Of a stretch of 58,843 nt of DNA, positions 1 to 58,843 are shown piece by piece. Position 1 is the stretch's first letter. The number at the start of each line of letters is the position of its first letter. The position numbers and the translations under genes were made by a program. Origin of the DNA: Peptococcaceae bacterium BRH_c8a (lineage in GTDB: Bacteria > Bacillota > Desulfotomaculia > Desulfotomaculales > Desulfallaceae). The DNA is taken from the NCBI GenBank assembly GCA_000961575.1, contig LADP01000002.1, positions 1 through 58,843 of the forward strand. The letters run 5' to 3'. Under the pieces are notes generated by a model. The model was not told the DNA's origin and searched no databases. It saw only the letters and a list, made by a program, of their open reading frames with translations.

Positions 1-489
1 GGAATAAACCTGCTGATAGGATACCTGAAATTTCTGGGCTGTTTCAGCATAATTGGATTGATGTTCAATGCAGTATTTAACGATTTCAACTCGTTCATCG
101 AAAGTTGTTGCTCGTCCTTTGGTCATGGCGGCTACTCCTCCTGTCCCTGAGCTTTTCAACGTCTCATGACCAGTATACTTCATCACCCAGTGACGTAGTT
201 GACGAGTTGATTTAATCCCATAGCGCTTGCATATCTCCATGTAAGAGCCAGCGCCAACCAGATAATCTTTGACCGCTGCATCTTTTAATTCTGCGGGATA
301 GGCGCTATTCTTGGATGCACTAAGTAGTCCTTCTGGCCCTAATGATTGATAAGTCTGAAGCCATTGTTGGACAGATGAAATGTGAACATCAAGTACGGTG
401 GCTAAATGATTTAATGAATCTTCTCCACGGAGATATTTTTCAATCGTTGCAATCTTTTCTGATCCTGATATTTTGCCTTTGCGACCCAT
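1..489 (-). CDS. IS3-family transposase OrfA, N-terminal 163 codons (partial)
   Basis: The ATG at 489 (MGRKGKISGSEKIATIEKYL at the N-terminus) follows GGAGGAG with good spacing. The frame stays open to base 1 and runs off. Two helix-turn-helix units of the IS3/IS150 OrfA type can be read: one around the SLNHLATVLDVHISSVQQWL segment and a second after 'YMEICKRYGIKSTRQLRHW'. A third repeat of the same kind starts near the window edge. OrfA binds the IS ends and is normally joined to OrfB by frameshifting. The missing part lies outside the window, so completeness cannot be judged. Confidence 0.88.
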   Translation of the reverse strand, partial: MGRKGKISGSEKIATIEKYLRGEDSLNHLATVLDVHISSVQQWLQTYQSLGPEGLLSASKNSAYPAELKDAAVKDYLVGAGSYMEICKRYGIKSTRQLRHWVMKYTGHETLKSSGTGGVAAMTKGRATTFDERVEIVKYCIEHQSNYAETAQKFQVSYQQVYS

Positions 490-506
490 AAAAAAAGCTC
501 CTCCTC

Positions 507-543
507 GTGGTAGACAGTTTTTGTTTTTCAAACTGTCTACCAC
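507..543. repeat. Hairpin inside the IS 5' leader
   Basis: GTGGTAGACAGTTT at about 507-520 is repeated in inverse orientation as AAACTGTCTACCAC at 530-543. The outer arm coincides with the IS terminal repeat. The structure sits just upstream of the OrfA start on the minus strand. It could block transcription entering the transposase from outside, as IS leader hairpins often do; that role is inference. Confidence 0.6.
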
Positions 544-550
544 AGGGGGA

Positions 551-730
551 GCATATCATCGTGTTCCGGGTTATTTTTATTCACTAAAAAATACTTTCTT
601 GTTTTTAAGCGCTCTTTTAATTTCAATTAAAGTAGCCGCCTTTTATCCAGACACTTTTGTTCTATTAAATATATTTTGGTGGGCAACATTTACAGTGATC
701 TTACCCTTGGTGGGTTTTTTTATTTCGTAG
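551..730 (+). pseudogene. Possible C-terminal remnant of a membrane protein cut by the IS
   Basis: Directly outside the IS end an open frame runs to TAG at 728-730. It encodes one strongly hydrophobic stretch with aromatic residues (a FLFLSALLISIKVAAF segment, then LLNIFWWATFTVILPLVGFF). There is no plausible start codon or ribosome site on the chromosomal side, and the frame would have to begin inside the IS. The simplest reading is the tail of a membrane gene disrupted by the IS, but a chance AT-rich open frame is possible. Confidence 0.3.
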
Positions 731-829
731 TGTACAGATTTACATCACCCCTGACGGGTAATTGGTCAAGGAAGAGTGGACATCAATTCTAGAACCCTTG
801 ATTCTCAGCGGTAGCTATTTACATTAACC

Positions 830-845
830 TGGCATGCACATTGCG
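830..845 (+). promoter_or_regulatory. Sigma-54 (-24/-12) promoter
   Basis: TGGCATGCACATTGCG matches the RpoN consensus TGGCACG-N4-TTGC, with GG at 831-832 and GC at 843-844 separated by exactly 10 bases. It lies about 125 bases before the ATG at 968. The NtrC-type activator encoded nearby on the other strand is a natural partner, though that link is inference. Confidence 0.72.
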
Positions 846-967
846 TTTAAACATATCAAAAGTTTAAAACTAAAAGATTTCAAAGCAGCTATTTATACTT
901 TAGCTACCGGCAATGACTGATACATTTACTTTCCGATATCATATAAGGGTAGAGGAGAGCGCATAGA

Positions 968-1663
968 ATGACAGATCAAGAATTTGTTTACGCATTTGCA
1001 AAGAAAAAAGAAAGATTTTGCCGGCAGTTATCACCTGGATTAAGCAGCCGTCAAACTTTGGATTTGTTTGAAAAGTGGCTGCAGGGTGCTATTAATGCCA
1101 ATGTTAAAAACGGGTCATCTAAAAAACAGCAGTTAAGTAAAAACAAGCTTAGTGATATTTTTGACCAGGTTGTATCCGAAACATCTAATATACTAAAAGA
1201 ACGAGGGCTTAAAATTAATTGCGTTTGTTTGCCTGTGCTAGTGAACAAAAGTACATCACGCTGCCTATTGATACAATCGAACAGCAGTATTTACTATCGT
1301 ATTCGCAAGACAACACCCCGTAAGGGTAAGTATAAGGGGGAAAACTTAATATCCATTGAATTGGTGGCTGACGGTAATAAGAATAATATTTTTATGCCCT
1401 TGTTGGCCCAGAAGGCAAAGATGGAGCGTGACTTAAACCGTTCCATTGAGCGGGAGAGTAAGGCCGTAGAGGAAACGGGTAAATACCGACTAAAAATTTT
1501 GAGCAGAGATTTTTTAAAAAATGCTGAAGCAGATCCAAGGGTGCTTATAGAAATGTTAACTAGTTTTATTTTAGTTACCAATAAATACCTTCAAAAACTG
1601 TCAGTTAATCCTGCCACACAAAATTTAACATTAAACTTGATTAATGAAAATAATCATCAATAA
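968..1663 (+). CDS. Unknown 231-residue protein, sigma-54 controlled
   Basis: I do not recognise this family. The ATG follows AGAGGAG with about 9 bases spacing. The protein is hydrophilic and basic in its first 60 residues, has no signal peptide or membrane segment, and has a charged, probably coiled-coil stretch around residues 150-175 (repeated K/E/R). A Cys pair (NCVC) occurs near residue 80. A strong sigma-54 promoter lies upstream. The 3' end overlaps the convergent CBS gene by 23 bases. Its place beside an NtrC-type two-component system suggests it is a target of that system. Confidence 0.6.
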   Translation: MTDQEFVYAFAKKKERFCRQLSPGLSSRQTLDLFEKWLQGAINANVKNGSSKKQQLSKNKLSDIFDQVVSETSNILKERGLKINCVCLPVLVNKSTSRCLLIQSNSSIYYRIRKTTPRKGKYKGENLISIELVADGNKNNIFMPLLAQKAKMERDLNRSIERESKAVEETGKYRLKILSRDFLKNAEADPRVLIEMLTSFILVTNKYLQKLSVNPATQNLTLNLINENNHQ

Positions 1664-2144
1664 CCATAAAAACGTCGATACTTCTGACGATGCCAACTGG
1701 TTTTCCCTTTTGCATCACCGGCAAGGTATTTACCTGGTATTTAAGCAGGGTCAGTGCCACTTCCAGCACTGTAGCATTTGAGTTAATAGTATACATTTCC
1801 AGAGGACGCATGATATCTCGTACCCGCACTTTGGTTTCTTGACGCATCTTGTTTACATAGTACCAACCCCATGATTCCGCCTTGATGAATGGATCTTCGT
1901 CCAGTTCCTTAATCCCCGCAGCCCGCAGTAACCCGGACATAGTTAAAATGCCGGCCAGTTTTCCCTTATCCCCAAGCACAAGAACACTTCTGTGGCCGTG
2001 CCACGCGCCTCCCCGGTTGTGCATGGCATGCTTAAGCTCTTTAATGGCATCGAACAAAGTGGCATCCTTACTAATACTGACGTAATCATTCAGGGGTACC
2101 ATGATATCTGCCGCTATATTCTTAGACAACCCAGTCACCCCCAT
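1641..2144 (-). CDS. Tandem CBS-domain protein
   Basis: Two CBS modules are visible. The first begins 'IMVPLNDYVSISKDATLFDA' (about residues 14-80). The second begins after 'VRDIMRPLEMYTINSNATV' (about 108-167) and ends with the typical GIVRSIDVF. CBS pairs bind adenine nucleotides or related ligands and regulate partner proteins. The gene is the last of a minus-strand set behind the histidine kinase, response regulator and another CBS gene of equal length (167 residues), its probable paralogue. A 40-residue insert with Trp/Tyr lies between the two modules. The ligand is unknown. Confidence 0.85.
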   Translation of the reverse strand: MGVTGLSKNIAADIMVPLNDYVSISKDATLFDAIKELKHAMHNRGGAWHGHRSVLVLGDKGKLAGILTMSGLLRAAGIKELDEDPFIKAESWGWYYVNKMRQETKVRVRDIMRPLEMYTINSNATVLEVALTLLKYQVNTLPVMQKGKPVGIVRSIDVFMVIDDYFH

Positions 2145-2175
2145 CAGTTAGGGACATTAAGCAGAAGTGTATCCC

Positions 2176-2679
2176 CTATATAAGTTCGCCCACTATCCAA
2201 AACACATCGATGGTTCTCACCATCCCGACCAGGTGATCATCGTCGACTACCGGCAGCAGGTTTATTTTATGCTTAACCATTTTACGTACGGCCTCAAATA
2301 CATTATCTTTGCTGCTAACTGTAATCAATCCGATCGGGCGCATGATATCCCGCACTAGAATATCCAAATTATCGTTGCTGCCGGCCGGAAGAAAGAAGAC
2401 TTCCGCATCGCTGGTCAACAGATGATCCTGGATGGCTCTTATTTTGAAGGCCCGCAATAGCCCCCGCAGGGTTAAAAGCCCTACCAAGTGGCCAGTGGGT
2501 TCAGTTACCAGGGCGGCTTGAAATCCGTACCAAGTGCCGTCCTGCCGGTGCGAGAATTGGCGCAGTACTGCCACGGCTTGCGCCACCAGGTAATCATTAT
2601 AGATAATGGGCAAGTTGTCTATAGAGACCATAATATTTGCAATTTTCTGACTAAGAGGCATGCAGAAAACCCCCGTCAT
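2176..2679 (-). CDS. Tandem CBS-domain protein, paralogue of the next gene
   Basis: It has the same length and organisation as the CBS gene downstream. Module 1 contains 'VAVLRQFSHRQDGTWYGFQ'; module 2 follows 'LVRDIMRPIGLITVSSKDNV' and ends VGMVRTIDVF. The ATG at 2679 overlaps the TAA of the response-regulator gene by one base (TAATG), which indicates translational coupling. A second ATG at 2661 (MPLSQKIAN) would also fit the domain boundary. Coupling to an NtrC-type regulator suggests it feeds an energy or nucleotide signal into that system; this is inference. Confidence 0.85.
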   Translation of the reverse strand: MTGVFCMPLSQKIANIMVSIDNLPIIYNDYLVAQAVAVLRQFSHRQDGTWYGFQAALVTEPTGHLVGLLTLRGLLRAFKIRAIQDHLLTSDAEVFFLPAGSNDNLDILVRDIMRPIGLITVSSKDNVFEAVRKMVKHKINLLPVVDDDHLVGMVRTIDVFWIVGELI

Positions 2680-4046
2680 TAAATAATTCCCAGTTCCTTC
2701 ATCTTGGCATATAATGAGCTGCGGTTAACTTTTAGCGCCTGAGCTGTTGCCGAACGGTTCCAATTATTTTCCTCCAGCGCTTTTAAAATAACTTCTCGCT
2801 CCACCTCGGCCACAATTTCCTTTAGGGAATCACCTTGTATTTCGCCCAACCACTCCACCCGCCGGCTATTTTTACGTAAACCCAGGGGCAAGTCGTCCAC
2901 CGTAAGCAACGGCCCGCAGGACATCAGCACTGCCCGTACACAAATATTTTTAAGTTCCCTGATATTGCCAGGCCAATCGTAACTTTCCAAAATTGCCTGA
3001 GCCTCTCTGGTAAAACCGTTGATTGGCTTATTGTATTCATGGCTGCAGCTTTTAATAATATGGTTTATTAGGGCCGGGATATCTTCCCTGCGCTCTTTGA
3101 GTGGCGGCAATAGCACTTCCACTACGTTAATCCGGTAGTAAAGGTCTTCCCGAAAAGTACCCTCTTCAATCGATCGCTCCAGGTTTTTATTGGTGGCGGC
3201 CACAATACGTACGTTAATTCGGATGGTTTCAGTACCGCCCACCCGCTCGAATTCGCGCTCCTGAAGCACACGTAACAGTTTGGCCTGGATGGTTAAAGAC
3301 ATCTCACCAATTTCATCCAGGAAAATAGTACCTTTATGGGCCAGTTCAAATTTACCCTGTTTAAAAGCTACCGCCCCGGTGAAGGCTCCCTTTTCATGGC
3401 CAAACAGTTCGCTTTCCAGCAAATTTTCAGGGATTGAAGCGCAATTTATCTTAACAAATTTGTTACCCTTGCGGACGCTGTTTTCGTGGATAGCCTGAGC
3501 CACCAACTCCTTGCCAGTGCCGCTGTCCCCCCTGATCAGTACTGTGGCGGTACTGTTAGACACCCGCCCAATAGTTTTGTAAATGTTTTGCATAATCGGT
3601 GAATTGCCAATCATAATATTGCTCTTAACCTTTGGGTGATTGGGATCTTCGTGCCTGGTTTGAGCCAGCATTTCTTTTATTTCGGCGGCCTTTCTTAGCG
3701 AATCTAAAATCTCGTTTACTTTTAGCGGTTTCATTAAATAGTCAAAGGCACCCAATCGCATACCTTCGATGGTCGTTTCCGTTGAGCCGTAGGCGGTCAT
3801 CAGGATCACCGGCACCTTTGAACCACGTTGGTTGATTATTTCCAGCGCTTTTATGCCGTCCATTTCCGGCATTCGGATATCCAATAGTACTGCGACCGGG
3901 TTTAGGCGATCGATCATCTCCAAGCCTTCCCGGCCGTTGGAGGCGGAATTTACCTGGTATCCGTTATCTTCCAGAATATCACGTAACGCTTCCCGTACAC
4001 TTTGTTCGTCGTCCACTACCAGTACTAACTTGGACAAGCTAAACAT
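2679..4046 (-). CDS. NtrC-family sigma-54 response regulator
   Basis: The 455-residue protein has three standard parts. A receiver domain (about 5-120) carries the phospho-acceptor Asp in [14 protein letters not shown] and a DDE acid pocket. The central AAA+ domain (about 150-380) has Walker A GDSGTGKE and the sigma-54-contacting GAFTGA loop. A Fis-type helix-turn-helix ([20 protein letters not shown]) ends the protein. It overlaps the kinase gene by 8 bases, so the two form a two-component pair. Likely targets are the sigma-54 promoters at 830 and 7881, because no other activator is close. The signal is not known. Confidence 0.95.
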
Positions 4047-5859
4047 CCCCTCTGGTATTCAAGTAAAATGTAAATTTAGTGCCTTTACCCACCTCGCTTT
4101 CCACTTCAATATTTCCCTCGTGTCCGAGTATAATCTCGTGGGCAATAGCCAAGCCAAGTCCGGTGCCTTTGGGGCGGCCCGAAAAAAACGGATCAAATAA
4201 ATGCGCCAAGTGTTCTTTAGGGATGCCGCAACCGGTATCGGCTATGGAAACGTACACTTGCTCTTGGTCAGACACATAACCGGTGGATACGAAAATGGTG
4301 CCCCCTTCAGGCATGGCCTGCAAGGCGTTAAATAATATGTTTACCATCACCCTTTCGATTTGCTCCGGATCCACCCAAACCCTGGGGGTGTCGTGAGCCA
4401 GGTTTTTGACCATATTATATTTACCATGATGTATTTCGTTAAAAAAGCCAAGTACTTCTTCAATTAAAGAGTTGATATCTTTATAAGCAAATCTGGCTTC
4501 AGCCGGTTTAGCAAAGTACATTAGCTGATCCACCAGGGCGTCTAATCGCGCTACTTCCCGGTGCATAGTGGCCAGAGCTGCGGGGTTGGGGATGTGCTGA
4601 TTTTGCCAGTGCTGGATATAGCAGCTAATGGATGTTAGGGGATTCCTAATTTCGTGGGCTACGCCGGTAACCAGTTTGCCCAGCGAGGCCAGTCTTTCCT
4701 GCCGCTGAGCTTTTTCCCGCATCCGCATCCGTTCGGTAATATCGCGGCATAGCAACACCATACCAATAAAGGCGCCGTCTGGCCGGAAAAGTGTACTGGT
4801 GCTTACCACCAACTGGAGTATGTTGTGATTTCCATTGATGTAAGAGACATTAAGATCCTTCAGGTTTTCCTGATTAATCAGACTTCTAGTGACCAGTTCA
4901 GTAAAAGGCGAAGATGGCCCGAGCAAGGCCCGGTAATTACGTCCCAGAGCATCTTCAGGCAGGTTAAGTAGTTTACGGGCCATGTTATTAGCAATCATTA
5001 CCCGCCCGCCCACGTCAACTACCAGAATAGCATCGTCTATAGCTCCGAGCATTGTTTCATTATAAACGTTCAGGTCAGCAATCTTATGCGCTAAACCATT
5101 AATCGCATTAACAATCTCACCCAATTCACCCGGTGCCGGGGGCAAGGTCATGTTAAGGTCCTTGCCCAGCAGTTTAACCCCGTCCTTAATGTTTTCCACC
5201 TGGTTAACCAACTGACGAAATATAAAAACCGAACCTGTAATACCTGTAATAATTACCAGGACGATGATTGAATAAACTGTATACTCAATTTCACGCCTTT
5301 TAGTGTAATAACTGGTTTCATTGAGGTATTCAGCAGATCTGATTACCCCCTCAACCTTCCCGTTTCGTAAGAATGGTTTATAAATTTCAATTAAACCGCT
5401 CTCCTCCTGACCCAAGCTTTGGGCTATTGAAGAGCCTTCGGTTATGACGGCCTGAAACACCTTTTTCCGGCGTAGGGAATAGTTTTCTTTTAAAGCTTGG
5501 GTGCCGTCAAAATAAACGTCAAGATCTGAATAATAAAGGCCAATGTGTACCTCCGGGTATTCCCTGTTAATTGAGTTAATTACGGGGTTGATGTAATTTT
5601 CCAGGAAGGAAATTTGTTCGTGTCTGCCTTTTTCATCCATTTCATTTTTGCTTATATAATCACCAACACTGCCTTCAACGCTTTGGTCAAATACGTAGGC
5701 TACCTGGTTCAGCCTGGCTTTCTGGTGTTCTAGCAGCGACAATTCGCTATTACGGATAATACTCATCAAGTAGATCGTAAGCAACACAGTAAACACCAGT
5801 AGCAGTGAAACAAATATTAAGATGCGGTTGCCAAAATAGATATTCTTTTTCGGGATCAT
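4039..5859 (-). CDS. Membrane sensor histidine kinase (PAS, HisKA, HATPase)
   Basis: One N-terminal membrane helix (about 11-31) is followed by an extracytoplasmic sensor region to about residue 190, then a second helix (YTVYSIIVLVIITGITGSVF). Next come a HAMP-like linker, a PAS domain (AIDDAILVVDVGGRVMIANN), the phospho-His region GVAHEIRNPLTS, the N box and the DTGCGIPKEHLAHLFDPFF / GTGLGLAIA ATP-binding motifs. The ATG at 5859 has GAGGCGG at a good distance; a GTG two codons earlier is also possible. It pairs with the overlapping NtrC-type regulator. The ligand is unknown; proximity to the TSUP exporter suggests a sulfur compound. Confidence 0.93.
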   Translation of the reverse strand: MIPKKNIYFGNRILIFVSLLLVFTVLLTIYLMSIIRNSELSLLEHQKARLNQVAYVFDQSVEGSVGDYISKNEMDEKGRHEQISFLENYINPVINSINREYPEVHIGLYYSDLDVYFDGTQALKENYSLRRKKVFQAVITEGSSIAQSLGQEESGLIEIYKPFLRNGKVEGVIRSAEYLNETSYYTKRREIEYTVYSIIVLVIITGITGSVFIFRQLVNQVENIKDGVKLLGKDLNMTLPPAPGELGEIVNAINGLAHKIADLNVYNETMLGAIDDAILVVDVGGRVMIANNMARKLLNLPEDALGRNYRALLGPSSPFTELVTRSLINQENLKDLNVSYINGNHNILQLVVSTSTLFRPDGAFIGMVLLCRDITERMRMREKAQRQERLASLGKLVTGVAHEIRNPLTSISCYIQHWQNQHIPNPAALATMHREVARLDALVDQLMYFAKPAEARFAYKDINSLIEEVLGFFNEIHHGKYNMVKNLAHDTPRVWVDPEQIERVMVNILFNALQAMPEGGTIFVSTGYVSDQEQVYVSIADTGCGIPKEHLAHLFDPFFSGRPKGTGLGLAIAHEIILGHEGNIEVESEVGKGTKFTFYLNTRGDV

Positions 5860-5939
5860 CTGCACCGCCTCACAGTATTTAAATTTTACTTTACAGCGTT
5901 GTTAGATCCCGGTAGCTTTAACTAAATATGTATATGTTT

Positions 5940-5948
5940 ATTATACCA
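5940..5948 (-). promoter_or_regulatory. Extended -10 promoter for the kinase operon
   Basis: On the minus strand the sequence is TGGTATAAT, an extended -10 element, about 80 bases before the kinase start. The -35 region is poor, which extended -10 promoters tolerate. Confidence 0.45.
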
Positions 5949-6004
5949 CAATCCTATGCACTAACTGGGGCTTAAAACCCCGCTTAGTGGACCAGTAAAT
6001 TGGC

Positions 6005-6038
6005 GGGGCGCCCTTCGGCATCAGCCGATCCGGCGCCC
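6005..6038. other. GC-rich nested hairpin without a U-tract
   Basis: GGGGCGCC at 6005-6012 pairs with GGCGCCCC at 6031-6038, and inside it TCGGC pairs with GCCGA. It follows the stop of the small gene at 6054 (minus strand) but has no T-run on either side, so it is not a standard intrinsic terminator. It may protect an mRNA 3' end or mark a repeat family. Confidence 0.5.
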
Positions 6039-6053
6039 CATGTGGCGACAGGC

Positions 6054-6254
6054 CTATAAAGCTTTTTGGATTTTTTTGTTTTCCGGGCTGCTGCAGTATT
6101 TATCCTGTTTTCTTCCTTCTACAAGATGTAATTTAACTTTTTTTTTGTCATCGGGGTCGTCACGCAGCTGCATTTTTACCCGGTGCATCTCAGCCTGGAA
6201 AAATGGTTCTACCAAGTTTTCGGAAAACCAGCGGTGGATCCATATCCAGTTCAT
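6054..6254 (-). CDS. Unknown 66-residue basic protein
   Basis: The start at 6254 is set by AAAGGAGGT seven bases upstream; a longer reading from 6281 would place that ribosome site inside the gene. The product starts MNWIWIHRWFSENLVEPFF, has an aromatic, possibly amphipathic N-terminus and a highly charged Lys/Asp middle (DDPDDKKKVK). No known domain was recognised. It follows the TSUP exporter on the same strand with a gap of about 70 bases and may be its last operon gene. Confidence 0.65.
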   Translation of the reverse strand: MNWIWIHRWFSENLVEPFFQAEMHRVKMQLRDDPDDKKKVKLHLVEGRKQDKYCSSPENKKIQKAL

Positions 6255-6327
6255 TTCATTACCTCCTTTGGTGCATGGCACCTAAAAATCTATAGCACAA
6301 AACCCTAATTATTTAAAGGCCGGAAGC

Positions 6328-7524
6328 TTAGCTGTGCTGGACTAGCTCCTGAGCCTTTTCGCCGGCTTCCTCCTGTTGCTTAATTTCCCGCTTGCCTTTC
6401 CACATGTTGACCAGAATAATAATCCCACCTGTGGCCAGAGCAAAGCACATGGTTAAGAAACTGATGTTATTTAGGGTGTGGATAGTTGCTGCGCCAAGTT
6501 TTATAGTCTCCAGTTCGTTCAGGTAACCGGGTATGGCAAACCCCCTGCTAACAGCAACTATAATCATTATGGTGGCCATAACTAGTTTAATCATGTATTC
6601 TTTCACGTAAGTGGTGCCCACTGCGCCTAACTGTACACCAATAAGCGAGCCGGCCAGAATCAGCAGTACCATTCTGATGTCCACATATCCGCCCATAGAC
6701 CAAGTTATGGAACCGCTCATGCCCATTACAAATGCTATCACCAATTCGGTGGCGCTAGCTACCATCGCGGGTACCCCTAGTACGTAAATCATCCCCGGTA
6801 CCCCAATAAAACCTCCTACAGCAATGGTGGCCGCCAGTAATCCGGTGCCCAGTCCCACTGGTATGGTAAGCCACAGGGAAACTCGCCGATTGGCTGCTTT
6901 AAAGTAAATCATGGGCGGCAGGTTCAACATGGCAATCTTCTCCGCCAGGCCGGCTTTTTGATCCACCGTGGTATTTGAACTCCTAGACCTTTTGACGTCC
7001 AGCAGCATGTAGACGCCCAGCACCGTTAACACTGACACGAAGACCAGGCTGACATATAGGTTGGAACCTGCCGCGCCCCATAGGGATATAATAAGTTTTT
7101 GAAGCTTGATACCGATTTGGACGCCGACAGTGGCTGAAACTGCCATAATCAAGCCTAATTTTAAATCTACCTGGCCGTATTTAAATCGTTTATATGCACC
7201 AACCATAGCTTTAGGGAACTTATGACACATGTTGGTGGCCACTGCAATGGCCGCCGGAACGCCCAGACTCATCATCCCGGGGGTCAGCACAAAAGCCCCC
7301 CCGGAACCGATAAAACCACTGATTAATCCACCCAGGAATCCCAGGATGAACAGGAACAAGACACTGGCTAGTTTAAGGTCGATAAATTTTTTAACCATAT
7401 CCCCGTCGCTCAATTGTTCACCCGCAGCTTCACAGATACCCGGGACAAAAAAGAGTGCCAGTAACACCAAGGCAATTAGTCGCCATCTGCTGTTTTTTAA
7501 TACTTGGATATATTGCATTACCAT
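6328..7524 (-). CDS. TSUP (TauE/SafE) sulfite or organosulfonate exporter
   Basis: The protein has 398 residues. An N-terminal hydrophobic segment ending in CEAAG looks like a signal or first membrane helix. Two TSUP repeats follow, each with the family's glycine-rich re-entrant motif: GLISGFIGSGGAFVLTPGMM in the first half and a GLLAATIAVGGFIGVPGM segment in the second. At least eight membrane helices are seen. TSUP proteins move small sulfur anions (sulfite, thiosulfate, sulfoacetate) across the membrane. The gene follows a small membrane gene after 7 bases and lies behind a sigma-54 promoter. Its location next to the tusA/hdr region supports a sulfur role; the exact substrate is not shown. 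Confidence 0.88.
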   Translation of the reverse strand: MVMQYIQVLKNSRWRLIALVLLALFFVPGICEAAGEQLSDGDMVKKFIDLKLASVLFLFILGFLGGLISGFIGSGGAFVLTPGMMSLGVPAAIAVATNMCHKFPKAMVGAYKRFKYGQVDLKLGLIMAVSATVGVQIGIKLQKLIISLWGAAGSNLYVSLVFVSVLTVLGVYMLLDVKRSRSSNTTVDQKAGLAEKIAMLNLPPMIYFKAANRRVSLWLTIPVGLGTGLLAATIAVGGFIGVPGMIYVLGVPAMVASATELVIAFVMGMSGSITWSMGGYVDIRMVLLILAGSLIGVQLGAVGTTYVKEYMIKLVMATIMIIVAVSRGFAIPGYLNELETIKLGAATIHTLNNISFLTMCFALATGGIIILVNMWKGKREIKQQEEAGEKAQELVQHS

Positions 7525-7531
7525 TCACCCC

Positions 7532-7777
7532 CTATTTCTTGTTAGCCGGTTTAAAGCCCATAGTTTCGATTAAGTAGTTGGAAAAGGCACCATGCACGAA
7601 AGAAAAAATCAGTGCAGTGACGATTACTGCAATGGCGAAAAATCCTCCCCGGCTAAAGTAATCCATTACCGTGTCCTGGTTAGTAAATACCAGTAAGTAC
7701 AAGGTTAGAGAAGCAATGCCCCAAAGGATAACGTTACGTAAAGGGTTAGGCTTGTTTTGGGTTTTAATTTTCATCAT
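7532..7777 (-). CDS. Small two-helix membrane protein, partner of the TSUP exporter
   Basis: The start at 7777 (second of two adjacent ATGs in MMKIK context) follows GGGGGTG. The 81-residue protein has a Lys-rich N-terminus and two membrane helices (NVILWGIASLTLYLLVF and GFFAIAVIVTALIFSFVHGA). It lies 7 bases before the TSUP gene and is the first gene after the sigma-54 promoter. I infer an accessory subunit of the exporter; no named family was recognised. Confidence 0.75.
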   Translation of the reverse strand: MMKIKTQNKPNPLRNVILWGIASLTLYLLVFTNQDTVMDYFSRGGFFAIAVIVTALIFSFVHGAFSNYLIETMGFKPANKK

Positions 7778-7880
7778 ATTCACCCCCAGCATTTGAATTT
7801 GAGCCACTTGTTAATGCATTACCAGACCTTAACTAATTAGTTAACTTGTGATTGCAATCACTAACATTTGCTATTGTTAT

Positions 7881-7898
7881 GAGCAAAAGGTATGCCAA
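7881..7898 (-). promoter_or_regulatory. Sigma-54 promoter of the TSUP operon
   Basis: On the minus strand TGGCATACCTTTTGCTC matches the RpoN consensus (GG at -24, GC at -12, ten bases between). It lies about 105 bases before the start at 7777. The NtrC-type activator at 2679-4046 is the obvious local candidate to drive it. Confidence 0.8.
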
Positions 7899-8105
7899 TT
7901 TAAATCACGGTCTAAAAGCAGTAAATAGTGGTGTTTATGAAGTTGTTTGACTGTCGTTGACCAGATTTTCAACAAGCAGCGTGTGAAATCTAATCAACTG
8001 AAATTTGATATGTTTGATTAAGCCTTTGAGTTAATAGGGGTTTACCTGCTTAACCGATGGGGAGTTAATGACCAGATGTTGAGCAGTTTTTTTGAGAAAA
8101 ACGGC
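7899..8105. other. Gene-free region upstream of the sigma-54 promoter
   Basis: No convincing gene on either strand. Its position is where an activator binding site (UAS) for the sigma-54 promoter at 7881 would lie. The only symmetry noted is weak: AGATTT at 7963-7968 against AAATCT at 7986-7991. Confidence 0.35.
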
Positions 8106-8145
8106 ATAAAAAAACGCTATCCTGATTTGATTCCAGGAAGCGTTC
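8106..8145 (-). terminator. Intrinsic terminator of the CsoR-family gene
   Basis: On the minus strand AACGCT with CCTGG inside pairs with CAGG and AGCGTT, and a run of seven T follows. It lies about 40 bases after the stop of the repressor gene at 8186. Confidence 0.8.
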
Positions 8146-8185
8146 GAATTTTTTAACTGCTTTGTAGTTTTATTCCCGATGTTCT

Positions 8186-8539
8186 CTAGGAAAACTTTTT
8201 AAATACCCCCATGAATTCCTCCAAGGAATCCTTTAAATCCCGGTTATCCCGCAAGTCGCTGTCTATCTGCTCGGCCAGGTGGCAGCCCAGTACGGTGATG
8301 CCCACCCGGTTTATCGCCGCCTTGATGGCCGCCAGTTGGATGACGATATCCCCGCAGTCACGGCAGTCCGTCACCATTTTCTGCACCCCGCGCACTTGTC
8401 CTTCAATTTTCCTCAACCTGCTGAGCACATCTTTTTGCATTTCCTGATCCCGCGTCACCGTTATTTGTTCTTTTTCTGCTGCAGAATTATTATCGCTGCG
8501 GCTATTCTTGGTTTTTCGTTCTGCCCCCAATATCATCAT
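8186..8539 (-). CDS. CsoR/CstR-family thiol- or metal-sensing repressor
   Basis: 117 residues with the DUF156 all-helical core 'VLSRLRKIEGQVRGVQKMV'. The family's first ligand Cys is present (Cys62 in DCGDIVIQLAA) and so is the His 25 residues later (His87). The third CsoR copper ligand, expected at 91, is Gln. Instead there are Cys86 next to His87 and an extra Cys59. So neither the Cu(I) set (Cys-His-Cys) nor the exact CstR Cys pair is conserved. Three CsoR-type palindromes lie in its divergent upstream region facing tusA-hdr. I infer sulfane-sulfur sensing from the neighbours. An unusual 30-residue polar N-terminal extension precedes the core; the start may be 8539 or 8536. Confidence 0.88.
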   Translation of the reverse strand: MMILGAERKTKNSRSDNNSAAEKEQITVTRDQEMQKDVLSRLRKIEGQVRGVQKMVTDCRDCGDIVIQLAAIKAAINRVGITVLGCHLAEQIDSDLRDNRDLKDSLEEFMGVFKKFS

Positions 8540-8561
8540 CCCCTGTATTTTAGCGTCTAAT

Positions 8562-8580
8562 TATACCCCCGTATGGTATA
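8562..8580. promoter_or_regulatory. CsoR-type operator 1 (repressor gene side)
   Basis: TATACCCCCGTATGGTATA has inverted TATACC/GGTATA arms around a G/C core, the layout of CsoR/CstR operators. It lies 23-41 bases before the repressor start, which suggests autoregulation. Confidence 0.65.
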
Positions 8581-8638
8581 CATGAATTATAAACCAATGT
8601 TTTATTAAATTCAATATAAAAGTCTTAAAATATAGGCC

Positions 8639-8668
8639 TTGACATGCAAGTGTAAACGTAGTAATTTT
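8639..8668 (+). promoter_or_regulatory. Possible sigma-70 promoter toward tusA
   Basis: A perfect TTGACA (8639-8644) is followed after 17 bases by TAATTT. An operator-like sequence lies just downstream at 8685-8700. The distance to the tusA start (about 165 bases) is long, so another promoter near 8792 (TATAAA) may be the main one. Confidence 0.4.
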
Positions 8669-8684
8669 ATATTAATCTACCAAT

Positions 8685-8700
8685 GGGGGTATGGGTATAA
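8685..8700. promoter_or_regulatory. CsoR-type operator 2 (half-like)
   Basis: GGGGGTATGGGTATAA carries the GGTAT half-sequence twice and resembles the right halves of the two better sites on either side. Confidence 0.4.
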
Positions 8701-8777
8701 GTTAAACGGTCATTGGTAGCCTTAATAACCCCAGTTAATTAAGGTTAGAATAGGGTGCTAAGCGATTGGAACAACGA

Positions 8778-8796
8778 ATACCCCGGTATGGTATAA
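8778..8796. promoter_or_regulatory. CsoR-type operator 3 overlapping a tusA-hdr -10 region
   Basis: ATACCCCGGTATGGTATAA shares ATACCCC...GTATGGTATA with the operator at 8562. It overlaps a TATAAA at 8792-8797 that could be the -10 element of the tusA operon. Binding here would block transcription. Confidence 0.6.
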
Positions 8797-8833
8797 AGAA
8801 CGATAGTTTATTACTTAAGGAGGATGATATTAT

Positions 8834-9088
8834 ATGGCACCGGAAGAACTGAAAAATATTAAGGCGGATAAAATTGTAGACGCGCGGGGAACATCCTGCC
8901 CCGGCCCGATCCTGGCGGCCAAGAAATCCATTGCAGAAGTGCAGACGGGCCAGGTCATGGAAGTATTGGCCTCTGATTCGGGCACTAAGAAAGATATTCC
9001 GGCCTGGTGTAAAAAGACCGGCAACGAGTTTATGGGTTTGGTGGATGACGCAGGCACGTACAGGTTGTTTGTCAGGAAGACCAAGTAG
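8834..9088 (+). CDS. tusA: TusA/SirA-family sulfur carrier protein
   Basis: 84 residues with the diagnostic CPGP motif (Cys22 in TSCPGPILAAKK) that carries persulfide sulfur. AAGGAGG lies 10 bases before the ATG. TusA proteins pass sulfane sulfur between enzymes; in sulfur oxidisers they sit beside sHdr and DsrE proteins. Here it is the first gene of the hdr operon behind a CsoR-type operator. It probably delivers or accepts sulfur for the Hdr complex. A second Cys (AWCKK, about residue 59) is present. Confidence 0.9.
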   Translation: MAPEELKNIKADKIVDARGTSCPGPILAAKKSIAEVQTGQVMEVLASDSGTKKDIPAWCKKTGNEFMGLVDDAGTYRLFVRKTK

Positions 9089-9141
9089 TTGGTTAGCAGT
9101 AACCCCTAACCAACTAACCAACTAGCCAGGAGGCGGAAAGA

Positions 9142-9570
9142 ATGACTAACGTGACAAGTGAAGGCAAGGATTTTAACCCTAAAATCCTTGCCTTTTCCAC
9201 CAATAACATCTCCGACCCCGGCATCGACCTGGCCGGCAGTTCGCATTTGCACTACCCGCCGGGGGTAATGGTGATGAGCATGCCCTGCACCAGCGGCATC
9301 AAGCCCGAGTGGGTGCTTTACGCGGTGGAAAAGGGCTTTGACGGGGTCTTCATTGCCGCTGACGGTGAGGAGTGCGCTTACCTGCCCGACTGTGCCGAGC
9401 GAACCACCCACATGATTAAGCGGGCGCAAGCAATGCTGCAGCAAAAAGGTTATGACCCACAGCGGCTGCGGATGTCGGCAATCTGTTCGGTTTGTGCCGG
9501 CCCTTTTACCAGCCAAATCAAGGAGTTTCATCAAACGCTAAAAAATTTAGGACCTGCCAGGAAGGAATAG
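9142..9570 (+). CDS. mvhD: MvhD-like electron-transfer subunit (divergent)
   Basis: 142 residues that follow the MvhD/HdrA-linked pattern: an LDLAG-like segment (DLAGSSHLHYPP), then MPCTSGIKPEWVLYA, then GFDGVFIAADGEECAY. MvhD carries a [2Fe-2S] cluster and passes electrons to HdrA. Several usual cysteines are absent: the N-terminal CxWC pair reads STNNIS and the first Cys of GCHPGDC is Ala. New ones appear at Cys84 and as a C-terminal CSVC pair (115, 118). Either the cluster ligands have changed or the protein has a new role. It ends 4 bases before the hdrA fusion gene. Confidence 0.8.
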   Translation: MTNVTSEGKDFNPKILAFSTNNISDPGIDLAGSSHLHYPPGVMVMSMPCTSGIKPEWVLYAVEKGFDGVFIAADGEECAYLPDCAERTTHMIKRAQAMLQQKGYDPQRLRMSAICSVCAGPFTSQIKEFHQTLKNLGPARKE

Positions 9571-9574
9571 TGCC

Positions 9575-12295
9575 ATGAGTTACGACATACTGGTTGTGGG
9601 CAGCGGTATCGGGGGCATGGAGTCGGCCATTAAGTTGGGTGATATGGGATACAAGGTGCTGGTGGTGGAGAAGGACTCCAGTGTGGGCGGCAAAATGATT
9701 CTGCTCAGCAAGGTGTTCCCCACCTTGGACTGCGCCAGCTGTATTTCCACCCCCAAAATGGCGGCCACTGTCAACCACCCCAATATCGATGTCATGACCT
9801 ATTCCGAAGTGGAGCAAGTGCAAAGGGTGCAAAACGGGCAATTTAAGGTGCGGGTGCGCAGGAAACCCACCTTTATCAACCAGTCGGCGTGCACTGGTTG
9901 CCGGCAGTGTGAAGAGGTTTGCCATGTGGCGGTGCCCGACCAGTTCAATTTTGACCTGGTGGCCCGGCGGGCGGCCTATATTCCATTTCCCCAAGCCGTG
10001 CCCAAAAAAGCGATTATCGAGAAACGCGGCTCCTCGCCGTGCTCATTCACCTGCCCGGCGGGCATTAAGGCCCACGGCTATGTGGCCCTGGCCCGCAGCG
10101 GCAAGTTTGATGAAGCGTTTAACCTGGTGCTGGATAGCACGCCACTGGTGGGCAGCCTGGGTCGGGCCTGCTACGCGCCCTGCGAGGGGCAGTGCACCCG
10201 GGGTGGGTTGGAAGGCCCGGTGGAAATTCGGCGGTTAAAAAGCTATATTGCCGAGCGGCACTACCATGCCCACCCCCAACCGCCAGCCCTAACCACCGCC
10301 GAGCCGAAAGGCCGGCAAGTGGCCGTGGTGGGTTCGGGCCCGGCTGGGTTGACCTGCGCGTTCCAACTAGCCCGTCAGGGCTACGGAGTAAAAATATTTG
10401 AAGCTGCTTCCCGGCCCGGGGGCATGCTGGGGCTGGCCATCCCGGCTTACCGGCTGCCCCGGGAGGTACTGGACCGGGATATCCAAAACGTCACTGCTCT
10501 GGGGGTGGAGATCGCCACCAACACCAGGGTTAATAATATTGACAGTCTCCAAGAGCAGGGATTTAACGCGGTGTTCCTGGCCACCGGAACCCCCGGCAAC
10601 GCCAGGTTGGGCGTGGCCGGCGAAAACCTTAACGGTGTGACAGGCGCCCTGGAATTCCTGCGCCGGGTCAATTTAGGCGAAGATGTGAATTTGCAAGGCC
10701 AAAAAGTGGTGGTCATTGGCGGCGGTAACGTGGCTATGGATGCCGCCCGGGTAGCGGCCCGTTTAGGCGCCGCGCAGGTCGCCCTGCATTACCGGCGCAG
10801 TCGGGAAGATATGCCGGCCCACGGCTGGGAAGTGGAAGCCGCCGGCGTGGAAGGCGTGGAGTTCCACTATTTCAGTGCCCCGGTAAAGTTTAATGGCCAA
10901 GATGGCCAACTTAATACGGTTGAATTAATACGCCTGGAACCGGGTGCACCCGACGCCGGCGGCAGGCCCAAACCGGTGCCGGTTCAAGGAACCGAACACC
11001 AAGTGGCGGCCGATTTAGTGATTACCGCCGTAGGCCTGGTGCCGCAAGCCGCCGGCTTGGCCGACGGGTTAAAGTTAAACCCCAACGGCACTGTGTTGGT
11101 TAACGCTGATACTCTCCAGACAGCGGTGCCCCACGTGTTTGCCGGTGGCGACGTGGTGACCGGCCCGTCGATGATCGTTAATGCCGCGGCCCAGGGTAAA
11201 AAAGCCGCGTTTTATATTGATCGCTACCTACGCGGGGAGCAGTTGGCCGGGGTGAACTACGACGACAGGCTGCCCGTGGTGGATCAAAAAGAGGTCATGG
11301 GCAGGCAGCAAAGTTACAGTAACCTGCCGGCTGTGGGTACCAAGAACCAGAACGGTACAAATATGACCGGCCAAACTAGCGCTGGCAGCGTCACTGAACC
11401 CGCGCTCACCGAGGCAGAGGCGCGGTACAGCGCGGGCCGGTGCCTGGACTGCGGCGTGTGTTCGGAATGCAGCCAGTGTATTACCACCTGCCCGGCCAAC
11501 GCCGTGGATATGGCGATGCGGGAGCGGGTGGAAGAGGTTGAAGCTGCTGCGGTGATTATGTCCACCGGATTCAAACTGTTTCCGGCTGAACTAAAAACCC
11601 AGTACGGTTACGGAACGTTAAAAAACGTCATTACCGGCATGCAGATGGATCGCCTGTTAGCGCCCACCCGGCCTTACAACTCGGTGTTGCGCCCCGGCGA
11701 CGGCAAGGTGCCCGATAATATCGCCTTTGTGCTGTGCACCGGATCCCGGGACTGCACGGTGGATAACCAACTGTGCTCCAGGGTGTGCTGTATGTATTCG
11801 GTGAAACATAACCAGCTGATTATGGGGGCGCTGCCCCTGGCCGACGTAACAGTTTATTACATGGATATCCGGGCTTTTAGCAAGGGTTACGATGAGTTTT
11901 ACCAACAGGCCGAGGCGATGGGCGCCAATTTCGTGCGAGGCCGGATTGCCAGAATTGACGAAAATCAAGATGGCAACCTGGTGCTACAGTATGAGGATAT
12001 TGCCAACGGCGGTCAGACGGTCACCGCCGAGCATGACCTGGTGGTGCTGTCAGTGGGCATGCTGCCCAATACCGACGCTTACAATATTTTCTCCGGCGAG
12101 TCACTGCAAACCGATGACTTCTCCTTCGTCAAAGAAATGGATGAAGATATCGACCCGGGCCGAACCAGTATTGACGGGGTTTTTGTCGCGGGGACGGCCT
12201 CGGGAGCCAGGGATATTCCCGACTCCATCCTGCATGCCGGGGCGGCCGCGGCTCAGGCGGCGGCTTACGTGGAAAGGGCAAGGGTGAAAAGATGA
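9575..12295 (+). CDS. hdrA: HdrA with inserted GltD/NfnB-type NAD(P)H oxidoreductase
   Basis: 906 residues. The N-terminus is an HdrA FAD fold (GSGIGGMESA at 8-17) with TLDCASCISTPKM and a ferredoxin motif CTGCRQCEEVCHV. Residues of about 150-560 are a complete glutamate-synthase-small-subunit type module: CSFTCPAGI, ACYAPCEGQC, a second FAD motif GSGPAGL (about 251), NAD(P)H motif GGGNVAMD (about 381) and AGGDVVTGPSMIVNAAAQG (about 523). A 4Fe-4S segment (CLDCGVCSECSQCITTCP, about 622) and the rest of HdrA follow, with CTGSRDC and CSRVCC. It should let the Hdr complex take electrons from or give them to NAD(P)H, possibly by flavin-based bifurcation (inference). It overlaps the next gene by 4 bases. 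Confidence 0.92.
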   Translation: MSYDILVVGSGIGGMESAIKLGDMGYKVLVVEKDSSVGGKMILLSKVFPTLDCASCISTPKMAATVNHPNIDVMTYSEVEQVQRVQNGQFKVRVRRKPTFINQSACTGCRQCEEVCHVAVPDQFNFDLVARRAAYIPFPQAVPKKAIIEKRGSSPCSFTCPAGIKAHGYVALARSGKFDEAFNLVLDSTPLVGSLGRACYAPCEGQCTRGGLEGPVEIRRLKSYIAERHYHAHPQPPALTTAEPKGRQVAVVGSGPAGLTCAFQLARQGYGVKIFEAASRPGGMLGLAIPAYRLPREVLDRDIQNVTALGVEIATNTRVNNIDSLQEQGFNAVFLATGTPGNARLGVAGENLNGVTGALEFLRRVNLGEDVNLQGQKVVVIGGGNVAMDAARVAARLGAAQVALHYRRSREDMPAHGWEVEAAGVEGVEFHYFSAPVKFNGQDGQLNTVELIRLEPGAPDAGGRPKPVPVQGTEHQVAADLVITAVGLVPQAAGLADGLKLNPNGTVLVNADTLQTAVPHVFAGGDVVTGPSMIVNAAAQGKKAAFYIDRYLRGEQLAGVNYDDRLPVVDQKEVMGRQQSYSNLPAVGTKNQNGTNMTGQTSAGSVTEPALTEAEARYSAGRCLDCGVCSECSQCITTCPANAVDMAMRERVEEVEAAAVIMSTGFKLFPAELKTQYGYGTLKNVITGMQMDRLLAPTRPYNSVLRPGDGKVPDNIAFVLCTGSRDCTVDNQLCSRVCCMYSVKHNQLIMGALPLADVTVYYMDIRAFSKGYDEFYQQAEAMGANFVRGRIARIDENQDGNLVLQYEDIANGGQTVTAEHDLVVLSVGMLPNTDAYNIFSGESLQTDDFSFVKEMDEDIDPGRTSIDGVFVAGTASGARDIPDSILHAGAAAAQAAAYVERARVKR

Positions 12296-14007
12296 GCGAC
12301 AGAAGAATAGGCGTATATATCTGTCACTGTGGCGGAAACATTTCCGATTACGTCAATGTGGAAACGGTGCGGCAGGCAGTGGCCAACGAGCCGGGGGTGG
12401 TGGTGGCCAAAACCGCCATGTTCAGCTGCTCCGACGCTACCCAGCAGGAGATGATCCAGGACATCAGGGAGCAAAACCTGGACGGACTGGTGGTGGCCTC
12501 GTGCTCGCCCAAGCTGCACCTGCCTACATTCCGAGAAGTAGCCAGGCGGGCCGGGTTGAACCCTTACCGTTACACCCAGGTAAACATTCGGGAACAGTGT
12601 TCCTGGACCCACACCAACGACCACGCGGGGGCCACTGAAAAAGCCGTCCGGCTGGTGCGGGCCGGGATAGCTCGTACCAACCTGACCGACCCGCTGCAAC
12701 CAATCGTGATCGATACCGTGCCGGCGGTACTGGTGGTGGGCGCGGGTATTGCCGGCCTGCGGGCAGCCGTTGGCCTGGCCGACCTGGGTTTATCGGTTTA
12801 CCTGGTGGAAAAATCACCAAACCCCGGTGGCCGGGTGGGCGGTTTAGGGGCCATGTACCCGCACGGCAAAAACGGCCGCCAGTTGATTGACCGGCTGGTG
12901 GGCGAGGTACGAAAAAGAGAACTGGTGACCCTGTTTACCAACGCCGAAATGGTAGCCAAATCGGGCACTATCGGCAGCTTTAACGTCAAAATCCGGGTCG
13001 GTGGTAAGGCACCCGGGGAAATCAGCGTCGATGTGGGGGCCATTGTCGTGGCCACCGGCTTTGATAACTACCAGCCAGCGGCGGGCGAGTACGGATACGG
13101 TATGGATGGTGTAATCACCCTGCCGGAATTCAAAAAACTGCTGGATGGCACGGCCGGGGAACTGGAGTATAACGGCCGGCAAGTAAAGGATATCGTTTAT
13201 ATCTACTGCGTGGGCAGCAGGCAGCAGGGCGGGGAAAACCCGAACAAATACTGCTCCCGCTACTGCTGCAACGCGGCGGTGCATGCATCGCTGCAAGTGT
13301 CCGAAAAAAGCCCCCGGGCGCACCAGTTCCACCTTTACCGGGATGTGCGTACCTACGGTAAGTACGAACTAATGTACAATGAGGCCCGGGAAAAGGGGGC
13401 GGTCTTCTGCGCTTTTGGCCGCGATGAGCCGCCGGGGGTGGCCAGCGGGCCCGACGGCAAATTGGTAGTAACTGTCCGGGATCTGCTCACTTACGGAGAA
13501 GAGCTGGCCATACCCGCCGACTTGGTGGTGCTGGTCACCGGCATGGTGCCGGCGGCAAACAGCGGGCTGACCGAGTTGCTGAAACTACCCCTGGGGCAGG
13601 ACCGGTTCTTTAATGAGATCCACCCCAAACTGCGCCCGGTGGAAACCATGGTGGACGGTGTATTCATCTGCGGTACCTGCCAGGGGCCCAAGAATTCATC
13701 CGAGAGTGTGGCTTCGGCACTGGCAGCGGTTTCCCAGGGTGCCTCCATTTTAAAGAAGGGGTACGTGGAACTGGAACCGCTAATCGCCGAGGTAGATCCC
13801 CAGGCTTGCGACCTGTGTGGAGACTGCCTGAATACCTGTCCTTACTCGGCCATTGAGCAAGACACCGCGGCCATTCGGATTAACAGCGCCCAGTGCAAGG
13901 GCTGCGGCGGGTGTGCCCCGGTTTGCCCCAAGGGAGCCATTAACTTGAAGGGTTACACCGACAGCCAAGTCAAGTCCATGATCGATGCCCTGCTAAAGGA
14001 GATTTAA
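12292..14007 (+). CDS. hdrA: HdrA/QmoB-type iron-sulfur flavoprotein
   Basis: 571 residues. The N-terminal domain has VYICHCGGNISDYVN and the later FSCSD and ASCSPK cysteines typical of HdrA. The FAD-binding motif is VVGAGIAGLRAAVGLADLG (about 146). A CVGSR...YCSRYCC segment follows near 304-325. Two C-terminal [4Fe-4S] motifs, CDLCGDCLNTCP and CKGCGGCAPVCP, end the protein. The ATG overlaps the previous stop (ATGA). With the HdrA-GltD fusion it gives two HdrA-type flavin subunits in one operon, so one may face NAD(P)H and the other HdrBC. Confidence 0.93.
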   Translation: MSDRRIGVYICHCGGNISDYVNVETVRQAVANEPGVVVAKTAMFSCSDATQQEMIQDIREQNLDGLVVASCSPKLHLPTFREVARRAGLNPYRYTQVNIREQCSWTHTNDHAGATEKAVRLVRAGIARTNLTDPLQPIVIDTVPAVLVVGAGIAGLRAAVGLADLGLSVYLVEKSPNPGGRVGGLGAMYPHGKNGRQLIDRLVGEVRKRELVTLFTNAEMVAKSGTIGSFNVKIRVGGKAPGEISVDVGAIVVATGFDNYQPAAGEYGYGMDGVITLPEFKKLLDGTAGELEYNGRQVKDIVYIYCVGSRQQGGENPNKYCSRYCCNAAVHASLQVSEKSPRAHQFHLYRDVRTYGKYELMYNEAREKGAVFCAFGRDEPPGVASGPDGKLVVTVRDLLTYGEELAIPADLVVLVTGMVPAANSGLTELLKLPLGQDRFFNEIHPKLRPVETMVDGVFICGTCQGPKNSSESVASALAAVSQGASILKKGYVELEPLIAEVDPQACDLCGDCLNTCPYSAIEQDTAAIRINSAQCKGCGGCAPVCPKGAINLKGYTDSQVKSMIDALLKEI

Positions 14008-14011
14008 GACT

Positions 14012-14245
14012 ATGAGAGACGTACGGGAGATCATTCGCGAGGAAATGCTAATGCGGGACCGGGTGCTGGCCGTACTTGAGGCTGGCCCCAAAACAGTGCC
14101 GGAAATTGCCGTTGCGCTGGGCTACCCGTCCGAAGAGGTCATGTTCTGGGTGATGGGTATGCGCAAGTACGGTGTAGTGGCAGAAACCGAAGAAGAAGAC
14201 GGGTACTTCAAATACCAGGCCGCAACCGCCGGGGGTGAGCACTGA
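14012..14245 (+). CDS. Small winged-helix-like protein within the hdr operon
   Basis: 77 residues. The 'VLAVLEAGPKTVPEIAVALG' segment reads as the first helices of a winged helix-turn-helix, followed by an EEVMFWVMGMRKYGVV recognition-like helix and an acidic EEED wing. It lies 4 bases after hdrA, and its TGA overlaps the hdrC ATG. Such a position suggests a structural or regulatory role linked to the complex rather than a distant regulator. No metal ligands or Cys are present. Function unknown. Confidence 0.7.
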   Translation: MRDVREIIREEMLMRDRVLAVLEAGPKTVPEIAVALGYPSEEVMFWVMGMRKYGVVAETEEEDGYFKYQAATAGGEH

Positions 14246-14535
14246 TGGTGCAAGTTAACCCCGGATTTATAGACCAGGTCGGGCAAGCCAAGACCTTTAA
14301 CGCCGCGGCGTGCATGAACTGCGGGGTCTGCAGCGCCGTCTGCCCCATGGGCATCGAACTCCTGCCCCGCAAGCTGTTCAGGTATGTACTGCTGGGTGTG
14401 GAAGATAAAGTGCGGGAAAATAGCGCCACCATTTACTCCTGCCTGCTGTGCAAAATGTGCGAAGTCAACTGCCCCGCCGGAGTGCACATCGCAGAAAACG
14501 TCAGGACTTTGCGCTATTACCTGTATAAAAAATAA
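14245..14535 (+). CDS. hdrC: HdrC-like two-cluster ferredoxin subunit
   Basis: 96 residues with two [4Fe-4S] motifs, CMNCGVCSAVCPMG and CLLCKMCEVNCPAG, spaced as in HdrC. The last four bases of the upstream gene overlap its start (TGATG). HdrC connects the flavin subunit to the HdrB active site. It is shorter than many HdrC proteins (about 180 residues) but keeps both clusters. Confidence 0.92.
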   Translation: MVQVNPGFIDQVGQAKTFNAAACMNCGVCSAVCPMGIELLPRKLFRYVLLGVEDKVRENSATIYSCLLCKMCEVNCPAGVHIAENVRTLRYYLYKK

Positions 14536-14542
14536 AATCATT

Positions 14543-14636
14543 AGTCAGTAGTCAGGAGTCAGGAGTCAGGAGATAAAATCAGCAAGCGGCGAGCATAATC
14601 TCCATTCTGACTACTGAATTCTGACTCCTGACTACT
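14543..14636. repeat. Palindromic repeat element between hdrC and hdrB
   Basis: The left arm contains three direct copies of AGTCAGGAG (14543-14573). The right arm (about 14600-14636) carries their inverse, CTGACTCCTGACTACT. The arms pair over at least 15 bases, leaving a loop of about 27. It has no coding potential and looks like a MITE or REP-type insertion. hdrB keeps its own ribosome site just after it. Confidence 0.7.
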
Positions 14637-14659
14637 TGAAACTCAAAGGAGCGAGGACT

Positions 14660-15622
14660 ATGCCTTTGCCGACCGGCGATACCATTGGAATTTTAGCGGA
14701 TAACCTGCGTCTCAGGAAGTCCGTGCTGCCCATCCCGGCGGGCGTGGCCACCCGGTGGTCCCGGGGCCTTAATCTGCCTCGGGGTGGGGAAACCGTACTG
14801 TACACCGGCATGATGTACCAGCTAATACCCTACATCGCAGCCATGAGCAAGGCCCAGGGCAAGGTGGAAGATTCTCCGCTGGCCAATTTTGTCCGGTTGG
14901 GCCGGATGATTAACAAGGTGGTCAATATCTCGGGTTTCATGGCCAGGCCCGCCAGGGATATGCAGGTTCGGTATGATGGGATGCTGGTTGGGATAGCCCG
15001 TTTGCTGGAACAGGCCGGGGTGGAGTTTGGCTACCTTTATGAAGAGGAACTGTACTCTGGTGCCCTGGTATACGACCTGGGGGTAGACGACGTTTTTGCT
15101 CAGCACGCCCGGGAAGTTTATCAAACGTTTCGCAAAAAAGGGGTTAAAAACGTCATTACCGTGGATCCCCACACCACCAACATGCTGCGCTCGGTATACC
15201 CGCAACTGATTGAAGGTTACGACCTACAGGTTCGCAGTTACCTGGAAGTGTTGGCCGAACGCCTGCCCGCCACCGGGCCAGCACCGGGCGGTGCCGATGT
15301 GGTCATTCACGACTCGTGCGTGTACGCCAGGTACGAAAACATTATCGAGCCCCAGCGCAAACTGCTGGCCGCGGCCGGGATTAAAGTCAAGGAACCCAGG
15401 GACTCAGGCAAATTCACCCTCTGCTGCGGCGGCCCGGCTGAATCACTGTTCCCCAAAAAGGCTCTGGAGCGGGCCGCCATACGGGTAGCCCAACTGCAGG
15501 CCGTATCCCGGCAGGGCGTCACCATGTGCCCCATCTGCCTGGTCAACCTGCAAAAAGCTGCCGGCCCAGACATGAACCTCCGCGACATCTCCGAATACCT
15601 CACCCAGGGGGTCAGGCCTTAA
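14660..15622 (+). CDS. hdrB: HdrB-like subunit with one intact CCG domain
   Basis: 320 residues from the ATG at 14660, which has AAAGGAG seven bases upstream. The C-terminal CCG domain is intact: HDSCVYAR (about 219-226), LCCGGPAESLFP and MCPICLVN supply the Cys set for a noncubane cluster. The N-terminal CCG domain keeps its fold signature but has lost every Cys: YTGMMYQLIP, LYSGALVYDLG and VDPHTTNML stand where Cys-bearing motifs occur. So it probably has one active cluster, not the two of methanogen HdrB. Substrate may be a TusA/DsrE-bound disulfide or trisulfide (inference). Confidence 0.88.
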   Translation: MPLPTGDTIGILADNLRLRKSVLPIPAGVATRWSRGLNLPRGGETVLYTGMMYQLIPYIAAMSKAQGKVEDSPLANFVRLGRMINKVVNISGFMARPARDMQVRYDGMLVGIARLLEQAGVEFGYLYEEELYSGALVYDLGVDDVFAQHAREVYQTFRKKGVKNVITVDPHTTNMLRSVYPQLIEGYDLQVRSYLEVLAERLPATGPAPGGADVVIHDSCVYARYENIIEPQRKLLAAAGIKVKEPRDSGKFTLCCGGPAESLFPKKALERAAIRVAQLQAVSRQGVTMCPICLVNLQKAAGPDMNLRDISEYLTQGVRP

Positions 15623-15683
15623 CTAACTATACTAACTAGTGTATTGATATATTTAAATATTTAAAATAGCGGGGGGTACGGTT

Positions 15684-16160
15684 ATGAATACAACAAAAAA
15701 AACAATCATTGTCTTTTCCGGCGAGCTGGATAAAGTGATGGCAGCGTTTATCATCGCCAATGGCGCCGCCGCCATGGGCGACGACGTCACCATGTTTTTC
15801 ACCTTCTGGGGGCTCAACACCCTGCGCAAACCGGAAAAGGTGCCGGCCAAGAAAAGTTTTCTGCAGGCCATGTTCGGCGCCATGATGCCTCGGGGAGCGG
15901 ATAAACTGGGCATCTCCAATATGAACTTCGGCGGTATGGGCGCTAAAATGATGAAAATAGTGATGAAGCAGCAGAACGTTACTTCGCTGCCCGAATTGAT
16001 TAACTCCGCCCGGGAACAGGGTATTAAAATGATCGCCTGCACCATGTCCATGGATGTGATGGGCATTAGGGAAGAGGAATTGATGGACGGTCTGGAGTAT
16101 GCCGGAGTAGCCACATACCTGGGTGAAGCTGACGAAGCAAATGTGAATTTGTTTATCTAA
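15684..16160 (+). CDS. DsrE/DsrF-like (DsrE2-type) sulfur-transfer protein
   Basis: 158 residues. The core 'IIVFSGELDKVMAAFIIANG' and the signature ACTMSMDVMGI with its Cys119 match the DsrE2 group of sulfurtransferases, which exchange sulfane sulfur with TusA. A GGGGGG ribosome site precedes the ATG. It closes the operon that opens with tusA, so both ends of the hdr set are sulfur carriers. The Met-rich middle (MFGAMMPRG, NMNFGGMGAKMMK) is typical of this group. A terminator follows about 100 bases later. Confidence 0.9.
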   Translation: MNTTKKTIIVFSGELDKVMAAFIIANGAAAMGDDVTMFFTFWGLNTLRKPEKVPAKKSFLQAMFGAMMPRGADKLGISNMNFGGMGAKMMKIVMKQQNVTSLPELINSAREQGIKMIACTMSMDVMGIREEELMDGLEYAGVATYLGEADEANVNLFI

Positions 16161-16167
16161 AAGGCGG

Positions 16168-16225
16168 CTGTCATCCTGAGCGTTAGCGAAGGATCTAGAT
16201 CCTACACTTCATTTAGAATGACATG
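16168..16225. repeat. Imperfect inverted repeat after the hdr operon
   Basis: TGTCATCCTGAGCGTTAGCG followed by AAGGATCTAGATCCT and AATGACA forms an imperfect hairpin with TGTCAT/ATGACA ends. Sequences of this type recur as dispersed repeats in many bacterial genomes; no second copy was seen here. Confidence 0.45.
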
Positions 16226-16265
16226 ACGTTGTACCACTTGCCGAGTTAAAGGCATATCATATTAA

Positions 16266-16316
16266 AAAATTAAGCCCGCTGGTGAGATAAAAAACCAGGG
16301 GCTTAATTATTTTTAA
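16266..16316 (+). terminator. Intrinsic terminator of the tusA-hdr-dsrE operon
   Basis: AATTAAGCCC and CTGGT pair with ACCAG and GGGCTTAATT around an A-rich loop, followed by ATTTTT. An A-run on the other side lets it also stop transcription from the minus-strand small gene. Confidence 0.85.
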
Positions 16317-16385
16317 CCTGCTGGAAATTTTCTGGGATGCCGATTAGTTAAAAACTGTTTACAGAGGGGTTAAAATGTTGGGTGC

Positions 16386-16550
16386 TTATTTCTGTACACT
16401 TGGCCTAAACTGATCAAGGACGCCAAGAGCTACGTGGGCCAATCCAAAACCAGTGACACCGGCGCCAAGGTTGCCGCCGATCATTCTACCCAGCAGAGTC
16501 ACGCCGGCACCCAGACCCAGAACCGTCCAACTTGTACTTGTTCCTTTCAT
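16386..16550 (-). CDS. Unknown 54-residue hydrophobic Gly-rich protein
   Basis: ATG at 16550 with GGAGGTGAT about 9 bases upstream. The product begins MKGTSTSWTVLGLGAGVTLL, continues RMIGGNLGAGVTGFGLAHVALG and ends DQFRPSVQK. It is one Gly/Ala-rich hydrophobic stretch that could form one or two short membrane helices. Family not recognised. The good ribosome site and clean reading frame make it a likely real small membrane protein. Confidence 0.65.
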   Translation of the reverse strand: MKGTSTSWTVLGLGAGVTLLGRMIGGNLGAGVTGFGLAHVALGVLDQFRPSVQK

Positions 16551-16771
16551 TTTTTGATCATCACCTCCTTTATGTTATTGTTTCTTCGTTTAATTTCACT
16601 ATGCTAATCAACAAATGGTATTATGGGGAATTTGTCTTGACACTTGCATTTTATAAAAAATATAATTCAGCCATCAGTCGCATCACCGGGGCGTGATGTT
16701 TAGTAAACCACAGCCAACAGGGGAAGAATACAAGCTGGCAAGCAATTAGGTTTCACCTTGGGGGAGATTAA

Positions 16772-17662
16772 ATGGATCTTGTAATGGTACACGGGGGTGC
16801 CGGTGGCGAGAACCACCCGGTGCAGTCGGAAGCATTGGAAAAAGCAGCCATGGCAGGGTACAGTGCGCTGTCGGGCGGTCACTTGGACGCCGTGGAGCGG
16901 GCGGTTATAGCCATGGAAGACGACCCGCTATTTAATGCGGGCTATGGTTCTGTTTTAAACCTGGCCGGTGAAGTGGAAATGGACGCCGCGATTTTCGATG
17001 GTTCCACCGTAAGGTGCGGTGGGGTGGTCGCCATCCGGGAGGTGCGCAACCCGGTTCGGGTGGCCAGGCTGGTGATGGATGAGACGCCACATGCATTACT
17101 GGCCGGCGAGGGGGCCATACGATTTGCGCGTGAACAGGGTTGTGCAAGCTTTAATCCGGTGACCGAAAAACAGAAAATAAATTGGGAAAAGGCTATCCTG
17201 GCCCACCAGCGGGGTGAGCAACCGGATATATGCGCGCTAACCGGGGAATCTGGATCCTGTGATACCGTAGGCAGCCTAGCCGTTAAAAACGGGCTGGTGG
17301 CCGCGGCTTCCAGCACCGGCGGTGTTTTATTGAAGCTGCCGGGCCGGGTGGGGGATACCGGGGTCTTTGGGGCCGGGATCTATGCGTCGCCGCAAGGGGC
17401 CGTGGTATGTACCGGCCTGGGGGAAATCTTTATCCAGCGCAATATTGCGGCCTGGACGGTAAACCTAATGAATCAGGGGGTAAATGTACATGATGCGGCT
17501 CGGGCGGCCATCCACCGCCTGACCGGTTCCGGCGCGACCGGAGGGGTTCTGGTGGCGGACGCCCAAGGCAATGCGGTCGCAATTTATAATACCGCCTTAT
17601 TCCCGGTAGCGATGGTGGTTAATGGTGAACTGATATCTAGTTTTACCCCGGTTAAAATTTAA
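16772..17662 (+). CDS. Isoaspartyl peptidase / plant-type L-asparaginase
   Basis: 296 residues of the Ntn-hydrolase asparaginase family. MVHGGAGG opens the protein; FNAGYGSVLNLAGEVEMDA and the SCDTVGSLAV segment, where autocleavage before the Thr (GTVG in most homologues) makes the nucleophile, are clear. RVGDTGVFGAGIYA binds the substrate. It hydrolyses isoaspartyl dipeptides or asparagine. GGGGGAG precedes the ATG. It stands alone before the symporter pair; a gap of about 185 bases separates them. Confidence 0.92.
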   Translation: MDLVMVHGGAGGENHPVQSEALEKAAMAGYSALSGGHLDAVERAVIAMEDDPLFNAGYGSVLNLAGEVEMDAAIFDGSTVRCGGVVAIREVRNPVRVARLVMDETPHALLAGEGAIRFAREQGCASFNPVTEKQKINWEKAILAHQRGEQPDICALTGESGSCDTVGSLAVKNGLVAAASSTGGVLLKLPGRVGDTGVFGAGIYASPQGAVVCTGLGEIFIQRNIAAWTVNLMNQGVNVHDAARAAIHRLTGSGATGGVLVADAQGNAVAIYNTALFPVAMVVNGELISSFTPVKI

Positions 17663-17848
17663 AGCCTTTTTGGCGATCCCGGGCTGGAGATCTTCCCAAC
17701 TTTAAAAATAAATGATAAGGTTATATTAGAAAAAGTGTTCTATAATTTGGAATGGCGTCGAATAGAGCAGAACCGGTGAGCTACGGGCGTGCAGCAGCCT
17801 AATAGTATGGGAAACAGGCCCAGCTCCAAGTTAATTAGAGGTGATCAA

Positions 17849-18031
17849 GTGGCGAATCAAATTAAGGGCTGGGTAATCTGGTTTGTAATCCTGGTTTTAT
17901 CAGCCTTTACCGTACCGTTTTTTTTGCTCTCCGATGTGGCCAAGGTTTACGGCGCCTTCCTGTACTGGGGCGTTTTTGCCGTAGTGGCGATTATCAGCGT
18001 CGGTATCATCACCAGTAAATGGAGGGCCTGA
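17849..18031 (+). CDS. Small membrane subunit of an SSS symporter
   Basis: The GTG at 17849 has AGAGGTGAT just upstream, better than a GTG 20 codons earlier. The 60-residue product has two membrane helices (WVIWFVILVLSAFTVPFFLL and AFLYWGVFAVVAIISVGII). It ends one base before the symporter gene. Small two-helix proteins of this kind often precede pantothenate- or acetate-type SSS permeases. Confidence 0.78.
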   Translation: MANQIKGWVIWFVILVLSAFTVPFFLLSDVAKVYGAFLYWGVFAVVAIISVGIITSKWRA

Positions 18032-18032
18032 T

Positions 18033-19511
18033 ATGAATCCGGTACATATATACACGGCCATCATCCTATATTTTCTCCTGGGCACTTTAGTGGCTGTTTA
18101 TGCTCGTCGCGGCATGGGCCAGGGCATGGCCGAGTTCTTTCTGGCCAACCGGGCGGTCAACGGTGTGGTGGCAGCCCTTACATATAGCGCGACGACCTAC
18201 AGCGCCTTCATGCTGGTGGGACTGGCCGGTTTTACCTATATCGGCGGTGTCGGCGCGTGGGGCTTTGAATTGATTTACCTGTCCGGCCTTGTGCTGGTGG
18301 CCTTTTTCGGGCCTCGTTTCTGGCTGGCCGGCAAACACTATAACTTTGTCACCCCGGCCGAAATGCTGGGCGACCGCTACCAAAGCCAAACTCTGCAGGT
18401 GATTGCAGCCATCGCCTCGATAATCTTTCTAATCCCTTACAGCGCCGTGCAGTTAATCGGGATCGGAACTTTAATAGAAGGCATGTCCGGGGGGGCCATC
18501 CCCTTTATCAACGGCTTGCTTATTGCGGTTGTGGTGACGGTGGTCTGGGCATACATGGGCGGTATGCGGGCCGTGGCCTGGACCGATTCCCTGCAGGCAG
18601 TGATTATGATTATCGCCTCAACTCTTTCGGTCTTGTTTATTGTGTACCGGGGCTTTGGCGGCTTCGGTGGCCTAATTACCACCCTGGAAACTGATTTTCC
18701 GCAATTTTTAACTGTTCCGGGGCCGGGGTTTTTTAATTTCCATACTTTTATCGGCCTTAGTTTACCCTGGTTTTTCTTCTGTCTTTCCAACCCGCAGGTC
18801 AGCCAACGCCTGTTTATCCCTCGCTCACTGACGCATATGCGAACGATGGTGATGGGCTTTCTGTGCTTTGGTTTTATTTATACCCTAATCTCCATCTTGT
18901 GGGGGTTTTCAGCCCGCGTACTAATCCCCGGTCTGACCGTCGGCGATATGGCCACCCCCAGTTTGCTGGCTTTGGATATAGTCCCCAACGGCATTGCCCT
19001 GGTGGTGATGGTGGGCATTACCGCGGCCGCCATTTCCACCATCAACTCCATTGTGCTTACCCTGTCATCGATGGTGTCCCAGGACGTAATGAAGCATATC
19101 AATCCCAACCTTAGTGAAAAAAGTCTGCTAGCGGTGGGTAAAGGATTTGTTTTTGTATTCGCTGTGGCGGCCTTTCTTTTTGCCAACCTTAAACTGGGTT
19201 TAATAGCGGTGCTTTCGGTGGCCTCATCGGCGGGACTGCTGGTAACCGTGCCGGCCATTGTGGGGGCCTTTTTCTGGAAGCGGGGAACAGCACCGGCGGC
19301 CATTATCAGTATCCTGGTGGGCGGGTTTATCGCCCTTTATTTCCAATTTGCCGAAATTAGGCCGTTGGGCTGGTGGCCGGGCGTTTGGAGCGGCATTGTC
19401 TCCACCGTCCTATTTATTGTGGTTAGCTACCTGACCCCGGCGCCCAAGCAAAAGGCTGATGAATTCATCGATTATGTAAACAACGCCCTTAAGGAAAAGA
19501 ACGCCATTTAA
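18033..19511 (+). CDS. Sodium:solute symporter (SSS family)
   Basis: 492 residues with about 13 membrane helices. SSS signatures include 'VNGVVAALTYSATTYSAFML' near the N-terminus, WAYMGGMRAVAWTDSLQAVIM in the middle, and the 'GITAAAISTINSIVLTLSSM' segment with Na+-site Ser/Thr residues. Substrate is not evident; the small upstream partner is typical of monocarboxylate or pantothenate-type members. GGAGGG lies six bases before the ATG. Confidence 0.92.
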   Translation: MNPVHIYTAIILYFLLGTLVAVYARRGMGQGMAEFFLANRAVNGVVAALTYSATTYSAFMLVGLAGFTYIGGVGAWGFELIYLSGLVLVAFFGPRFWLAGKHYNFVTPAEMLGDRYQSQTLQVIAAIASIIFLIPYSAVQLIGIGTLIEGMSGGAIPFINGLLIAVVVTVVWAYMGGMRAVAWTDSLQAVIMIIASTLSVLFIVYRGFGGFGGLITTLETDFPQFLTVPGPGFFNFHTFIGLSLPWFFFCLSNPQVSQRLFIPRSLTHMRTMVMGFLCFGFIYTLISILWGFSARVLIPGLTVGDMATPSLLALDIVPNGIALVVMVGITAAAISTINSIVLTLSSMVSQDVMKHINPNLSEKSLLAVGKGFVFVFAVAAFLFANLKLGLIAVLSVASSAGLLVTVPAIVGAFFWKRGTAPAAIISILVGGFIALYFQFAEIRPLGWWPGVWSGIVSTVLFIVVSYLTPAPKQKADEFIDYVNNALKEKNAI

Positions 19512-19584
19512 GCAGCCCAAATAGTCAAGTGGCTCCCAATCTGTTATCATGCATCGGGTTTAGGCATTAAGGAGGGGCTGGAGC

Positions 19585-20328
19585 TTGCCTTTTTTAAAAA
19601 AAATCACTTTTGATTGGAACCGCGTAAAAGAGAAAAATAAATACCCTTTTAATATCCCGGCACTATCTCAATTAAACGCATTGGATATGAACCATAATCT
19701 AATCTTTTTCATTGGCGAAAACGGAACAGGAAAATCGACTCTGCTAGAAGCAATTGCATTTAAGTGTGGTTTTGGTAATAAAGGTGGCGGGAAAAATGAT
19801 CTTGTTGAGAATCCTGACAGTAGTATAATGCTAGAGCCAATCATAACATTGTCATGGCTGCCTAAAGTAAGCAACGGGTTTTTATTACGCGCCGAAACCT
19901 TTTTTGATTTTGCCAATTACTTGGATCAACTGGCCCAGGATCCGTATATTGGACCCCAAGTTTATAATCAGTATGGGGGAAAATCACTCCATGAACAATC
20001 ACATGGTGAAGCATTTTTATCACTTTTCAGCAACCGGTTAAGAGGAAAAGGCTTATATATTTTGGATGAGCCTGAAGCAGCTTTATCTCCACAAAGGCAA
20101 ATGGCCTTCTTGAGGATAATGAGGGATTTAGAACAATCGGGGCATGCGCAGTTTTTAATTGCTACGCATTCACCAATCCTTCTGGCCTATCCCAAGGCAG
20201 TTATATATAGCTTTGCAGAGGACGAGATTAAACGAGTTGCTTATGAAGAAACAGAACACTATCAATTAACTAAAGCCTTCTTAAATAACAGAGAGAGTTT
20301 TTTAAAACAGTTGTTTGAGGATTACTGA
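19585..20328 (+). CDS. ABC-type AAA ATPase (SMC/RecF-like, stand-alone)
   Basis: 247 residues from a TTG start with AAGGAGGG upstream. Walker A is GENGTGKST (44-52), an ABC-like signature occurs at SHGEAFLSLF, Walker B is LYILDEPEAAL and an H-loop ATHSPIL follows. There are no membrane or substrate domains, so this is a soluble ATPase of the AAA_23/AAA_21 type, as found in many small housekeeping or defence proteins. It stands alone; base composition begins to be more AT-rich here. Role unknown. Confidence 0.85.
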   Translation: MPFLKKITFDWNRVKEKNKYPFNIPALSQLNALDMNHNLIFFIGENGTGKSTLLEAIAFKCGFGNKGGGKNDLVENPDSSIMLEPIITLSWLPKVSNGFLLRAETFFDFANYLDQLAQDPYIGPQVYNQYGGKSLHEQSHGEAFLSLFSNRLRGKGLYILDEPEAALSPQRQMAFLRIMRDLEQSGHAQFLIATHSPILLAYPKAVIYSFAEDEIKRVAYEETEHYQLTKAFLNNRESFLKQLFEDY

Positions 20329-20408
20329 GTAAAGGGAATAATCATGTATAATAATATTAGCAATTAAATAGGAATATTTATTATTTAAAAACTGTTGGAG
20401 GTTGGTTA

Positions 20409-21377
20409 ATGAGTAAAATATCCGGCAGATTAGTTATTCTGTTGAGCATTGTCTGGGTCCTGGTTCTGGCAGGCTGTTCTTCCGGTGCCGGAATAGAAAA
20501 CTCCCAGACTGTTCCGGCCCTGGAAGAAAGAATAAAGGTGGTTGCTTCAATATACCCGGTTTACGACTTTACCAAAAAAGTCGGCGGTGACAAGATAGAG
20601 GTTTCCTGTCTGGTGCCGCCGGGAGCTGAACCGCACGACTGGGAGCCATCACCCAGGGATATGGTGGAATTACAAAAAGCAGATGTTTTTATTTACTGTG
20701 GTGCCGGGATGGAACAGTGGGTGGTTAAAACACTGGAAGCCCTCGATAAGCCTGGATTGGCCAAAATTGACGCCGGCCAAAACATCCAGTTGCTTACCGG
20801 TCATGACCACCATCAGGATGGGCATGAAGAACCGGACATTGCCAATGCCGACCCGCATATTTGGGTGGATCCCTTAAATGCAGTAGGCATGGTTGATAAT
20901 ATTAACGCCGGGCTGGTTGAGGCCGACCCGGCCAATAAAAGTGCCTATGAACATAATGCCGGACAATACCGTCAGCAAATATTAGAATTGCACCAAGAGT
21001 ACCAGGACAGCCTGGCCGGGGCCAAGGGAAAGGAATTTGTCACCTCCCACGACGCCTTCGGTTACCTGGCCCAACAGTACGGGCTGATCCAGGTGCCGCT
21101 GCGCGGACTCTCCCCCGAAGCCGAGCCCACACCCGCCCGGATGGTCGACGTGGTTAAAATGGTTAGGGAAAAGGAAATCAAGTATATTTTCTTTGAAAGC
21201 CTGGTTAGTCCAAAAGTATCAGAAGTAATTGCCGCCGAAACCGGCGTGGAGACCCTGGTTTTAAACCCCGTAGGCGGTCTTACCGCTGAAGAAATAGCGG
21301 CCGGGAAGGATTACCTTTCGGTGATGCGGGAAAATCTGGTGAATTTACAGAAGTCCTTTGATATAACACCTTATTAA
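20409..21377 (+). CDS. ZnuA-like metal-binding lipoprotein of an ABC importer
   Basis: 322 residues. Signal peptide with lipobox LAGC (Cys23). Cluster A-1 features are clear: VASIYPVYDFTKKVGG, PPGAEPHDWEPSPRDM, a His-rich loop (HDHHQDGHEEPD, about 140-150), DPHIWVDPLNA, TSHDAFGYLAQQYGL and 'IFFESLVSPKVSEVIAAETG'. The His-rich loop favours zinc. No permease or ATPase gene of the ZnuBC type is adjacent, so it must work with components encoded elsewhere. A -10-like TATAAT (about 20346) lies upstream. Confidence 0.92.
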   Translation: MSKISGRLVILLSIVWVLVLAGCSSGAGIENSQTVPALEERIKVVASIYPVYDFTKKVGGDKIEVSCLVPPGAEPHDWEPSPRDMVELQKADVFIYCGAGMEQWVVKTLEALDKPGLAKIDAGQNIQLLTGHDHHQDGHEEPDIANADPHIWVDPLNAVGMVDNINAGLVEADPANKSAYEHNAGQYRQQILELHQEYQDSLAGAKGKEFVTSHDAFGYLAQQYGLIQVPLRGLSPEAEPTPARMVDVVKMVREKEIKYIFFESLVSPKVSEVIAAETGVETLVLNPVGGLTAEEIAAGKDYLSVMRENLVNLQKSFDITPY

Positions 21378-21553
21378 CTGTCAGTTCTCATTACAAATGT
21401 CAGTAATTTCTCTTTACGATTGTCAGTAACGCAATTTATGTCCGTATTGGGTTTATTTTCGCTTTAGTTCGTTGACCCCATATGATAGTTTTTGTGTATG
21501 GCCCAAACCTTAAAAGGCCTGAAGCTCTGATAATACCTTAAATATGACAGCAC

Positions 21554-21585
21554 AGCAGGAGCATAAATGGCTCCTGCTTTTTTTG
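21554..21585 (+). terminator. Intrinsic terminator
   Basis: AGCAGGAG pairs with CTCCTGCT around a 9-base loop, followed by a run of seven T. It can serve the ZnuA-like gene, about 175 bases upstream. Confidence 0.8.
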
Positions 21586-21620
21586 AACGAAACTGAGTCA
21601 AAAATTTAGTACAGATTAAA

Positions 21621-21998
21621 CTATAGAACGGGATAGTAATCGAAATTAGTCCTACGACTAGCTTTCTCTTGCACCCATTCGTTTAGTTCATCCTTGTTGA
21701 AATAAAAATTATTGTTTAGTTTTATATAAGGAAACATTTTCCCAGTAAATGAATGGTATTTATCCATATGCTGTTGCTCATTGCTAATTATTTCTTGTAT
21801 TTCTTCAGCTGATATACCTAGAAATGTAGATGCTTCATCTACAGTGATTAGTGCCTTTTCGGATTGATTCACGTTGCTTTCTTTAAGTCTCATCCCCGCA
21901 TTGTAGTTATTTAATGAATTGCCTATCCACATACCGCCAAACAATACAGATAACGCTAGAAAAACAATTGAAGCAGACAGTATTTTATATTTTTCCAT
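21621..21998 (-). CDS. Membrane-anchored protein with excisionase-like HTH domain
   Basis: 125 residues. One N-terminal membrane helix (about 8-28, ASIVFLALSVLFGGMWIG) is followed by a linker and then a MerR/excisionase-like fold: ITVDEASTFLGISAEEIQEI, and later FPYIKLNNNFYFNKDELNEWV with the usual wing and final helix. DNA-binding domains of this type are normally soluble. Here it is predicted to sit inside the cell on a membrane anchor. Similar proteins occur in Bacillaceae, as far as I recall. Function unknown. It is the first gene of the AT-rich region. Confidence 0.75.
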   Translation of the reverse strand: MEKYKILSASIVFLALSVLFGGMWIGNSLNNYNAGMRLKESNVNQSEKALITVDEASTFLGISAEEIQEIISNEQQHMDKYHSFTGKMFPYIKLNNNFYFNKDELNEWVQEKASRRTNFDYYPVL

Positions 21999-22133
21999 AT
22001 AATCTTACCTCACTTTCTTAAGTATTATAGGCAATAATATTCAACCTTTCGAAAGTGGTTCCTCTAAAATGAGTTTAACTAGGTCTCTAATGAAAAGGGC
22101 TAAAAACACTGGTAACATTGGGGGTATAAAGTT

Positions 22134-22355
22134 TTGCGAGATAAAACTTTTTTTATTCGGGTAAAGCGAAATAGAATAACCACTAATCTAATGCTTAATA
22201 GTGTTTATTCTAAACGGCGCCTAATATCAGAACTAGAAAATATAATTGATGCTTTAGAAAAGTTACCCGATGAACAATTTCTTATTGATTTCAAAACTTC
22301 CCCAGCTATAGGTATTGAGATAACTTCATATGAAGAAATAAGTGGCGATAACTAA
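22134..22355 (+). CDS. Unknown 73-residue protein
   Basis: Opens with TTG behind GGGGG. The basic N-terminus (RVKRNRITTNLMLNSVYSKR) is followed by an acidic helix (LISELENIIDALEKLPDEQF) and a short C-terminus. No membrane segment. Not recognised. The weak ribosome site leaves the start uncertain. Confidence 0.45.
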   Translation: MRDKTFFIRVKRNRITTNLMLNSVYSKRRLISELENIIDALEKLPDEQFLIDFKTSPAIGIEITSYEEISGDN

Positions 22356-22415
22356 AGGTTATTCGCAAACCTGAGGGTTAGTCAATTAAGTAGAAAACGA
22401 ATGGGGTTGGGTGCA

Positions 22416-23291
22416 ATGAAAAAATGGTTTTTAATTTTTATGATACTCCTTGCAATGACCACTTTTGGCTCAGGGTGCGCCTTGGATATCTAACAGAACA
22501 AAGAGCTGTTAACTACTAAAGATGTCATAAAGGCTTTAGATAATGCAAGTGTACACCTGGAGGAATGCCACCGCATTAACCCAGTTGATTTTGAATTAAA
22601 CGGTGTTACGCCATCTATTTGGGAGGTCGGAAGAAAAAGAGACGATCATGTGTTTATTTATATCTTTGATAACTACAAGAGCAGAAAAAGCGCCTCAAAA
22701 ACTTACTGGAAAACCAAACAAGAATACACGTATAAAATGGAGCCTTATCTAGTTGAAAACATAAGCCCTATGCCCTATGATGCAAAGAATGCACTTGTCT
22801 TTTATCTTATGAAAAATGAGAACTATTACCCCAAACCTTTTCCCAGAGAAATAATCTTAACCAGCCTGGCAATGAATAATCTGAAAGAGCTTAAAACAAT
22901 TGTGTTCGTAGGTGAAAGTGAACATTGGCAAGTAAAAATAACTCTTGAATACTATGAAAATTTTCTATATTTATCACCTGAGGAGCAAATTTTAAACACT
23001 AAGGGGTGTGAAAAGGCTGGTGGTCCCATAGCAGATTCTGACTTAGCGCATCTATTTCACCCGCACCTAACTTACAAGAAGGTAGATATAGATGATATAG
23101 ACAAAATCATATATCATATTGAAAAGCCAAGGGGTTCTTATAGTGGTTCACTGCGGCTGTTTAACAAATTCACAACTAACCCTTTTGTAGGATTCGGCGG
23201 TAGTGGCCTTGGAGCAACAAAAGAAGATATCTTGGTTATGACCGTCCGTTGGAACGGTAACGAGGAAGTAATGGAGCTAAGAGCCAAATAG
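22416..23291 (+). pseudogene. Lipoprotein gene split by an in-frame TAA
   Basis: ATG at 22416 begins a clear lipoprotein signal peptide: MKKWFLIFMILLAMTTFGSG, then Cys21, ALDI. Codon 26 is TAA (22491-22493). The same frame then stays open to 23291 and encodes a coherent soluble domain (from QNKELLTTKDVIKALDNASV to VMTVRWNGNEEVMELRAK). Without the stop it would be a 291-residue lipoprotein. The stop is a nonsense mutation, a sequencing error or a readthrough site. Translation could restart near 22650. The mature domain family is not recognised. Confidence 0.7.
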
Positions 23292-23334
23292 AGGCTTGGA
23301 GAAAAGCTAAAAGAGGCATTATCAGGAGGGTTTT

Positions 23335-23562
23335 ATGCATGAAAAACTTTGTCCATACTGTGGATGCCCTGTAGTGGATGGTATTTGCTTGGAATGCGGA
23401 AGCCGTGATAACCCTAACTACCAATATTTTGATCCGCTAGAATCAGCTTGGCAGCAGGGCCGATTCCTTAGACGTTTAAAATTTGGCAAATTAATCACAG
23501 GACTTATATTACTTATGTTTCTATATTCAATACTTAGTTCTATTGTTAGTTATTTTAAATAG
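23335..23562 (+). CDS. Zinc-ribbon plus one membrane helix protein
   Basis: 75 residues. An N-terminal zinc ribbon, CPYCGCPVVDGICLECG (6-22), is followed by an acidic/aromatic linker and one C-terminal membrane helix (LITGLILLMFLYSILSSIVSYF). A ribosome site (AGGAGGG) precedes ATG. Tail-anchored zinc ribbons are common small proteins of unknown function. Confidence 0.7.
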   Translation: MHEKLCPYCGCPVVDGICLECGSRDNPNYQYFDPLESAWQQGRFLRRLKFGKLITGLILLMFLYSILSSIVSYFK

Positions 23563-23592
23563 TTTGGCTTTGCTTATGAGGAGGTCTTTAGC

Positions 23593-23793
23593 TTGAGCAA
23601 GTACCAAAAACTAACTGTTGTATTTTTATTGCTGTGCACTGCATCCCTTAAGCTCGGTCAAATAGGCAAATCGACCTTTACCGATGCTCCATTGTTTGGA
23701 TGGATATTAGGTTTTGCATTTAGCATATTTGGTACTTTCACGGCGATTAAAGTTAATGCAGTTAAAAGTGTTGAAGAGCTACTCAAGCTTTAA
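23593..23793 (+). CDS. Small membrane protein
   Basis: 66 residues from TTG at 23593 with GAGGAGG eight bases upstream. Two hydrophobic segments (LTVVFLLLCTASLKLG and FGWILGFAFSIFGTFTAI). Not recognised. Follows the zinc-ribbon gene by 30 bases on the same strand. Confidence 0.6.
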   Translation: MSKYQKLTVVFLLLCTASLKLGQIGKSTFTDAPLFGWILGFAFSIFGTFTAIKVNAVKSVEELLKL

Positions 23794-23806
23794 AAGAGGA
23801 TAACCC

Positions 23807-24292
23807 ATGAAAACAAAAAAGAAGGGAATAGTAATGGGAATTTTTAATTGGAAACAACCCATACGCTTTATTAGTTATTTCTTATATGCCGTTCTTGTAG
23901 GGTATTTAATGCTTTGGGGGGCCTCCATTCAGCAAAAACTAAAACATTTAACCGCAACCACTTTCAATAACGTACCGCAATTTACATTCATGATGGTCTT
24001 TCCTGTTTTTATAGGTATTTTGCTAGCTTTGCCTGGGTTTATAGCTATCGCTAGAAGTAATGGGCATTGGAAAGTGGATTGGGCTAAATTATTCGGTATT
24101 GGGCTGCCTGCCTTGTATGTAACTATTTATCCGTTTTTGTATTTTGTTGTGCCTAGGTTAGTTGGGGATACCATGATTTACTCCAAACTCATGATAAGCG
24201 GCTTATTAATTAATAATACTTTGCACACTGTTGGTGGCTTAGTATTGGGCTATTTAATTCCTTCGGCAATACATAAGGAGAAGTCAGAGTGA
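23807..24292 (+). CDS. Four-helix membrane protein, unknown
   Basis: 161 residues, with four predicted membrane helices (FISYFLYAVLVGYLMLWG; FMMVFPVFIGILLALPGFI; LFGIGLPALYVTIYPFLYFV; LLINNTLHTVGGLVLGYLI). The start may be 23807 (AGAGG upstream) or ATG 23834 (AAGAAGG upstream). It lies 13 bases after the previous gene, so they are probably one transcript. Confidence 0.65.
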   Translation: MKTKKKGIVMGIFNWKQPIRFISYFLYAVLVGYLMLWGASIQQKLKHLTATTFNNVPQFTFMMVFPVFIGILLALPGFIAIARSNGHWKVDWAKLFGIGLPALYVTIYPFLYFVVPRLVGDTMIYSKLMISGLLINNTLHTVGGLVLGYLIPSAIHKEKSE

Positions 24293-24340
24293 TTTATTAA
24301 TACTTGGAGGTGGATAATCATAGTTGTAAAAATAAAAAGG

Positions 24341-24598
24341 ATGTTAGTGATGGCCTGGTTTCTTATGATTCTTGCCTCACTTGCATTTTGGTACGAGCCA
24401 CTAAGAATTGTACTATGGACATTTAAAGCAGTATTTATCTACCTTGCTACGGTGTTACAGGGTGGTTCTGGAACTTTCTTTATCATTGGACATACGTACT
24501 CTTTTTATGAAACAATTTATGTCCTAGGATTAGTTGCTATTCCAATTCTAGTATTAATCATTGAATTATCTATTAAAATAGCTAAAGCCCGGCATTAA
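24341..24598 (+). CDS. Two- to three-helix membrane protein, unknown
   Basis: The 85 residues contain two or three hydrophobic segments. The best ribosome site, GGAGGTG at 24306-24312, lies 28 bases before the first ATG. It would instead serve an in-frame ATA (or ATC) at 24317-24322. An ATG at 24350 also has a fair AAAAGG upstream. The start is therefore not settled. Not recognised. Confidence 0.6.
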   Translation: MLVMAWFLMILASLAFWYEPLRIVLWTFKAVFIYLATVLQGGSGTFFIIGHTYSFYETIYVLGLVAIPILVLIIELSIKIAKARH

Positions 24599-24616
24599 TA
24601 TTTAAGGGAGTCAATC

Positions 24617-25135
24617 ATGATGACAAAAATATTACTATTAGGACTAATTTTTATACTTATTTTTAGTGGCGGTATATTTATTGGCACCATTAAAAATAAA
24701 TGCAACAGCTTGGAACAAGACTTAACGAACGAAAAAGAAGCACGGACTATGATAGAACGAGAGTTAAGTATGCTAGAAAGGGAAAAAGAAGTATGGACTA
24801 TGATAAGCCCTTTATCACATTTGATAATATACGCAATGGATTCTCGGGATTTAAAATCACTGAGAAATAATGTTTCTCACTCTGTCGAGGTTACAGAAAC
24901 GGGGCTTGTCTTTGATTATGGGCAAGACTACCTAGGGAAACAGGAAATTAGTTACCCCCAAGAGAAGGTATCTCGCCTGCGCGCAAGAGGATTTGAAATA
25001 GTTGATGAAGACGAATTTGTATCTTACATTGAATACCAAGAGGGTGAGTATATTGAGGTTTTCCATATGTTCTATGCTAAAGACAATGACAGATGGAAAC
25101 TTAAACTAATCCAAAAAGATAAATTGTATCAATGA
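24617..25135 (+). CDS. Membrane-anchored coiled-coil protein
   Basis: 172 residues. One N-terminal helix (ILLLGLIFILIFSGGIFIGT) is followed by a heptad-like coiled coil (about residues 28-62, rich in K/E/L with REL and EREKE) and a globular C-terminal half of about 90 residues with acidic and aromatic residues. Orientation should place the C-terminus outside the cell. AAGGGAG precedes the ATG. Not recognised. Confidence 0.65.
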   Translation: MMTKILLLGLIFILIFSGGIFIGTIKNKCNSLEQDLTNEKEARTMIERELSMLEREKEVWTMISPLSHLIIYAMDSRDLKSLRNNVSHSVEVTETGLVFDYGQDYLGKQEISYPQEKVSRLRARGFEIVDEDEFVSYIEYQEGEYIEVFHMFYAKDNDRWKLKLIQKDKLYQ

Positions 25136-25201
25136 GTTTAGACCGCTCGGTAACAAGTTTAAGCTGGCCCACGGGTATTCAGAGGCGGGGCGTAAGGCTT
25201 G
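25136..25201 (+). pseudogene. Short 3' gene tail, more GC-rich than its surroundings
   Basis: Right after the previous stop an open frame reads FRPLGNKFKLAHGYSEAGRK, Ala and TGA. It has no start. Its GC content is clearly above that of the neighbouring genes, so it looks like the end of a gene that was cut here. A chance frame of 21 codons cannot be excluded. Confidence 0.25.
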
Positions 25202-25243
25202 ACATCTACCATAAACCTTTAGTTTGTATGAGGGGGTGGGATA

Positions 25244-25462
25244 ATGGAACTATTAATTGCCTTAATTGCCGCAATTGTGGTCACTATACCAACAGTTATT
25301 CACATAACCAAAGTTTCATCCAAACATAATTTAATCTTAGGGTTTGGTTATTTGCCAGAGAGCCTAAAGAAACCGCCACAATTATACCTAATTTCTTTAC
25401 CTGTCTTCATTTTTGTCTTTCTCGTTATATATGGAATAGGGCTAATTATAGCAAACAGATAA
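25244..25462 (+). CDS. Small two-helix membrane protein
   Basis: 72 residues with an N-terminal helix (LLIALIAAIVVTIPTVI) and a C-terminal one (YLISLPVFIFVFLVIYGIGLI). GAGGGGGTGG lies four bases before ATG. Not recognised. Confidence 0.6.
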   Translation: MELLIALIAAIVVTIPTVIHITKVSSKHNLILGFGYLPESLKKPPQLYLISLPVFIFVFLVIYGIGLIIANR

Positions 25463-25495
25463 TTATTTGTTCATTTAAACTGTAGTGGTGATAAA

Positions 25496-25759
25496 TTGAA
25501 GAACCGTCTTTTACTTGTGTTAGCCGCTATTTTGATATGTTCATTATGTTTTTTGTTATCTGCTTGTGGCAAACCTGAAGGTCTAGCAAACTCAAATGAT
25601 GATCTAAATCAGGAACTTAACAGTATATCAATCCAGTTTATTAAAGCCCAGAACATCAGGGATGAAAAAACTATTTCCAAGCTCACTTTGTCCAATGAGC
25701 TAGCTGGCTTAGTTGGTAAAAGCCTAAAGCTAACCGAGATAACACCAATAGAATTTTGA
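25496..25759 (+). CDS. Short lipoprotein, possibly truncated
   Basis: TTG start; signal peptide with lipobox LSAC (Cys25 area: CFLLSACGKPEG). After only 62 mature residues it ends at EITPIEF-TGA. The mature start ('DLNQELNSISIQFIKAQNIR') resembles the first helix of a larger NTF2-like or similar domain, so the gene may have lost its 3' part. Not recognised. Confidence 0.5.
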   Translation: MKNRLLLVLAAILICSLCFLLSACGKPEGLANSNDDLNQELNSISIQFIKAQNIRDEKTISKLTLSNELAGLVGKSLKLTEITPIEF

Positions 25760-25794
25760 GAAAAAAACTTAATTGTTCCCTTATTTGCACTTTA

Positions 25795-26226
25795 TTACTG
25801 TACTAGGTTACCCAGCATAAAGAATAATACATGAAAGAAGTATGCGATTGCCATAAATATAAAGGCCGCCAATAAAGGATGAACAGTTTTAAATCCGTCC
25901 TGCACTTTATATTTAATCCCTTCTAATGGGGATTCGCTCATGAATTTTTTGTGTTCATTTTTATTAGAACTAAATATCTGTTTTCGCTCGTAGAACAGGT
26001 CAAATGAAATTAGGACAGCTGGCATGACTTCAATGTAAAAAATAATATTCTTAAAGAATAAGTAATGTACACTGGCAACAAGGAAGTAAGTAAAGGCACC
26101 GCTCAAAAACAGCAGTAATAGCCTGTTTTCAAGCTTTTTACCTAGCAGCAGCTTAAAATAGTCATAGGATATAAAGCTTAGAGCGAAAAGCCCCGTGTAG
26201 CTGAAGAAATGATAAAAGGAATACAT
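25795..26226 (-). CDS. Four-helix membrane protein, unknown
   Basis: 143 residues with predicted helices at the N-terminus (FSYTGLFALSFISYDYF), LLLLFLSGAFTYFLVASVHY, FYIEVMPAVLISFDLF and LAAFIFMAIAYFFHVLFFML. A charged cytoplasmic loop (KQIFSSNKNEHKKF) lies between helices 3 and 4. It is opposite in direction to most genes of this region. The ribosome site (GGGAGGA) is good. Confidence 0.65.
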   Translation of the reverse strand: MYSFYHFFSYTGLFALSFISYDYFKLLLGKKLENRLLLLFLSGAFTYFLVASVHYLFFKNIIFYIEVMPAVLISFDLFYERKQIFSSNKNEHKKFMSESPLEGIKYKVQDGFKTVHPLLAAFIFMAIAYFFHVLFFMLGNLVQ

Positions 26227-26319
26227 TTTAATTCCTCCCAGAAAATATGCATTTCCGAAAATGAGTTTTGTATTAGCTAACTAACTTATTAACTTTATTT
26301 CATAATTGTTTTCCCTATT

Positions 26320-26350
26320 ACCTGGGTCAAAACTTATTTATCAAGATGTC
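26320..26350. repeat. 30-base direct repeat, copy 1 (pseudogene tail)
   Basis: ACCTGGGT, two variable bases, then AACTTATTTATCAAGATGTC. The same sequence recurs at 30123-30152. In this copy it forms the end of the minus-strand gene fragment. Confidence 0.75.
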
Positions 26351-26588
26351 GCCAGCTTCAGTCCGTCCATCGGCCATGAATATTGCTTTGTTATAACCGC
26401 TGAAGTCTACTGAATATTCCTTGCCCCAGTACTCGAACTCCATCCGAATTCCGTCTACAAGCCCCAGTTCATTATAGAGTTCCGTAACGTCATAAATAAT
26501 ATTAACAGACTCTATGAAACTAAACTGCCTTGATCCAAGCGGTGAGGCGTTAACTTCTCTCCAATGGGGATTATCTTTAGTCCAGGAT
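26327..26588 (-). pseudogene. 3' fragment of an unknown gene
   Basis: Minus-strand open frame of about 86 codons ending at TGA (26327-26329). It begins after an in-frame stop with no start codon. It reads WTKDNPHWREVNASPLGSRQ, FSFIESVNIIYDVTELYNEL, GLVDGIRMEFEYWGKEYSVD, FSGYNKAIFMADGRTEAGDI, LINKF. The sequence has normal protein-like composition, so it is a C-terminal remnant. The family is not recognised. Its last codons are duplicated at 30133-30152. Confidence 0.6.
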
Positions 26589-26668
26589 TAGTCATTTTTG
26601 TCCTAAGAAGGATGTATTTATACTAGAACTAAAAAACTCATCGTTAAAATAAAGGGGGTTGGTCTGTC

Positions 26669-26899
26669 ATGGCTGATTTATACCAAATTTTTTTATATTA
26701 TTGGAATATTATTATATACTTTTTGAGATTTATATCTCTAGTTGCTGGCTTACTATTTTTGGGTGCCCTATTACTGCGGTACCTTTGGAATACCACAATA
26801 CCAGAGTTATTTAACTTAAAGCCAGTAACCTATTGGCAAGCTTTGAGACTTCTAATTTTAGCTAGTTTACTATTTGGTGGCCCGAACTTAATTAATTGA
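26669..26899 (+). CDS. Small membrane protein, unknown
   Basis: 76 residues: an aromatic N-terminal hydrophobic stretch ('YYWNIIIYFLRFISLVAGLL'), a central LWNTTIPELFNLKPVTYWQALRL region and a final LLILASLLFGG. AAAGGGGG precedes the ATG with suitable spacing. The WQALRLLxLxxLLFG end resembles small Firmicutes membrane proteins I have seen as uncharacterised. Confidence 0.6.
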   Translation: MADLYQIFLYYWNIIIYFLRFISLVAGLLFLGALLLRYLWNTTIPELFNLKPVTYWQALRLLILASLLFGGPNLIN

Positions 26900-27077
26900 T
26901 CTCCGAAATCCCTTTATGGCACATAATAAATAGATTACATAGCAACATTGGAGTTAAACATGGACTGGCTCCGTATTAACACAGTGGCTCTAATATAGTT
27001 ACGTGTTAGCTCTAAAACATTAACTCAGTAACCTAATTGGCATTAACTTATTCATTAAGTATAAATGGAGAAATGTT

Positions 27078-27479
27078 ATGAAAAAATCCTTTATGGCAAT
27101 ATTTCTATTTCTAGTTATGATAGTGGTATTTACATGGTCAAACTCCCCTGAAGATTACGGTTCAAGCTTACCACCGATGCTTTCACATGAAATACCTGTA
27201 ATTAACGGGGAAATTCTCTCAAGTAAGGAAGCTAAATTCGAAGATAGAAGAGGTTATTCATTAGAAATAAAAACTAAGCAAAGTTTTAAACAAACCGTTG
27301 AATTTTATAAATCTGGATTTGAAAAGGTAGGAACAACCTTATCTTTTAATGATGTGGTTTATTCGGTTTCAGAAGAAAAAATAGCTTCTGGTGAAACAGT
27401 TCTCGGATCTACTATAATTTATCTAGAAATTATAGACAAAGGAGAGTATACTTTTGTGATTATGGCAATCCATTTATGA
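27078..27479 (+). CDS. Secreted or membrane-anchored protein, unknown
   Basis: 133 residues with an N-terminal signal/anchor (SFMAIFLFLVMIVVFTW) and a mature part of beta-strand character (YSLEIKTKQSFKQTVEFYKS, IIYLEIIDKGEYTFVIMAI). It contains a KQTVEFYKSGFEKVG helix typical of small lipoprotein-like sensor folds. The last codons overlap a frame leading into the VanW gene. Confidence 0.6.
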   Translation: MKKSFMAIFLFLVMIVVFTWSNSPEDYGSSLPPMLSHEIPVINGEILSSKEAKFEDRRGYSLEIKTKQSFKQTVEFYKSGFEKVGTTLSFNDVVYSVSEEKIASGETVLGSTIIYLEIIDKGEYTFVIMAIHL

Positions 27480-27541
27480 TTTTTGATTATAGTTTAAACA
27501 ACTGGCTAATAGCTAATATACTTGGGCGGAGGGGGTATCAA

Positions 27542-28363
27542 GTGAAGAGTAAGCTTAGTTCAACAGTAAACCCTCAAAATCGCTCCAGGGCCCGCATGGT
27601 TTTAGGACGGTTTTACTTTACCTGGCGACGGTATGCATTATGGATGAAAAACAGAGCTGCGTATGCAAAAGAAATACAAAGTACCCCGCTGCCTTTTGAA
27701 GTTTTTAAGTATCAAACTCCCATGCTAAGGCGCTTAAAAGATGTTGAAATATGGCTCCAGCATAACAAAGTCAAGAACTTAAAAATTGCCTCCGAACAAA
27801 TTAACGGTGTCATTATACAACCTGGCCAGACATTTTCGTTCTGGAAGCTGGTGGGAAAGCCAACTAAAGCAAAGGGATATGTTAACGGGATGGTGCTGTA
27901 TAATGGTTCTTTTAAACCTGAAGTGGGCGGCGGGCTTTGTCAGCTGTCTAATCTGATATACTGGATGACTCTACATACACCTTTAACCGTTACCGAACGG
28001 TGGCGGCATAACTACGATGTTTTTCCTGACTCAGATCGCACCCAGCCCTTCGGAAGCGGAGCAACAGTTGCATATAACTACATTGACCTGCAGATTACAA
28101 ACGAAACAAATAAGGCATTTCAACTATTGGTCTGGGTTGGGGATGAATGCCTTCACGGCGAGTGGCGCTGCAGTGTGCCGTCCGAGTTACGCTACGAAAT
28201 TTACGAAACCGACCACTGTATTACTCATGAGTGGTGGGGTGGATACGTACGCCACAATGTGATAAGGAGAAAAGTATTTCATTCTGGTAATATCCTTGTG
28301 GCAGACGAGGTTGTAACCGATAACCATGTAGTTATGATGTACGAGCCCCTTCTGCCCCAGTGA
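27542..28363 (+). CDS. VanW-family protein
   Basis: 273 residues from GTG at 27542, which has GGAGGGGG six bases upstream. The VanW core is clear: NGVIIQPGQTFSFWKLVG, 'GMVLYNGSFKPEVGGGLCQL', SNLIYWMTLHTPLTVTERWRHNYDVFPD. VanW proteins occur in vancomycin-resistance clusters and, far more often, in unrelated Firmicutes loci; their activity is unknown. No other van genes are nearby, so resistance is not implied. A remnant of a second vanW 3' end lies at 33207-33280. Confidence 0.88.
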   Translation: MKSKLSSTVNPQNRSRARMVLGRFYFTWRRYALWMKNRAAYAKEIQSTPLPFEVFKYQTPMLRRLKDVEIWLQHNKVKNLKIASEQINGVIIQPGQTFSFWKLVGKPTKAKGYVNGMVLYNGSFKPEVGGGLCQLSNLIYWMTLHTPLTVTERWRHNYDVFPDSDRTQPFGSGATVAYNYIDLQITNETNKAFQLLVWVGDECLHGEWRCSVPSELRYEIYETDHCITHEWWGGYVRHNVIRRKVFHSGNILVADEVVTDNHVVMMYEPLLPQ

Positions 28364-28424
28364 AATGGTGGTTTAGTTTAGGATTAAAGCACTTTCTTAA
28401 AATCATAAAGGCGGGAGCTTTGTA

Positions 28425-28718
28425 ATTATATTAATCTTAAAAGCTTGGATTTTTGGGATTGTCGCTGATTTAATTGGGATAGGAAATCTTATACTTTTTC
28501 AAGATTTTTTCAACGTCAATGCCTTTTATGCTTTTGGAAGCGGTGTTGATACATTTGCCTTTATGTTCTCAATACTCTTTGCAGGTTTATTGATAGGATT
28601 ATTCAACTATTACCTGGCCCGAAAACTGGTAGATGAGAAAGTAGCTATAAGAATCGGTCTGTCAATGGGAATTATAACAGCTCCCTGGATATTTCTAATC
28701 CCCTCACCATTGATGTAG
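28425..28718 (+). CDS. Three-helix membrane protein with a non-standard start
   Basis: The frame is open from 28401 to TAG at 28716-28718. No ATG, GTG or TTG fits before an internal ATG at 28563, which would cut away the first half. GCGGGAG at 28411-28417 is placed for an ATT at 28425. The product reads IILILKAWIFGIVADLIGIG, NLILFQDFFNVNAFYAFGSG, then helices FAFMFSILFAGLLIGLFNYY and SMGIITAPWIFLIPSP. Three or four membrane helices. Not recognised. Confidence 0.5.
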   Translation: MILILKAWIFGIVADLIGIGNLILFQDFFNVNAFYAFGSGVDTFAFMFSILFAGLLIGLFNYYLARKLVDEKVAIRIGLSMGIITAPWIFLIPSPLM

Positions 28719-28754
28719 TGCTGCAAACAACTAATTGCCAGGAGGTGTCCAAAA

Positions 28755-29315
28755 ATCAAAAAGAATTATAAAGTCCTGATTTGCGTTATTTTATTATGTT
28801 TGCCTCTCTTTCTAATGTCGTGCGCAAGTGAGCAACCACCGAGAGAAGAGGAACAAATAAAGGATTTCTTAAGGCATGCTGTTTCGCACAAGGTTAACAG
28901 CATCAGTGAAATTTATGCTGATATTGCAAGATTTTTCGATGATTTGTCTAATGGCAAGACGTCTATTCAAGAGTTTAAGTACTACAGTTACGGGGTTAAT
29001 AGCCTTCTGCAAGACAACAATTTCAGGGGAGCTGAAGCTATCTTATTTGAACAGGAAAACGAAAAACTCTACCAAGTACTACTTAAAATGAACCTACCGA
29101 TAATAAATGTTTCTACCATAGCCCAAAACGCCACGAATGAAGAATTAAACCAGGCAGCTGAAGCCTACTTAAAGCTAGCAGAACTTACAGGAGGGAATAA
29201 TGAAGGTTCTTTGGCTTACTGTATTGGAAACGAGATTATAAACGGCCATGATGTTGATGGGGTTTTAAACAAAATCCAAACAGAGCTAGAATATCTGGAA
29301 ACTTTAATTAATTAA
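28755..29315 (+). CDS. Lipoprotein starting with ATC
   Basis: AGGAGGT at 28740-28746 is placed exactly for the ATC at 28755. That reading gives a complete lipoprotein signal peptide: IKKNYKVLICVILLCLPLFL, MSC with the lipid-carrying Cys. The only standard start (TTG at 28800) lies inside the hydrophobic core and would remove the basic n-region. The mature part (about 163 residues) is mostly helical, acidic and soluble. Not recognised. Confidence 0.6.
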   Translation: MKKNYKVLICVILLCLPLFLMSCASEQPPREEEQIKDFLRHAVSHKVNSISEIYADIARFFDDLSNGKTSIQEFKYYSYGVNSLLQDNNFRGAEAILFEQENEKLYQVLLKMNLPIINVSTIAQNATNEELNQAAEAYLKLAELTGGNNEGSLAYCIGNEIINGHDVDGVLNKIQTELEYLETLIN

Positions 29316-29405
29316 GTAATAAACACACATAAAGCAAAACCCAACTGAACTATGCATATTTTCTTAAGTAGCACGAACAAATTGGTTTGAAGATGGGTGA
29401 CAATC

Positions 29406-30050
29406 ATGCATAAAAGTGTTTCTATAAAAGAGGACAAAATCAATGAATTACTTCTTAACTTAGAGTTTAATAATATTAAAGCCTATTATTTTACCGACCA
29501 TGTAAGGGCCAAAGAAAAGATAATATCTTTAATATCAAATAAGGACCTTATCGGTTTTGGAGGTTCTGAAACCATCAAAGAAATTGGATTGTTGGATGAG
29601 ATAATTAACGGGTCTTATAATGTATTAAACCGTTTTGATCCAATGAACAGTAAAGAAGAGAAATGGGAAATCCAGCGGCGGGCGCTTTTATCCGATGTGT
29701 TTATCACAGGCTCTAATGCCATTACTTTGAATGGAAAATTAATTAATATTGACCATTCGGGCAACAGGGTAGCGGGTATCCTATTTGGCCCCAAAAAGGT
29801 ATTTATCGTTGTTGGGATAAACAAAATTGTAGATTCAACAGAAGAAGGCATTATGAGAGCCCAATATTATGCGGCTCCTTTAAACGCCAAAAGGGCTGAA
29901 AATGACTATCACCCGCCATGTTTGGAAAACGGAAAGTGCTTGGATTGCTCTTCTCAAGAAAGAATTTGTAACTGTTTAGTAATACTTAAGCGGCAATATA
30001 AAAAAGACCGAATCACAGTCTTTATTATTGGAGAAGAGCTAGGTTTTTAG
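29406..30050 (+). CDS. LUD-domain protein (LutC/YkgG-like)
   Basis: 214 residues. The LUD fold is clear: IGFGGSETIKEIGLLDEI, SDVFITGSNAITLNGKLINI, DHSGNRVAGILFGPKKVFIVVGINKIV. A C-terminal Cys-rich tail (CLENGKCLDCSSQERICNCL) is present in a subgroup of LUD proteins and could bind metal. LUD proteins are linked to lactate oxidation (LutABC), but LutA and LutB are not nearby; the stand-alone form is of unknown function. Confidence 0.85.
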   Translation: MHKSVSIKEDKINELLLNLEFNNIKAYYFTDHVRAKEKIISLISNKDLIGFGGSETIKEIGLLDEIINGSYNVLNRFDPMNSKEEKWEIQRRALLSDVFITGSNAITLNGKLINIDHSGNRVAGILFGPKKVFIVVGINKIVDSTEEGIMRAQYYAAPLNAKRAENDYHPPCLENGKCLDCSSQERICNCLVILKRQYKKDRITVFIIGEELGF

Positions 30051-30109
30051 GTAGCCCCAGTCTTCAATACTAAAGATACAAACAAGACATTAACTAATAT
30101 TCATAATCG

Positions 30110-30135
30110 GTTATACCCAAGTACCTGGGTATAAC
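30110..30135. repeat. Perfect 10-base palindrome
   Basis: GTTATACCCA and TGGGTATAAC flank six bases. The ATACCC/GGGTAT arms resemble CsoR-family operators, but this copy lies at the end of a duplicated gene tail and 60 bases before an ASCH gene. A hairpin or terminator remnant is an equal possibility. Confidence 0.5.
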
Positions 30136-30152
30136 TTATTTATCAAGATGTC
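30123..30152. repeat. 30-base direct repeat, copy 2
   Basis: ACCTGGGT, two variable bases, AACTTATTTATCAAGATGTC, matching 26320-26350. Read on the minus strand it encodes the last residues DILINK of the gene fragment there. Confidence 0.75.
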
Positions 30153-30194
30153 TACGACGTTCCCACTTAAAGTGAATTAAAATGAGGGATATCA

Positions 30195-30668
30195 ATGAAT
30201 AATGAGCACCCATCTGTACTAATAATGTGGGAAAATTATTTGAAATCTATTGGAGACGATACCAGCACCACTAAAAAAAACTATTCAGCATGGCATTTTG
30301 AACTAACCCAAAGTGGGGCAAATGCATTAGTAACTCTAGTATTAAAAGGTACAAAACGGGCTACAGCTTCCTCTTTATGGTCTTATAAGTATGATCGTCA
30401 ATCCATACCAAAAGAAGGAGACCATAGCGTTATTACCGATTGGAATGGTAATGCTAAATGCATTGTTAAAACTATAAAAGTACAAATCATTCTTTATAAG
30501 GAAATAACAGAGGAAATGGCTCAAATTGAAGGAGAAGGTGATTTAAGTCTTGAGTATTGGAAAAGGGTGCATGATACATATTTTATTAAGGAATGTATGC
30601 GTCTAAATAAGCACTTTACTGATGAAATGCCCGTAGTTTTCGAAGAATTCGAAGTTGTATATAAATAG
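30195..30668 (+). CDS. ASCH-domain protein
   Basis: 157 residues with the ASCH core: 'LVTLVLKGTKRATASSLWSY', IPKEGDHSVITDWNGNAKCI, then EITEEMAQIEGEGDLSLEYW. ASCH proteins bind RNA or modified nucleosides; some are amidohydrolases acting on N4-acetylcytidine. Start follows GAGGGAT. No partner gene visible. Confidence 0.88.
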   Translation: MNNEHPSVLIMWENYLKSIGDDTSTTKKNYSAWHFELTQSGANALVTLVLKGTKRATASSLWSYKYDRQSIPKEGDHSVITDWNGNAKCIVKTIKVQIILYKEITEEMAQIEGEGDLSLEYWKRVHDTYFIKECMRLNKHFTDEMPVVFEEFEVVYK

Positions 30669-30757
30669 TCATTACTTTGCAAAGGGGTTCCATTTCATAC
30701 AATTGTTTTTTAATTGACATTGTCTTAAATAAAATAAGGAGGGTGTTTACGTTTAGT

Positions 30758-31726
30758 ATGAGTTTCAAAAAAAAGCTCCCGACAACTGCCCTGTTACTCT
30801 TATTCTTATGGCTTAGCGTATCTGTATATTTTTACGGACAGCATATCCTGGTATATAAAAGATACTCTGTATGGGGTAAAGTCGAAACAGATGAAGCCTT
30901 AATAATTCTGAAAAATGTTGTTGTATATAACCATGAGGTCAAATACCTTGGTGACGGGATTCCGTGGTACTGGAGAGTTGCTAATAATATCGAAAATGCC
31001 AAACTTCGTCAGGTCTTTGTCAGGGTTTGTAATTTTTACAGTAGACCTTACACCTTTAATACGGACAAGAGAACCATCAAACTGCAAGGGATTATAGCGA
31101 TCAAGGACAAGGCAAACGCGCATGATTATATAGATAACTCGCCAGACATAAGAATTTACGGTGACTATGATGTTGCCTTGACAGATATCATGGGATTTAG
31201 GAATACCAACCAGAGCAATGTTTTTTACTTTGAGTCTGAGGGAAAGGATATTGAGTTAAAAAATAACCATACATATAAAGTGGTCATCAAAAATGATGAT
31301 ACGGGTGAAATAATAAAGGAATTACCATTTAAGCCAGAGTGGCAGTATTATACCTATAATTTCTTTAAGAGAAATCCGTCTTCGACTAATTACTATTTTG
31401 AACCAGAGTACATGATATACAAGTTTATTAACTTGCTAAAAGATAATTATCAGGAAGCTGCGGCAAGCTATGTGCACTTTAAGCGCAAAGACTGTTTCCC
31501 ATGGGAAAATTTTAACCACGAACATTTTAGTGAAGCATGTCCCGACATCGAATATTACGTTGGTGACTACCTTGAGTTTGAAAATGTTTTTTCTGCTGAT
31601 TTATTATATTTTGAACCTGGTGAGCAAGCCCATAAACTGGGCGAAGAGTTCGCAAGGCAGACTATCTATTTCATTGACGATTTGGGACAATGGAGAATTA
31701 TTCATGTAACTGCATTAGATAATTAA
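30758..31726 (+). CDS. Large membrane-anchored protein, unknown
   Basis: About 323 residues. One N-terminal helix (TTALLLLFLWLSVSVYFYG) anchors an extracytoplasmic domain of about 290 residues with many aromatic residues and beta-strand-like runs (HTYKVVIKNDDTGEIIKELP). The only good ribosome site, AGGAGGG at 30737-30743, sits 15 bases before the ATG at 30758. It sits five bases before an in-frame ACG at 30749. The start is therefore uncertain. Family not recognised. Confidence 0.6.
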   Translation: MSFKKKLPTTALLLLFLWLSVSVYFYGQHILVYKRYSVWGKVETDEALIILKNVVVYNHEVKYLGDGIPWYWRVANNIENAKLRQVFVRVCNFYSRPYTFNTDKRTIKLQGIIAIKDKANAHDYIDNSPDIRIYGDYDVALTDIMGFRNTNQSNVFYFESEGKDIELKNNHTYKVVIKNDDTGEIIKELPFKPEWQYYTYNFFKRNPSSTNYYFEPEYMIYKFINLLKDNYQEAAASYVHFKRKDCFPWENFNHEHFSEACPDIEYYVGDYLEFENVFSADLLYFEPGEQAHKLGEEFARQTIYFIDDLGQWRIIHVTALDN

Positions 31727-31780
31727 GCATAAAAATAAGTTTTTAGTAAGTCTCATTTAAGAATCAGGAGGGAAAGCACT

Positions 31781-32116
31781 ATGATAGCTTACTGCGGATT
31801 AATTTGTACGGATTGCCCTGCTTATATTGCCACCCAGGAGAATGACAACAGCAAAAGAGCAAAAACGGCTAAATCCTGGTCTAAAGAGTTTGGAGTCGAG
31901 ATTAAACCAGAGGATATAAACTGCGATGGATGCATCTCAAACGGCGGGCGGCTTTTCAACCATTGCAAAGTCTGTGAAATCAGGCTGTGTGGGCAGAAAA
32001 AGCAAATAGATAATTGCGGTCATTGTTCGGGCTTTGCATGTGACAAACTGGATTTTGTCTTCAACGCAGTTCCTAATGCTAAAAAGATATTGCAGCAAAT
32101 TAATGATAGTTTTTAA
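31781..32116 (+). CDS. DUF3795-family Cys-rich protein
   Basis: 111 residues beginning IAYCGLICTDCPAY, the family opening, with further Cys at CDGC, CKVCEIRLCG and CGHCSGFACDKL. The Cys pattern suggests metal binding. DUF3795 proteins are common in anaerobes; function unknown. GGAGGG precedes ATG. Confidence 0.88.
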   Translation: MIAYCGLICTDCPAYIATQENDNSKRAKTAKSWSKEFGVEIKPEDINCDGCISNGGRLFNHCKVCEIRLCGQKKQIDNCGHCSGFACDKLDFVFNAVPNAKKILQQINDSF

Positions 32117-32131
32117 TCTAACGTTATCGGT

Positions 32132-32356
32132 CTACTTATACTTATAGTTTAAATAAGTGCCAAAAATAGCAATCAAAATGGCAAGCCAAAATAAAAGTTC
32201 GGAAAGCCAAACGGGCGCAGGCAGAAGATATGCTGCAACGATTAATATAAAGGCAACTTTGTTCAAATGTTTCTTCAGTTTGGTTTTATTTGGGTTGGCC
32301 AACAGCCATTTTTCAATTTTTATTTTAAAAAAATTTAAAAACTTCATTTTTACCAT
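32132..32356 (-). CDS. Small membrane protein
   Basis: 74 residues from ATG 32356. Basic N-terminal half (FFKIKIEKWLLANPNKTKLKK), then hydrophobic VAFILIVAAYLLPAPVWL and ELLFWLAILIAIFGTYL. The start is chosen for a modest GAAGAAAG upstream. Not recognised. Confidence 0.55.
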   Translation of the reverse strand: MVKMKFLNFFKIKIEKWLLANPNKTKLKKHLNKVAFILIVAAYLLPAPVWLSELLFWLAILIAIFGTYLNYKYK

Positions 32357-32399
32357 CTTTCTTCGTTCAATTACCGTTATTGATTCCAAGTTGAAAGGT

Positions 32400-32573
32400 C
32401 TATAGCTTTATTTCTTTGGAAGCCTTTATATTCTCCGCTATTACGCCAAGTGATTGTGCTATTTTTTCATGGGCACGCATAAAGCGCCATGCTAAAACTA
32501 CGATAAATACAAAAGCACCCAGCATAATGCCCGTTGTTATTAAATAAGTGAGGCCAATAAACAATTCTGCCAC
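32400..32573 (-). CDS. Small single-helix membrane protein
   Basis: 57 residues from GTG at 32573, with GGAGG seven bases upstream. Product: VAELFIGLTYLITTGIMLGA, FVFIVVLAWRFMRAHEKIAQ, SLGVIAENIKASKEIKL. One long membrane helix, then a charged amphipathic helix. Not recognised; the ribosome site makes it a likely real gene, same direction as the gene after it. Confidence 0.68.
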   Translation of the reverse strand: MAELFIGLTYLITTGIMLGAFVFIVVLAWRFMRAHEKIAQSLGVIAENIKASKEIKL

Positions 32574-32758
32574 ATCGTCACCTCCTACTAATAAAACTCA
32601 AGGGGGGTTACATCAATAAGCTTCCAGTCACCGAACTTATCAAGTTAAGGGGTTAATTTTAAGGTTATTAAATCAACATGACCCTGGAGTACTTTGTAAA
32701 TGGATTCCGAATAAACTCATCAAGCGAGGTTATAATTGCTTAGAGGAGGGAATTCATC

Positions 32759-33205
32759 ATGGATAGATTCTACAGAGGGTTTGTAGCTGGTGTTGTTGGT
32801 GGGTTGGCAATGAATGTCTGGAGCCTTTTTTCTTATTATATTTTAAACTTTTCTGAACGACGCTTTCTCGATTGGGCAAGTATGATTATTTATGGCAGTT
32901 TACCAACTTCTACATTTCAAATTGTTTACGCTCAGATAATACAATTGCTTTGGGTTGGCTTGCTTGGCATAATATTTGCGTTATTGATTCCGGCGATTAC
33001 CTCCCGGTTCTACTTGGGAAAGGGTGTCATTTATGGATTAATGTCAGGATTTATTATATATGCTATAACAACGCTATTTAGAATCCCAAACCTTGTGATA
33101 TTTTCAACGACAACGGTACTTTCAAACCATATTGGGGGTATTATTTGGGGTTTGACAATGGCTTATGTACTCCGCCGATTGGATACTACACCGTTAAGAA
33201 ATTAA
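32759..33205 (+). CDS. Four-helix membrane protein, unknown
   Basis: 148 residues with helices at VAGVVGGLAMNVWSLFSYYI, IIQLLWVGLLGIIFALLIPA, GVIYGLMSGFIIYAITTLF and IGGIIWGLTMAYVL. GAGGAGGG precedes ATG. Similar uncharacterised proteins occur in anaerobic Firmicutes. The frame closes just before a VanW remnant. Confidence 0.7.
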   Translation: MDRFYRGFVAGVVGGLAMNVWSLFSYYILNFSERRFLDWASMIIYGSLPTSTFQIVYAQIIQLLWVGLLGIIFALLIPAITSRFYLGKGVIYGLMSGFIIYAITTLFRIPNLVIFSTTTVLSNHIGGIIWGLTMAYVLRRLDTTPLRN

Positions 33206-33206
33206 C

Positions 33207-33280
33207 GAAAAGTATTTCATGCTGGTGAAAATCTTGCGGCGGACGAGGTTGTAGCCAAATAAAGTGCAGTTATGAAATAG
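33207..33280 (+). pseudogene. 3' remnant of a second vanW gene
   Basis: In frame it reads KVFHAGENLAADEVVAK and TAA. The intact vanW gene here reads KVFHSGNILVADEVVTDNHV at the same place (about 28272). Most bases match over about 70 positions. No upstream part remains, so this is the tail of a lost paralogue. Confidence 0.7.
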
Positions 33281-33297
33281 CTATTATATGCACCATA

Positions 33298-33621
33298 TTA
33301 CGGAATATAATCCTCCCGCACCGGGGCAAAGACTTCTACCGCTACGGAATCTTCAATGATTTTCGCGGAGTGTTCCACATTTCCGGGGATAACCCAACTG
33401 TCCCCAGGATTAACCTCAAATTCCTGACCTGCGATAGCCAGCATAATCTTCCCGGAAACCAAGTAACCTGTTTGTTCATGCGGGTGGCTGTGATTGGGCA
33501 AAGTTTTACCTTTAGCTAAAAGAAATTCGCTCATCAAGGTCTTTGCACCATGAACAAGGGTCTTTCTCTTAATACCGTCAACGACTGTTATGTATCCTTG
33601 GTCACTTTTGACATTAAACAT
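33298..33621 (-). CDS. Cupin-domain protein
   Basis: 107 residues of a single cupin fold: the LPNHSHPHEQTGYLVSGKIM segment has the metal-binding His residues and Glu of motif 1, and GDSWVIPGNVEHSAK of motif 2. Function of such small cupins varies; none is fixed by the neighbours. Minus strand, alone. Confidence 0.88.
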   Translation of the reverse strand: MFNVKSDQGYITVVDGIKRKTLVHGAKTLMSEFLLAKGKTLPNHSHPHEQTGYLVSGKIMLAIAGQEFEVNPGDSWVIPGNVEHSAKIIEDSVAVEVFAPVREDYIP

Positions 33622-33896
33622 AAATATATTGGCTCCTTCCTTACGATTTAATAATTCATCCTAATTTAACAAAATCCTCTATTCGATACAATTACCTTAT
33701 CTGCTTTAAATTTGGTACACATCAGGTATAAGATACCACGTCTTGGAAGGGGAATAATAAATAATAATAGAACTTTAAAATGCAGAGATATTATGGATTT
33801 ATTACTTTATTAATCTGATTGCTGCCATTTAATTATCTATATACGTTTAAACAGAAGGCTATCAATGACTGCTTGGGGGGCGACAGGGTTTAAAAT

Positions 33897-34637
33897 ATGG
33901 ACGTATATGAACAAAAAGCATACAAAGAAATGCTCATCTGGCAAATTAAGATGAATAAAAAGCCATCTTTCATTAATAAATCGACCAAAACTTTTCAGAA
34001 TAAAATAAACCATATGATACCTGAAAAAGTTCATCAAGTGATTACCATTAGTACAAAACATATCGTACAGGTTGTTCTGTCAGGTTCCGAGTATACTACT
34101 ACAAGATTTCCGCTGCAAGATGTTTGTCTGGAAGAACGTGAAAAGGTGGCATTATTAAAACTCAACCGGTATAAAAAAATTGCTGCGGCAGAAGGCGCAG
34201 GTACGGGAGCCGGCGGAATATTATTGGGCCTGGCGGACTTTCCGTTGTTATTAAGCATAAAAATGAAATTTTTGTTTGATATCGCCAGTATTTATGGCTT
34301 TAACGTCAGGGATTATCGGGAAAGACTATATATCCTGCACCTTTTCCAACTGGCCTTCTCTAGTAGGCTGAAGCGACGGGAAGTATACAAAATTATAGCT
34401 AATTGGGAAGTTAGGGTGCTTGATTATCCTGAAGAAAGGTTTTTAAAACAAATGGATTGGCGCTCTTTTCAATTGGAATACCGGGACCACATTGATTTAA
34501 TTAAAATGATGCAGATGGTGCCGGGTTTTGGTGCTATTGTCGGCAGCATTGCCAATTATCACTTTCTAGATGTTTTAGGGGAAGTAGCCATGAACGGGTA
34601 CCGGCTTCGTTGGTTTGAAAAGAATGAAGAGAAATGA
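33897..34637 (+). CDS. EcsC-family protein
   Basis: 246 residues with the EcsC pattern: 'KKIAAAEGAGTGAGGILLGL', ADFPLLLSIKMKFLFDIASI, YGFNVRDYRERLYILHLFQL and a closing MVPGFGAIVGSIANY. EcsC was named from the B. subtilis ecs locus; its role is poorly defined. No ecsAB here. Confidence 0.88.
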   Translation: MDVYEQKAYKEMLIWQIKMNKKPSFINKSTKTFQNKINHMIPEKVHQVITISTKHIVQVVLSGSEYTTTRFPLQDVCLEEREKVALLKLNRYKKIAAAEGAGTGAGGILLGLADFPLLLSIKMKFLFDIASIYGFNVRDYRERLYILHLFQLAFSSRLKRREVYKIIANWEVRVLDYPEERFLKQMDWRSFQLEYRDHIDLIKMMQMVPGFGAIVGSIANYHFLDVLGEVAMNGYRLRWFEKNEEK

Positions 34638-34773
34638 GCTGTTATGGTAAGAGTTTTTTGCCTTATTTAGAGGCAATATTGAGGGGAGCAAGCTATATAA
34701 GTTGACAGGCCTGGCTTGGTGTTATATATTATTAACATTATGTTATGTATTTCTAACGCCAGGAGGGTAAATA

Positions 34774-35175
34774 ATGAAATCGAAAACAATGCTTGTCCTA
34801 TGTATTTCTGCGCTTTTCGTTCTTGTGCTTGGTCTATCATTTTTAGCCATAAGGTTACTGGAAAGCAACGATAACATCTTGGCGTTACTGGTTATTATTG
34901 GCATCGTATCACTCGTTATTATTTCGTTTAATGTCTTTAAAAGGTTATTCGGTGATATAAAAGAAGGTTTTACAATACAAGATGAGCGAACCAAGAAAAT
35001 TAAAATTTATGCTGCCGGCTATTCATATTTCGCTTCCATTTATATATGGCTGGCTCTGCTGGTTTTTCAAAAATATCTAGACCGAGACGATATTATTATC
35101 ACCGGTTTGTTTGGCATGGCAATTTCCTTTCTGATATCCTCGGCCATATTAAGCAAGCGTAAGGATTTTGAATAA
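34774..35175 (+). CDS. Membrane protein paired with an XRE regulator (DUF2178-like)
   Basis: 133 residues with four membrane helices. Between helices 2 and 3 there is the cytoplasmic segment FTIQDERTKKIKIYAAGYSY, the DUF2178 landmark (DERT). The next gene, an XRE repressor, starts at the base after its stop. Such pairs occur widely; the membrane protein may sense something and control the repressor. Confidence 0.8.
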   Translation: MKSKTMLVLCISALFVLVLGLSFLAIRLLESNDNILALLVIIGIVSLVIISFNVFKRLFGDIKEGFTIQDERTKKIKIYAAGYSYFASIYIWLALLVFQKYLDRDDIIITGLFGMAISFLISSAILSKRKDFE

Positions 35176-35382
35176 ATGAAAACTAGGATAAAGGAATACC
35201 GAGCACGGTTTTGTCTTACCCAAGCTGAGTTAGCCAAAAAGGTTGGCGTAAGGAGAGAAACAATTGTATTTCTGGAAAAAGGTGATTACAACCCTTCTCT
35301 TAAACTTGCCGCAAAAGTTGCTCGTGAATTAAACGCAACGATTAATGAACTGTTTATCTTAGAGGACCACGATCTTAATTAA
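35176..35382 (+). CDS. XRE-family transcriptional regulator
   Basis: 68 residues, a bare Cro/CI-type helix-turn-helix: [40 protein letters not shown]. The ATG follows the previous TAA directly (TAAATG), so they are co-transcribed and coupled. Often autoregulatory with the DUF2178 partner. Confidence 0.93.
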
Positions 35383-35447
35383 GATAACAAACGGCCATAG
35401 ACAAAAAATACAAACCCTGTTAATATGTAAACAACTTAATAGCCATT

Positions 35448-35614
35448 CTAGGTTTCCCCGATTTTTATAGCGGGGGTGAAAAGGGAACCGGGTGCAAGTC
35501 CCGGACGGTCCGGCCACTGTATGTGGGGAGCGGCTCCCATAGTTGCCACTGGGTATGTAAAGACCCGGGAAGGCGGGAGATGCGCTGTGAACCACGAGTC
35601 AGGAGACCTGCCTA
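35448..35614 (+). ncRNA. Cobalamin (B12) riboswitch
   Basis: The conserved elements occur in order: AGGTTTCCCCG with GGGGGTGAAAAGGGAA; ACCGGGTGCAAGTCCCGG; GCCACTGTATGTGGGGAGCG; TTGCCACTGGG; GACCCGGGAAGG; and GAGTCAGGAGACCTGCC at the 3' end. This is the class I AdoCbl-type core. An intrinsic terminator follows about 75 bases later. No recognised cobalamin or corrinoid gene follows; the next gene is the multicopper oxidase at 36150. Confidence 0.93.
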
Positions 35615-35690
35615 GAAAATTGGCATGAACAGCCTTCCAGGGAAAGGTCAGCGTTTGCTGTGGGTATAAATCATAAGGTTTCAGACCTTT

Positions 35691-35731
35691 GAAACAGCCC
35701 GGCTTTCTACGGAAGAGCCGGGCTGTTTTTA
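35691..35731 (+). terminator. Riboswitch expression-platform terminator
   Basis: AACAGCCCGGCT (35692-35703) pairs with AGCCGGGCTGTT and a T-run follows. AAAGGTC at 35643 can pair with GACCTTT at 35684, just before it, and could be part of the antiterminator choice. Confidence 0.85.
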
Positions 35732-35807
35732 TTTTATCGGGCGACCCCGGTTTTTTACTTCAACTACTTCTATTATTTTGCTAAACCCAACTCCATATAT
35801 TTCTCTT

Positions 35808-35843
35808 GTTCCGGCGGTGTTACCACGCCGGAACCTTTTTTTT
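35808..35843 (+). terminator. Second intrinsic terminator
   Basis: GTTCCGGCG pairs with CGCCGGAAC around a 9-base loop and is followed by eight T. Lying between the riboswitch and the next gene, it would further separate the two. Confidence 0.85.
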
Positions 35844-36149
35844 ACCGGCGATTATTTGCACCGGCCGGACCGGGGCCGGCAACCGTTTGGTGTAGTCCCG
35901 GCGTGGATTGTACACCAATGCCCGGCGGGACATTCCCGACAATGCGTCCCCTGTGCCATCATTGCCAGCCGGTAACTGACTTTTAGGCCGGAGCGATATC
36001 GTTGGTGATCATCAGACTAGAGCAAAAATTACCAGCCAAATATTGTAATAACCAAATAGCATTTATCAGGTTTGCATAATATCTTGGATTAATTCGGCAG
36101 TCTTTTCCCGTTTAAATGGCTGCCTTCAATAAAGAGGGGTGATTTTATC
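35844..36149. other. Gene-free stretch before the multicopper oxidase
   Basis: A GC-rich part (35845-35975) has no start codon or ribosome site that I trust and may be remnant sequence. From 35990 on the sequence is AT-rich and likely holds the oxidase promoter, with GAGGGGTGAT as its ribosome site. Confidence 0.4.
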
Positions 36150-39100
36150 TTGCCGCCAAGAACTAAACTGAGACGCTGTTTACCGGTGCTGGTCCTATTA
36201 GTTCTATTCCTTACCATGATGGGTGTTTTCATTGCCTCGGCCTCCCCGACCGGACCGCCGCAAGAAAGGGGGGCGGTACTCTGCCTGGATGACCCGATTA
36301 CCCGAACTTTCGATATCGTGGCCGTCCAACTCAACATTGTCATTAACAAGGCGGGTGAACATGATCCCAACGGTCTGCTTTATGTCCTCAAAGAAGATAA
36401 GGATGATATCCGCAGGAAGGTTGAAGCCAACCCTTTGACTCCTGTTGAGGAAGTCCGCCCCCTGATCATCCGGGCCAACGCGGGGGACTACGTGGAAGTC
36501 AACTTTACAAACGAGTTAAGTTTTCCGGCCTCCATGCATATCAAGGGTGTTCAGTATGATGTCCTGAACTCGGATGGGACAGCGGCCGGGAAAAACCCCT
36601 CCTCAGTGGCCCAACCCGGGGAAACCGTCAAATACCGCTGGTATGCGGACAAAGAGGGTACCTTCCTGTTTAACGACCTTGGTAACCCGGTGGCCGATGA
36701 AACAGGGAGCAACGTGCACGGCCTTTGGGGTGCCCTGATTGTAGAAGCACCGGGCTCCACCTGGACGGACCCCGAAACCGGCGAGGAACTTGGGAGCGGC
36801 CTGTACGCCGACATCCACCATCCCGACCAGCCGGATTTTAGGGAGTACACCGTAATTTTTCATGACGAGATGGAAGTGGCCAGTGAGCATCAGGCTTCCA
36901 ACGGCCACGGCGACGGCGAGGGGCTGGTGGCCATGCTGGTCAACTACCGTTCCGAACCGAGCCGGATCAGGCATGACAACCCCAATGTGCAAGGTGAAAA
37001 AGCGATGATGAGTTCGTGGGTTTGGGGAGATCCGGCAACTCCCGTGCTGCATGCGTACGTCGGGGACCCGGCCAAAATTAGGCTGATCCACGCCGGAGTA
37101 AAGGAAACGCACGTCTTTCATCTGCACGTCTACCAATGGCGGTTAAACCCCCGCGACCCGGATTCCACACTGATTGATTCAATCAGTATCGGGCCTCAGG
37201 AGTCGTATACCATCGAACCGTTGTTTGGCGCCGGCAGCCGGCAAGGGGCGCCCGGAGATGCGATTTGGCACTGCCATCTTTACCCGCACTTTGACGAGGG
37301 TATGTGGGGCCTCTGGCGCACCCACGACGTGCGTGAGGATGGGAGTCGCCAATACCCGGATGGAAGCCCGATTCGGGCTTTACAGCCTCTGCCGGACCGG
37401 CCGCTGCCGCCCCAGCCTACCCCGGATAAGCCTGGCTACCCCTTGTATATTCCCGGCACTTTCGGAGAGCAAGCGCCCAGACCGCCGCTTGGAGTTATTG
37501 ACGGGCGGGAACCGACCCCGCTTGAGCAGGCCAATTTCGATCTCAGCCCGGTACCGGGCGGCGCCATTGTCAACCCCGGACCACCGGGTGCTCCGGTCAG
37601 AGAGTTTCACATCGTGGGTATCCAACTGCCCATTAAGTACAACGACGCGGGCTGGCACGACCCCGAAGGACGTGTTTTTGTGCTGGCTGAAGACGAGGAT
37701 GCCGTTCGTTCCGGTAAGAAACCCGTGGAACCGCTGGTTATCCGGGCCAACGCCGGCGAGGTCATTGACGTTACCTTTACCAACAAGTTCCCGGAAACAC
37801 TAGGCGGCAATGCCTTCCAAACCAAACAAATTACTGATGAAGCCGGGCTGCATATCCACCTGGTTAAATTTGACGTAATTTGTTCTGATGGCGGCGCCAA
37901 CGGCTGGAATTACGACAGCAGCACAAGCCCGGGTGAAAGTATTCGCTACCGGTGGTATGCCGATAGTGAATTAAGAACGGTATTTTTTCACGATCACCTA
38001 TTTGCAAACCTGCATCAGCAGCATGGCGTTTTCGCGGCTTTAATCATCGAGCCCGCCTGTTCCACCTACCACGATCCCTATACAGGAGAGGAGATCAAGA
38101 GCGGCACCAAGGCGGTGATTAAAAATGCCAATTTCCCGGACTTCAGGGAGTTTGCCTTGGCTGTCCATGATTTCGCCCTGTTATTTGATGCCCGGGGTAA
38201 TCCGGTCAATCCGCCCCCGCAACCAGGCTCCGACCAGGACCCGGGTGTGATGGCCATCAATTATCGCAACGAGCCGTTCCAGTTTAGAGATGGGGATCCG
38301 GCTTACGTGTTCAGTTCTTATGTGCATGGCGATCCGGTCACCCCGCTGCTGGAGGCTTATGCCGGCGACCCGGTCAGGATTAGGCTTTTCCAGGGTGCCC
38401 ACGAAGAGCAGCACGCTTTTAACCTGCACGGCTACAAGTGGCTGCGCGAACCAACAAACCCGGAGTCACCCAAGGTATCGCAACAGACCATTGGCATCTC
38501 TGAAGCCTTTAATTTTGAATTCACAGCTGATGCCAAAGGAGAGGGAGATCAGGACCTGCTCTACTATTCCGGCGGAATTGACGACCTCTGGCTGGGTATG
38601 TGGGGGATTATGCGGGTTTACGGGAGCTCGGCCGCGCACTTAAGGCCCCTGGAAGATAGGCCGGAACCGGCTCCCCGGACGGCTGCCTTGCCGTCCAAAA
38701 CGGGGTGTGCCCCCGCCGTCGCCTTAGATCCGGGGAAGCTTTGTGTACCCGACGCCAAGGTAAAGAAGTATGACGTCGTGGCCATTGCCAATAAAATTGT
38801 CTATAACTCCGCCGGCGATAACGATCCCGACGGCCTGATGTTTGTGCTCAAATGTGATGAAGAAGCGGTGCTAAAGGGTCAGACGGAGCCCCGGCCGCTG
38901 ATTATCCGGGCCAATGTGGGTGACTGCGTCGAGGTGCGACTGACCAATAAACTACCGGAACAACTGCCGCCCACGGTATATCCCCAGGTTCCCGTGGAGG
39001 CTCCCTGGCCCCCCTCCAACCGGGTATCAATGCATGTCCAAAACCTGCAGTATGATGCCCGGGGTTCGGACGGCGCGACGGTAGGGTTCAACCCGGACCA

Positions 39101-39857
39101 GACCATCGGTCCCGGTGAGACTATTGTGTACCGGTGGTTCGCCGATCAGGAAGGCGTTTTTGTCCTCTCCAACTTCGGGGATCTAAGGAACCACAGGCAC
39201 AGGGGTCTGTTCGGCGCTCTGGTGGTTGAACCGCCCGGGGCCAAATACTATGATCCGTCATGTAATACGCTGTTCTCCGGAGATGAGGCGATTATCAAGT
39301 TGCCCAGTGGGGAATTGTTTAGGGAATTTGTCGTACTCGCACATAACGGAGTGAGTTTGTTTGACAAAAACGGTAACCGGATTCCCGACCCGCCCGGTGT
39401 CGATGACAAGGAAGACCAGGGACACAGGGCATTCAATTACCGTTCGGAGAGGTTTGCCAACCGGTTGGTAAATAACCCCGACCGCTCCCTGGTGTTCAGC
39501 AGTGAAGTTCACGGTGATCCGGCCACACCACTTTTTAGGGCCTACGTAGGTGACCCGGTGATTTTCAGATACGCCATGGTGGGCGACAAACCAAGGAACT
39601 CGACATTTGCCGTGCACGGCCACAGTTGGCTATCCCAGCCCGGCAATCCACTGTCCAACGTAATCAGCGTTCACGGTGCCACCAGTGTTGGCAGTACAGG
39701 TAACATCGAGCTCCTGGGCAACGCCGGAGGCCCGGACGGTATGGCCGGAGATTTCCTCTATTCTTCAAGCGTGATCCGTTGGGACCTGGAGGATGGCATG
39801 TGGGGTATTTTTAGGGTTTATGAACAAGAGCAAAAAGATTTAAAACCCTTAAAATAA
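36150..39857 (+). CDS. Secreted six-cupredoxin multicopper oxidase, MnxG-like size
   Basis: 1235 residues from TTG, with a signal peptide (LLVLFLTMMGVFIASASP). Three tandem units of about 390 residues each begin FDIVAVQLN, FHIVGIQLP and YDVVAIANK and end MWGIxR; each is a cupredoxin pair. Complete copper motifs occur once. HVFHLH (321-326) and HCHLYPHFDEGM (374-385) lie in the second cupredoxin. LHIH (568-570) and HDH (614-616) lie in the third. Together they would build one type 1 site and one trinuclear site. Equivalent motifs in the other domains are degenerate. Size and six domains resemble MnxG (Mn oxidase) and ceruloplasmin. Substrate is inference; MnxE/F are absent. Confidence 0.85.
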   Translation: MPPRTKLRRCLPVLVLLVLFLTMMGVFIASASPTGPPQERGAVLCLDDPITRTFDIVAVQLNIVINKAGEHDPNGLLYVLKEDKDDIRRKVEANPLTPVEEVRPLIIRANAGDYVEVNFTNELSFPASMHIKGVQYDVLNSDGTAAGKNPSSVAQPGETVKYRWYADKEGTFLFNDLGNPVADETGSNVHGLWGALIVEAPGSTWTDPETGEELGSGLYADIHHPDQPDFREYTVIFHDEMEVASEHQASNGHGDGEGLVAMLVNYRSEPSRIRHDNPNVQGEKAMMSSWVWGDPATPVLHAYVGDPAKIRLIHAGVKETHVFHLHVYQWRLNPRDPDSTLIDSISIGPQESYTIEPLFGAGSRQGAPGDAIWHCHLYPHFDEGMWGLWRTHDVREDGSRQYPDGSPIRALQPLPDRPLPPQPTPDKPGYPLYIPGTFGEQAPRPPLGVIDGREPTPLEQANFDLSPVPGGAIVNPGPPGAPVREFHIVGIQLPIKYNDAGWHDPEGRVFVLAEDEDAVRSGKKPVEPLVIRANAGEVIDVTFTNKFPETLGGNAFQTKQITDEAGLHIHLVKFDVICSDGGANGWNYDSSTSPGESIRYRWYADSELRTVFFHDHLFANLHQQHGVFAALIIEPACSTYHDPYTGEEIKSGTKAVIKNANFPDFREFALAVHDFALLFDARGNPVNPPPQPGSDQDPGVMAINYRNEPFQFRDGDPAYVFSSYVHGDPVTPLLEAYAGDPVRIRLFQGAHEEQHAFNLHGYKWLREPTNPESPKVSQQTIGISEAFNFEFTADAKGEGDQDLLYYSGGIDDLWLGMWGIMRVYGSSAAHLRPLEDRPEPAPRTAALPSKTGCAPAVALDPGKLCVPDAKVKKYDVVAIANKIVYNSAGDNDPDGLMFVLKCDEEAVLKGQTEPRPLIIRANVGDCVEVRLTNKLPEQLPPTVYPQVPVEAPWPPSNRVSMHVQNLQYDARGSDGATVGFNPDQTIGPGETIVYRWFADQEGVFVLSNFGDLRNHRHRGLFGALVVEPPGAKYYDPSCNTLFSGDEAIIKLPSGELFREFVVLAHNGVSLFDKNGNRIPDPPGVDDKEDQGHRAFNYRSERFANRLVNNPDRSLVFSSEVHGDPATPLFRAYVGDPVIFRYAMVGDKPRNSTFAVHGHSWLSQPGNPLSNVISVHGATSVGSTGNIELLGNAGGPDGMAGDFLYSSSVIRWDLEDGMWGIFRVYEQEQKDLKPLK

Positions 39858-39869
39858 TTAAACCTGGAA

Positions 39870-39900
39870 AGAGGCAGTTTTCTAAAGGCTGCCTCTTTTT
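39870..39900 (+). terminator. Terminator of the multicopper oxidase
   Basis: AGAGGCAG pairs with CTGCCTCT around 11 bases and a T-run follows, 13 bases after the stop. Confidence 0.85.
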
Positions 39901-39933
39901 GATCAGTACCGGACATTCCGCGACATGACTCAC

Positions 39934-39949
39934 GGGCATTTAACATGCT
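39934..39949 (+). promoter_or_regulatory. Possible sigma-54 promoter for the glycyl-radical operon
   Basis: GGGCATTTAACATGC has GG and GC ten bases apart but only part of the consensus (GGCA...TGC). A TATAAT overlaps its end at about 39949, so a sigma-70 promoter is a rival. A sigma-54 activator encoded in the same transcript makes the first reading attractive. Confidence 0.4.
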
Positions 39950-40001
39950 ATAATTATGTCACATATTAAGTTGTTTAGTTATTAAATGGCAGGTGTTATT
40001 T

Positions 40002-40922
40002 TTGGCCGGAGGAACTGTCTTTGACATTATGAAATACTCGGTGCACGACGGGCCGGGAATTCGCACCACCGTTTTTTTAAAGGGTTGCCCGCTGAGCTGT
40101 CACTGGTGTCATAACCCCGAAAGCCAGCTGCCGGAGCCCCAAATCATGTTCTATCCCGAGCGGTGCATCGGCTGCGGCGACTGTGCCGGGGTTTGCCCCA
40201 GCGGGGCGCTTTTACCGCTGGCGGGCGCCGGAGAAAACACTGTTCCTGAGCCCGGGCGGGGCAAATGTACCGGCTGCGGCAGCTGTGCGGCGGTATGTCA
40301 TGCCGGAGCCAGGGAAATAGCGGGCCGGAAGATGTCAGCGGTAGAGGTAATCCGGGCCATAGAGCGGGACGTAATCTTTTATGACCAGTCCGCCGGCGGG
40401 GTCACCTTCTCCGGCGGTGAGCCGCTTATGCAGACCGACTTTTTAACGGCCTTGCTGGCCGGCTGCCGGGAAAAAGAAATACATACCGCGGTAGATACCT
40501 GCGGGTTTGCTCCCCGGGATAAACTGCTGCAGCTAGCAGGGTTGGTAGACCTTTTTTTATATGACCTGAAACTGATGGATGACCGGCGGCACCGGCAGTA
40601 TACCGGCGTTTCCAACGGGGTAATCCTGGACAACTTGCTGGAGCTGGCATCTCATCATGATAATATTGTCATTAGAATTCCCGTCATACCTGGGATAAAC
40701 GATGATGCTGACAATATAAATGAAACCGGGCGTTTTATAGCCACTCTGTCCGGGGTACGCTCGGTGCACATTCTGCCCTACCACCGGATCGGGACGCAAA
40801 AGTACCGGCGGCTGGGCCTAACCTACGCCCTGCCCGAACTGCGCCCGCCGGATAGTGAAAAAATGAAGGTATTTGCCGATATACTGGTTAAGTACGGATT
40901 AACTGTTCAGGTTGGACATTAA
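40002..40922 (+). CDS. Glycyl-radical-enzyme activating enzyme (radical SAM)
   Basis: 306 residues from TTG with AGGTG upstream. Radical SAM motif CPLSCHWC (near residue 29). Two ferredoxin motifs, CIGCGDCAGVCP and CTGCGSCAAVCH, are inserted as in the activases of eliminase-type glycyl-radical enzymes. FSGGEPLMQ and DTCGF follow. It installs the glycyl radical on the adjacent enzyme. It is 38 bases upstream of that gene. Confidence 0.93.
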   Translation: MAGGTVFDIMKYSVHDGPGIRTTVFLKGCPLSCHWCHNPESQLPEPQIMFYPERCIGCGDCAGVCPSGALLPLAGAGENTVPEPGRGKCTGCGSCAAVCHAGAREIAGRKMSAVEVIRAIERDVIFYDQSAGGVTFSGGEPLMQTDFLTALLAGCREKEIHTAVDTCGFAPRDKLLQLAGLVDLFLYDLKLMDDRRHRQYTGVSNGVILDNLLELASHHDNIVIRIPVIPGINDDADNINETGRFIATLSGVRSVHILPYHRIGTQKYRRLGLTYALPELRPPDSEKMKVFADILVKYGLTVQVGH

Positions 40923-40960
40923 AATTACTATGGAATGGGATGATGGGAGGCGCTAATTGT

Positions 40961-43318
40961 ATGAACCAGCGGGTGGCCCAGCTTAGGCAGCAAAGCCTGG
41001 ATACCGTGCCGCGCATTACTACCGAGCGGGCGGAACTGATGACGGAATTTTATCGCAACGCCGGCGCGCATGCGGTTCCGGTGCTGCGGGCGTTGGCTTT
41101 TCAGCATCTGATGGAGAACAAAGCCATCTATATCGGATCGGGGGAGCTAATTGTTGGGGAAAGGGGGCCCGAACCAAAGGCCTCGCCCACGTACCCCGAA
41201 TTGTGCTGTCACTCTCTGCAGGATTTGGCTATTCTTGATGCCAGGGAGAAGATCCCATTTGCCGTTGACGAAGCGGCCCGACGGGTCTATCGTGAGCAGA
41301 TTATTCCTTTCTGGCAGGGCCGTTCCATGCGCGACATTATTTTCAGCCAGATGGATGACCGGTGGCTGGCGGCCTACCACGCCGGGATATTCACCGAGTT
41401 TATGGAGCAGCGGGCGCCGGGGCACACCGTGCTGGACGACAAGATTTACCGCCGGGGGATGCTGGACTTAATCGCCGATATTGACGCCTCGCTGGCCGGC
41501 CTGGATTATCTACATGACCCCGCAGCTTACGACAAGCGGGAGGAACTGCGGGCGATGCGTATTTGCGCCCGGGCCATCATTACCTTTGCCGGGCGCCACG
41601 CTGACCTGGCCCTTAAAATGGCGCAAGCTGAGCCCGACCCGGTGCGGAAAGAGGAATTGGAACAGATTGCGGCGGTTTGCTCCCGGGTGCCCGCCCACGC
41701 GCCGGCTACATTTTGGGAAGCGTTGCAGTACTACTGGTTTGTACACCTGGGGGTAATTACCGAGCTGAACACCTGGGATGCCTTTAACCCCGGGCGGCTG
41801 GATCAGCATTTGGATCCCTTTTATCGGCGGGAAACCGCAGCGGGCAGCCTGACCAGGGAACAGGCTCGGGAACTGCTGCAGTGTTTTTGGATTAAGTTTA
41901 ACAATCAGCCCGCTCCACCTAAAGTGGGGGTTACGGCCGAGGAAAGCGGCACTTACACCGACTTCGCCAACATCAACAGCGGCGGACTGCGAGCCGACGG
42001 TTCCGACGGGGTCAATGAGGTCACTTACCTGGTGCTGGATGTCATTGACGAGATGCGTTTGCTGCAGCCCAGTTCCAATATCCAGCTTAGTAAAAAGAAC
42101 CCCGACCGGTTCCTGAAACGGGCGCTGCGCATTGTGCGCCAGGGTTGGGGCCAGCCCTCGATATTCAACGCAGACACTATTGTGCAGGAATTGGTGCGCC
42201 AGGGTAAAACCGTGGCCGATGCCCGCTGCGGCGGGGCCAGCGGCTGCGTGGAAGCCGGTGCCTTCGGTAAGGAAAGTTATATCCTGACCGGGTACTTGAA
42301 CCTGGTTAAAATCCTGGAGATTACCCTGCACAACGGCATTGACCCGCGTACCGGAGAAAGGCTGGGGATTGAAACCGGTGACCCGCGCGGTTTTATTTCC
42401 TTTGCGGATTTACTGACCGCGTTTAAAAAACAGCTGCAGTACTTTGTAGATATTAAAGTGCAGGGCAATAACATTATTGAGCGGCTGTACGCCACCCGCA
42501 TGCCGGCGCCATTCCTATCCCTGCTCATTGATGACTGCATCGCCCGGGGCATTGATTACAACGCCGGGGGGGCCAGGTACGATATCACTTACATCCAGGG
42601 CGTGGGGCTGGGCAGCCTCACCGACTGCATGTCGGCCATCAGGCACCACGTATTCGACCAGCAGAGCTTGGCTATGGATGAGCTGCTGGTCGTCCTGGAA
42701 CTGAATTTTAACGGTTCCGAAAAGGTGCGCCAATTGCTGCTGAACAAAACCCCCCGGTACGGCAACGACGACGATTTCGCCGACGGGATCATGCAGCAAT
42801 TATTTGACGTTTACTATGATGCCGTTAACGGCAGGCCCAACACCCGGGGCGGGGTGTACCGGATTAACCTGCTGCCCACCACCTGCCACGTGTATTTCGG
42901 CGCGGTAACCGGGGCCACCCCGGACGGCCGCCAAGCCGGGCAGCCCCTGTCCGAGGGTATTTCCCCGGTGCAGGGAGCGGATCGCCGGGGCCCCACCGCG
43001 GTAATCCGCTCGGCGGCCAAGATGGATCACGTGCGCACCGGGGGCACCCTGTTGAATCAGAAGTTTACGCCCCAGGTGCTGGAGGGCGAAGATGGCATCA
43101 ACAAACTGGCCCACCTGGTGCGCTCCTACTTTAAACTGGACGGTCACCATATTCAGTTCAACGTGGTCAGCGCCCAAACCCTGCGCGCCGCCCAGACCGA
43201 ACCCGAGCAATACCGGGACTTAATTGTTCGGGTAGCGGGCTACAGCGATTACTTCTGCGACCTGAGCCGGGCACTGCAGGATGAAATTATCGGCCGTACC
43301 GAGCATCATACTTTTTAG
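40961..43318 (+). CDS. Glycyl-radical enzyme of the CxE eliminase type, substrate unknown
   Basis: 785 residues from ATG 40961 with GGGAGG upstream. Active-site Cys429 lies in [10 protein letters not shown]; the CVE pattern marks dehydratases and lyases (glycerol, choline, hydroxyproline, isethionate types) rather than pyruvate formate-lyase. The radical Gly is residue 760 in [13 protein letters not shown], near the C-terminus. Overall it looks closest to the hydroxyproline-dehydratase/isethionate-lyase branch, but I cannot place it. No microcompartment genes. The downstream sigma-54 activator starts 31 bases later. Confidence 0.88.
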
Positions 43319-43349
43319 GGCGGGGGGCATTCTCCCGCAGGGTGAAAAC

Positions 43350-45437
43350 ATGTTAATGAAGGACTTCATGACCCAGGACGTGCCAGTCATTAGTCCCGGG
43401 GACACTATTAGAAGAGCGATTGGTATTTTCCGGCGCACCCGCCTGGATGGCTTACCGGCCGTCGACGCGGCGGGGCAACTATTGGGTCTGCTAACCAGGG
43501 TCAACCTTTTTGACGCGCTGCTGGCAGGCTCGGGCCTGGAAGAACCGGTGGACGATTATTTGACCCGCCGGGTGGTTACAGTGGGTCTGGACGCCCCCTA
43601 CCCCGACGTCGTTGAAGTGGTCAAAACAAGTCCGGTGGGTATGGGCGTGGTGGTCGACGATTCCGGCGGAGTCCAAGGCGTATTCACCAAAGTGGATATG
43701 ATTATGGCCTTGTTCAAAGATGCGGACCTATTAAACGCCCGCCTGCGCGCCATTTACCAGGCCATGCACAACGGCCTGGTCTCGGTGGACGGTGCGGGGC
43801 ACGTGATCATGCTGAACCCGGCGGCTGAAGCGCTGCTGGGCGTTTGTGAACAGGATGTGCTGGGTCGGCATGTGGAGCAGGCCTTTCCGGGTTTGAACCT
43901 AGCTATGGTGATGGAAACCGGACAAGAAAAGGTGGGTAAAAAATGGGAGTATGGTGGCCGGGCACTGCTGGTTAACTGTACACCGGTATTGGACGGGGGC
44001 CGAACCGCCGGGGCGATGGCCATATTCCAGGACTTTACTGAACTGGAACAGGTCGCCGCGGAACTGGAAAGCGTGCGCACCTTGCAGCACACCCTGCAGA
44101 CAGTATTGGATATCGCTTACGATGGTATAGTGGTGGTTAACAGGGAAGGCAGCATCACATTCATTAATCAGGCCCTGGCTGATTTTTTTGGCCTGGATCC
44201 GGAAAAAGCCGTGGGCCGGCAGGTAACCGAGGTGCTGGAAAACAGCCGCCTGCACGTAGTGGCCCGCACCGGTATTCCCGAGACCAGCCAACTGCAGCAG
44301 GTGGGTGGTGCTTACTACGTGGTGTCCCGTCTGCCGATCGTAGAAAAGGGACGCGTGGTGGGTGCGGTGGGCAAAATGACCTTCCGCAACCTGGAAGAGA
44401 TTAAAGAATTGGCCCGCCGCTTGGACAGCCTGGAGAGCAAGCTGAATTACTACCGGGAAGAATTAAAAAAAGCGGGTACCAGCGGCTACTATACTTTTGA
44501 GAGTATTATTTCGGTCAGTCCGGTCATGGTGCAGCTCAAGGGTGAAGCCATGCAGGCGGCCCGGGGTTTGTCTACGGTTTTAATCCGGGGGGAGAGCGGC
44601 ACCGGCAAGGAACTGTTTGCCCAGGCCATCCACATGGCCAGTCCGCGGCATGGCGGTCCATTTATTAAAATCAACTGCGCGGCCATTCCGGATCAGTTGC
44701 TGGAGTCCGAATTCTTTGGTTATGCCTCCGGCGCCTTTACCGGCGCCAGGAAGGGGGGTAAGCCCGGTCGGTTTGAACTGGCTAACGGTGGCACCATTTT
44801 CTTGGATGAAATCGGGGACATGAGCCCGGGGCTGCAGGCCAAACTGCTGCGGGTGCTCCAGGATCGGGAATTCGATCGGGTCGGCGGCACCAAACCGGTT
44901 AGGGTAGATATCCGGGTATTGGCGGCCACCAACCGAAATCTCGAGGAGATGGTGGCCGATGGTGTGTTTCGTGCGGATCTGTATTACAGGCTGAACGTGA
45001 TTACGCTGAACATCCCGCCGCTGCGGGAGCGGCCCGAGGATGTGCTGCCGCTGGTACATAGTTTCCTTGGTAAGTACAACTCCTTTTTGGGCACCGGTTT
45101 TACCGGTGCCGACCCGGGCGCCGTTGAGATAATGAAGCATTATCACTGGCCCGGTAATGTAAGGGAACTGGAAAACGTGGTGGAGAGGGCGGTTAATTTC
45201 GCTACCGGGGAAACCATTAAAGTACAGGACATGCCCCCATACCTACGGCGTGGTAAACAAAGTTCCGCCGAGCCAATTAAAACGGTCAGCACGTTGCGGG
45301 ATCGGCTGAGTGAAGCCGAACGGGAAATAATTCTGTCGGCTCTGCAGGTAACCCAGGGTAACAAAACCAGAGCGGCACGCATGCTGGGCATGAGCCGCTC
45401 CAGGCTATATGAAAAGCTTAAAAAACTGGGGTTGTAG
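43350..45437 (+). CDS. CBS-PAS sigma-54 transcriptional activator
   Basis: 695 residues from ATG 43350 (CAGGG upstream). Two CBS domains ([15 protein letters not shown] and [15 protein letters not shown]) are followed by two PAS domains ([40 protein letters not shown]), then AAA+ with GESGTGKE and GAFTGA, and a Fis-type HTH. No receiver domain, so it senses a small ligand itself, like activators of catabolic loci. Probable targets: the glycyl-radical genes and the acyl-CoA ligase promoter at 51386. Confidence 0.93.
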
Positions 45438-45453
45438 CAGGTGCTACAACCCC
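45428..45453. terminator. Shared hairpin over two convergent gene ends
   Basis: GGGGTTGTAGCA and TGCTACAACCCC are perfect inverted arms of 12 bases with two bases between. They cover the last codons of both the activator and the acyl-CoA dehydrogenase genes. No long T-run follows, so its termination strength is unclear. Confidence 0.6.
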
Positions 45454-46586
45454 ATCTCTTTAGCGATGATGGACTTCATCACTTCCGTGGTGCCGGCAAA
45501 GATATTAAATATGCGCACGTCCCGGTAGTCCCGGCAGATGGGATATTCCTCGGAATAGCCGTACCCGCCGTGCAACTGCAGACAGTGGTAGGCCACCCGG
45601 TTGGCCATTTCGGTAATCCACCATTTGGCCATGGAAACTTCCCGCACCACCCGCCGGCCCGTCAGGTGTTTTTCCAGTAACCCGTCCAGGAAAACCCGGC
45701 CTAATTCCACTTCGGTAGCCATTTCCACCAGCTTAAAAGTGTTATGCTGAAAGGCCGATACCGGTTGGCCGAAGACACTGCGCCCGCGGCAGTAATCCAC
45801 AGTGTACCCGATCATACGCTCGGCCAGCCCCTGGCCCATAATGGCGCAGACCAGGCGCTCCTGCTGGAGCTTTTCCATCAGGCAGGCAAAGCCCCTGTTC
45901 TCTTGCCCTAGCAGGTTCTCCGCCGGTACCCGGCAATCCTCAAAGACCAGTTCCGCCGTATCCTGACTGCGCAGACCCATTTTATCCAGTTGGCTGCCCC
46001 GGGCAAATCCCGGGGTGCCCCGCTCCACCACCAGCAGGCTGATGCCTTTGTGGGGCGGTTCGGCTCGGGGGTCTGTTTTACACGCTACCACCACTAAGTC
46101 GGCATGGAGACCACAGGAAATAAACGTCTTGGTACCGTTTAGCACGTAATAGTCCCCGTCCCTGGCGGCAGTGGTGCGGATGGCCGATAAATCCGAGCCG
46201 GTGTCGGGTTCGGTCATGGCAACCGCGGCGATAATCTGTCCCGAAGCGCAGCCCGGCAGCCATTTATGTTTTTGTTCCGGCGTGCCGTAGGTGGCGATGT
46301 ACGGCACCACGATATCGCTATGCAGTGGAAACAGGAGGTGCGTGCCCGCCCGGGCCAGTTCATCGGTGATAATGGCCGAATACTCAAATCCCGCCCCGGC
46401 ACCACCGTATTCCTCGGCCAGCCAAGGGCACAAAAAACCATTGTCACCGGCCTTGGCCCAAACTTCCCGGGGCACCAGGCCTTCCTTTTCCCACTGTTCA
46501 TAGGATGGTATTATTTCCGACTGCAGAAATTTTCTAAAAGCAGTCCGAAAAATTTGGTAATCACCCGTGCTTAAATCCAGGCCCAT
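45444..46586 (-). CDS. Acyl-CoA dehydrogenase
   Basis: 380 residues of the standard FAD family: AMTEPDTGSDLSAIRTTA, NGTKTFISCG, the 'HGGYGYSEEYPICRDYRDVR' end with the FAD/substrate region. The catalytic Glu is expected near NIFAGTTEVMKSI. It starts the base after the SDR stop. The pathway substrate is not defined; the local set is a beta-oxidation-like module. Confidence 0.92.
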   Translation of the reverse strand: MGLDLSTGDYQIFRTAFRKFLQSEIIPSYEQWEKEGLVPREVWAKAGDNGFLCPWLAEEYGGAGAGFEYSAIITDELARAGTHLLFPLHSDIVVPYIATYGTPEQKHKWLPGCASGQIIAAVAMTEPDTGSDLSAIRTTAARDGDYYVLNGTKTFISCGLHADLVVVACKTDPRAEPPHKGISLLVVERGTPGFARGSQLDKMGLRSQDTAELVFEDCRVPAENLLGQENRGFACLMEKLQQERLVCAIMGQGLAERMIGYTVDYCRGRSVFGQPVSAFQHNTFKLVEMATEVELGRVFLDGLLEKHLTGRRVVREVSMAKWWITEMANRVAYHCLQLHGGYGYSEEYPICRDYRDVRIFNIFAGTTEVMKSIIAKEMGL

Positions 46587-47414
46587 TTACAGTCCTCCCG
46601 TTACCCGCAGCACTTCGCCGGTGATGTAATCCGCCAGCGGCGAGGCCATCAGCAGGATGGCGCCGGCGGCTTCTTCTGGTGCCGCCGCCCTTTTCAGGGG
46701 GATCATAGCCTTGAACAGTTGCCGCATGTTTTCTGGAATGCCGATGGCGATGTCCCGGTCATCCCGCTTGATGGCATCGCCTTTTTCCTTGGCCTGGGTC
46801 AAACGGGTTTCGACAAAACCAAAGGCCACCGTGTTGACACAGACATTGAAAACGCCCCATTCTTTAGCCAGGGTCTTGGTCAGGCCCACCACCGCGGCTT
46901 TGGCGCTGGAGTAGTTGGCCTGACCGGCGTTTCCATCCAGGCCGGCAATGGATGAGATGTTGATAATCTTGCGGCTGCTCATTTGACCGGTGGCCTCTTT
47001 TTCCTTTTTGGCGGCGTCCCTGATATAGGGGGAGGCGGCCCGGATGATGCGAAAAGGGGAGGTCAGGTGTACCTTTAGCATGGCCTCCCACTGTTCATCC
47101 GTCATTTTGTGAATTACTCCGTCCCAGGTGTAACCGGCGTTGTTGACGATCACATCGATGCTGGGCCCAAAAGAATCCACGGCGGTTTGTATTAATTTAT
47201 CCGCGAAGTCGTCTGCCGTAACGTCACCTACGCAGGCCACTGCCTGCCCGCCTGTATTGGTGATCTCTTCCACCACTGCGGCGGCCGGCGCTTCGTCAAG
47301 GTCGCTGACTACTACCCGGGCTCCTTCTCCGGCAAAGAGCAGGGCGGTGGCCCGGCCGATGCCGCGCCCGGCGCCGGTGATGATGCAGTTTTTATCTTTT
47401 AGTAATGGGTTCAT
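46587..47414 (-). CDS. Short-chain dehydrogenase (3-hydroxyacyl/FabG type)
   Basis: 275 residues from ATG 47414 (GGAGG upstream). TGAGRGIG cofactor motif, NNAG, catalytic Ser in INISSIAG, and YSSAK. Ends DYITGEVLRVTGG. Probably a 3-hydroxyacyl-CoA dehydrogenase in this module. A longer insert around residues 135-150 (KKEKEATGQMSSRK) is unusual for FabG and resembles actinobacterial/Peptococcaceae homologues. Confidence 0.9.
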   Translation of the reverse strand: MNPLLKDKNCIITGAGRGIGRATALLFAGEGARVVVSDLDEAPAAAVVEEITNTGGQAVACVGDVTADDFADKLIQTAVDSFGPSIDVIVNNAGYTWDGVIHKMTDEQWEAMLKVHLTSPFRIIRAASPYIRDAAKKEKEATGQMSSRKIINISSIAGLDGNAGQANYSSAKAAVVGLTKTLAKEWGVFNVCVNTVAFGFVETRLTQAKEKGDAIKRDDRDIAIGIPENMRQLFKAMIPLKRAAAPEEAAGAILLMASPLADYITGEVLRVTGGL

Positions 47415-47448
47415 GTATATGCCTCCTTGAGTAGTGTTTGGCAATCAG

Positions 47449-47889
47449 TTAAAGACCAGCCCCCTGGAGCGGCAGGGTTGCTTCGAAGGTGCCTTTGAGT
47501 TTGATGCTGCCTTGCTGATCCGCGGCGGTCATCTCCCCTACTACCACGCCGGTGCCGTTCTCCAGGCGGGTTTCGGTAATTCTGCCGCTGACCGTGATCT
47601 GGTCGCCCAACCTGGTAATGTCTACAAAGCGCACCGCAAACCGTCTGAGGCAGCGGTTTGGTACCCATTGGGTGACGGCCTGACCGGCAAAGGCCATAAT
47701 CAGCATGCCGTGGGCGATAACCCCGCCGGTGCCGGCCAGGTGCCCAATTTCATCGGCATAATGGAGGGGGTTGAAGTCGCCGGAGGCCCCGGCGTACCTG
47801 ACTAGCTGGGCCCTGTCAATAGGCGGTTTGGACAGCGGTGGCAGGGTGTCCGCCTGCGCCAAGTCCGCAAATAAAATCTCCTTGGCCAT
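47449..47889 (-). CDS. MaoC-like hydratase subunit
   Basis: 146 residues from ATG 47889 with GAGGTGG upstream. MaoC signature: the catalytic Asp/His motif in YAGASGDFNPLHYADEIG, and GGVIAHGMLIMAFAGQAV. Partner of the next upstream gene; the two probably form one heteromeric enoyl-CoA hydratase. Gap 13 bases. Confidence 0.9.
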   Translation of the reverse strand: MAKEILFADLAQADTLPPLSKPPIDRAQLVRYAGASGDFNPLHYADEIGHLAGTGGVIAHGMLIMAFAGQAVTQWVPNRCLRRFAVRFVDITRLGDQITVSGRITETRLENGTGVVVGEMTAADQQGSIKLKGTFEATLPLQGAGL

Positions 47890-47902
47890 GTTTCCACCTC
47901 CT

Positions 47903-48343
47903 CTATTTCCTTTCGATGATGTTACACCTGGAGACCAGCACGGTCTTACCGGCCTGGTCGCGGTATTCGGTTTCCAAACAGAATAAGTACATTTTGCCCT
48001 TGTCAATGTAATTTTTTAGCCGGCACACAGCCTCCAGTTGATCACCCGGGCAAATGTCGTCATAATACCGGTACTCCTGTTCGCCGTGCAGAACCTTAAG
48101 CGGGTTCAACTGTAGTTTTTTACACAGGGCGGTAAAATCATGGCCGCCCCACAGGTCGATGCAGATACCGAAGGTGGGCGGCGCTATAACATCCCGGTAA
48201 CCTTGTTCCCGCGCGTAGTCGGGATTGGTGTACAGGGGGTTGTCGTCACCTATGGCCAGGGCCATTTCTCTGATTTTACCCCGTTCCACGGTAAAGGTGT
48301 AATGAGCCAGTTCCGTGTTCACCAGTTCATTGCGGTTAGTCAT
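47903..48343 (-). CDS. MaoC/FAS1-type hot-dog dehydratase subunit
   Basis: 146 residues with the N-terminal-type hot-dog fold: FTVERGKIREMALAIGDDNP, LYTNPDYAREQGYRDVIAPP, and EQEYRYYDDICPGDQL. Lacks the active-site Asp-His motif of its partner in the usual place, which fits the structural half of a two-gene MaoC hydratase. GGAGGTG precedes ATG. Confidence 0.85.
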   Translation of the reverse strand: MTNRNELVNTELAHYTFTVERGKIREMALAIGDDNPLYTNPDYAREQGYRDVIAPPTFGICIDLWGGHDFTALCKKLQLNPLKVLHGEQEYRYYDDICPGDQLEAVCRLKNYIDKGKMYLFCLETEYRDQAGKTVLVSRCNIIERK

Positions 48344-48358
48344 GTGGCACCTCCTTGT

Positions 48359-48550
48359 TTATTCCAGGGACTCCCGGTGCAGGGGGCAGGCCGAGGCATC
48401 CGGGCAGTCACTTTCATCCAGGCAGCGCCGGTTAATCAGTTGCCAATCCACCTGGCAGGTACAGGTGCCCTCGACCAGGTAAATGTCTTCTACCTGTATC
48501 TCTCGCCCTGCCACCGGGCAATACCGGGTACCGGTTAACAGGCTTTGCAT
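48359..48550 (-). CDS. Small Cys-rich protein in the acyl-CoA operon
   Basis: 63 residues from ATG 48550 (AGGAG ten bases upstream). Seven Cys: GTRYCPVAG, EGTCTCQVDW, RRCLDESDCPDASACPLH. The pattern suggests zinc or iron-sulfur binding. It sits between the thiolase and hydratase genes with short gaps, so it belongs to the operon. No family recognised. Confidence 0.65.
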   Translation of the reverse strand: MQSLLTGTRYCPVAGREIQVEDIYLVEGTCTCQVDWQLINRRCLDESDCPDASACPLHRESLE

Positions 48551-48562
48551 CGCCTTCAACTC

Positions 48563-49738
48563 CTAGCCCGGCTCTTTGCCGACGATGCAAACCGAGCACA
48601 CCGCTTCCCAGGGAAAACCGCCCAGGTTGTGAGTCAGCCCCAGTTTGGGATTGTCGATCTGCCTGGGGCCGGCCTGCCCCCTTAGCTGTAGGTACATTTC
48701 GTAGAGCATGCGCAGACCGCTGGCCCCGATGGGGTGACCGAAGGATTTCAAACCCCCGTCGGGATTGACAGGCAGGCGGCCGTCCAGGTCGAATACGCCG
48801 TCCAGCACGTCCTGCCAGGCCCTGCCCCGGGCACTGAAACCCAGGTCTTCGTATATTACCAGTTCGGTGGGGGTAAAGCAGTCGTGCACCTCGGCCATGC
48901 TGATTTCCCGGCGCGGGTCGGTGATGCCCGCCTGGCGGTAGGCGTCTACCCCGGCGTGGTAAGTTTCCCGTATCGATGTGAAGTCATAGTCCTGGTGCAT
49001 AGCGCCGTGGCCCGGCCCGGCCACCACCGACAAGGCCTTGACGTAAATAGGGTCAGGCCTGTATTTTCCGGCGTCCTCGGCCCGGACGATGATGGCCGCC
49101 GCCGAACCGTCGGCGACGCCCGAGCAATCCATGACGCCCAGGGGCGCGGCCACAATAGGAGATTGCAGTATCTTTTCCATGGACACTTCTTTGCGGAACT
49201 GCGCCTTGGGGTTTAAGGCCCCGTTCTTGTGGTTCTTGTAAGCAATGCGGGCCAGCACCTTTTTCCCGGTTGCCGGATCCAGCCCGTACTTGCTAAAATA
49301 GGCCGGGGCCAGGAGCGAAAAGGCTGCCGGGGCGGAATAGTTCGGAGCGGTGCCGTCTCCGGGGGGCGGGGTAATCACCAGCCCGCTGTATCCCGAGTCT
49401 TTGAGTTTTTCCACCCCGATGGCCATAGCGATGTCGTAGGCGCCCGAGGCTACGGCGTAACACGCGTTTCTAAAGGCGTCGGTACCGGTGGCGCAGAAAT
49501 TTTCCACCCTGGTTACCGGTTTGTATTGAATTTTAAGCGGCTCGGACAGGCTGATGCCCGCCCAGCCCGAAGCGCACGTCCCCAACCAGTAGGCCTGGAT
49601 GTCATCCGGCGCCAGTCCGGCGTCGGCCAGCGCATCGTAGGCGGCATCAATCAGCATGTCGTTGGCACTTTTGTCCCAATGTTCGCCGAAACTGGTGCAG
49701 CCCATGCCAATGACGGCCACTTTGTCCCTAATGCTCAT
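48563..49738 (-). CDS. SCP2-type thiolase
   Basis: 391 residues. Active-site Cys in VENFCATGTDAFRNACYAV, GHPIGASGLRMLYE with the catalytic His, and a C-terminal NLGGFPWEAVCSVCIVG. This is the thiolase branch that in archaea forms a complex with HMG-CoA synthase and a DUF35 protein. Here the next gene upstream carries both of the latter as one protein. Confidence 0.9.
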   Translation of the reverse strand: MSIRDKVAVIGMGCTSFGEHWDKSANDMLIDAAYDALADAGLAPDDIQAYWLGTCASGWAGISLSEPLKIQYKPVTRVENFCATGTDAFRNACYAVASGAYDIAMAIGVEKLKDSGYSGLVITPPPGDGTAPNYSAPAAFSLLAPAYFSKYGLDPATGKKVLARIAYKNHKNGALNPKAQFRKEVSMEKILQSPIVAAPLGVMDCSGVADGSAAAIIVRAEDAGKYRPDPIYVKALSVVAGPGHGAMHQDYDFTSIRETYHAGVDAYRQAGITDPRREISMAEVHDCFTPTELVIYEDLGFSARGRAWQDVLDGVFDLDGRLPVNPDGGLKSFGHPIGASGLRMLYEMYLQLRGQAGPRQIDNPKLGLTHNLGGFPWEAVCSVCIVGKEPG

Positions 49739-49750
49739 GTTATCCCTCCT

Positions 49751-51163
49751 TTACCTTTTAGGCCTGGCTTTCCAATAGTAGTTGTGAATGCCGCCCGCTT
49801 TAAACAGCCGGCGGAAAGTCATTTCCACTTCCATGCCGATGGTAACGGCGGCGGGGTCGCAGTCGGTCATTTCACATAACAACCGGCCACCGCCCTCAAA
49901 ATCCACCACCGCGAAAACCGTGGGCGGATCCTGGGAAACGGTCAGGTGATCGATGGTATAGGTGGCGATCCGGGCCGGCGTGTCGGCAAAACGATGCCCG
50001 GACATCTCGTCTTTGGCCCGGCAGTGTACGCACACCCGCTGAGCGGGGATCTGCGGGGTGCCGCAGCTGTTGCAACGGCTGCCGTAAAAGGCCAGATTAT
50101 TTCTGGTGTTCCGCCACATCGCCGGGGCCGACGGCCGCTCCGGGTCGGGGCGCCGGGGCGGTTCAAAATCCAACATCCCTTTCCAACGCAGGTAGGTCAG
50201 GTAGTTCATCGTATTTTTCTTTGATTGCAGATGGCCGGTAACCCCGCGGTGGGGCATGAACCGCCCGGCATTTGCGGTGGCCCGGAAAAGCAGGGCGTCC
50301 GCGCCTTCTCCAAAAGTGGCGAACAGAATGCGCTGACCTGGTTGCGCGCTTTCCAGGGCGGACGCCAGCATCAGCGGTGCGTGAGCTGCTCCGGCCAGGC
50401 CAACCTCGCCGAAGAGTCCATTTTGAATCTGGGACTGCTCAAAGCCAAGGGAACGGGCAGTACCAGCCAGGTAGCGGTGTGATGGGGCGTAAAGGACTAG
50501 CTTGTGCACATCGCCGGGTGTCAGGCGCATTTTACCGGCCAGGGAAGCTAGGGCTTTGGTGACCAGCGGACCGTACCCCCGCGATACCACGAACCGATCC
50601 TCCCATGCTCGCACGTACCGGTCATCCGCTTCCCTCCACTGGGTCAGCACATCCCCGGTCACGGTGCAGGCATCCTCTAGTTCCGCCAGCACATTGCTGC
50701 TGCCGATTACGAATGACGCGGCTGCATCGCCGAAAAGCTGCTCAAATTGCCCTTTGGCGGCTGCGGTACGGCAGTCCGCAACCGCTACCAAAACGTTGTC
50801 GGTTCCGGAATGTACTGCATCTGCCGCTGCCAGCAGGGCAGCCGAGCCCGCGCGCAGGCTGGACGTGAAGTCGACGGTACGTACCGTGTCCGGGGTGTCT
50901 AGGGCAGCGGCCACTGTGGCGGCCGAAAGTTTTTCCCGGTAGGGGGAAGTGGTGGTGGCCAGGTATACTCCTCCCAGCGAACCGGGCTGTAGGGCCGCCA
51001 GGCAGTCCCGGGCAGCTTCCACCGCCATGGTTACGCTGTCTTCGTCGTAGTTGGCTACGGCTTTTTCACCGGGGGGTACAGGTTCACCGTAAGCCTCGGC
51101 AATTTTACGCCTGTCCAGGCGGTTAAAGGGTATATAGGCGCCGAAGGCGGTTATACCCACCAT
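49751..51163 (-). CDS. HMG-CoA-synthase-like protein fused to a DUF35 zinc ribbon
   Basis: 470 residues. Residues 1-330 have the HMG-CoA synthase/ketoacyl fold (MVGITAFGAYIPFNRLDRR; VYLATTTSPYREK; LVLYAPSHRYLAG). Where family members hold the nucleophilic Cys the sequence is DFTSSLRAGSAAL (98-110), with no Cys. The C-terminal part is a DUF35 zinc ribbon (CNSCGTPQIPAQRVCVHC) plus OB fold. It likely acts as a scaffold or CoA-handling partner of the adjacent thiolase, not as a synthase. First gene of the minus-strand operon. Confidence 0.88.
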   Translation of the reverse strand: MVGITAFGAYIPFNRLDRRKIAEAYGEPVPPGEKAVANYDEDSVTMAVEAARDCLAALQPGSLGGVYLATTTSPYREKLSAATVAAALDTPDTVRTVDFTSSLRAGSAALLAAADAVHSGTDNVLVAVADCRTAAAKGQFEQLFGDAAASFVIGSSNVLAELEDACTVTGDVLTQWREADDRYVRAWEDRFVVSRGYGPLVTKALASLAGKMRLTPGDVHKLVLYAPSHRYLAGTARSLGFEQSQIQNGLFGEVGLAGAAHAPLMLASALESAQPGQRILFATFGEGADALLFRATANAGRFMPHRGVTGHLQSKKNTMNYLTYLRWKGMLDFEPPRRPDPERPSAPAMWRNTRNNLAFYGSRCNSCGTPQIPAQRVCVHCRAKDEMSGHRFADTPARIATYTIDHLTVSQDPPTVFAVVDFEGGGRLLCEMTDCDPAAVTIGMEVEMTFRRLFKAGGIHNYYWKARPKR

Positions 51164-51385
51164 GGGCTGTCAACCTCCTTGTTTTTTAAATTATTACGTC
51201 AGTTCTATTACAGAAACGCAATAAGCGTGCCATGGCAGGATGTTTGTATTGGCGCCCCGGGTAAGGTGCGGCGAGAAAAGGTTTCTAATATTGTCCGTAC
51301 CGAAAATAGTGCACTTGTCCGGAAAACAAGACAGCTGACTAGTGAATTCAGAATATTCAGCCCGGCGCCGGCAGTGTTTCCGCCC

Positions 51386-51401
51386 GGGCACGAATCTTGC
51401 G
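51386..51401 (+). promoter_or_regulatory. Sigma-54 promoter of the acyl-CoA ligase
   Basis: GGGCACGAATCTTGCG matches TGGCACG-N4-TTGC except for one base at the T. GG (51387-51388) and GC (51399-51400) are ten apart. It lies 47 bases before the ligase ATG. On the other strand a weaker GG-N10-GC (about 51370-51386) might serve the divergent operon. Confidence 0.75.
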
Positions 51402-51447
51402 AAATTAGAAAAAAAGCGATTAAAAATTTAACTGGAGGTGAGTAGAC

Positions 51448-52974
51448 ATGCACATTGGCGGCATGCTGACGAGGAACGCCCGCCGGCACCCGGACAAGGA
51501 AGGCCTGGTGTATGGTGAATTGTGTTACAGCTACCGGGAATTGAACGAGGCGGTAAATAGGCTGGCCAACGCCCTGGCCGCGCAGGGCATCCAAAAGGGC
51601 GATAAAGTGGCCCTTTTGATGCAGAATTCCGACCGCTACGTGATCACTTTTATGGCCGCCATGAAATTGGGCGCGGTGGCGGTGCCGGTAAATTTCCGTC
51701 TAGCAGCGCCCGAAGTCGAGTATATTCTCAATCATTCGGATAGCACAGCCTTGGTTTTTGACTCCGAGTACGGTGAATTAGTGGCTTCTATAGTAGGCAG
51801 CATACCCGGTGTACGTATGCTAATCCGGGCCGGAGCCGGGCTTGGGCCGGCGGGGGCCCTTGATTGGGGCGAACTGGCAGCTGCAGCACCTGCCCTTGAG
51901 CCCGAAGTTGAAGTCAGTGAATGGGACGACTGCGAAATTCTTTATACCTCAGGCACTACCGGCCGGCCCAAGGGAGCGCTGTTTGACCACCACCGGATTC
52001 TCCACGTGGGTATAATCATGGTGGTACACATGAGGGTGAACCCGAAAGATCGCCTGCTCCACCTGGCGCCGCTGTTCCATTCCGCCCAGTTGAACCTGTT
52101 CATGGTTTCCGGCATGTTTGTCGGGGCGACCCACGTGGTGATGCGGGCTTTTGAGCCCACCGCGGTGTTGGATACCATTCAGCGTAAGCGAGTCACCTTG
52201 TTTTTCGGCGTGCCTACCATGTACAATTTCATGTTGCAAGTACCCGATTTTGAGCGCTATGACCTTAGCTCGGTAACGCGGTTCGGCTACGGTGCGGCCC
52301 CCATGCCGGTAGAACTGGTGCGCCAGGTGCTGCAACGCTTTCCCACCGACCGTTTCTACAATCTGTGCGGGCTTACTGAAGCGGGTCCGGGCGGCGTTTT
52401 GCTGGAACCCGAGGATCAGCTGCGCAAACCCGGCGCCGGCGGTAAGGCCATTATCAACACTGAGGCCCGGGTGGTGGACGAAGCAGGGCACGACGTGGCC
52501 CCCGGCCAGGTGGGTGAGTTTATTCTAAGCGGGGAAACAATGATGAAGGAGTACTATAAAAACCCTGAGGCCACTGCCGAAACGCTGCGTGACGGGTGGC
52601 TTTATACCGGCGACCTGGCTACGGTAGACGAGGACGGGTATATAACCCTGGTGGATCGCAAGAAAGATATGATCATTACCGGCGGAGAGAACGTGTATTC
52701 CACTGAGGTGGAACACGTATTGTACCAGTACCCGGGGGTGCTGGAAGTAGCAGTTATCGGGGTGGCTCACCCGGTGTGGGGGGAGACTGTAACCGCCATA
52801 ATCTGTCCCAAACCAGGGGTCGAACTGGTGGTGGATGATGTGCGCGCCTTCTGTACCGCCCACCTGGCGGATTACAAGATACCCCGGATATACAAATTTG
52901 CCGGACCGCTGCCCAGGAATGCTTCTGGTAAAGTGTTGAAACGCGTACTTAGGGAAACCCACCAAAAAGGATAA
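51448..52974 (+). CDS. Acyl-CoA synthetase (AMP-forming)
   Basis: 508 residues of the ANL family: P-loop ILYTSGTTGRPKG, FGVPTMYNFML, YNLCGLTEAGPG, the hinge region GWLYTGDLATVDEDGYI and the C-terminal Lys motif PRNASGKVLKRVL. GGAGGTGAG precedes ATG. It activates an unknown carboxylic acid for the divergent beta-oxidation-like operon. A terminator follows. Confidence 0.93.
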   Translation: MHIGGMLTRNARRHPDKEGLVYGELCYSYRELNEAVNRLANALAAQGIQKGDKVALLMQNSDRYVITFMAAMKLGAVAVPVNFRLAAPEVEYILNHSDSTALVFDSEYGELVASIVGSIPGVRMLIRAGAGLGPAGALDWGELAAAAPALEPEVEVSEWDDCEILYTSGTTGRPKGALFDHHRILHVGIIMVVHMRVNPKDRLLHLAPLFHSAQLNLFMVSGMFVGATHVVMRAFEPTAVLDTIQRKRVTLFFGVPTMYNFMLQVPDFERYDLSSVTRFGYGAAPMPVELVRQVLQRFPTDRFYNLCGLTEAGPGGVLLEPEDQLRKPGAGGKAIINTEARVVDEAGHDVAPGQVGEFILSGETMMKEYYKNPEATAETLRDGWLYTGDLATVDEDGYITLVDRKKDMIITGGENVYSTEVEHVLYQYPGVLEVAVIGVAHPVWGETVTAIICPKPGVELVVDDVRAFCTAHLADYKIPRIYKFAGPLPRNASGKVLKRVLRETHQKG

Positions 52975-53012
52975 AAGATTAAATTATAATAGTTTTCCTC
53001 TCCCTTGTATTA

Positions 53013-53043
53013 AGGCCCGCATTTTAAAGCGGGTCTCTTTTTT
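53013..53043 (+). terminator. Terminator of the acyl-CoA ligase
   Basis: GGCCCGC pairs with GCGGGTC around an A/T loop, followed by a T-run. Confidence 0.85.
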
Positions 53044-53170
53044 ATAAATAAAGAAAACGTATACTCAATAAGGTACTGTACATTTTTTTCAAACCTTTTT
53101 AACCGGGCAACTATTTATATGGTAAAATTAGCATAATTAGCAATGAACCAGTTTAAAGGGGGTTTTCGGC

Positions 53171-53368
53171 ATGCCTGCGAACCAACAACTGGATACCACA
53201 TATATGCTGGCTGCCAAGGAGTGGAATGATGCCCAGCAGAAAGTGGTGGAAAGTCTTCAGCAATCACAGGAAACCTCGGCAGAAAGCTGGTTGTATCTAG
53301 CTGTTACCCTGGTTGCTGTCTCTTTGCTGCTGGCTTTGTATCTTCATTTTCGGCACAACCGCCGGTAA
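53171..53368 (+). CDS. Small tail-anchored protein
   Basis: 65 residues. A soluble amphipathic first half (DTTYMLAAKEWNDAQQKVVE), then one C-terminal membrane helix (LYLAVTLVAVSLLLALYLHF) and a basic end RHNRR. AAAGGGGG precedes ATG. Not recognised; may be co-transcribed with the hydrolase. Confidence 0.7.
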   Translation: MPANQQLDTTYMLAAKEWNDAQQKVVESLQQSQETSAESWLYLAVTLVAVSLLLALYLHFRHNRR

Positions 53369-53413
53369 CGCACAGGCGGATGTTGTATTGCCCTTTTGGG
53401 GGAGGCTGAAAAC

Positions 53414-54181
53414 ATGACTAAAACGGTATTGATGATCCACGGCATGATGGGCGGGGCCTGGTGTTGGGATCAGTACAAACCCTATTTCGAAGCCCGGGGC
53501 TACCGTTGCCTGACGCCGGTACTGCGTTATCACGATATGGATCCCCGGGGCACGCCGGACCCGAGACTGGGCCAGACCGGGCTGCTTGATTACGCCGCCG
53601 ATTTGGAAGAGGAGATAAGAAAACTGGACTTTCCGCCCATCCTGGTGGGGCACTCCATGGGCGGGCTGCTGGCCCAAATGCTGGGCGCCAGAGGGTTGGT
53701 CCGGGCCCTGGTATTGCTAACACCCGCGCCGCCCTCGGGCATTAATGCGCTAAAGACTTCGGTGCTCCGTTGTTTTGACGCTTTACTCATCCGGTGGAGA
53801 TTCTGGGAGCAGCCCTTTAAAGTCTCATATCCTAAGTCGGTTTACGCTATGTCGCACCGGTTGCCTATAGATGAAAGAAAAATAATATACCGCCAACTGG
53901 TATATGAGTCGGGGCGGGCCGCGTTTCAAATTGGTTTTTGGTTAGTAGATTCGGCCCGGGCGTCCAGTGTGGACGAGGCCAAGGTCACCTGCCCGGTGCT
54001 GGTAATCGGGGCGGCCGAGGATCGAATTACACCGGCTGCAGTAGTACGCCGGGTAGCCGACAAATACAAGAGCGTAAGCACTTACCATGAATTTGCTAAC
54101 TGTGCCCACTGGGTTCTTAGTGGGCCCGGTTGGGAGAGGATTGCCGGACACGTATGCGATTGGCTTGATCAACAGGGATAA
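53414..54181 (+). CDS. Alpha/beta hydrolase
   Basis: 255 residues from ATG 53414 (GGGGGAGG upstream). Nucleophile elbow VGHSMGGLL, oxyanion region HGMMGGAW, catalytic Asp in VIGAAEDRIT and His in NCAHWVL. A typical esterase/lipase-like enzyme; substrate not shown. It may release free acids or CoA esters for the operons nearby (inference). Confidence 0.9.
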   Translation: MTKTVLMIHGMMGGAWCWDQYKPYFEARGYRCLTPVLRYHDMDPRGTPDPRLGQTGLLDYAADLEEEIRKLDFPPILVGHSMGGLLAQMLGARGLVRALVLLTPAPPSGINALKTSVLRCFDALLIRWRFWEQPFKVSYPKSVYAMSHRLPIDERKIIYRQLVYESGRAAFQIGFWLVDSARASSVDEAKVTCPVLVIGAAEDRITPAAVVRRVADKYKSVSTYHEFANCAHWVLSGPGWERIAGHVCDWLDQQG

Positions 54182-54256
54182 TTTTTGTACCAAATGCCAC
54201 ACTATAATCAGGTACTATAGATAATTGGCCCATGCCATTATCAAGGAGGTATAGAG

Positions 54257-54454
54257 GTGACAGAGAGGCCCTACCACCCTGATTACAGCTACAAAGAGCC
54301 GGAATTGATCGAAGACCTGCACCGCCCGCCCGGTTCACCCCACCCCAGAGAGGCCAAGTCGCAAAAAGCCCAGCTTAACAGTAAACACCGGCACGGGACT
54401 AATAAGGGAATTAAAGTAGGCATGTCGGAAAAAACAGGGTTGACAGATGAGTAA
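54257..54454 (+). CDS. Small hydrophilic protein, unknown
   Basis: 65 residues from GTG with AAGGAGG upstream. Pro/His/Lys-rich, no membrane segment (PYHPDYSYKEPELIEDLHRP, GSPHPREAKSQKAQLNSK). Likely disordered. Followed by a strong hairpin terminator. Not recognised. Confidence 0.6.
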   Translation: MTERPYHPDYSYKEPELIEDLHRPPGSPHPREAKSQKAQLNSKHRHGTNKGIKVGMSEKTGLTDE

Positions 54455-54491
54455 AAGATAGCACCGGCTGTTCGCTCCGGTGCTATCTTTT
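54453..54491. terminator. Strong bidirectional terminator
   Basis: AAAAGATAGCACCGG pairs perfectly with CCGGTGCTATCTTTT over 15 bases around a 9-base loop, between two convergent genes. Confidence 0.88.
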
Positions 54492-54498
54492 ACGGTTT

Positions 54499-54816
54499 TT
54501 AAAAGGAACCTCTGCGGCGCAATAATTCCCTGATCACCAGGATCAAAATCAGGGACCTCAGTAAATTGCCTCCATCCTGCCTATCCATGGGGTAATACCC
54601 CTCTGTTGCCACCCGCTGGTAAACATAATCAGTCATCTGGTTAACTGATGCTCTGGTTGGATAGGGGTAAAAACCGGGATTGTTGGGGTTGTCGTACATC
54701 TCACAGGACTGCTTTACCATTGGATAACACCGGTTGTAAACATCGGGGTACATAGCATCCAGTGTTTCTTGGGGGTAAGGCATATAAGATTGGGTTTTGG
54801 TAAAATCGTCAGGCAT
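54499..54816 (-). CDS. Tyr/Pro-rich small protein, coat-like
   Basis: 105 residues. Tyr-Pro-rich N-terminal two thirds (SYMPYPQETLDAMYPDVYNR; NPNNPGFYPYPTR), then a hydrophobic stretch (LLRSLILILVIRELL) and a basic end RRRGSF. The composition and GGAGGTG start resemble spore coat or spore-surface proteins of clostridia-like sporeformers. This is a resemblance only. Confidence 0.6.
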   Translation of the reverse strand: MPDDFTKTQSYMPYPQETLDAMYPDVYNRCYPMVKQSCEMYDNPNNPGFYPYPTRASVNQMTDYVYQRVATEGYYPMDRQDGGNLLRSLILILVIRELLRRRGSF

Positions 54817-54892
54817 AAAAACACCTCCTTTACTTTAACCATAATATGTTACTAATGGTTAAATGTTCATTTGGACATAGTGTTTTTCCATA

Positions 54893-54914
54893 ATAAAAAG
54901 GGGGTTTGCCCCCC
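54893..54914 (-). terminator. Terminator of the 35-residue gene
   Basis: On the minus strand GGGGG pairs with CCCCC around a short loop and a T-run follows (A-run at 54895-54899 on plus). Confidence 0.7.
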
Positions 54915-54933
54915 TCATAGCACTTAAAACTCT

Positions 54934-55041
54934 TTATTTAGTGGTTTCTTCATCCGCATCGGTCATTAACCTCAGGTAGTCCTGCGCTGCTTCTTCCTGG
55001 GCTTCCTGATCCACGATGGCCCAATGTTTTCTGTTGGGCAT
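54934..55041 (-). CDS. 35-residue small protein
   Basis: ATG 55041 has a near-perfect ribosome site, TAGGAGGTGATATTA. Product: MPNRKHWAIVDQEAQEEAAQ, DYLRLMTDADEETTK. Acidic, helical, no Cys. The strong ribosome site and its own terminator support a real gene. Function unknown. Confidence 0.65.
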   Translation of the reverse strand: MPNRKHWAIVDQEAQEEAAQDYLRLMTDADEETTK

Positions 55042-55144
55042 TAATATCACCTCCTAGTGATTGCCTGTGTTGGGTTTTTTAATTTCTAATGCGGTTGCCG
55101 GTAACACCTGTGCACCGGGTTACCTTGTTTGATTACTTCGAAGC

Positions 55145-56557
55145 TCAGTGAGTGTGAATCTGCTCTCGGATCTCCGGGGCGGTACGATGCATCCATTCCC
55201 CGGTGCCGAAATAAGCGGCCTGATCCTCAGGCGCTACAAAGCCCAACTGAATATCCAAAGCCCGAACCAGGAACGGATCCAGACAAACCAGGTCATCCCG
55301 GTTGATATCACCCAGGGCCACCTTGCCGGTACTGACGGCCACCATTTCCATCTCCATGACGCAGGAATTCAGGAAGTTGAACAAGTTGTGCACGGATTGC
55401 TCCACATCTAGATGATCCGTCATTTTTCCGGTATAAACCACCATATCCGTGGGCGGTTCAAAGGGCATTGTCTTGGCCATCTGATCACCTATCATGGCCA
55501 TGATTGCAGCAGTGCCCAGGTAAATGGCATTGGCACCCAGGGCTAGTGCCTTCAGCATTTGTCCGGGAGTTACCAAGCCCCCGGTGACAATTAAGCTGAC
55601 CTCCCCGGCAGCGCCTTGGCGGGTGAGGAACTTGGCCGCCCGTCTAACCGCAAACATGGTGGGCAGTCCCACATCGTCTTCCAGGATTGGTGCCCCGCCG
55701 TGGGTGCCGCCCTCGGCCCCGTCAACCGCTACAAAATCGCAACCTGCATCCAGGGCTACCTGCAGTTCGTGCTCTAGGTAATGGGTGGCGGCGATTTTTA
55801 AACCCACCGGCACACCGGTTTCCTCCCGTAGCTTGTTGACCAAGCTGGTGAAATCCTCCCTGGTGTTGACTCCCTCCAGGCGGGAATGGATCTGAGCATC
55901 TTGGCCCGGCTCTAATTCAAACACTTCACGGTATTCCTCGCCAATATTTTTAGCGGCTGTCCGCTGGGGCGTAGGCCCCTGGGCACCCTGACCCAGTTGA
56001 ATTTCAATGGCGTCCAGCTTTTTGTACTTGTCCGGTGTATTCAGCCACCCGCCCCGGTTGTACTGGCCAATTAACAACGATGCCGCTTCCCGCTCCTCCT
56101 CCATTAGACCGGCCTCGCCGGTATTGGTGGCAGTGCCCGCCAGGGACGCGGCCCGCGCCAGGGCGATTTTGGTGTTTTTACTTAGGGCGCCGCCGAAAGA
56201 CATCCCCGCAATCATCAGTGGAATGGAAATGTGCAGCGGCACGCGAGCCCGGGGGCCAATTACCACCGAGGTATTGATGCCAACGTCATCGGGGGTGGGA
56301 AAACGGTATAGGTGCACGGGGTTAAACAGCAGCTTTTCCCACGGCGAAAAATGGATGTGACTGCCCAGGGGACGGGGCAACGGGGTGCCCTGGGCGGCCC
56401 GCATACTAATTTCAGCCAGGTTGATGGGATTTACTTTTTTGGCCGCCGGTACCATTTCAAACAAATTTTCCGTATACTGATCCCTAGACATGGTACGCAC
56501 TGCATCTCCGGCCACCTCGCTGCCCGCTTTTCTAAAAAGATTGGCCAAAAAACTCAA
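55145..56557 (-). CDS. FMN-binding glutamate-synthase-like protein
   Basis: 470 residues with the glutamate synthase FMN domain: HIHFSPWEKLLF, SIPLMIAGMSFGGALSKNTK, 'QLGQGAQGPTPQRTAAKNIG', DGAEGGTHGGAPILEDDVG, IVTGGLVTPGQMLKALALGA, LGTAAIMAMIGDQMAKT. There is no glutaminase domain and no standard 3Fe-4S Cys set was seen. Stand-alone forms are known in archaea and anaerobes. The adjacent coiled-coil gene may be a partner. Confidence 0.9.
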   Translation of the reverse strand: MSFLANLFRKAGSEVAGDAVRTMSRDQYTENLFEMVPAAKKVNPINLAEISMRAAQGTPLPRPLGSHIHFSPWEKLLFNPVHLYRFPTPDDVGINTSVVIGPRARVPLHISIPLMIAGMSFGGALSKNTKIALARAASLAGTATNTGEAGLMEEEREAASLLIGQYNRGGWLNTPDKYKKLDAIEIQLGQGAQGPTPQRTAAKNIGEEYREVFELEPGQDAQIHSRLEGVNTREDFTSLVNKLREETGVPVGLKIAATHYLEHELQVALDAGCDFVAVDGAEGGTHGGAPILEDDVGLPTMFAVRRAAKFLTRQGAAGEVSLIVTGGLVTPGQMLKALALGANAIYLGTAAIMAMIGDQMAKTMPFEPPTDMVVYTGKMTDHLDVEQSVHNLFNFLNSCVMEMEMVAVSTGKVALGDINRDDLVCLDPFLVRALDIQLGFVAPEDQAAYFGTGEWMHRTAPEIREQIHTH

Positions 56558-56572
56558 AGTCAGTGCCCCCCT

Positions 56573-56830
56573 TTACTTAGTCTTGACGGATTTCTGAATT
56601 TCTGTAATTTTTTGGGCCATCGCCAGACAGAGCTGTCTAATTTCCCCCAATTGCCTGGAACTGTTTTGTTCAGCCACTGCGATACCTTTTAGTTTGTCGT
56701 CTTCGTGGTTGGTTAAATCTTTAAAATGTTCTTTTTCCACCTGCGATAGAGTTCCGGCCAGGGTCTGGATCCTGTTTAGGTCTGCTTGGAACGATGTTAG
56801 AGTTTGTGACATGTTGGGCAGGTTTTCCAA
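56573..56830 (-). CDS. Small coiled-coil protein
   Basis: 85 residues, helical and amphipathic throughout (MSQTLTSFQADLNRIQTLAG; VEKEHFKDLTNHEDDKLKGI; LCLAMAQKITEIQKSVKTK). No membrane segment. It precedes the FMN glutamate-synthase-like gene by 15 bases on the same strand. Not recognised. Confidence 0.65.
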   Translation of the reverse strand: MENLPNMSQTLTSFQADLNRIQTLAGTLSQVEKEHFKDLTNHEDDKLKGIAVAEQNSSRQLGEIRQLCLAMAQKITEIQKSVKTK

Positions 56831-57018
56831 TACGAATGCCTCCTATAGAAAAATAAAATGTTTTTTTTATATTGCCTAGAAAATTCTAATCAATGCGGGT
56901 TAAGCCGCGGTAAATCTTCCCGGTGTACTTTTTAAAAAGGCTGTCCACTTTTTTTTCTGTCCAGTATAATACAGTTAAGTATAAAATAAGGCTGAGGGCC
57001 GGAAAATGGGGTGTTCAC

Positions 57019-57867
57019 ATGAATGTGCGCCTGACCACGTTATGCGATAATACGGCGGGGGTTATCGGTTTTACTGGTGAGTGGGGGCTATCCATCCTGG
57101 TGGAGGCCCGGGGGGAAAAAGTGCTGCTGGATGCCGGTTTCGGCGATGCGGTGGTAAAAAACGCCGACATAGCCGGTGTAAACTTAAGCGGGGTAGATAA
57201 AATCGTGCTCAGTCACGGTCACTTGGATCATGCCGGGGGTCTAACCCCCCTGCTGCAAAGGATGGGCAAAAAAACCACGGTGTACGCTCACCCGGGCGTA
57301 TGGGGTGAAAAGTACCTGCATGTAAAACCGCCCGGAGGCGGGGCGGGGAATTATAGGTTTATTGGCATTCCACAGCGCCGTGAAACTCTGGAAAGCTTGG
57401 GTGCAAATTTTAGTTACGATCGATTTCCAGTCTGGCTCAATGACCAAATAGTCATTACCGGCGAGGTGCCTATGGTCACTCTTTTTGAGTCGGTGGATGA
57501 CAATATGTTCATTAAAACTGAAACGGGTTATGAACTAGATCACCTTTTAGATGATCAGGCCTTGGTCATTAAGTCGGGGCGGGGTCTGGTAGTGGTTCTG
57601 GGCTGCGCTCACCGGGGCGCGGTAAATACCGTTCTCCACGCTAAAACTATCACCGGTGTTGACCGGGTACATGCCGTGGTGGGTGGTACCCACCTGCTGC
57701 GGGCAGGAGATGAGCGAATTAGCCAAACGATTGCCGCGCTGCGTGAATTGGGTGTGGAAAAGCTGGGTGTATCGCATTGTACCGGGCTTCCGGCGGCAGC
57801 GGTAATGGCCCGCGAATTCGGCTCTGATTTCTTTTTTAATAGTGCCGGTACGGTGATAGAGTTTTAA
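57019..57867 (+). CDS. MBL-fold metallo-hydrolase, dihydropterin-phosphate-synthase-like
   Basis: 282 residues from ATG 57019. The metal motif is LSHGHLDHAGG; further ligands lie in GCAHRGAVNTVLHA and VVGGTHLLRA. The order matches the MBL group named after 7,8-dihydropterin-6-methyl-4-(beta-D-ribofuranosyl)aminobenzene 5'-phosphate synthase. Function in bacteria is not settled. A GGGG run is the only ribosome site. Confidence 0.88.
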   Translation: MNVRLTTLCDNTAGVIGFTGEWGLSILVEARGEKVLLDAGFGDAVVKNADIAGVNLSGVDKIVLSHGHLDHAGGLTPLLQRMGKKTTVYAHPGVWGEKYLHVKPPGGGAGNYRFIGIPQRRETLESLGANFSYDRFPVWLNDQIVITGEVPMVTLFESVDDNMFIKTETGYELDHLLDDQALVIKSGRGLVVVLGCAHRGAVNTVLHAKTITGVDRVHAVVGGTHLLRAGDERISQTIAALRELGVEKLGVSHCTGLPAAAVMAREFGSDFFFNSAGTVIEF

Positions 57868-57938
57868 ATTTGGGTTAACTTCCCTTTCTGTGGGCAAAGC
57901 TAGTAGAAAAGGAGCCCCGCAGGGAGGGATTTTTTTGT

Positions 57939-58268
57939 ATGCAGTTTAGGGAAATTGATGAGTTTGCAGCCAGGCAGTTTTTTGCTATGTTAAAGGAAAC
58001 ACCGCCCATCCGGGAGTTAGCAGAAAAGTATCCCGGTATGGACAACGTAATCCACACTCTAACGGCCCAAATGTCCACTTGTTTCGTACTGCCCTTTATG
58101 GAGGGACGCATGTCTTGCGAGGATTTGGCGGAAGCATTCAGACGTTATCTGTACACCGCTTTCGCCTTTGGCATTATCATGCGCAATAATGACCAGGCCA
58201 CCAGATATGTGCTGGATCTGTACGGTCGGGTGGAAAAAGATAGTAATGGTAAGGATCATATTAGCTGA
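57939..58268 (+). CDS. Unknown 109-residue soluble protein
   Basis: GGAGGG precedes ATG. Helical, no membrane segment, three Cys/Met-rich patches (MSTCFVLPFMEGRMSCED). It begins MQFREIDEFAARQFFAML. Not recognised. Last gene before the IS. Confidence 0.6.
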   Translation: MQFREIDEFAARQFFAMLKETPPIRELAEKYPGMDNVIHTLTAQMSTCFVLPFMEGRMSCEDLAEAFRRYLYTAFAFGIIMRNNDQATRYVLDLYGRVEKDSNGKDHIS

Positions 58269-58379
58269 TTGCATTATTGAGTCCGCAACAGCATTGTTTG
58301 CATTGTAAACAAAAAACCCGCAGGGTAGCTGAACTGAACAGCCCCCTGTCAAGTAGACAGTGGAAATAATAAAAATCCT

Positions 58380-58412
58380 AGACATCAATCATTTTCGTAT
58401 GGTTGGTGTCTT
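58380..58412. terminator. Hairpin at the IS 3' end
   Basis: GACATCAATCAT and ATGGTTGGTGTC are imperfect inverted arms with a five-base loop, followed by TTTTTT on the plus strand. It may stop transcription entering the IS from the chromosome. Confidence 0.6.
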
Positions 58413-58414
58413 TT

Positions 58415-58843
58415 TTATGCTGCTGAACTGTTAAGGTATTGTCTGTATTCCAATGGGGTCATACCATTTAATCTCTTCTGATAGCGATGACAATTGTAAT
58501 AATTTATGTACTCTATGACGGCTGCTTCCAGCTCTTCATAGGTGGCGAATTTATGGAGATAATACATTTCCGATTTTATCATTCCCCAGAATGACTCCAT
58601 CGGCCCATTATCAATGCAACGGGCTACCCTAGACATGCTTTGGGTCATACCTGCCTCGTCTAGTTTCTTCTTAAACAGCTTACTTGTATATTGGAAACCA
58701 CGGTCACTATGAAAGAGGGGTTTCGCTTCCGGATAAGTTAGATGGGCCAGGTCAAAGGTTCTAAAAACGAGTTCATTGTTGTTGGAGTGTCCAAGGACAT
58801 AAGAAACAATACTTTTATCTGCCAAATCAAGGATTGCGCTCAA
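58415..58843 (-). CDS. IS3-family transposase OrfB, C-terminal 142 residues (partial)
   Basis: The retroviral-integrase-type (rve) catalytic core is partly visible: LFHSDRGFQYTSKLFKKKL includes the second catalytic Asp, and DNGPMESFWGMIKSEMYY the Glu. The end is INYYNCHRYQKRLNGMTPLE, then YRQYLNSSAA, typical of IS150-group transposases. The N-terminal part lies outside the window. Confidence 0.93.
   Translation of the reverse strand: MSAILDLADKSIVSYVLGHSNNNELVFRTFDLAHLTYPEAKPLFHSDRGFQYTSKLFKKKLDEAGMTQSMSRVARCIDNGPMESFWGMIKSEMYYLHKFATYEELEAAVIEYINYYNCHRYQKRLNGMTPLEYRQYLNSSAA

Follow-up and report, generated by a model that had tools for sequence, protein, structure and literature searches.

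The window, a stretch of 58,843 nucleotides from Peptococcaceae bacterium BRH_c8a, contains eight colinear genes encoding two sulfur carriers and a set of Hdr-type electron-transfer proteins (Table 1). The initial annotation had named these genes, placed them and described short gaps or overlaps throughout except at one inserted repeat; ORF calls and Pfam/NCBIfam matches recover the same frames, labels and coordinates. From tusA to dsrE2 the intergenic gaps are 53, 4, -4, 4, -1, 124 and 61 bp, the separate hdrA1 and hdrA2 genes overlapping by 4 bp, and only the 124-bp gap between hdrC and hdrB, where the repeat forms a hairpin (-47 kcal/mol, z -5.9), lies outside the range from -4 to 61 bp. 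A CsoR-family gene is divergent from tusA, and a gene for a TauE/SafE-type exporter adjoins the operon in the window.

Table 1. Genes and operator-like sites of the tusA-dsrE2 operon region, in window coordinates.
Feature	Position	Strand	Evidence
Divergent CsoR-family repressor (Cys62, His87)	8186..8539	-	PF02583 2.6e-23
Operator-like imperfect palindrome ATACC-N7-GGTAT near the CsoR-family start	8563..8580	.	
Operator-like imperfect palindrome ATACC-N7-GGTAT, 38 bp 5' of tusA	8778..8795	.	
TusA sulfur carrier, CPGP active-site motif (Cys22)	8834..9088	+	PF01206 5.1e-24
MvhD/FlpD iron-sulfur electron-transfer subunit	9142..9570	+	PF02662 6.4e-30
HdrA1, QmoA-like, with inserted GltD/NfnB-like FAD and NAD(P)H module, 906 aa	9575..12295	+	
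HdrA2, QmoB-like, C-terminal 2x[4Fe-4S] ferredoxin domain, 571 aa	12292..14007	+	
Winged-helix protein without cysteine, 77 aa	14012..14245	+	predicted structure
HdrC, two [4Fe-4S] clusters	14245..14535	+	Fer4 matches
HdrB-like protein, single CCG cluster site	14660..15622	+	PF02754 3e-10
DsrE2-family sulfurtransferase, single Cys119	15684..16160	+	PF13686 6.5e-67

The 76 loci fetched for comparison are a sample of the carriers and come from Desulfotomaculum relatives, other Bacillota, Actinomycetota, Chloroflexota, Dormibacterota, one Armatimonadota and one Bacteroidota. Carriers include Desulfotruncus, Desulfofundulus and Actinotalea lenta, and PMC12998232 lists Desulfofundulus thermobenzoicus among thiosulfate disproportionators. 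The set is scarce and scattered: it is found in four of 299 genomes sampled from the window's phylum and in six of 296 Actinomycetota genomes, the query's own genome being counted each time. The eight-gene order is identical in all 13 fetched relatives whose contig spans the operon, and two more are cut by contig ends. A CPGP-containing TusA lies upstream in 71 of the 71 fetched loci with at least 1.5 kb of upstream sequence, and 50 of 53 complete loci contain a DsrE-family protein, the other three showing no counted match. As a control, the loci of an HdrL-like paralogue, some of them only 4.6-6.2 kb long, contain TusA or DsrE2 in none of 20. The host genome shows only two TusA-domain matches, the other one within a 215-aa frame, and one match to the operon DsrE2. 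Since such genes are few in this genome, the order is kept in 13/13 and TusA is present in 71/71 loci against 0/20 in the control, the association exceeds chance, and the eight genes are a conserved unit. The search for co-occurrence of tusA, dsrE2 and the HdrA-GltD fusion that the initial annotation proposed thus comes out in favour of its carrier-linked Hdr-type set with an NAD(P)H module, and a lack of TusA and DsrE in close relatives, which it named as contrary evidence, was looked for and not found. No fusion of TusA to the core was present among the frames of the 76 loci.

Both carriers keep their reactive cysteines. TusA scores 58 bits against the NCBIfam TusA model, under the cut-off of 78, and CPGP is present in all 74 TusA found in the 76 loci, the remaining two loci beginning at or near the operon. 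DsrE2 scores 97.8 bits against the NCBIfam DsrE2 model, below its cut-off of 210; it shows the PF13686 domain and the conserved active-site cysteine of a sulfurtransferase, and has a relative in the PDB (3pnx). Cys119 is conserved in all 69 loci where DsrE2 was matched. Several of these DsrE2 matches, chiefly in Chloroflexota, are distant (26-43% identity), which, like the three complete loci that show no counted DsrE-family match, weakens the reading favoured below.

HdrA1 shows a PRK12771/GltD-like match at residues 145-655, flanked on both sides by HdrA matches, and on either side of this insert it matches the QmoA of the same genome (34% and 32% identity). HdrA2 matches the host's QmoB with 28% identity over 621 columns, and MvhD, in which five cysteines are conserved in 75/75, matches the C-terminus of the same QmoB (25%), so that by sequence it corresponds to the QmoB C-terminal part. 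The HdrL-like paralogue has HdrA1, including the GltD module, and HdrA2 in one open frame of about 1,490 aa, which supports a predicted heterodimer of the two proteins here. The motif YRR, at residues 406-408 of HdrA1, is the NADP motif of NfnB and DsrL-2 (PMC7596348). It is found in 50 of 76 loci, with xLE in its place in 19 and other letters in five, and cofactor use therefore varies across loci, a further point against the favoured reading. The NAD(P)H module that the initial annotation assigned to the complex is common but dispensable, as one Bacteroidota relative has no GltD module and shows a QmoC-like exit. The 77-aa protein has no Pfam or NCBIfam match; its AlphaFold2 model (pLDDT 87) has Foldseek matches to SmtB/ArsR-type winged helices, it is detected in 68 of 76 loci, and it is probably a structural or docking subunit. 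In locus L123 a single frame spans HdrA2 and the winged helix, perhaps through an assembly error.

Around a constant core, the electron exit varies as a module. Among the 76 loci, 35 contain HdrC and HdrB, 32 contain a QmoC-like protein, and nine are cut by contig ends. HdrC has eight cysteines; across the 68 loci with an HdrC match, counting the QmoC-like proteins, each cysteine is conserved in 67 loci or in all 68. The one QmoC-like example scanned matches Fer4 and, weakly and slightly below its cut-off, Nitrate_red_gam. An HdrC-HdrB fusion was considered for this exit protein of about 391 aa and rejected, as the conserved cysteines and the Pfam matches of that example indicate HdrC plus a cytochrome-b-like part. 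In HdrB, of which 32 of the 35 typed were aligned, C220, C255, C256, C290, C293 and H171 are invariant, forming one set of five cysteines and a histidine as in EtfD. The N-terminal CCG ligands are lost: Asp169 and Thr172 stand opposite EtfD Cys581 and Cys584, and the 32 sequences have Asp169 and Thr/Ser172 there. Unlike HdrB of methanogen-type HdrABC, the protein does not have both noncubane cluster ligand sets in the 32 aligned, and its fold match to EtfD (Z 25.8) scores above that to methanogen HdrB (Z 18.6). Retention of a single CCG ligand set, together with a histidine like that of EtfD, suggests that HdrB may serve here as an electron wire. HdrB was rejected as a sulfur site common to all loci, since the QmoC-like exit takes its place in 32 of the 67 that could be typed.

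The CsoR-family protein has FrmR as its best NCBIfam match, below cut-off, and its gene adjoins tusA in nine of 15 fetched relatives; one of the remaining six is truncated. ATACC-N7-GGTAT sites are present in nine of 11 csoR-tusA gaps, two of which (window and L066) are near copies, with 16 matches over 3,572 bp. The entire window, scanned on both strands, has five, among them the two sites at the operon. The operon is probably controlled by this divergent repressor. Cys62 and His87 are invariant in eight sequences. Identification as CstR, a persulfide sensor with two cysteines at set positions, is not supported: Cys86 is not invariant and does not stand at the CstR spacing. The cst/yrk operons contain a CsoR-family repressor, TusA, DsrE2, TauE and a persulfide dioxygenase. 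They resemble the present operon in the small-protein set and the repressor family, and differ in that the Hdr core here replaces the persulfide dioxygenase and the repressor is without the CstR cysteines.

Within the window's order, 32 of 41 relatives were tested for dsrA, which is over cut-off in 30: 15 of 15 carriers and 15 of 17 non-carriers. The host genome contains both dsrA and aprA but shows no match to heme-copper oxidases, gene content that fits an anaerobic sulfate reducer, as expected. Carriers elsewhere were tested at 48 of 61 named loci, one of which, L070, is a Peptococcaceae MAG that may belong to the window's order. In these 48, mostly MAGs in which gene absence can be an assembly gap, dsrA is found in one and aprA in one. 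Because 47 of the 48 contain neither, the complex works without Dsr/Apr, and a role as accessory of dissimilatory sulfite/sulfate reduction, which was also considered, is rejected for the family. A heme-copper oxidase family match, in a family that also includes NO reductases, is over cut-off in 31 of the 48, so many carriers may be aerobic or facultative. Compared by eye, exit type and the presence of this oxidase show no obvious correspondence.

Among known systems, the predicted arrangement is that of Qmo (QmoABC or QmoAB-HdrBC of sulfate reducers): a QmoA/QmoB-like pair with MvhD and a QmoC-like or HdrBC exit, to which an NAD(P)H module and dedicated sulfur carriers are added. The host encodes aprA followed by qmoAB-hdrCB on another contig. 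The operon differs from Qmo in the GltD insert of HdrA1, the separate MvhD gene, TusA and DsrE2, in the identity of only 25-34% between HdrA1, HdrA2 or MvhD and the host's QmoA/QmoB, and in partnership, since the AprAB partner of Qmo is represented by aprA in one of the 48 other carriers. HdrL, described in Desulfobacterium autotrophicum and Desulfurivibrio (PMC12142623), shares an HdrA with an NAD(P)H/FAD module, HdrA2 and usually MvhD. The paralogue equated with it by architecture is closer in sequence than Qmo (about 40% identical to the operon proteins), and it differs in its single long frame and in the absence of TusA and DsrE2; such a fusion is also present elsewhere in the host genome. 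The sHdr set, hdrC1B1A-hyp-C2B2 with LbpA (PMC12345210, PMC6067878), likewise encodes Hdr-type proteins alongside TusA and DsrE-family carriers. Contrasted by gene-set description, the operon has MvhD, the GltD insert, two HdrA and a single HdrB or QmoC, which agrees with the difference from sHdr pointed out initially; LbpA is not among the eight genes, the neighbouring clusters having been viewed by eye. DsrL, an NAD(P)H:acceptor oxidoreductase of sulfur metabolism, likewise has a GltD/NfnB-like module, which occurs in variants with YRR (NADP) and others without it (PMC7596348). It is a partner of DsrAB, unlike the operon, 47 of whose 48 other carriers have no dsrA. The YTD cluster and DsrEFH type II combine TusA with a DsrE-type transferase in anaerobes and differ by a YedE transporter and DsrEFH, with no Hdr core in the descriptions consulted (PMC12998232, PMC13293266).

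Sequence shows which parts are encoded, that their cluster and carrier motifs are conserved, that TusA is constantly linked to them and that the exit alternates between HdrBC and a QmoC-like cytochrome b protein. The operon is tentatively assigned to a cytoplasmic Qmo-like flavin/iron-sulfur complex that would reduce sulfane sulfur with NAD(P)H, using its own TusA and DsrE2 as carriers. HdrA1 (QmoA-like) would pair with HdrA2 plus MvhD (QmoB-like), the GltD module within HdrA1 binding NAD(P)H. Sulfane sulfur would come in as a persulfide on DsrE2/TusA, and NAD(P)H would reduce the GltD flavin, from which electrons would pass to the HdrA1/HdrA2 flavins and may split there: one branch, via HdrA2/MvhD, would reduce TusA-bound sulfur to H2S, and the other, via HdrC, would reach an HdrB-linked acceptor in the present host or menaquinone in QmoC-type hosts. 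GltD proteins of the NfnAB/SudAB type can reduce polysulfide using NADPH; the S0/HS- couple lies near NAD(P)H and the sulfane-to-sulfite couple is too positive for NAD(P)+ reduction. In the anaerobic sulfate-reducing host, sulfane reduction seems the more likely direction, and the opposite one could also operate.

The alternative next in standing, itself rather doubtful, is oxidation of TusA-bound sulfane to sulfite, as is proposed for sHdr; electrons would pass to menaquinone in the QmoC type, or else by way of HdrBC, and might also reach NAD(P)+. TusA and DsrE-type carriers accompany Hdr-like genes in sulfur oxidisers (PMC4175335, PMC6067878). The QmoC-like exit in 32 loci, the 31 of 48 other carriers with a match to the heme-copper oxidase family and the exporter gene adjoining in the window point the same way, as does the Bacteroidota variant, which fits oxidation better because menaquinol would there have to stand in for NAD(P)H, an uphill reduction of sulfane. 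Against oxidation stand the gene set, unlike sHdr with its one HdrB or none, two HdrA and MvhD; aprA, to which the sulfite-oxidase search was limited, in only one of 48 other carriers; NAD(P)+ reduction by sulfane oxidation, which is uphill; and the exporter itself, as no TauE match lies beside the operon in the 15 fetched relatives and weak ones occur only in L105, L119 and L124. Electron bifurcation is unlikely: NAD(P)H electrons would be split between a high-potential exit, to menaquinone through the QmoC-like subunit or to an HdrB-wired acceptor, and a low-potential branch cleaving TusA-bound sulfur, the substrate being a persulfide or TusA-S-thiosulfonate, which is reported for Metallosphaera TusA (PMC4175335). 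If true, it would give bacteria without Dsr a cytoplasmic sulfur/thiosulfate reductase with a protein substrate. Sulfane-sulfur homeostasis, in which the complex would detoxify or buffer reactive sulfur as an anaerobic counterpart of cst/yrk-type operons and would not serve energy metabolism, is improbable: the rare, scattered distribution in hosts mostly without Dsr/Apr, the CsoR-family neighbour with its operator-like sites and the rhodanese gene near some copies, accompanied by genes labelled OsmC and TauE by eye, agree with it, but a flavin complex of several subunits with a quinone exit at the membrane is costly for detoxification, and the regulator is without the CstR cysteine spacing. 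Least probable is catalysis by HdrB, which the initial annotation implied to be the disulfide/persulfide site and which would cleave or form a TusA/DsrE-bound persulfide, trisulfide or disulfide with NAD(P)H and perhaps ferredoxin; the intact CCG motif, the invariant cysteines and the methanogen HdrB fold match favour it, but HdrB is replaced by a protein without CCG in 32 of 67 typable loci and, where present, has lost one ligand set and shows the histidine that makes the EtfD cluster non-catalytic.

No description of the eight-gene set was found in the non-subscription literature searched. The operon seems to specify an enzyme complex, not yet characterised and of wide but patchy occurrence, for electron exchange between NAD(P)H and sulfur atoms on small carrier proteins. 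It would be a further route, besides Dsr and sHdr, linking carrier-bound sulfane sulfur to electron carriers, and this route would exist in Actinomycetota and Chloroflexota genomes without dsrA and aprA. The constant TusA and the exchangeable HdrBC or QmoC exit make the site of sulfur chemistry in Hdr-like complexes directly testable.

The operon contains, in order, the genes for TusA, MvhD, HdrA1, HdrA2, a 77-aa protein, HdrC, HdrB and DsrE2. ORFs and domain matches bear out both the positions and the order proposed for these eight genes in the initial annotation, and the intergenic spacing is, as it described, short or overlapping, with a 124-bp hairpin repeat in the hdrC/hdrB gap as the sole exception. 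HdrA1, a 906-aa protein, is an HdrA into which a GltD-like module for FAD and NAD(P)H is inserted: residues 145-655 match PRK12771/GltD, HdrA-type matches flank both sides, and its profile retrieved solved HdrA and NfnA/GltD chains. The 77-aa protein shows no match in Pfam or NCBIfam and is predicted to be a winged helix. A smaller repeat, of the GTTGGTTAG type, can be seen in the tusA/mvhD gap (about 9087-9125), and the hdrC/hdrB gap of the sister locus L066 is longer than that of the window. In the window's own genome the TusA domain is matched twice and the operon's DsrE2 once.

The operon is rare, yet widely scattered. The HdrA1 type of the window (at least 64% identity) was found in 16 of 41 genomes searched, its own included, and carriers number 4 of 299 genomes in an even draw of the window's phylum and 6 of 296 in an Actinomycetota draw, the query's own genome being counted in each. 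A scan of named genomes gave at least 63 loci, of which 61 were kept; these, among the matches listed, form with the window and 14 relatives a set of 76 loci in which one contig appears twice (L033 and L067). The set contains 32 loci of Actinomycetota, 14 of Chloroflexota, 10 of named Bacillota, the 14 window relatives, two of Dormibacterota, one each of Armatimonadota and Bacteroidota, and two outside any group in the tally. The eight-gene order is identical in all 13 fetched relatives whose contig spans the operon, two others being cut by contig ends. The co-occurrence of tusA, dsrE2 and the HdrA-GltD fusion, which had been put forward for checking, is kept in relatives and also in distant listed loci: TusA is upstream in 71/71 listed loci with at least 1.5 kb of upstream sequence, and among the matches listed 47 of the 53 complete loci have a DsrE2 on the operon strand, in some cases a distant match (26-43%); the figure is 50 of 53 when a second DsrE cluster and any position in the locus are counted. 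Across the 76 listed loci the CPGP motif is present in all 74 TusA found, the single conserved cysteine in 69/69 DsrE2, and the conserved cysteines in 75/75 MvhD. As a control, neither TusA nor DsrE2 was found in 20 loci of an HdrL-like paralogue, some only 4.6-6.2 kb long. Four Chloroflexota loci (L077, L080, L103 and L123) show a second DsrE2-TusA set on the opposite strand, about 5-10 kb downstream, accompanied by a rhodanese cluster and genes labelled OsmC and TauE by eye. In a Desulfofundulus thermosubterraneus draft (L069:11706-13420) the HdrA2 match is split into two pieces that overlap and lie in different frames, the result of a frameshift or of an error in sequencing.

TusA, MvhD, the HdrA pair and the winged helix are constant across the listed loci, and the electron exit is exchangeable: 35 of the 76 show HdrC and HdrB (type A), 32 a QmoC-like exit (type B) and nine are cut. 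The type B cluster comprises HdrC-cytochrome b proteins of about 391 aa, of which one was scanned for domains and one more, from the Bacteroidota locus L120, was read. Among the matches listed, all 14 Chloroflexota loci are type B, and Actinomycetota include 11 type A, 15 type B and six cut; the exit switched at least twice on a quick HdrA2 tree (72 rows, SH-aLRT support only). L120 contains DsrE2, TusA, MvhD, an HdrA that lacks the GltD insert, HdrA2, a QmoC-like protein and a protein resembling the winged helix. In L123 a single 815-aa frame (9866-12313) joins HdrA2 and the winged-helix protein. The YRR motif, an NADP mark in NfnB and DsrL-2 according to the available text of the source (PMC7596348), is found in 50 of the 76 listed loci, the window included; the position shows xLE in 19 and other letters in five, is cut in L117 and is missing with the module in L120.

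HdrB had been taken to act on disulfides. In an alignment of 32 of the 35 listed type A proteins, the invariant residues are the five cysteines of one CCG motif and His171, and Asp169 and Thr/Ser172 occupy ligand positions of the other cluster. Counted by hand, Asp169, His171 and Thr172 align with Cys581, His583 and Cys584 of mycobacterial EtfD, in which, in the part of the report available, His583 completes a noncubane cluster and renders it non-catalytic (PMC13083937). EtfD is also the best structural match of the HdrB model (Z 25.8, 2.5 A over 260); a LutA model comes next (Z 21.1), ahead of methanogen HdrB (Z 18.6, 2.6 A over 224). The single CCG ligand set and the EtfD-like His171 argue against a disulfide-cleaving site and suggest that HdrB is an electron wire.

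Near aprA, the window's own genome contains qmoA, qmoB (ending in an MvhD part), hdrC and hdrB, named by position and similarity. HdrA1 matches this QmoA on either side of the GltD insert, and HdrA2, then MvhD, match successive parts of QmoB. The comparison concerns arrangement, because in sequence both HdrA resemble the HdrL-like paralogue (about 40%) more closely than this QmoAB (25-34%). In this paralogue a single frame of some 1,490 aa spans two HdrA, and MvhD usually comes next, so that HdrA1 and HdrA2 would most naturally be read as a heterodimer. At L058 the window's own genome also encodes an HdrL-like fusion accompanied by MvhD and HdrC, with additional HdrA genes nearby, and several relatives show two or three HdrL-like/HdrA sets in tandem. 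A literature search gave no description recognised as this gene set, and sHdr, YTD, DsrL and HdrL are other gene sets in the available text of their descriptions. The operon is apparently an undescribed variant of the Hdr/Qmo kind.

A CsoR-family gene is divergent to tusA in nine of 15 fetched relatives. Of 11 csoR-tusA gaps, nine contain sites of the ATACC...GGTAT type, with 16 matches over 3,572 bp, and those of L038 and L040 show none; by comparison, the whole 58,843-bp window has five matches, counting both strands and including the two operon-side sites. The pattern was picked after viewing the window, of which L066 is nearly a copy, so that the remaining relatives carry more weight as evidence. 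The CsoR-family protein has one invariant Cys and one invariant His, which do not follow the CstR pattern; identity with CstR is not supported, and the signal may be sulfane sulfur, a metal or an electrophile. No TauE/SafE-type gene was detected beside the operon in the 15 fetched relatives.

Features of the window, in window coordinates
Feature	Position	Strand	Remarks
PAS histidine kinase, sigma-54-type response regulator and two CBS-domain proteins	1644-5865	-	consecutive
TauE/SafE-type exporter gene and 91-aa frame upstream	6328-7807	-	beside operon
Inverted repeat of AGTCAGGAG-type units	14536-14659		hdrC/hdrB gap; fold -47 kcal/mol, z -5.9

The operon is proposed to encode an NAD(P)H-linked sulfane-sulfur complex, with reduction tentatively preferred as its direction in the window's host, because this is an anaerobic sulfate reducer, the complex has an NAD(P)H module and redox potentials favour reduction. 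Oxidation, the main rival, is somewhat less likely: the probable aerobes among carriers and the Bacteroidota variant, which lacks the NAD(P)H module, speak for it. In the window's order dsrA is over the cut-off in 30 of 32 genomes, every one of the 15 carriers there among them. Of the 48 other carriers, one has dsrA over the cut-off, together with aprA; these 48 are mostly MAGs, in which single absences are not firm. That one is the Armatimonadetes MAG HOT.MB2.58 (L071), placed near the window's relatives on the HdrA2 tree. The heme-copper oxidase family, which includes NO reductases, is present in 31 of the 48 and in none of three from the window's order. The complex is independent of Dsr/Apr, and its hosts comprise anaerobes and, probably, aerobes.
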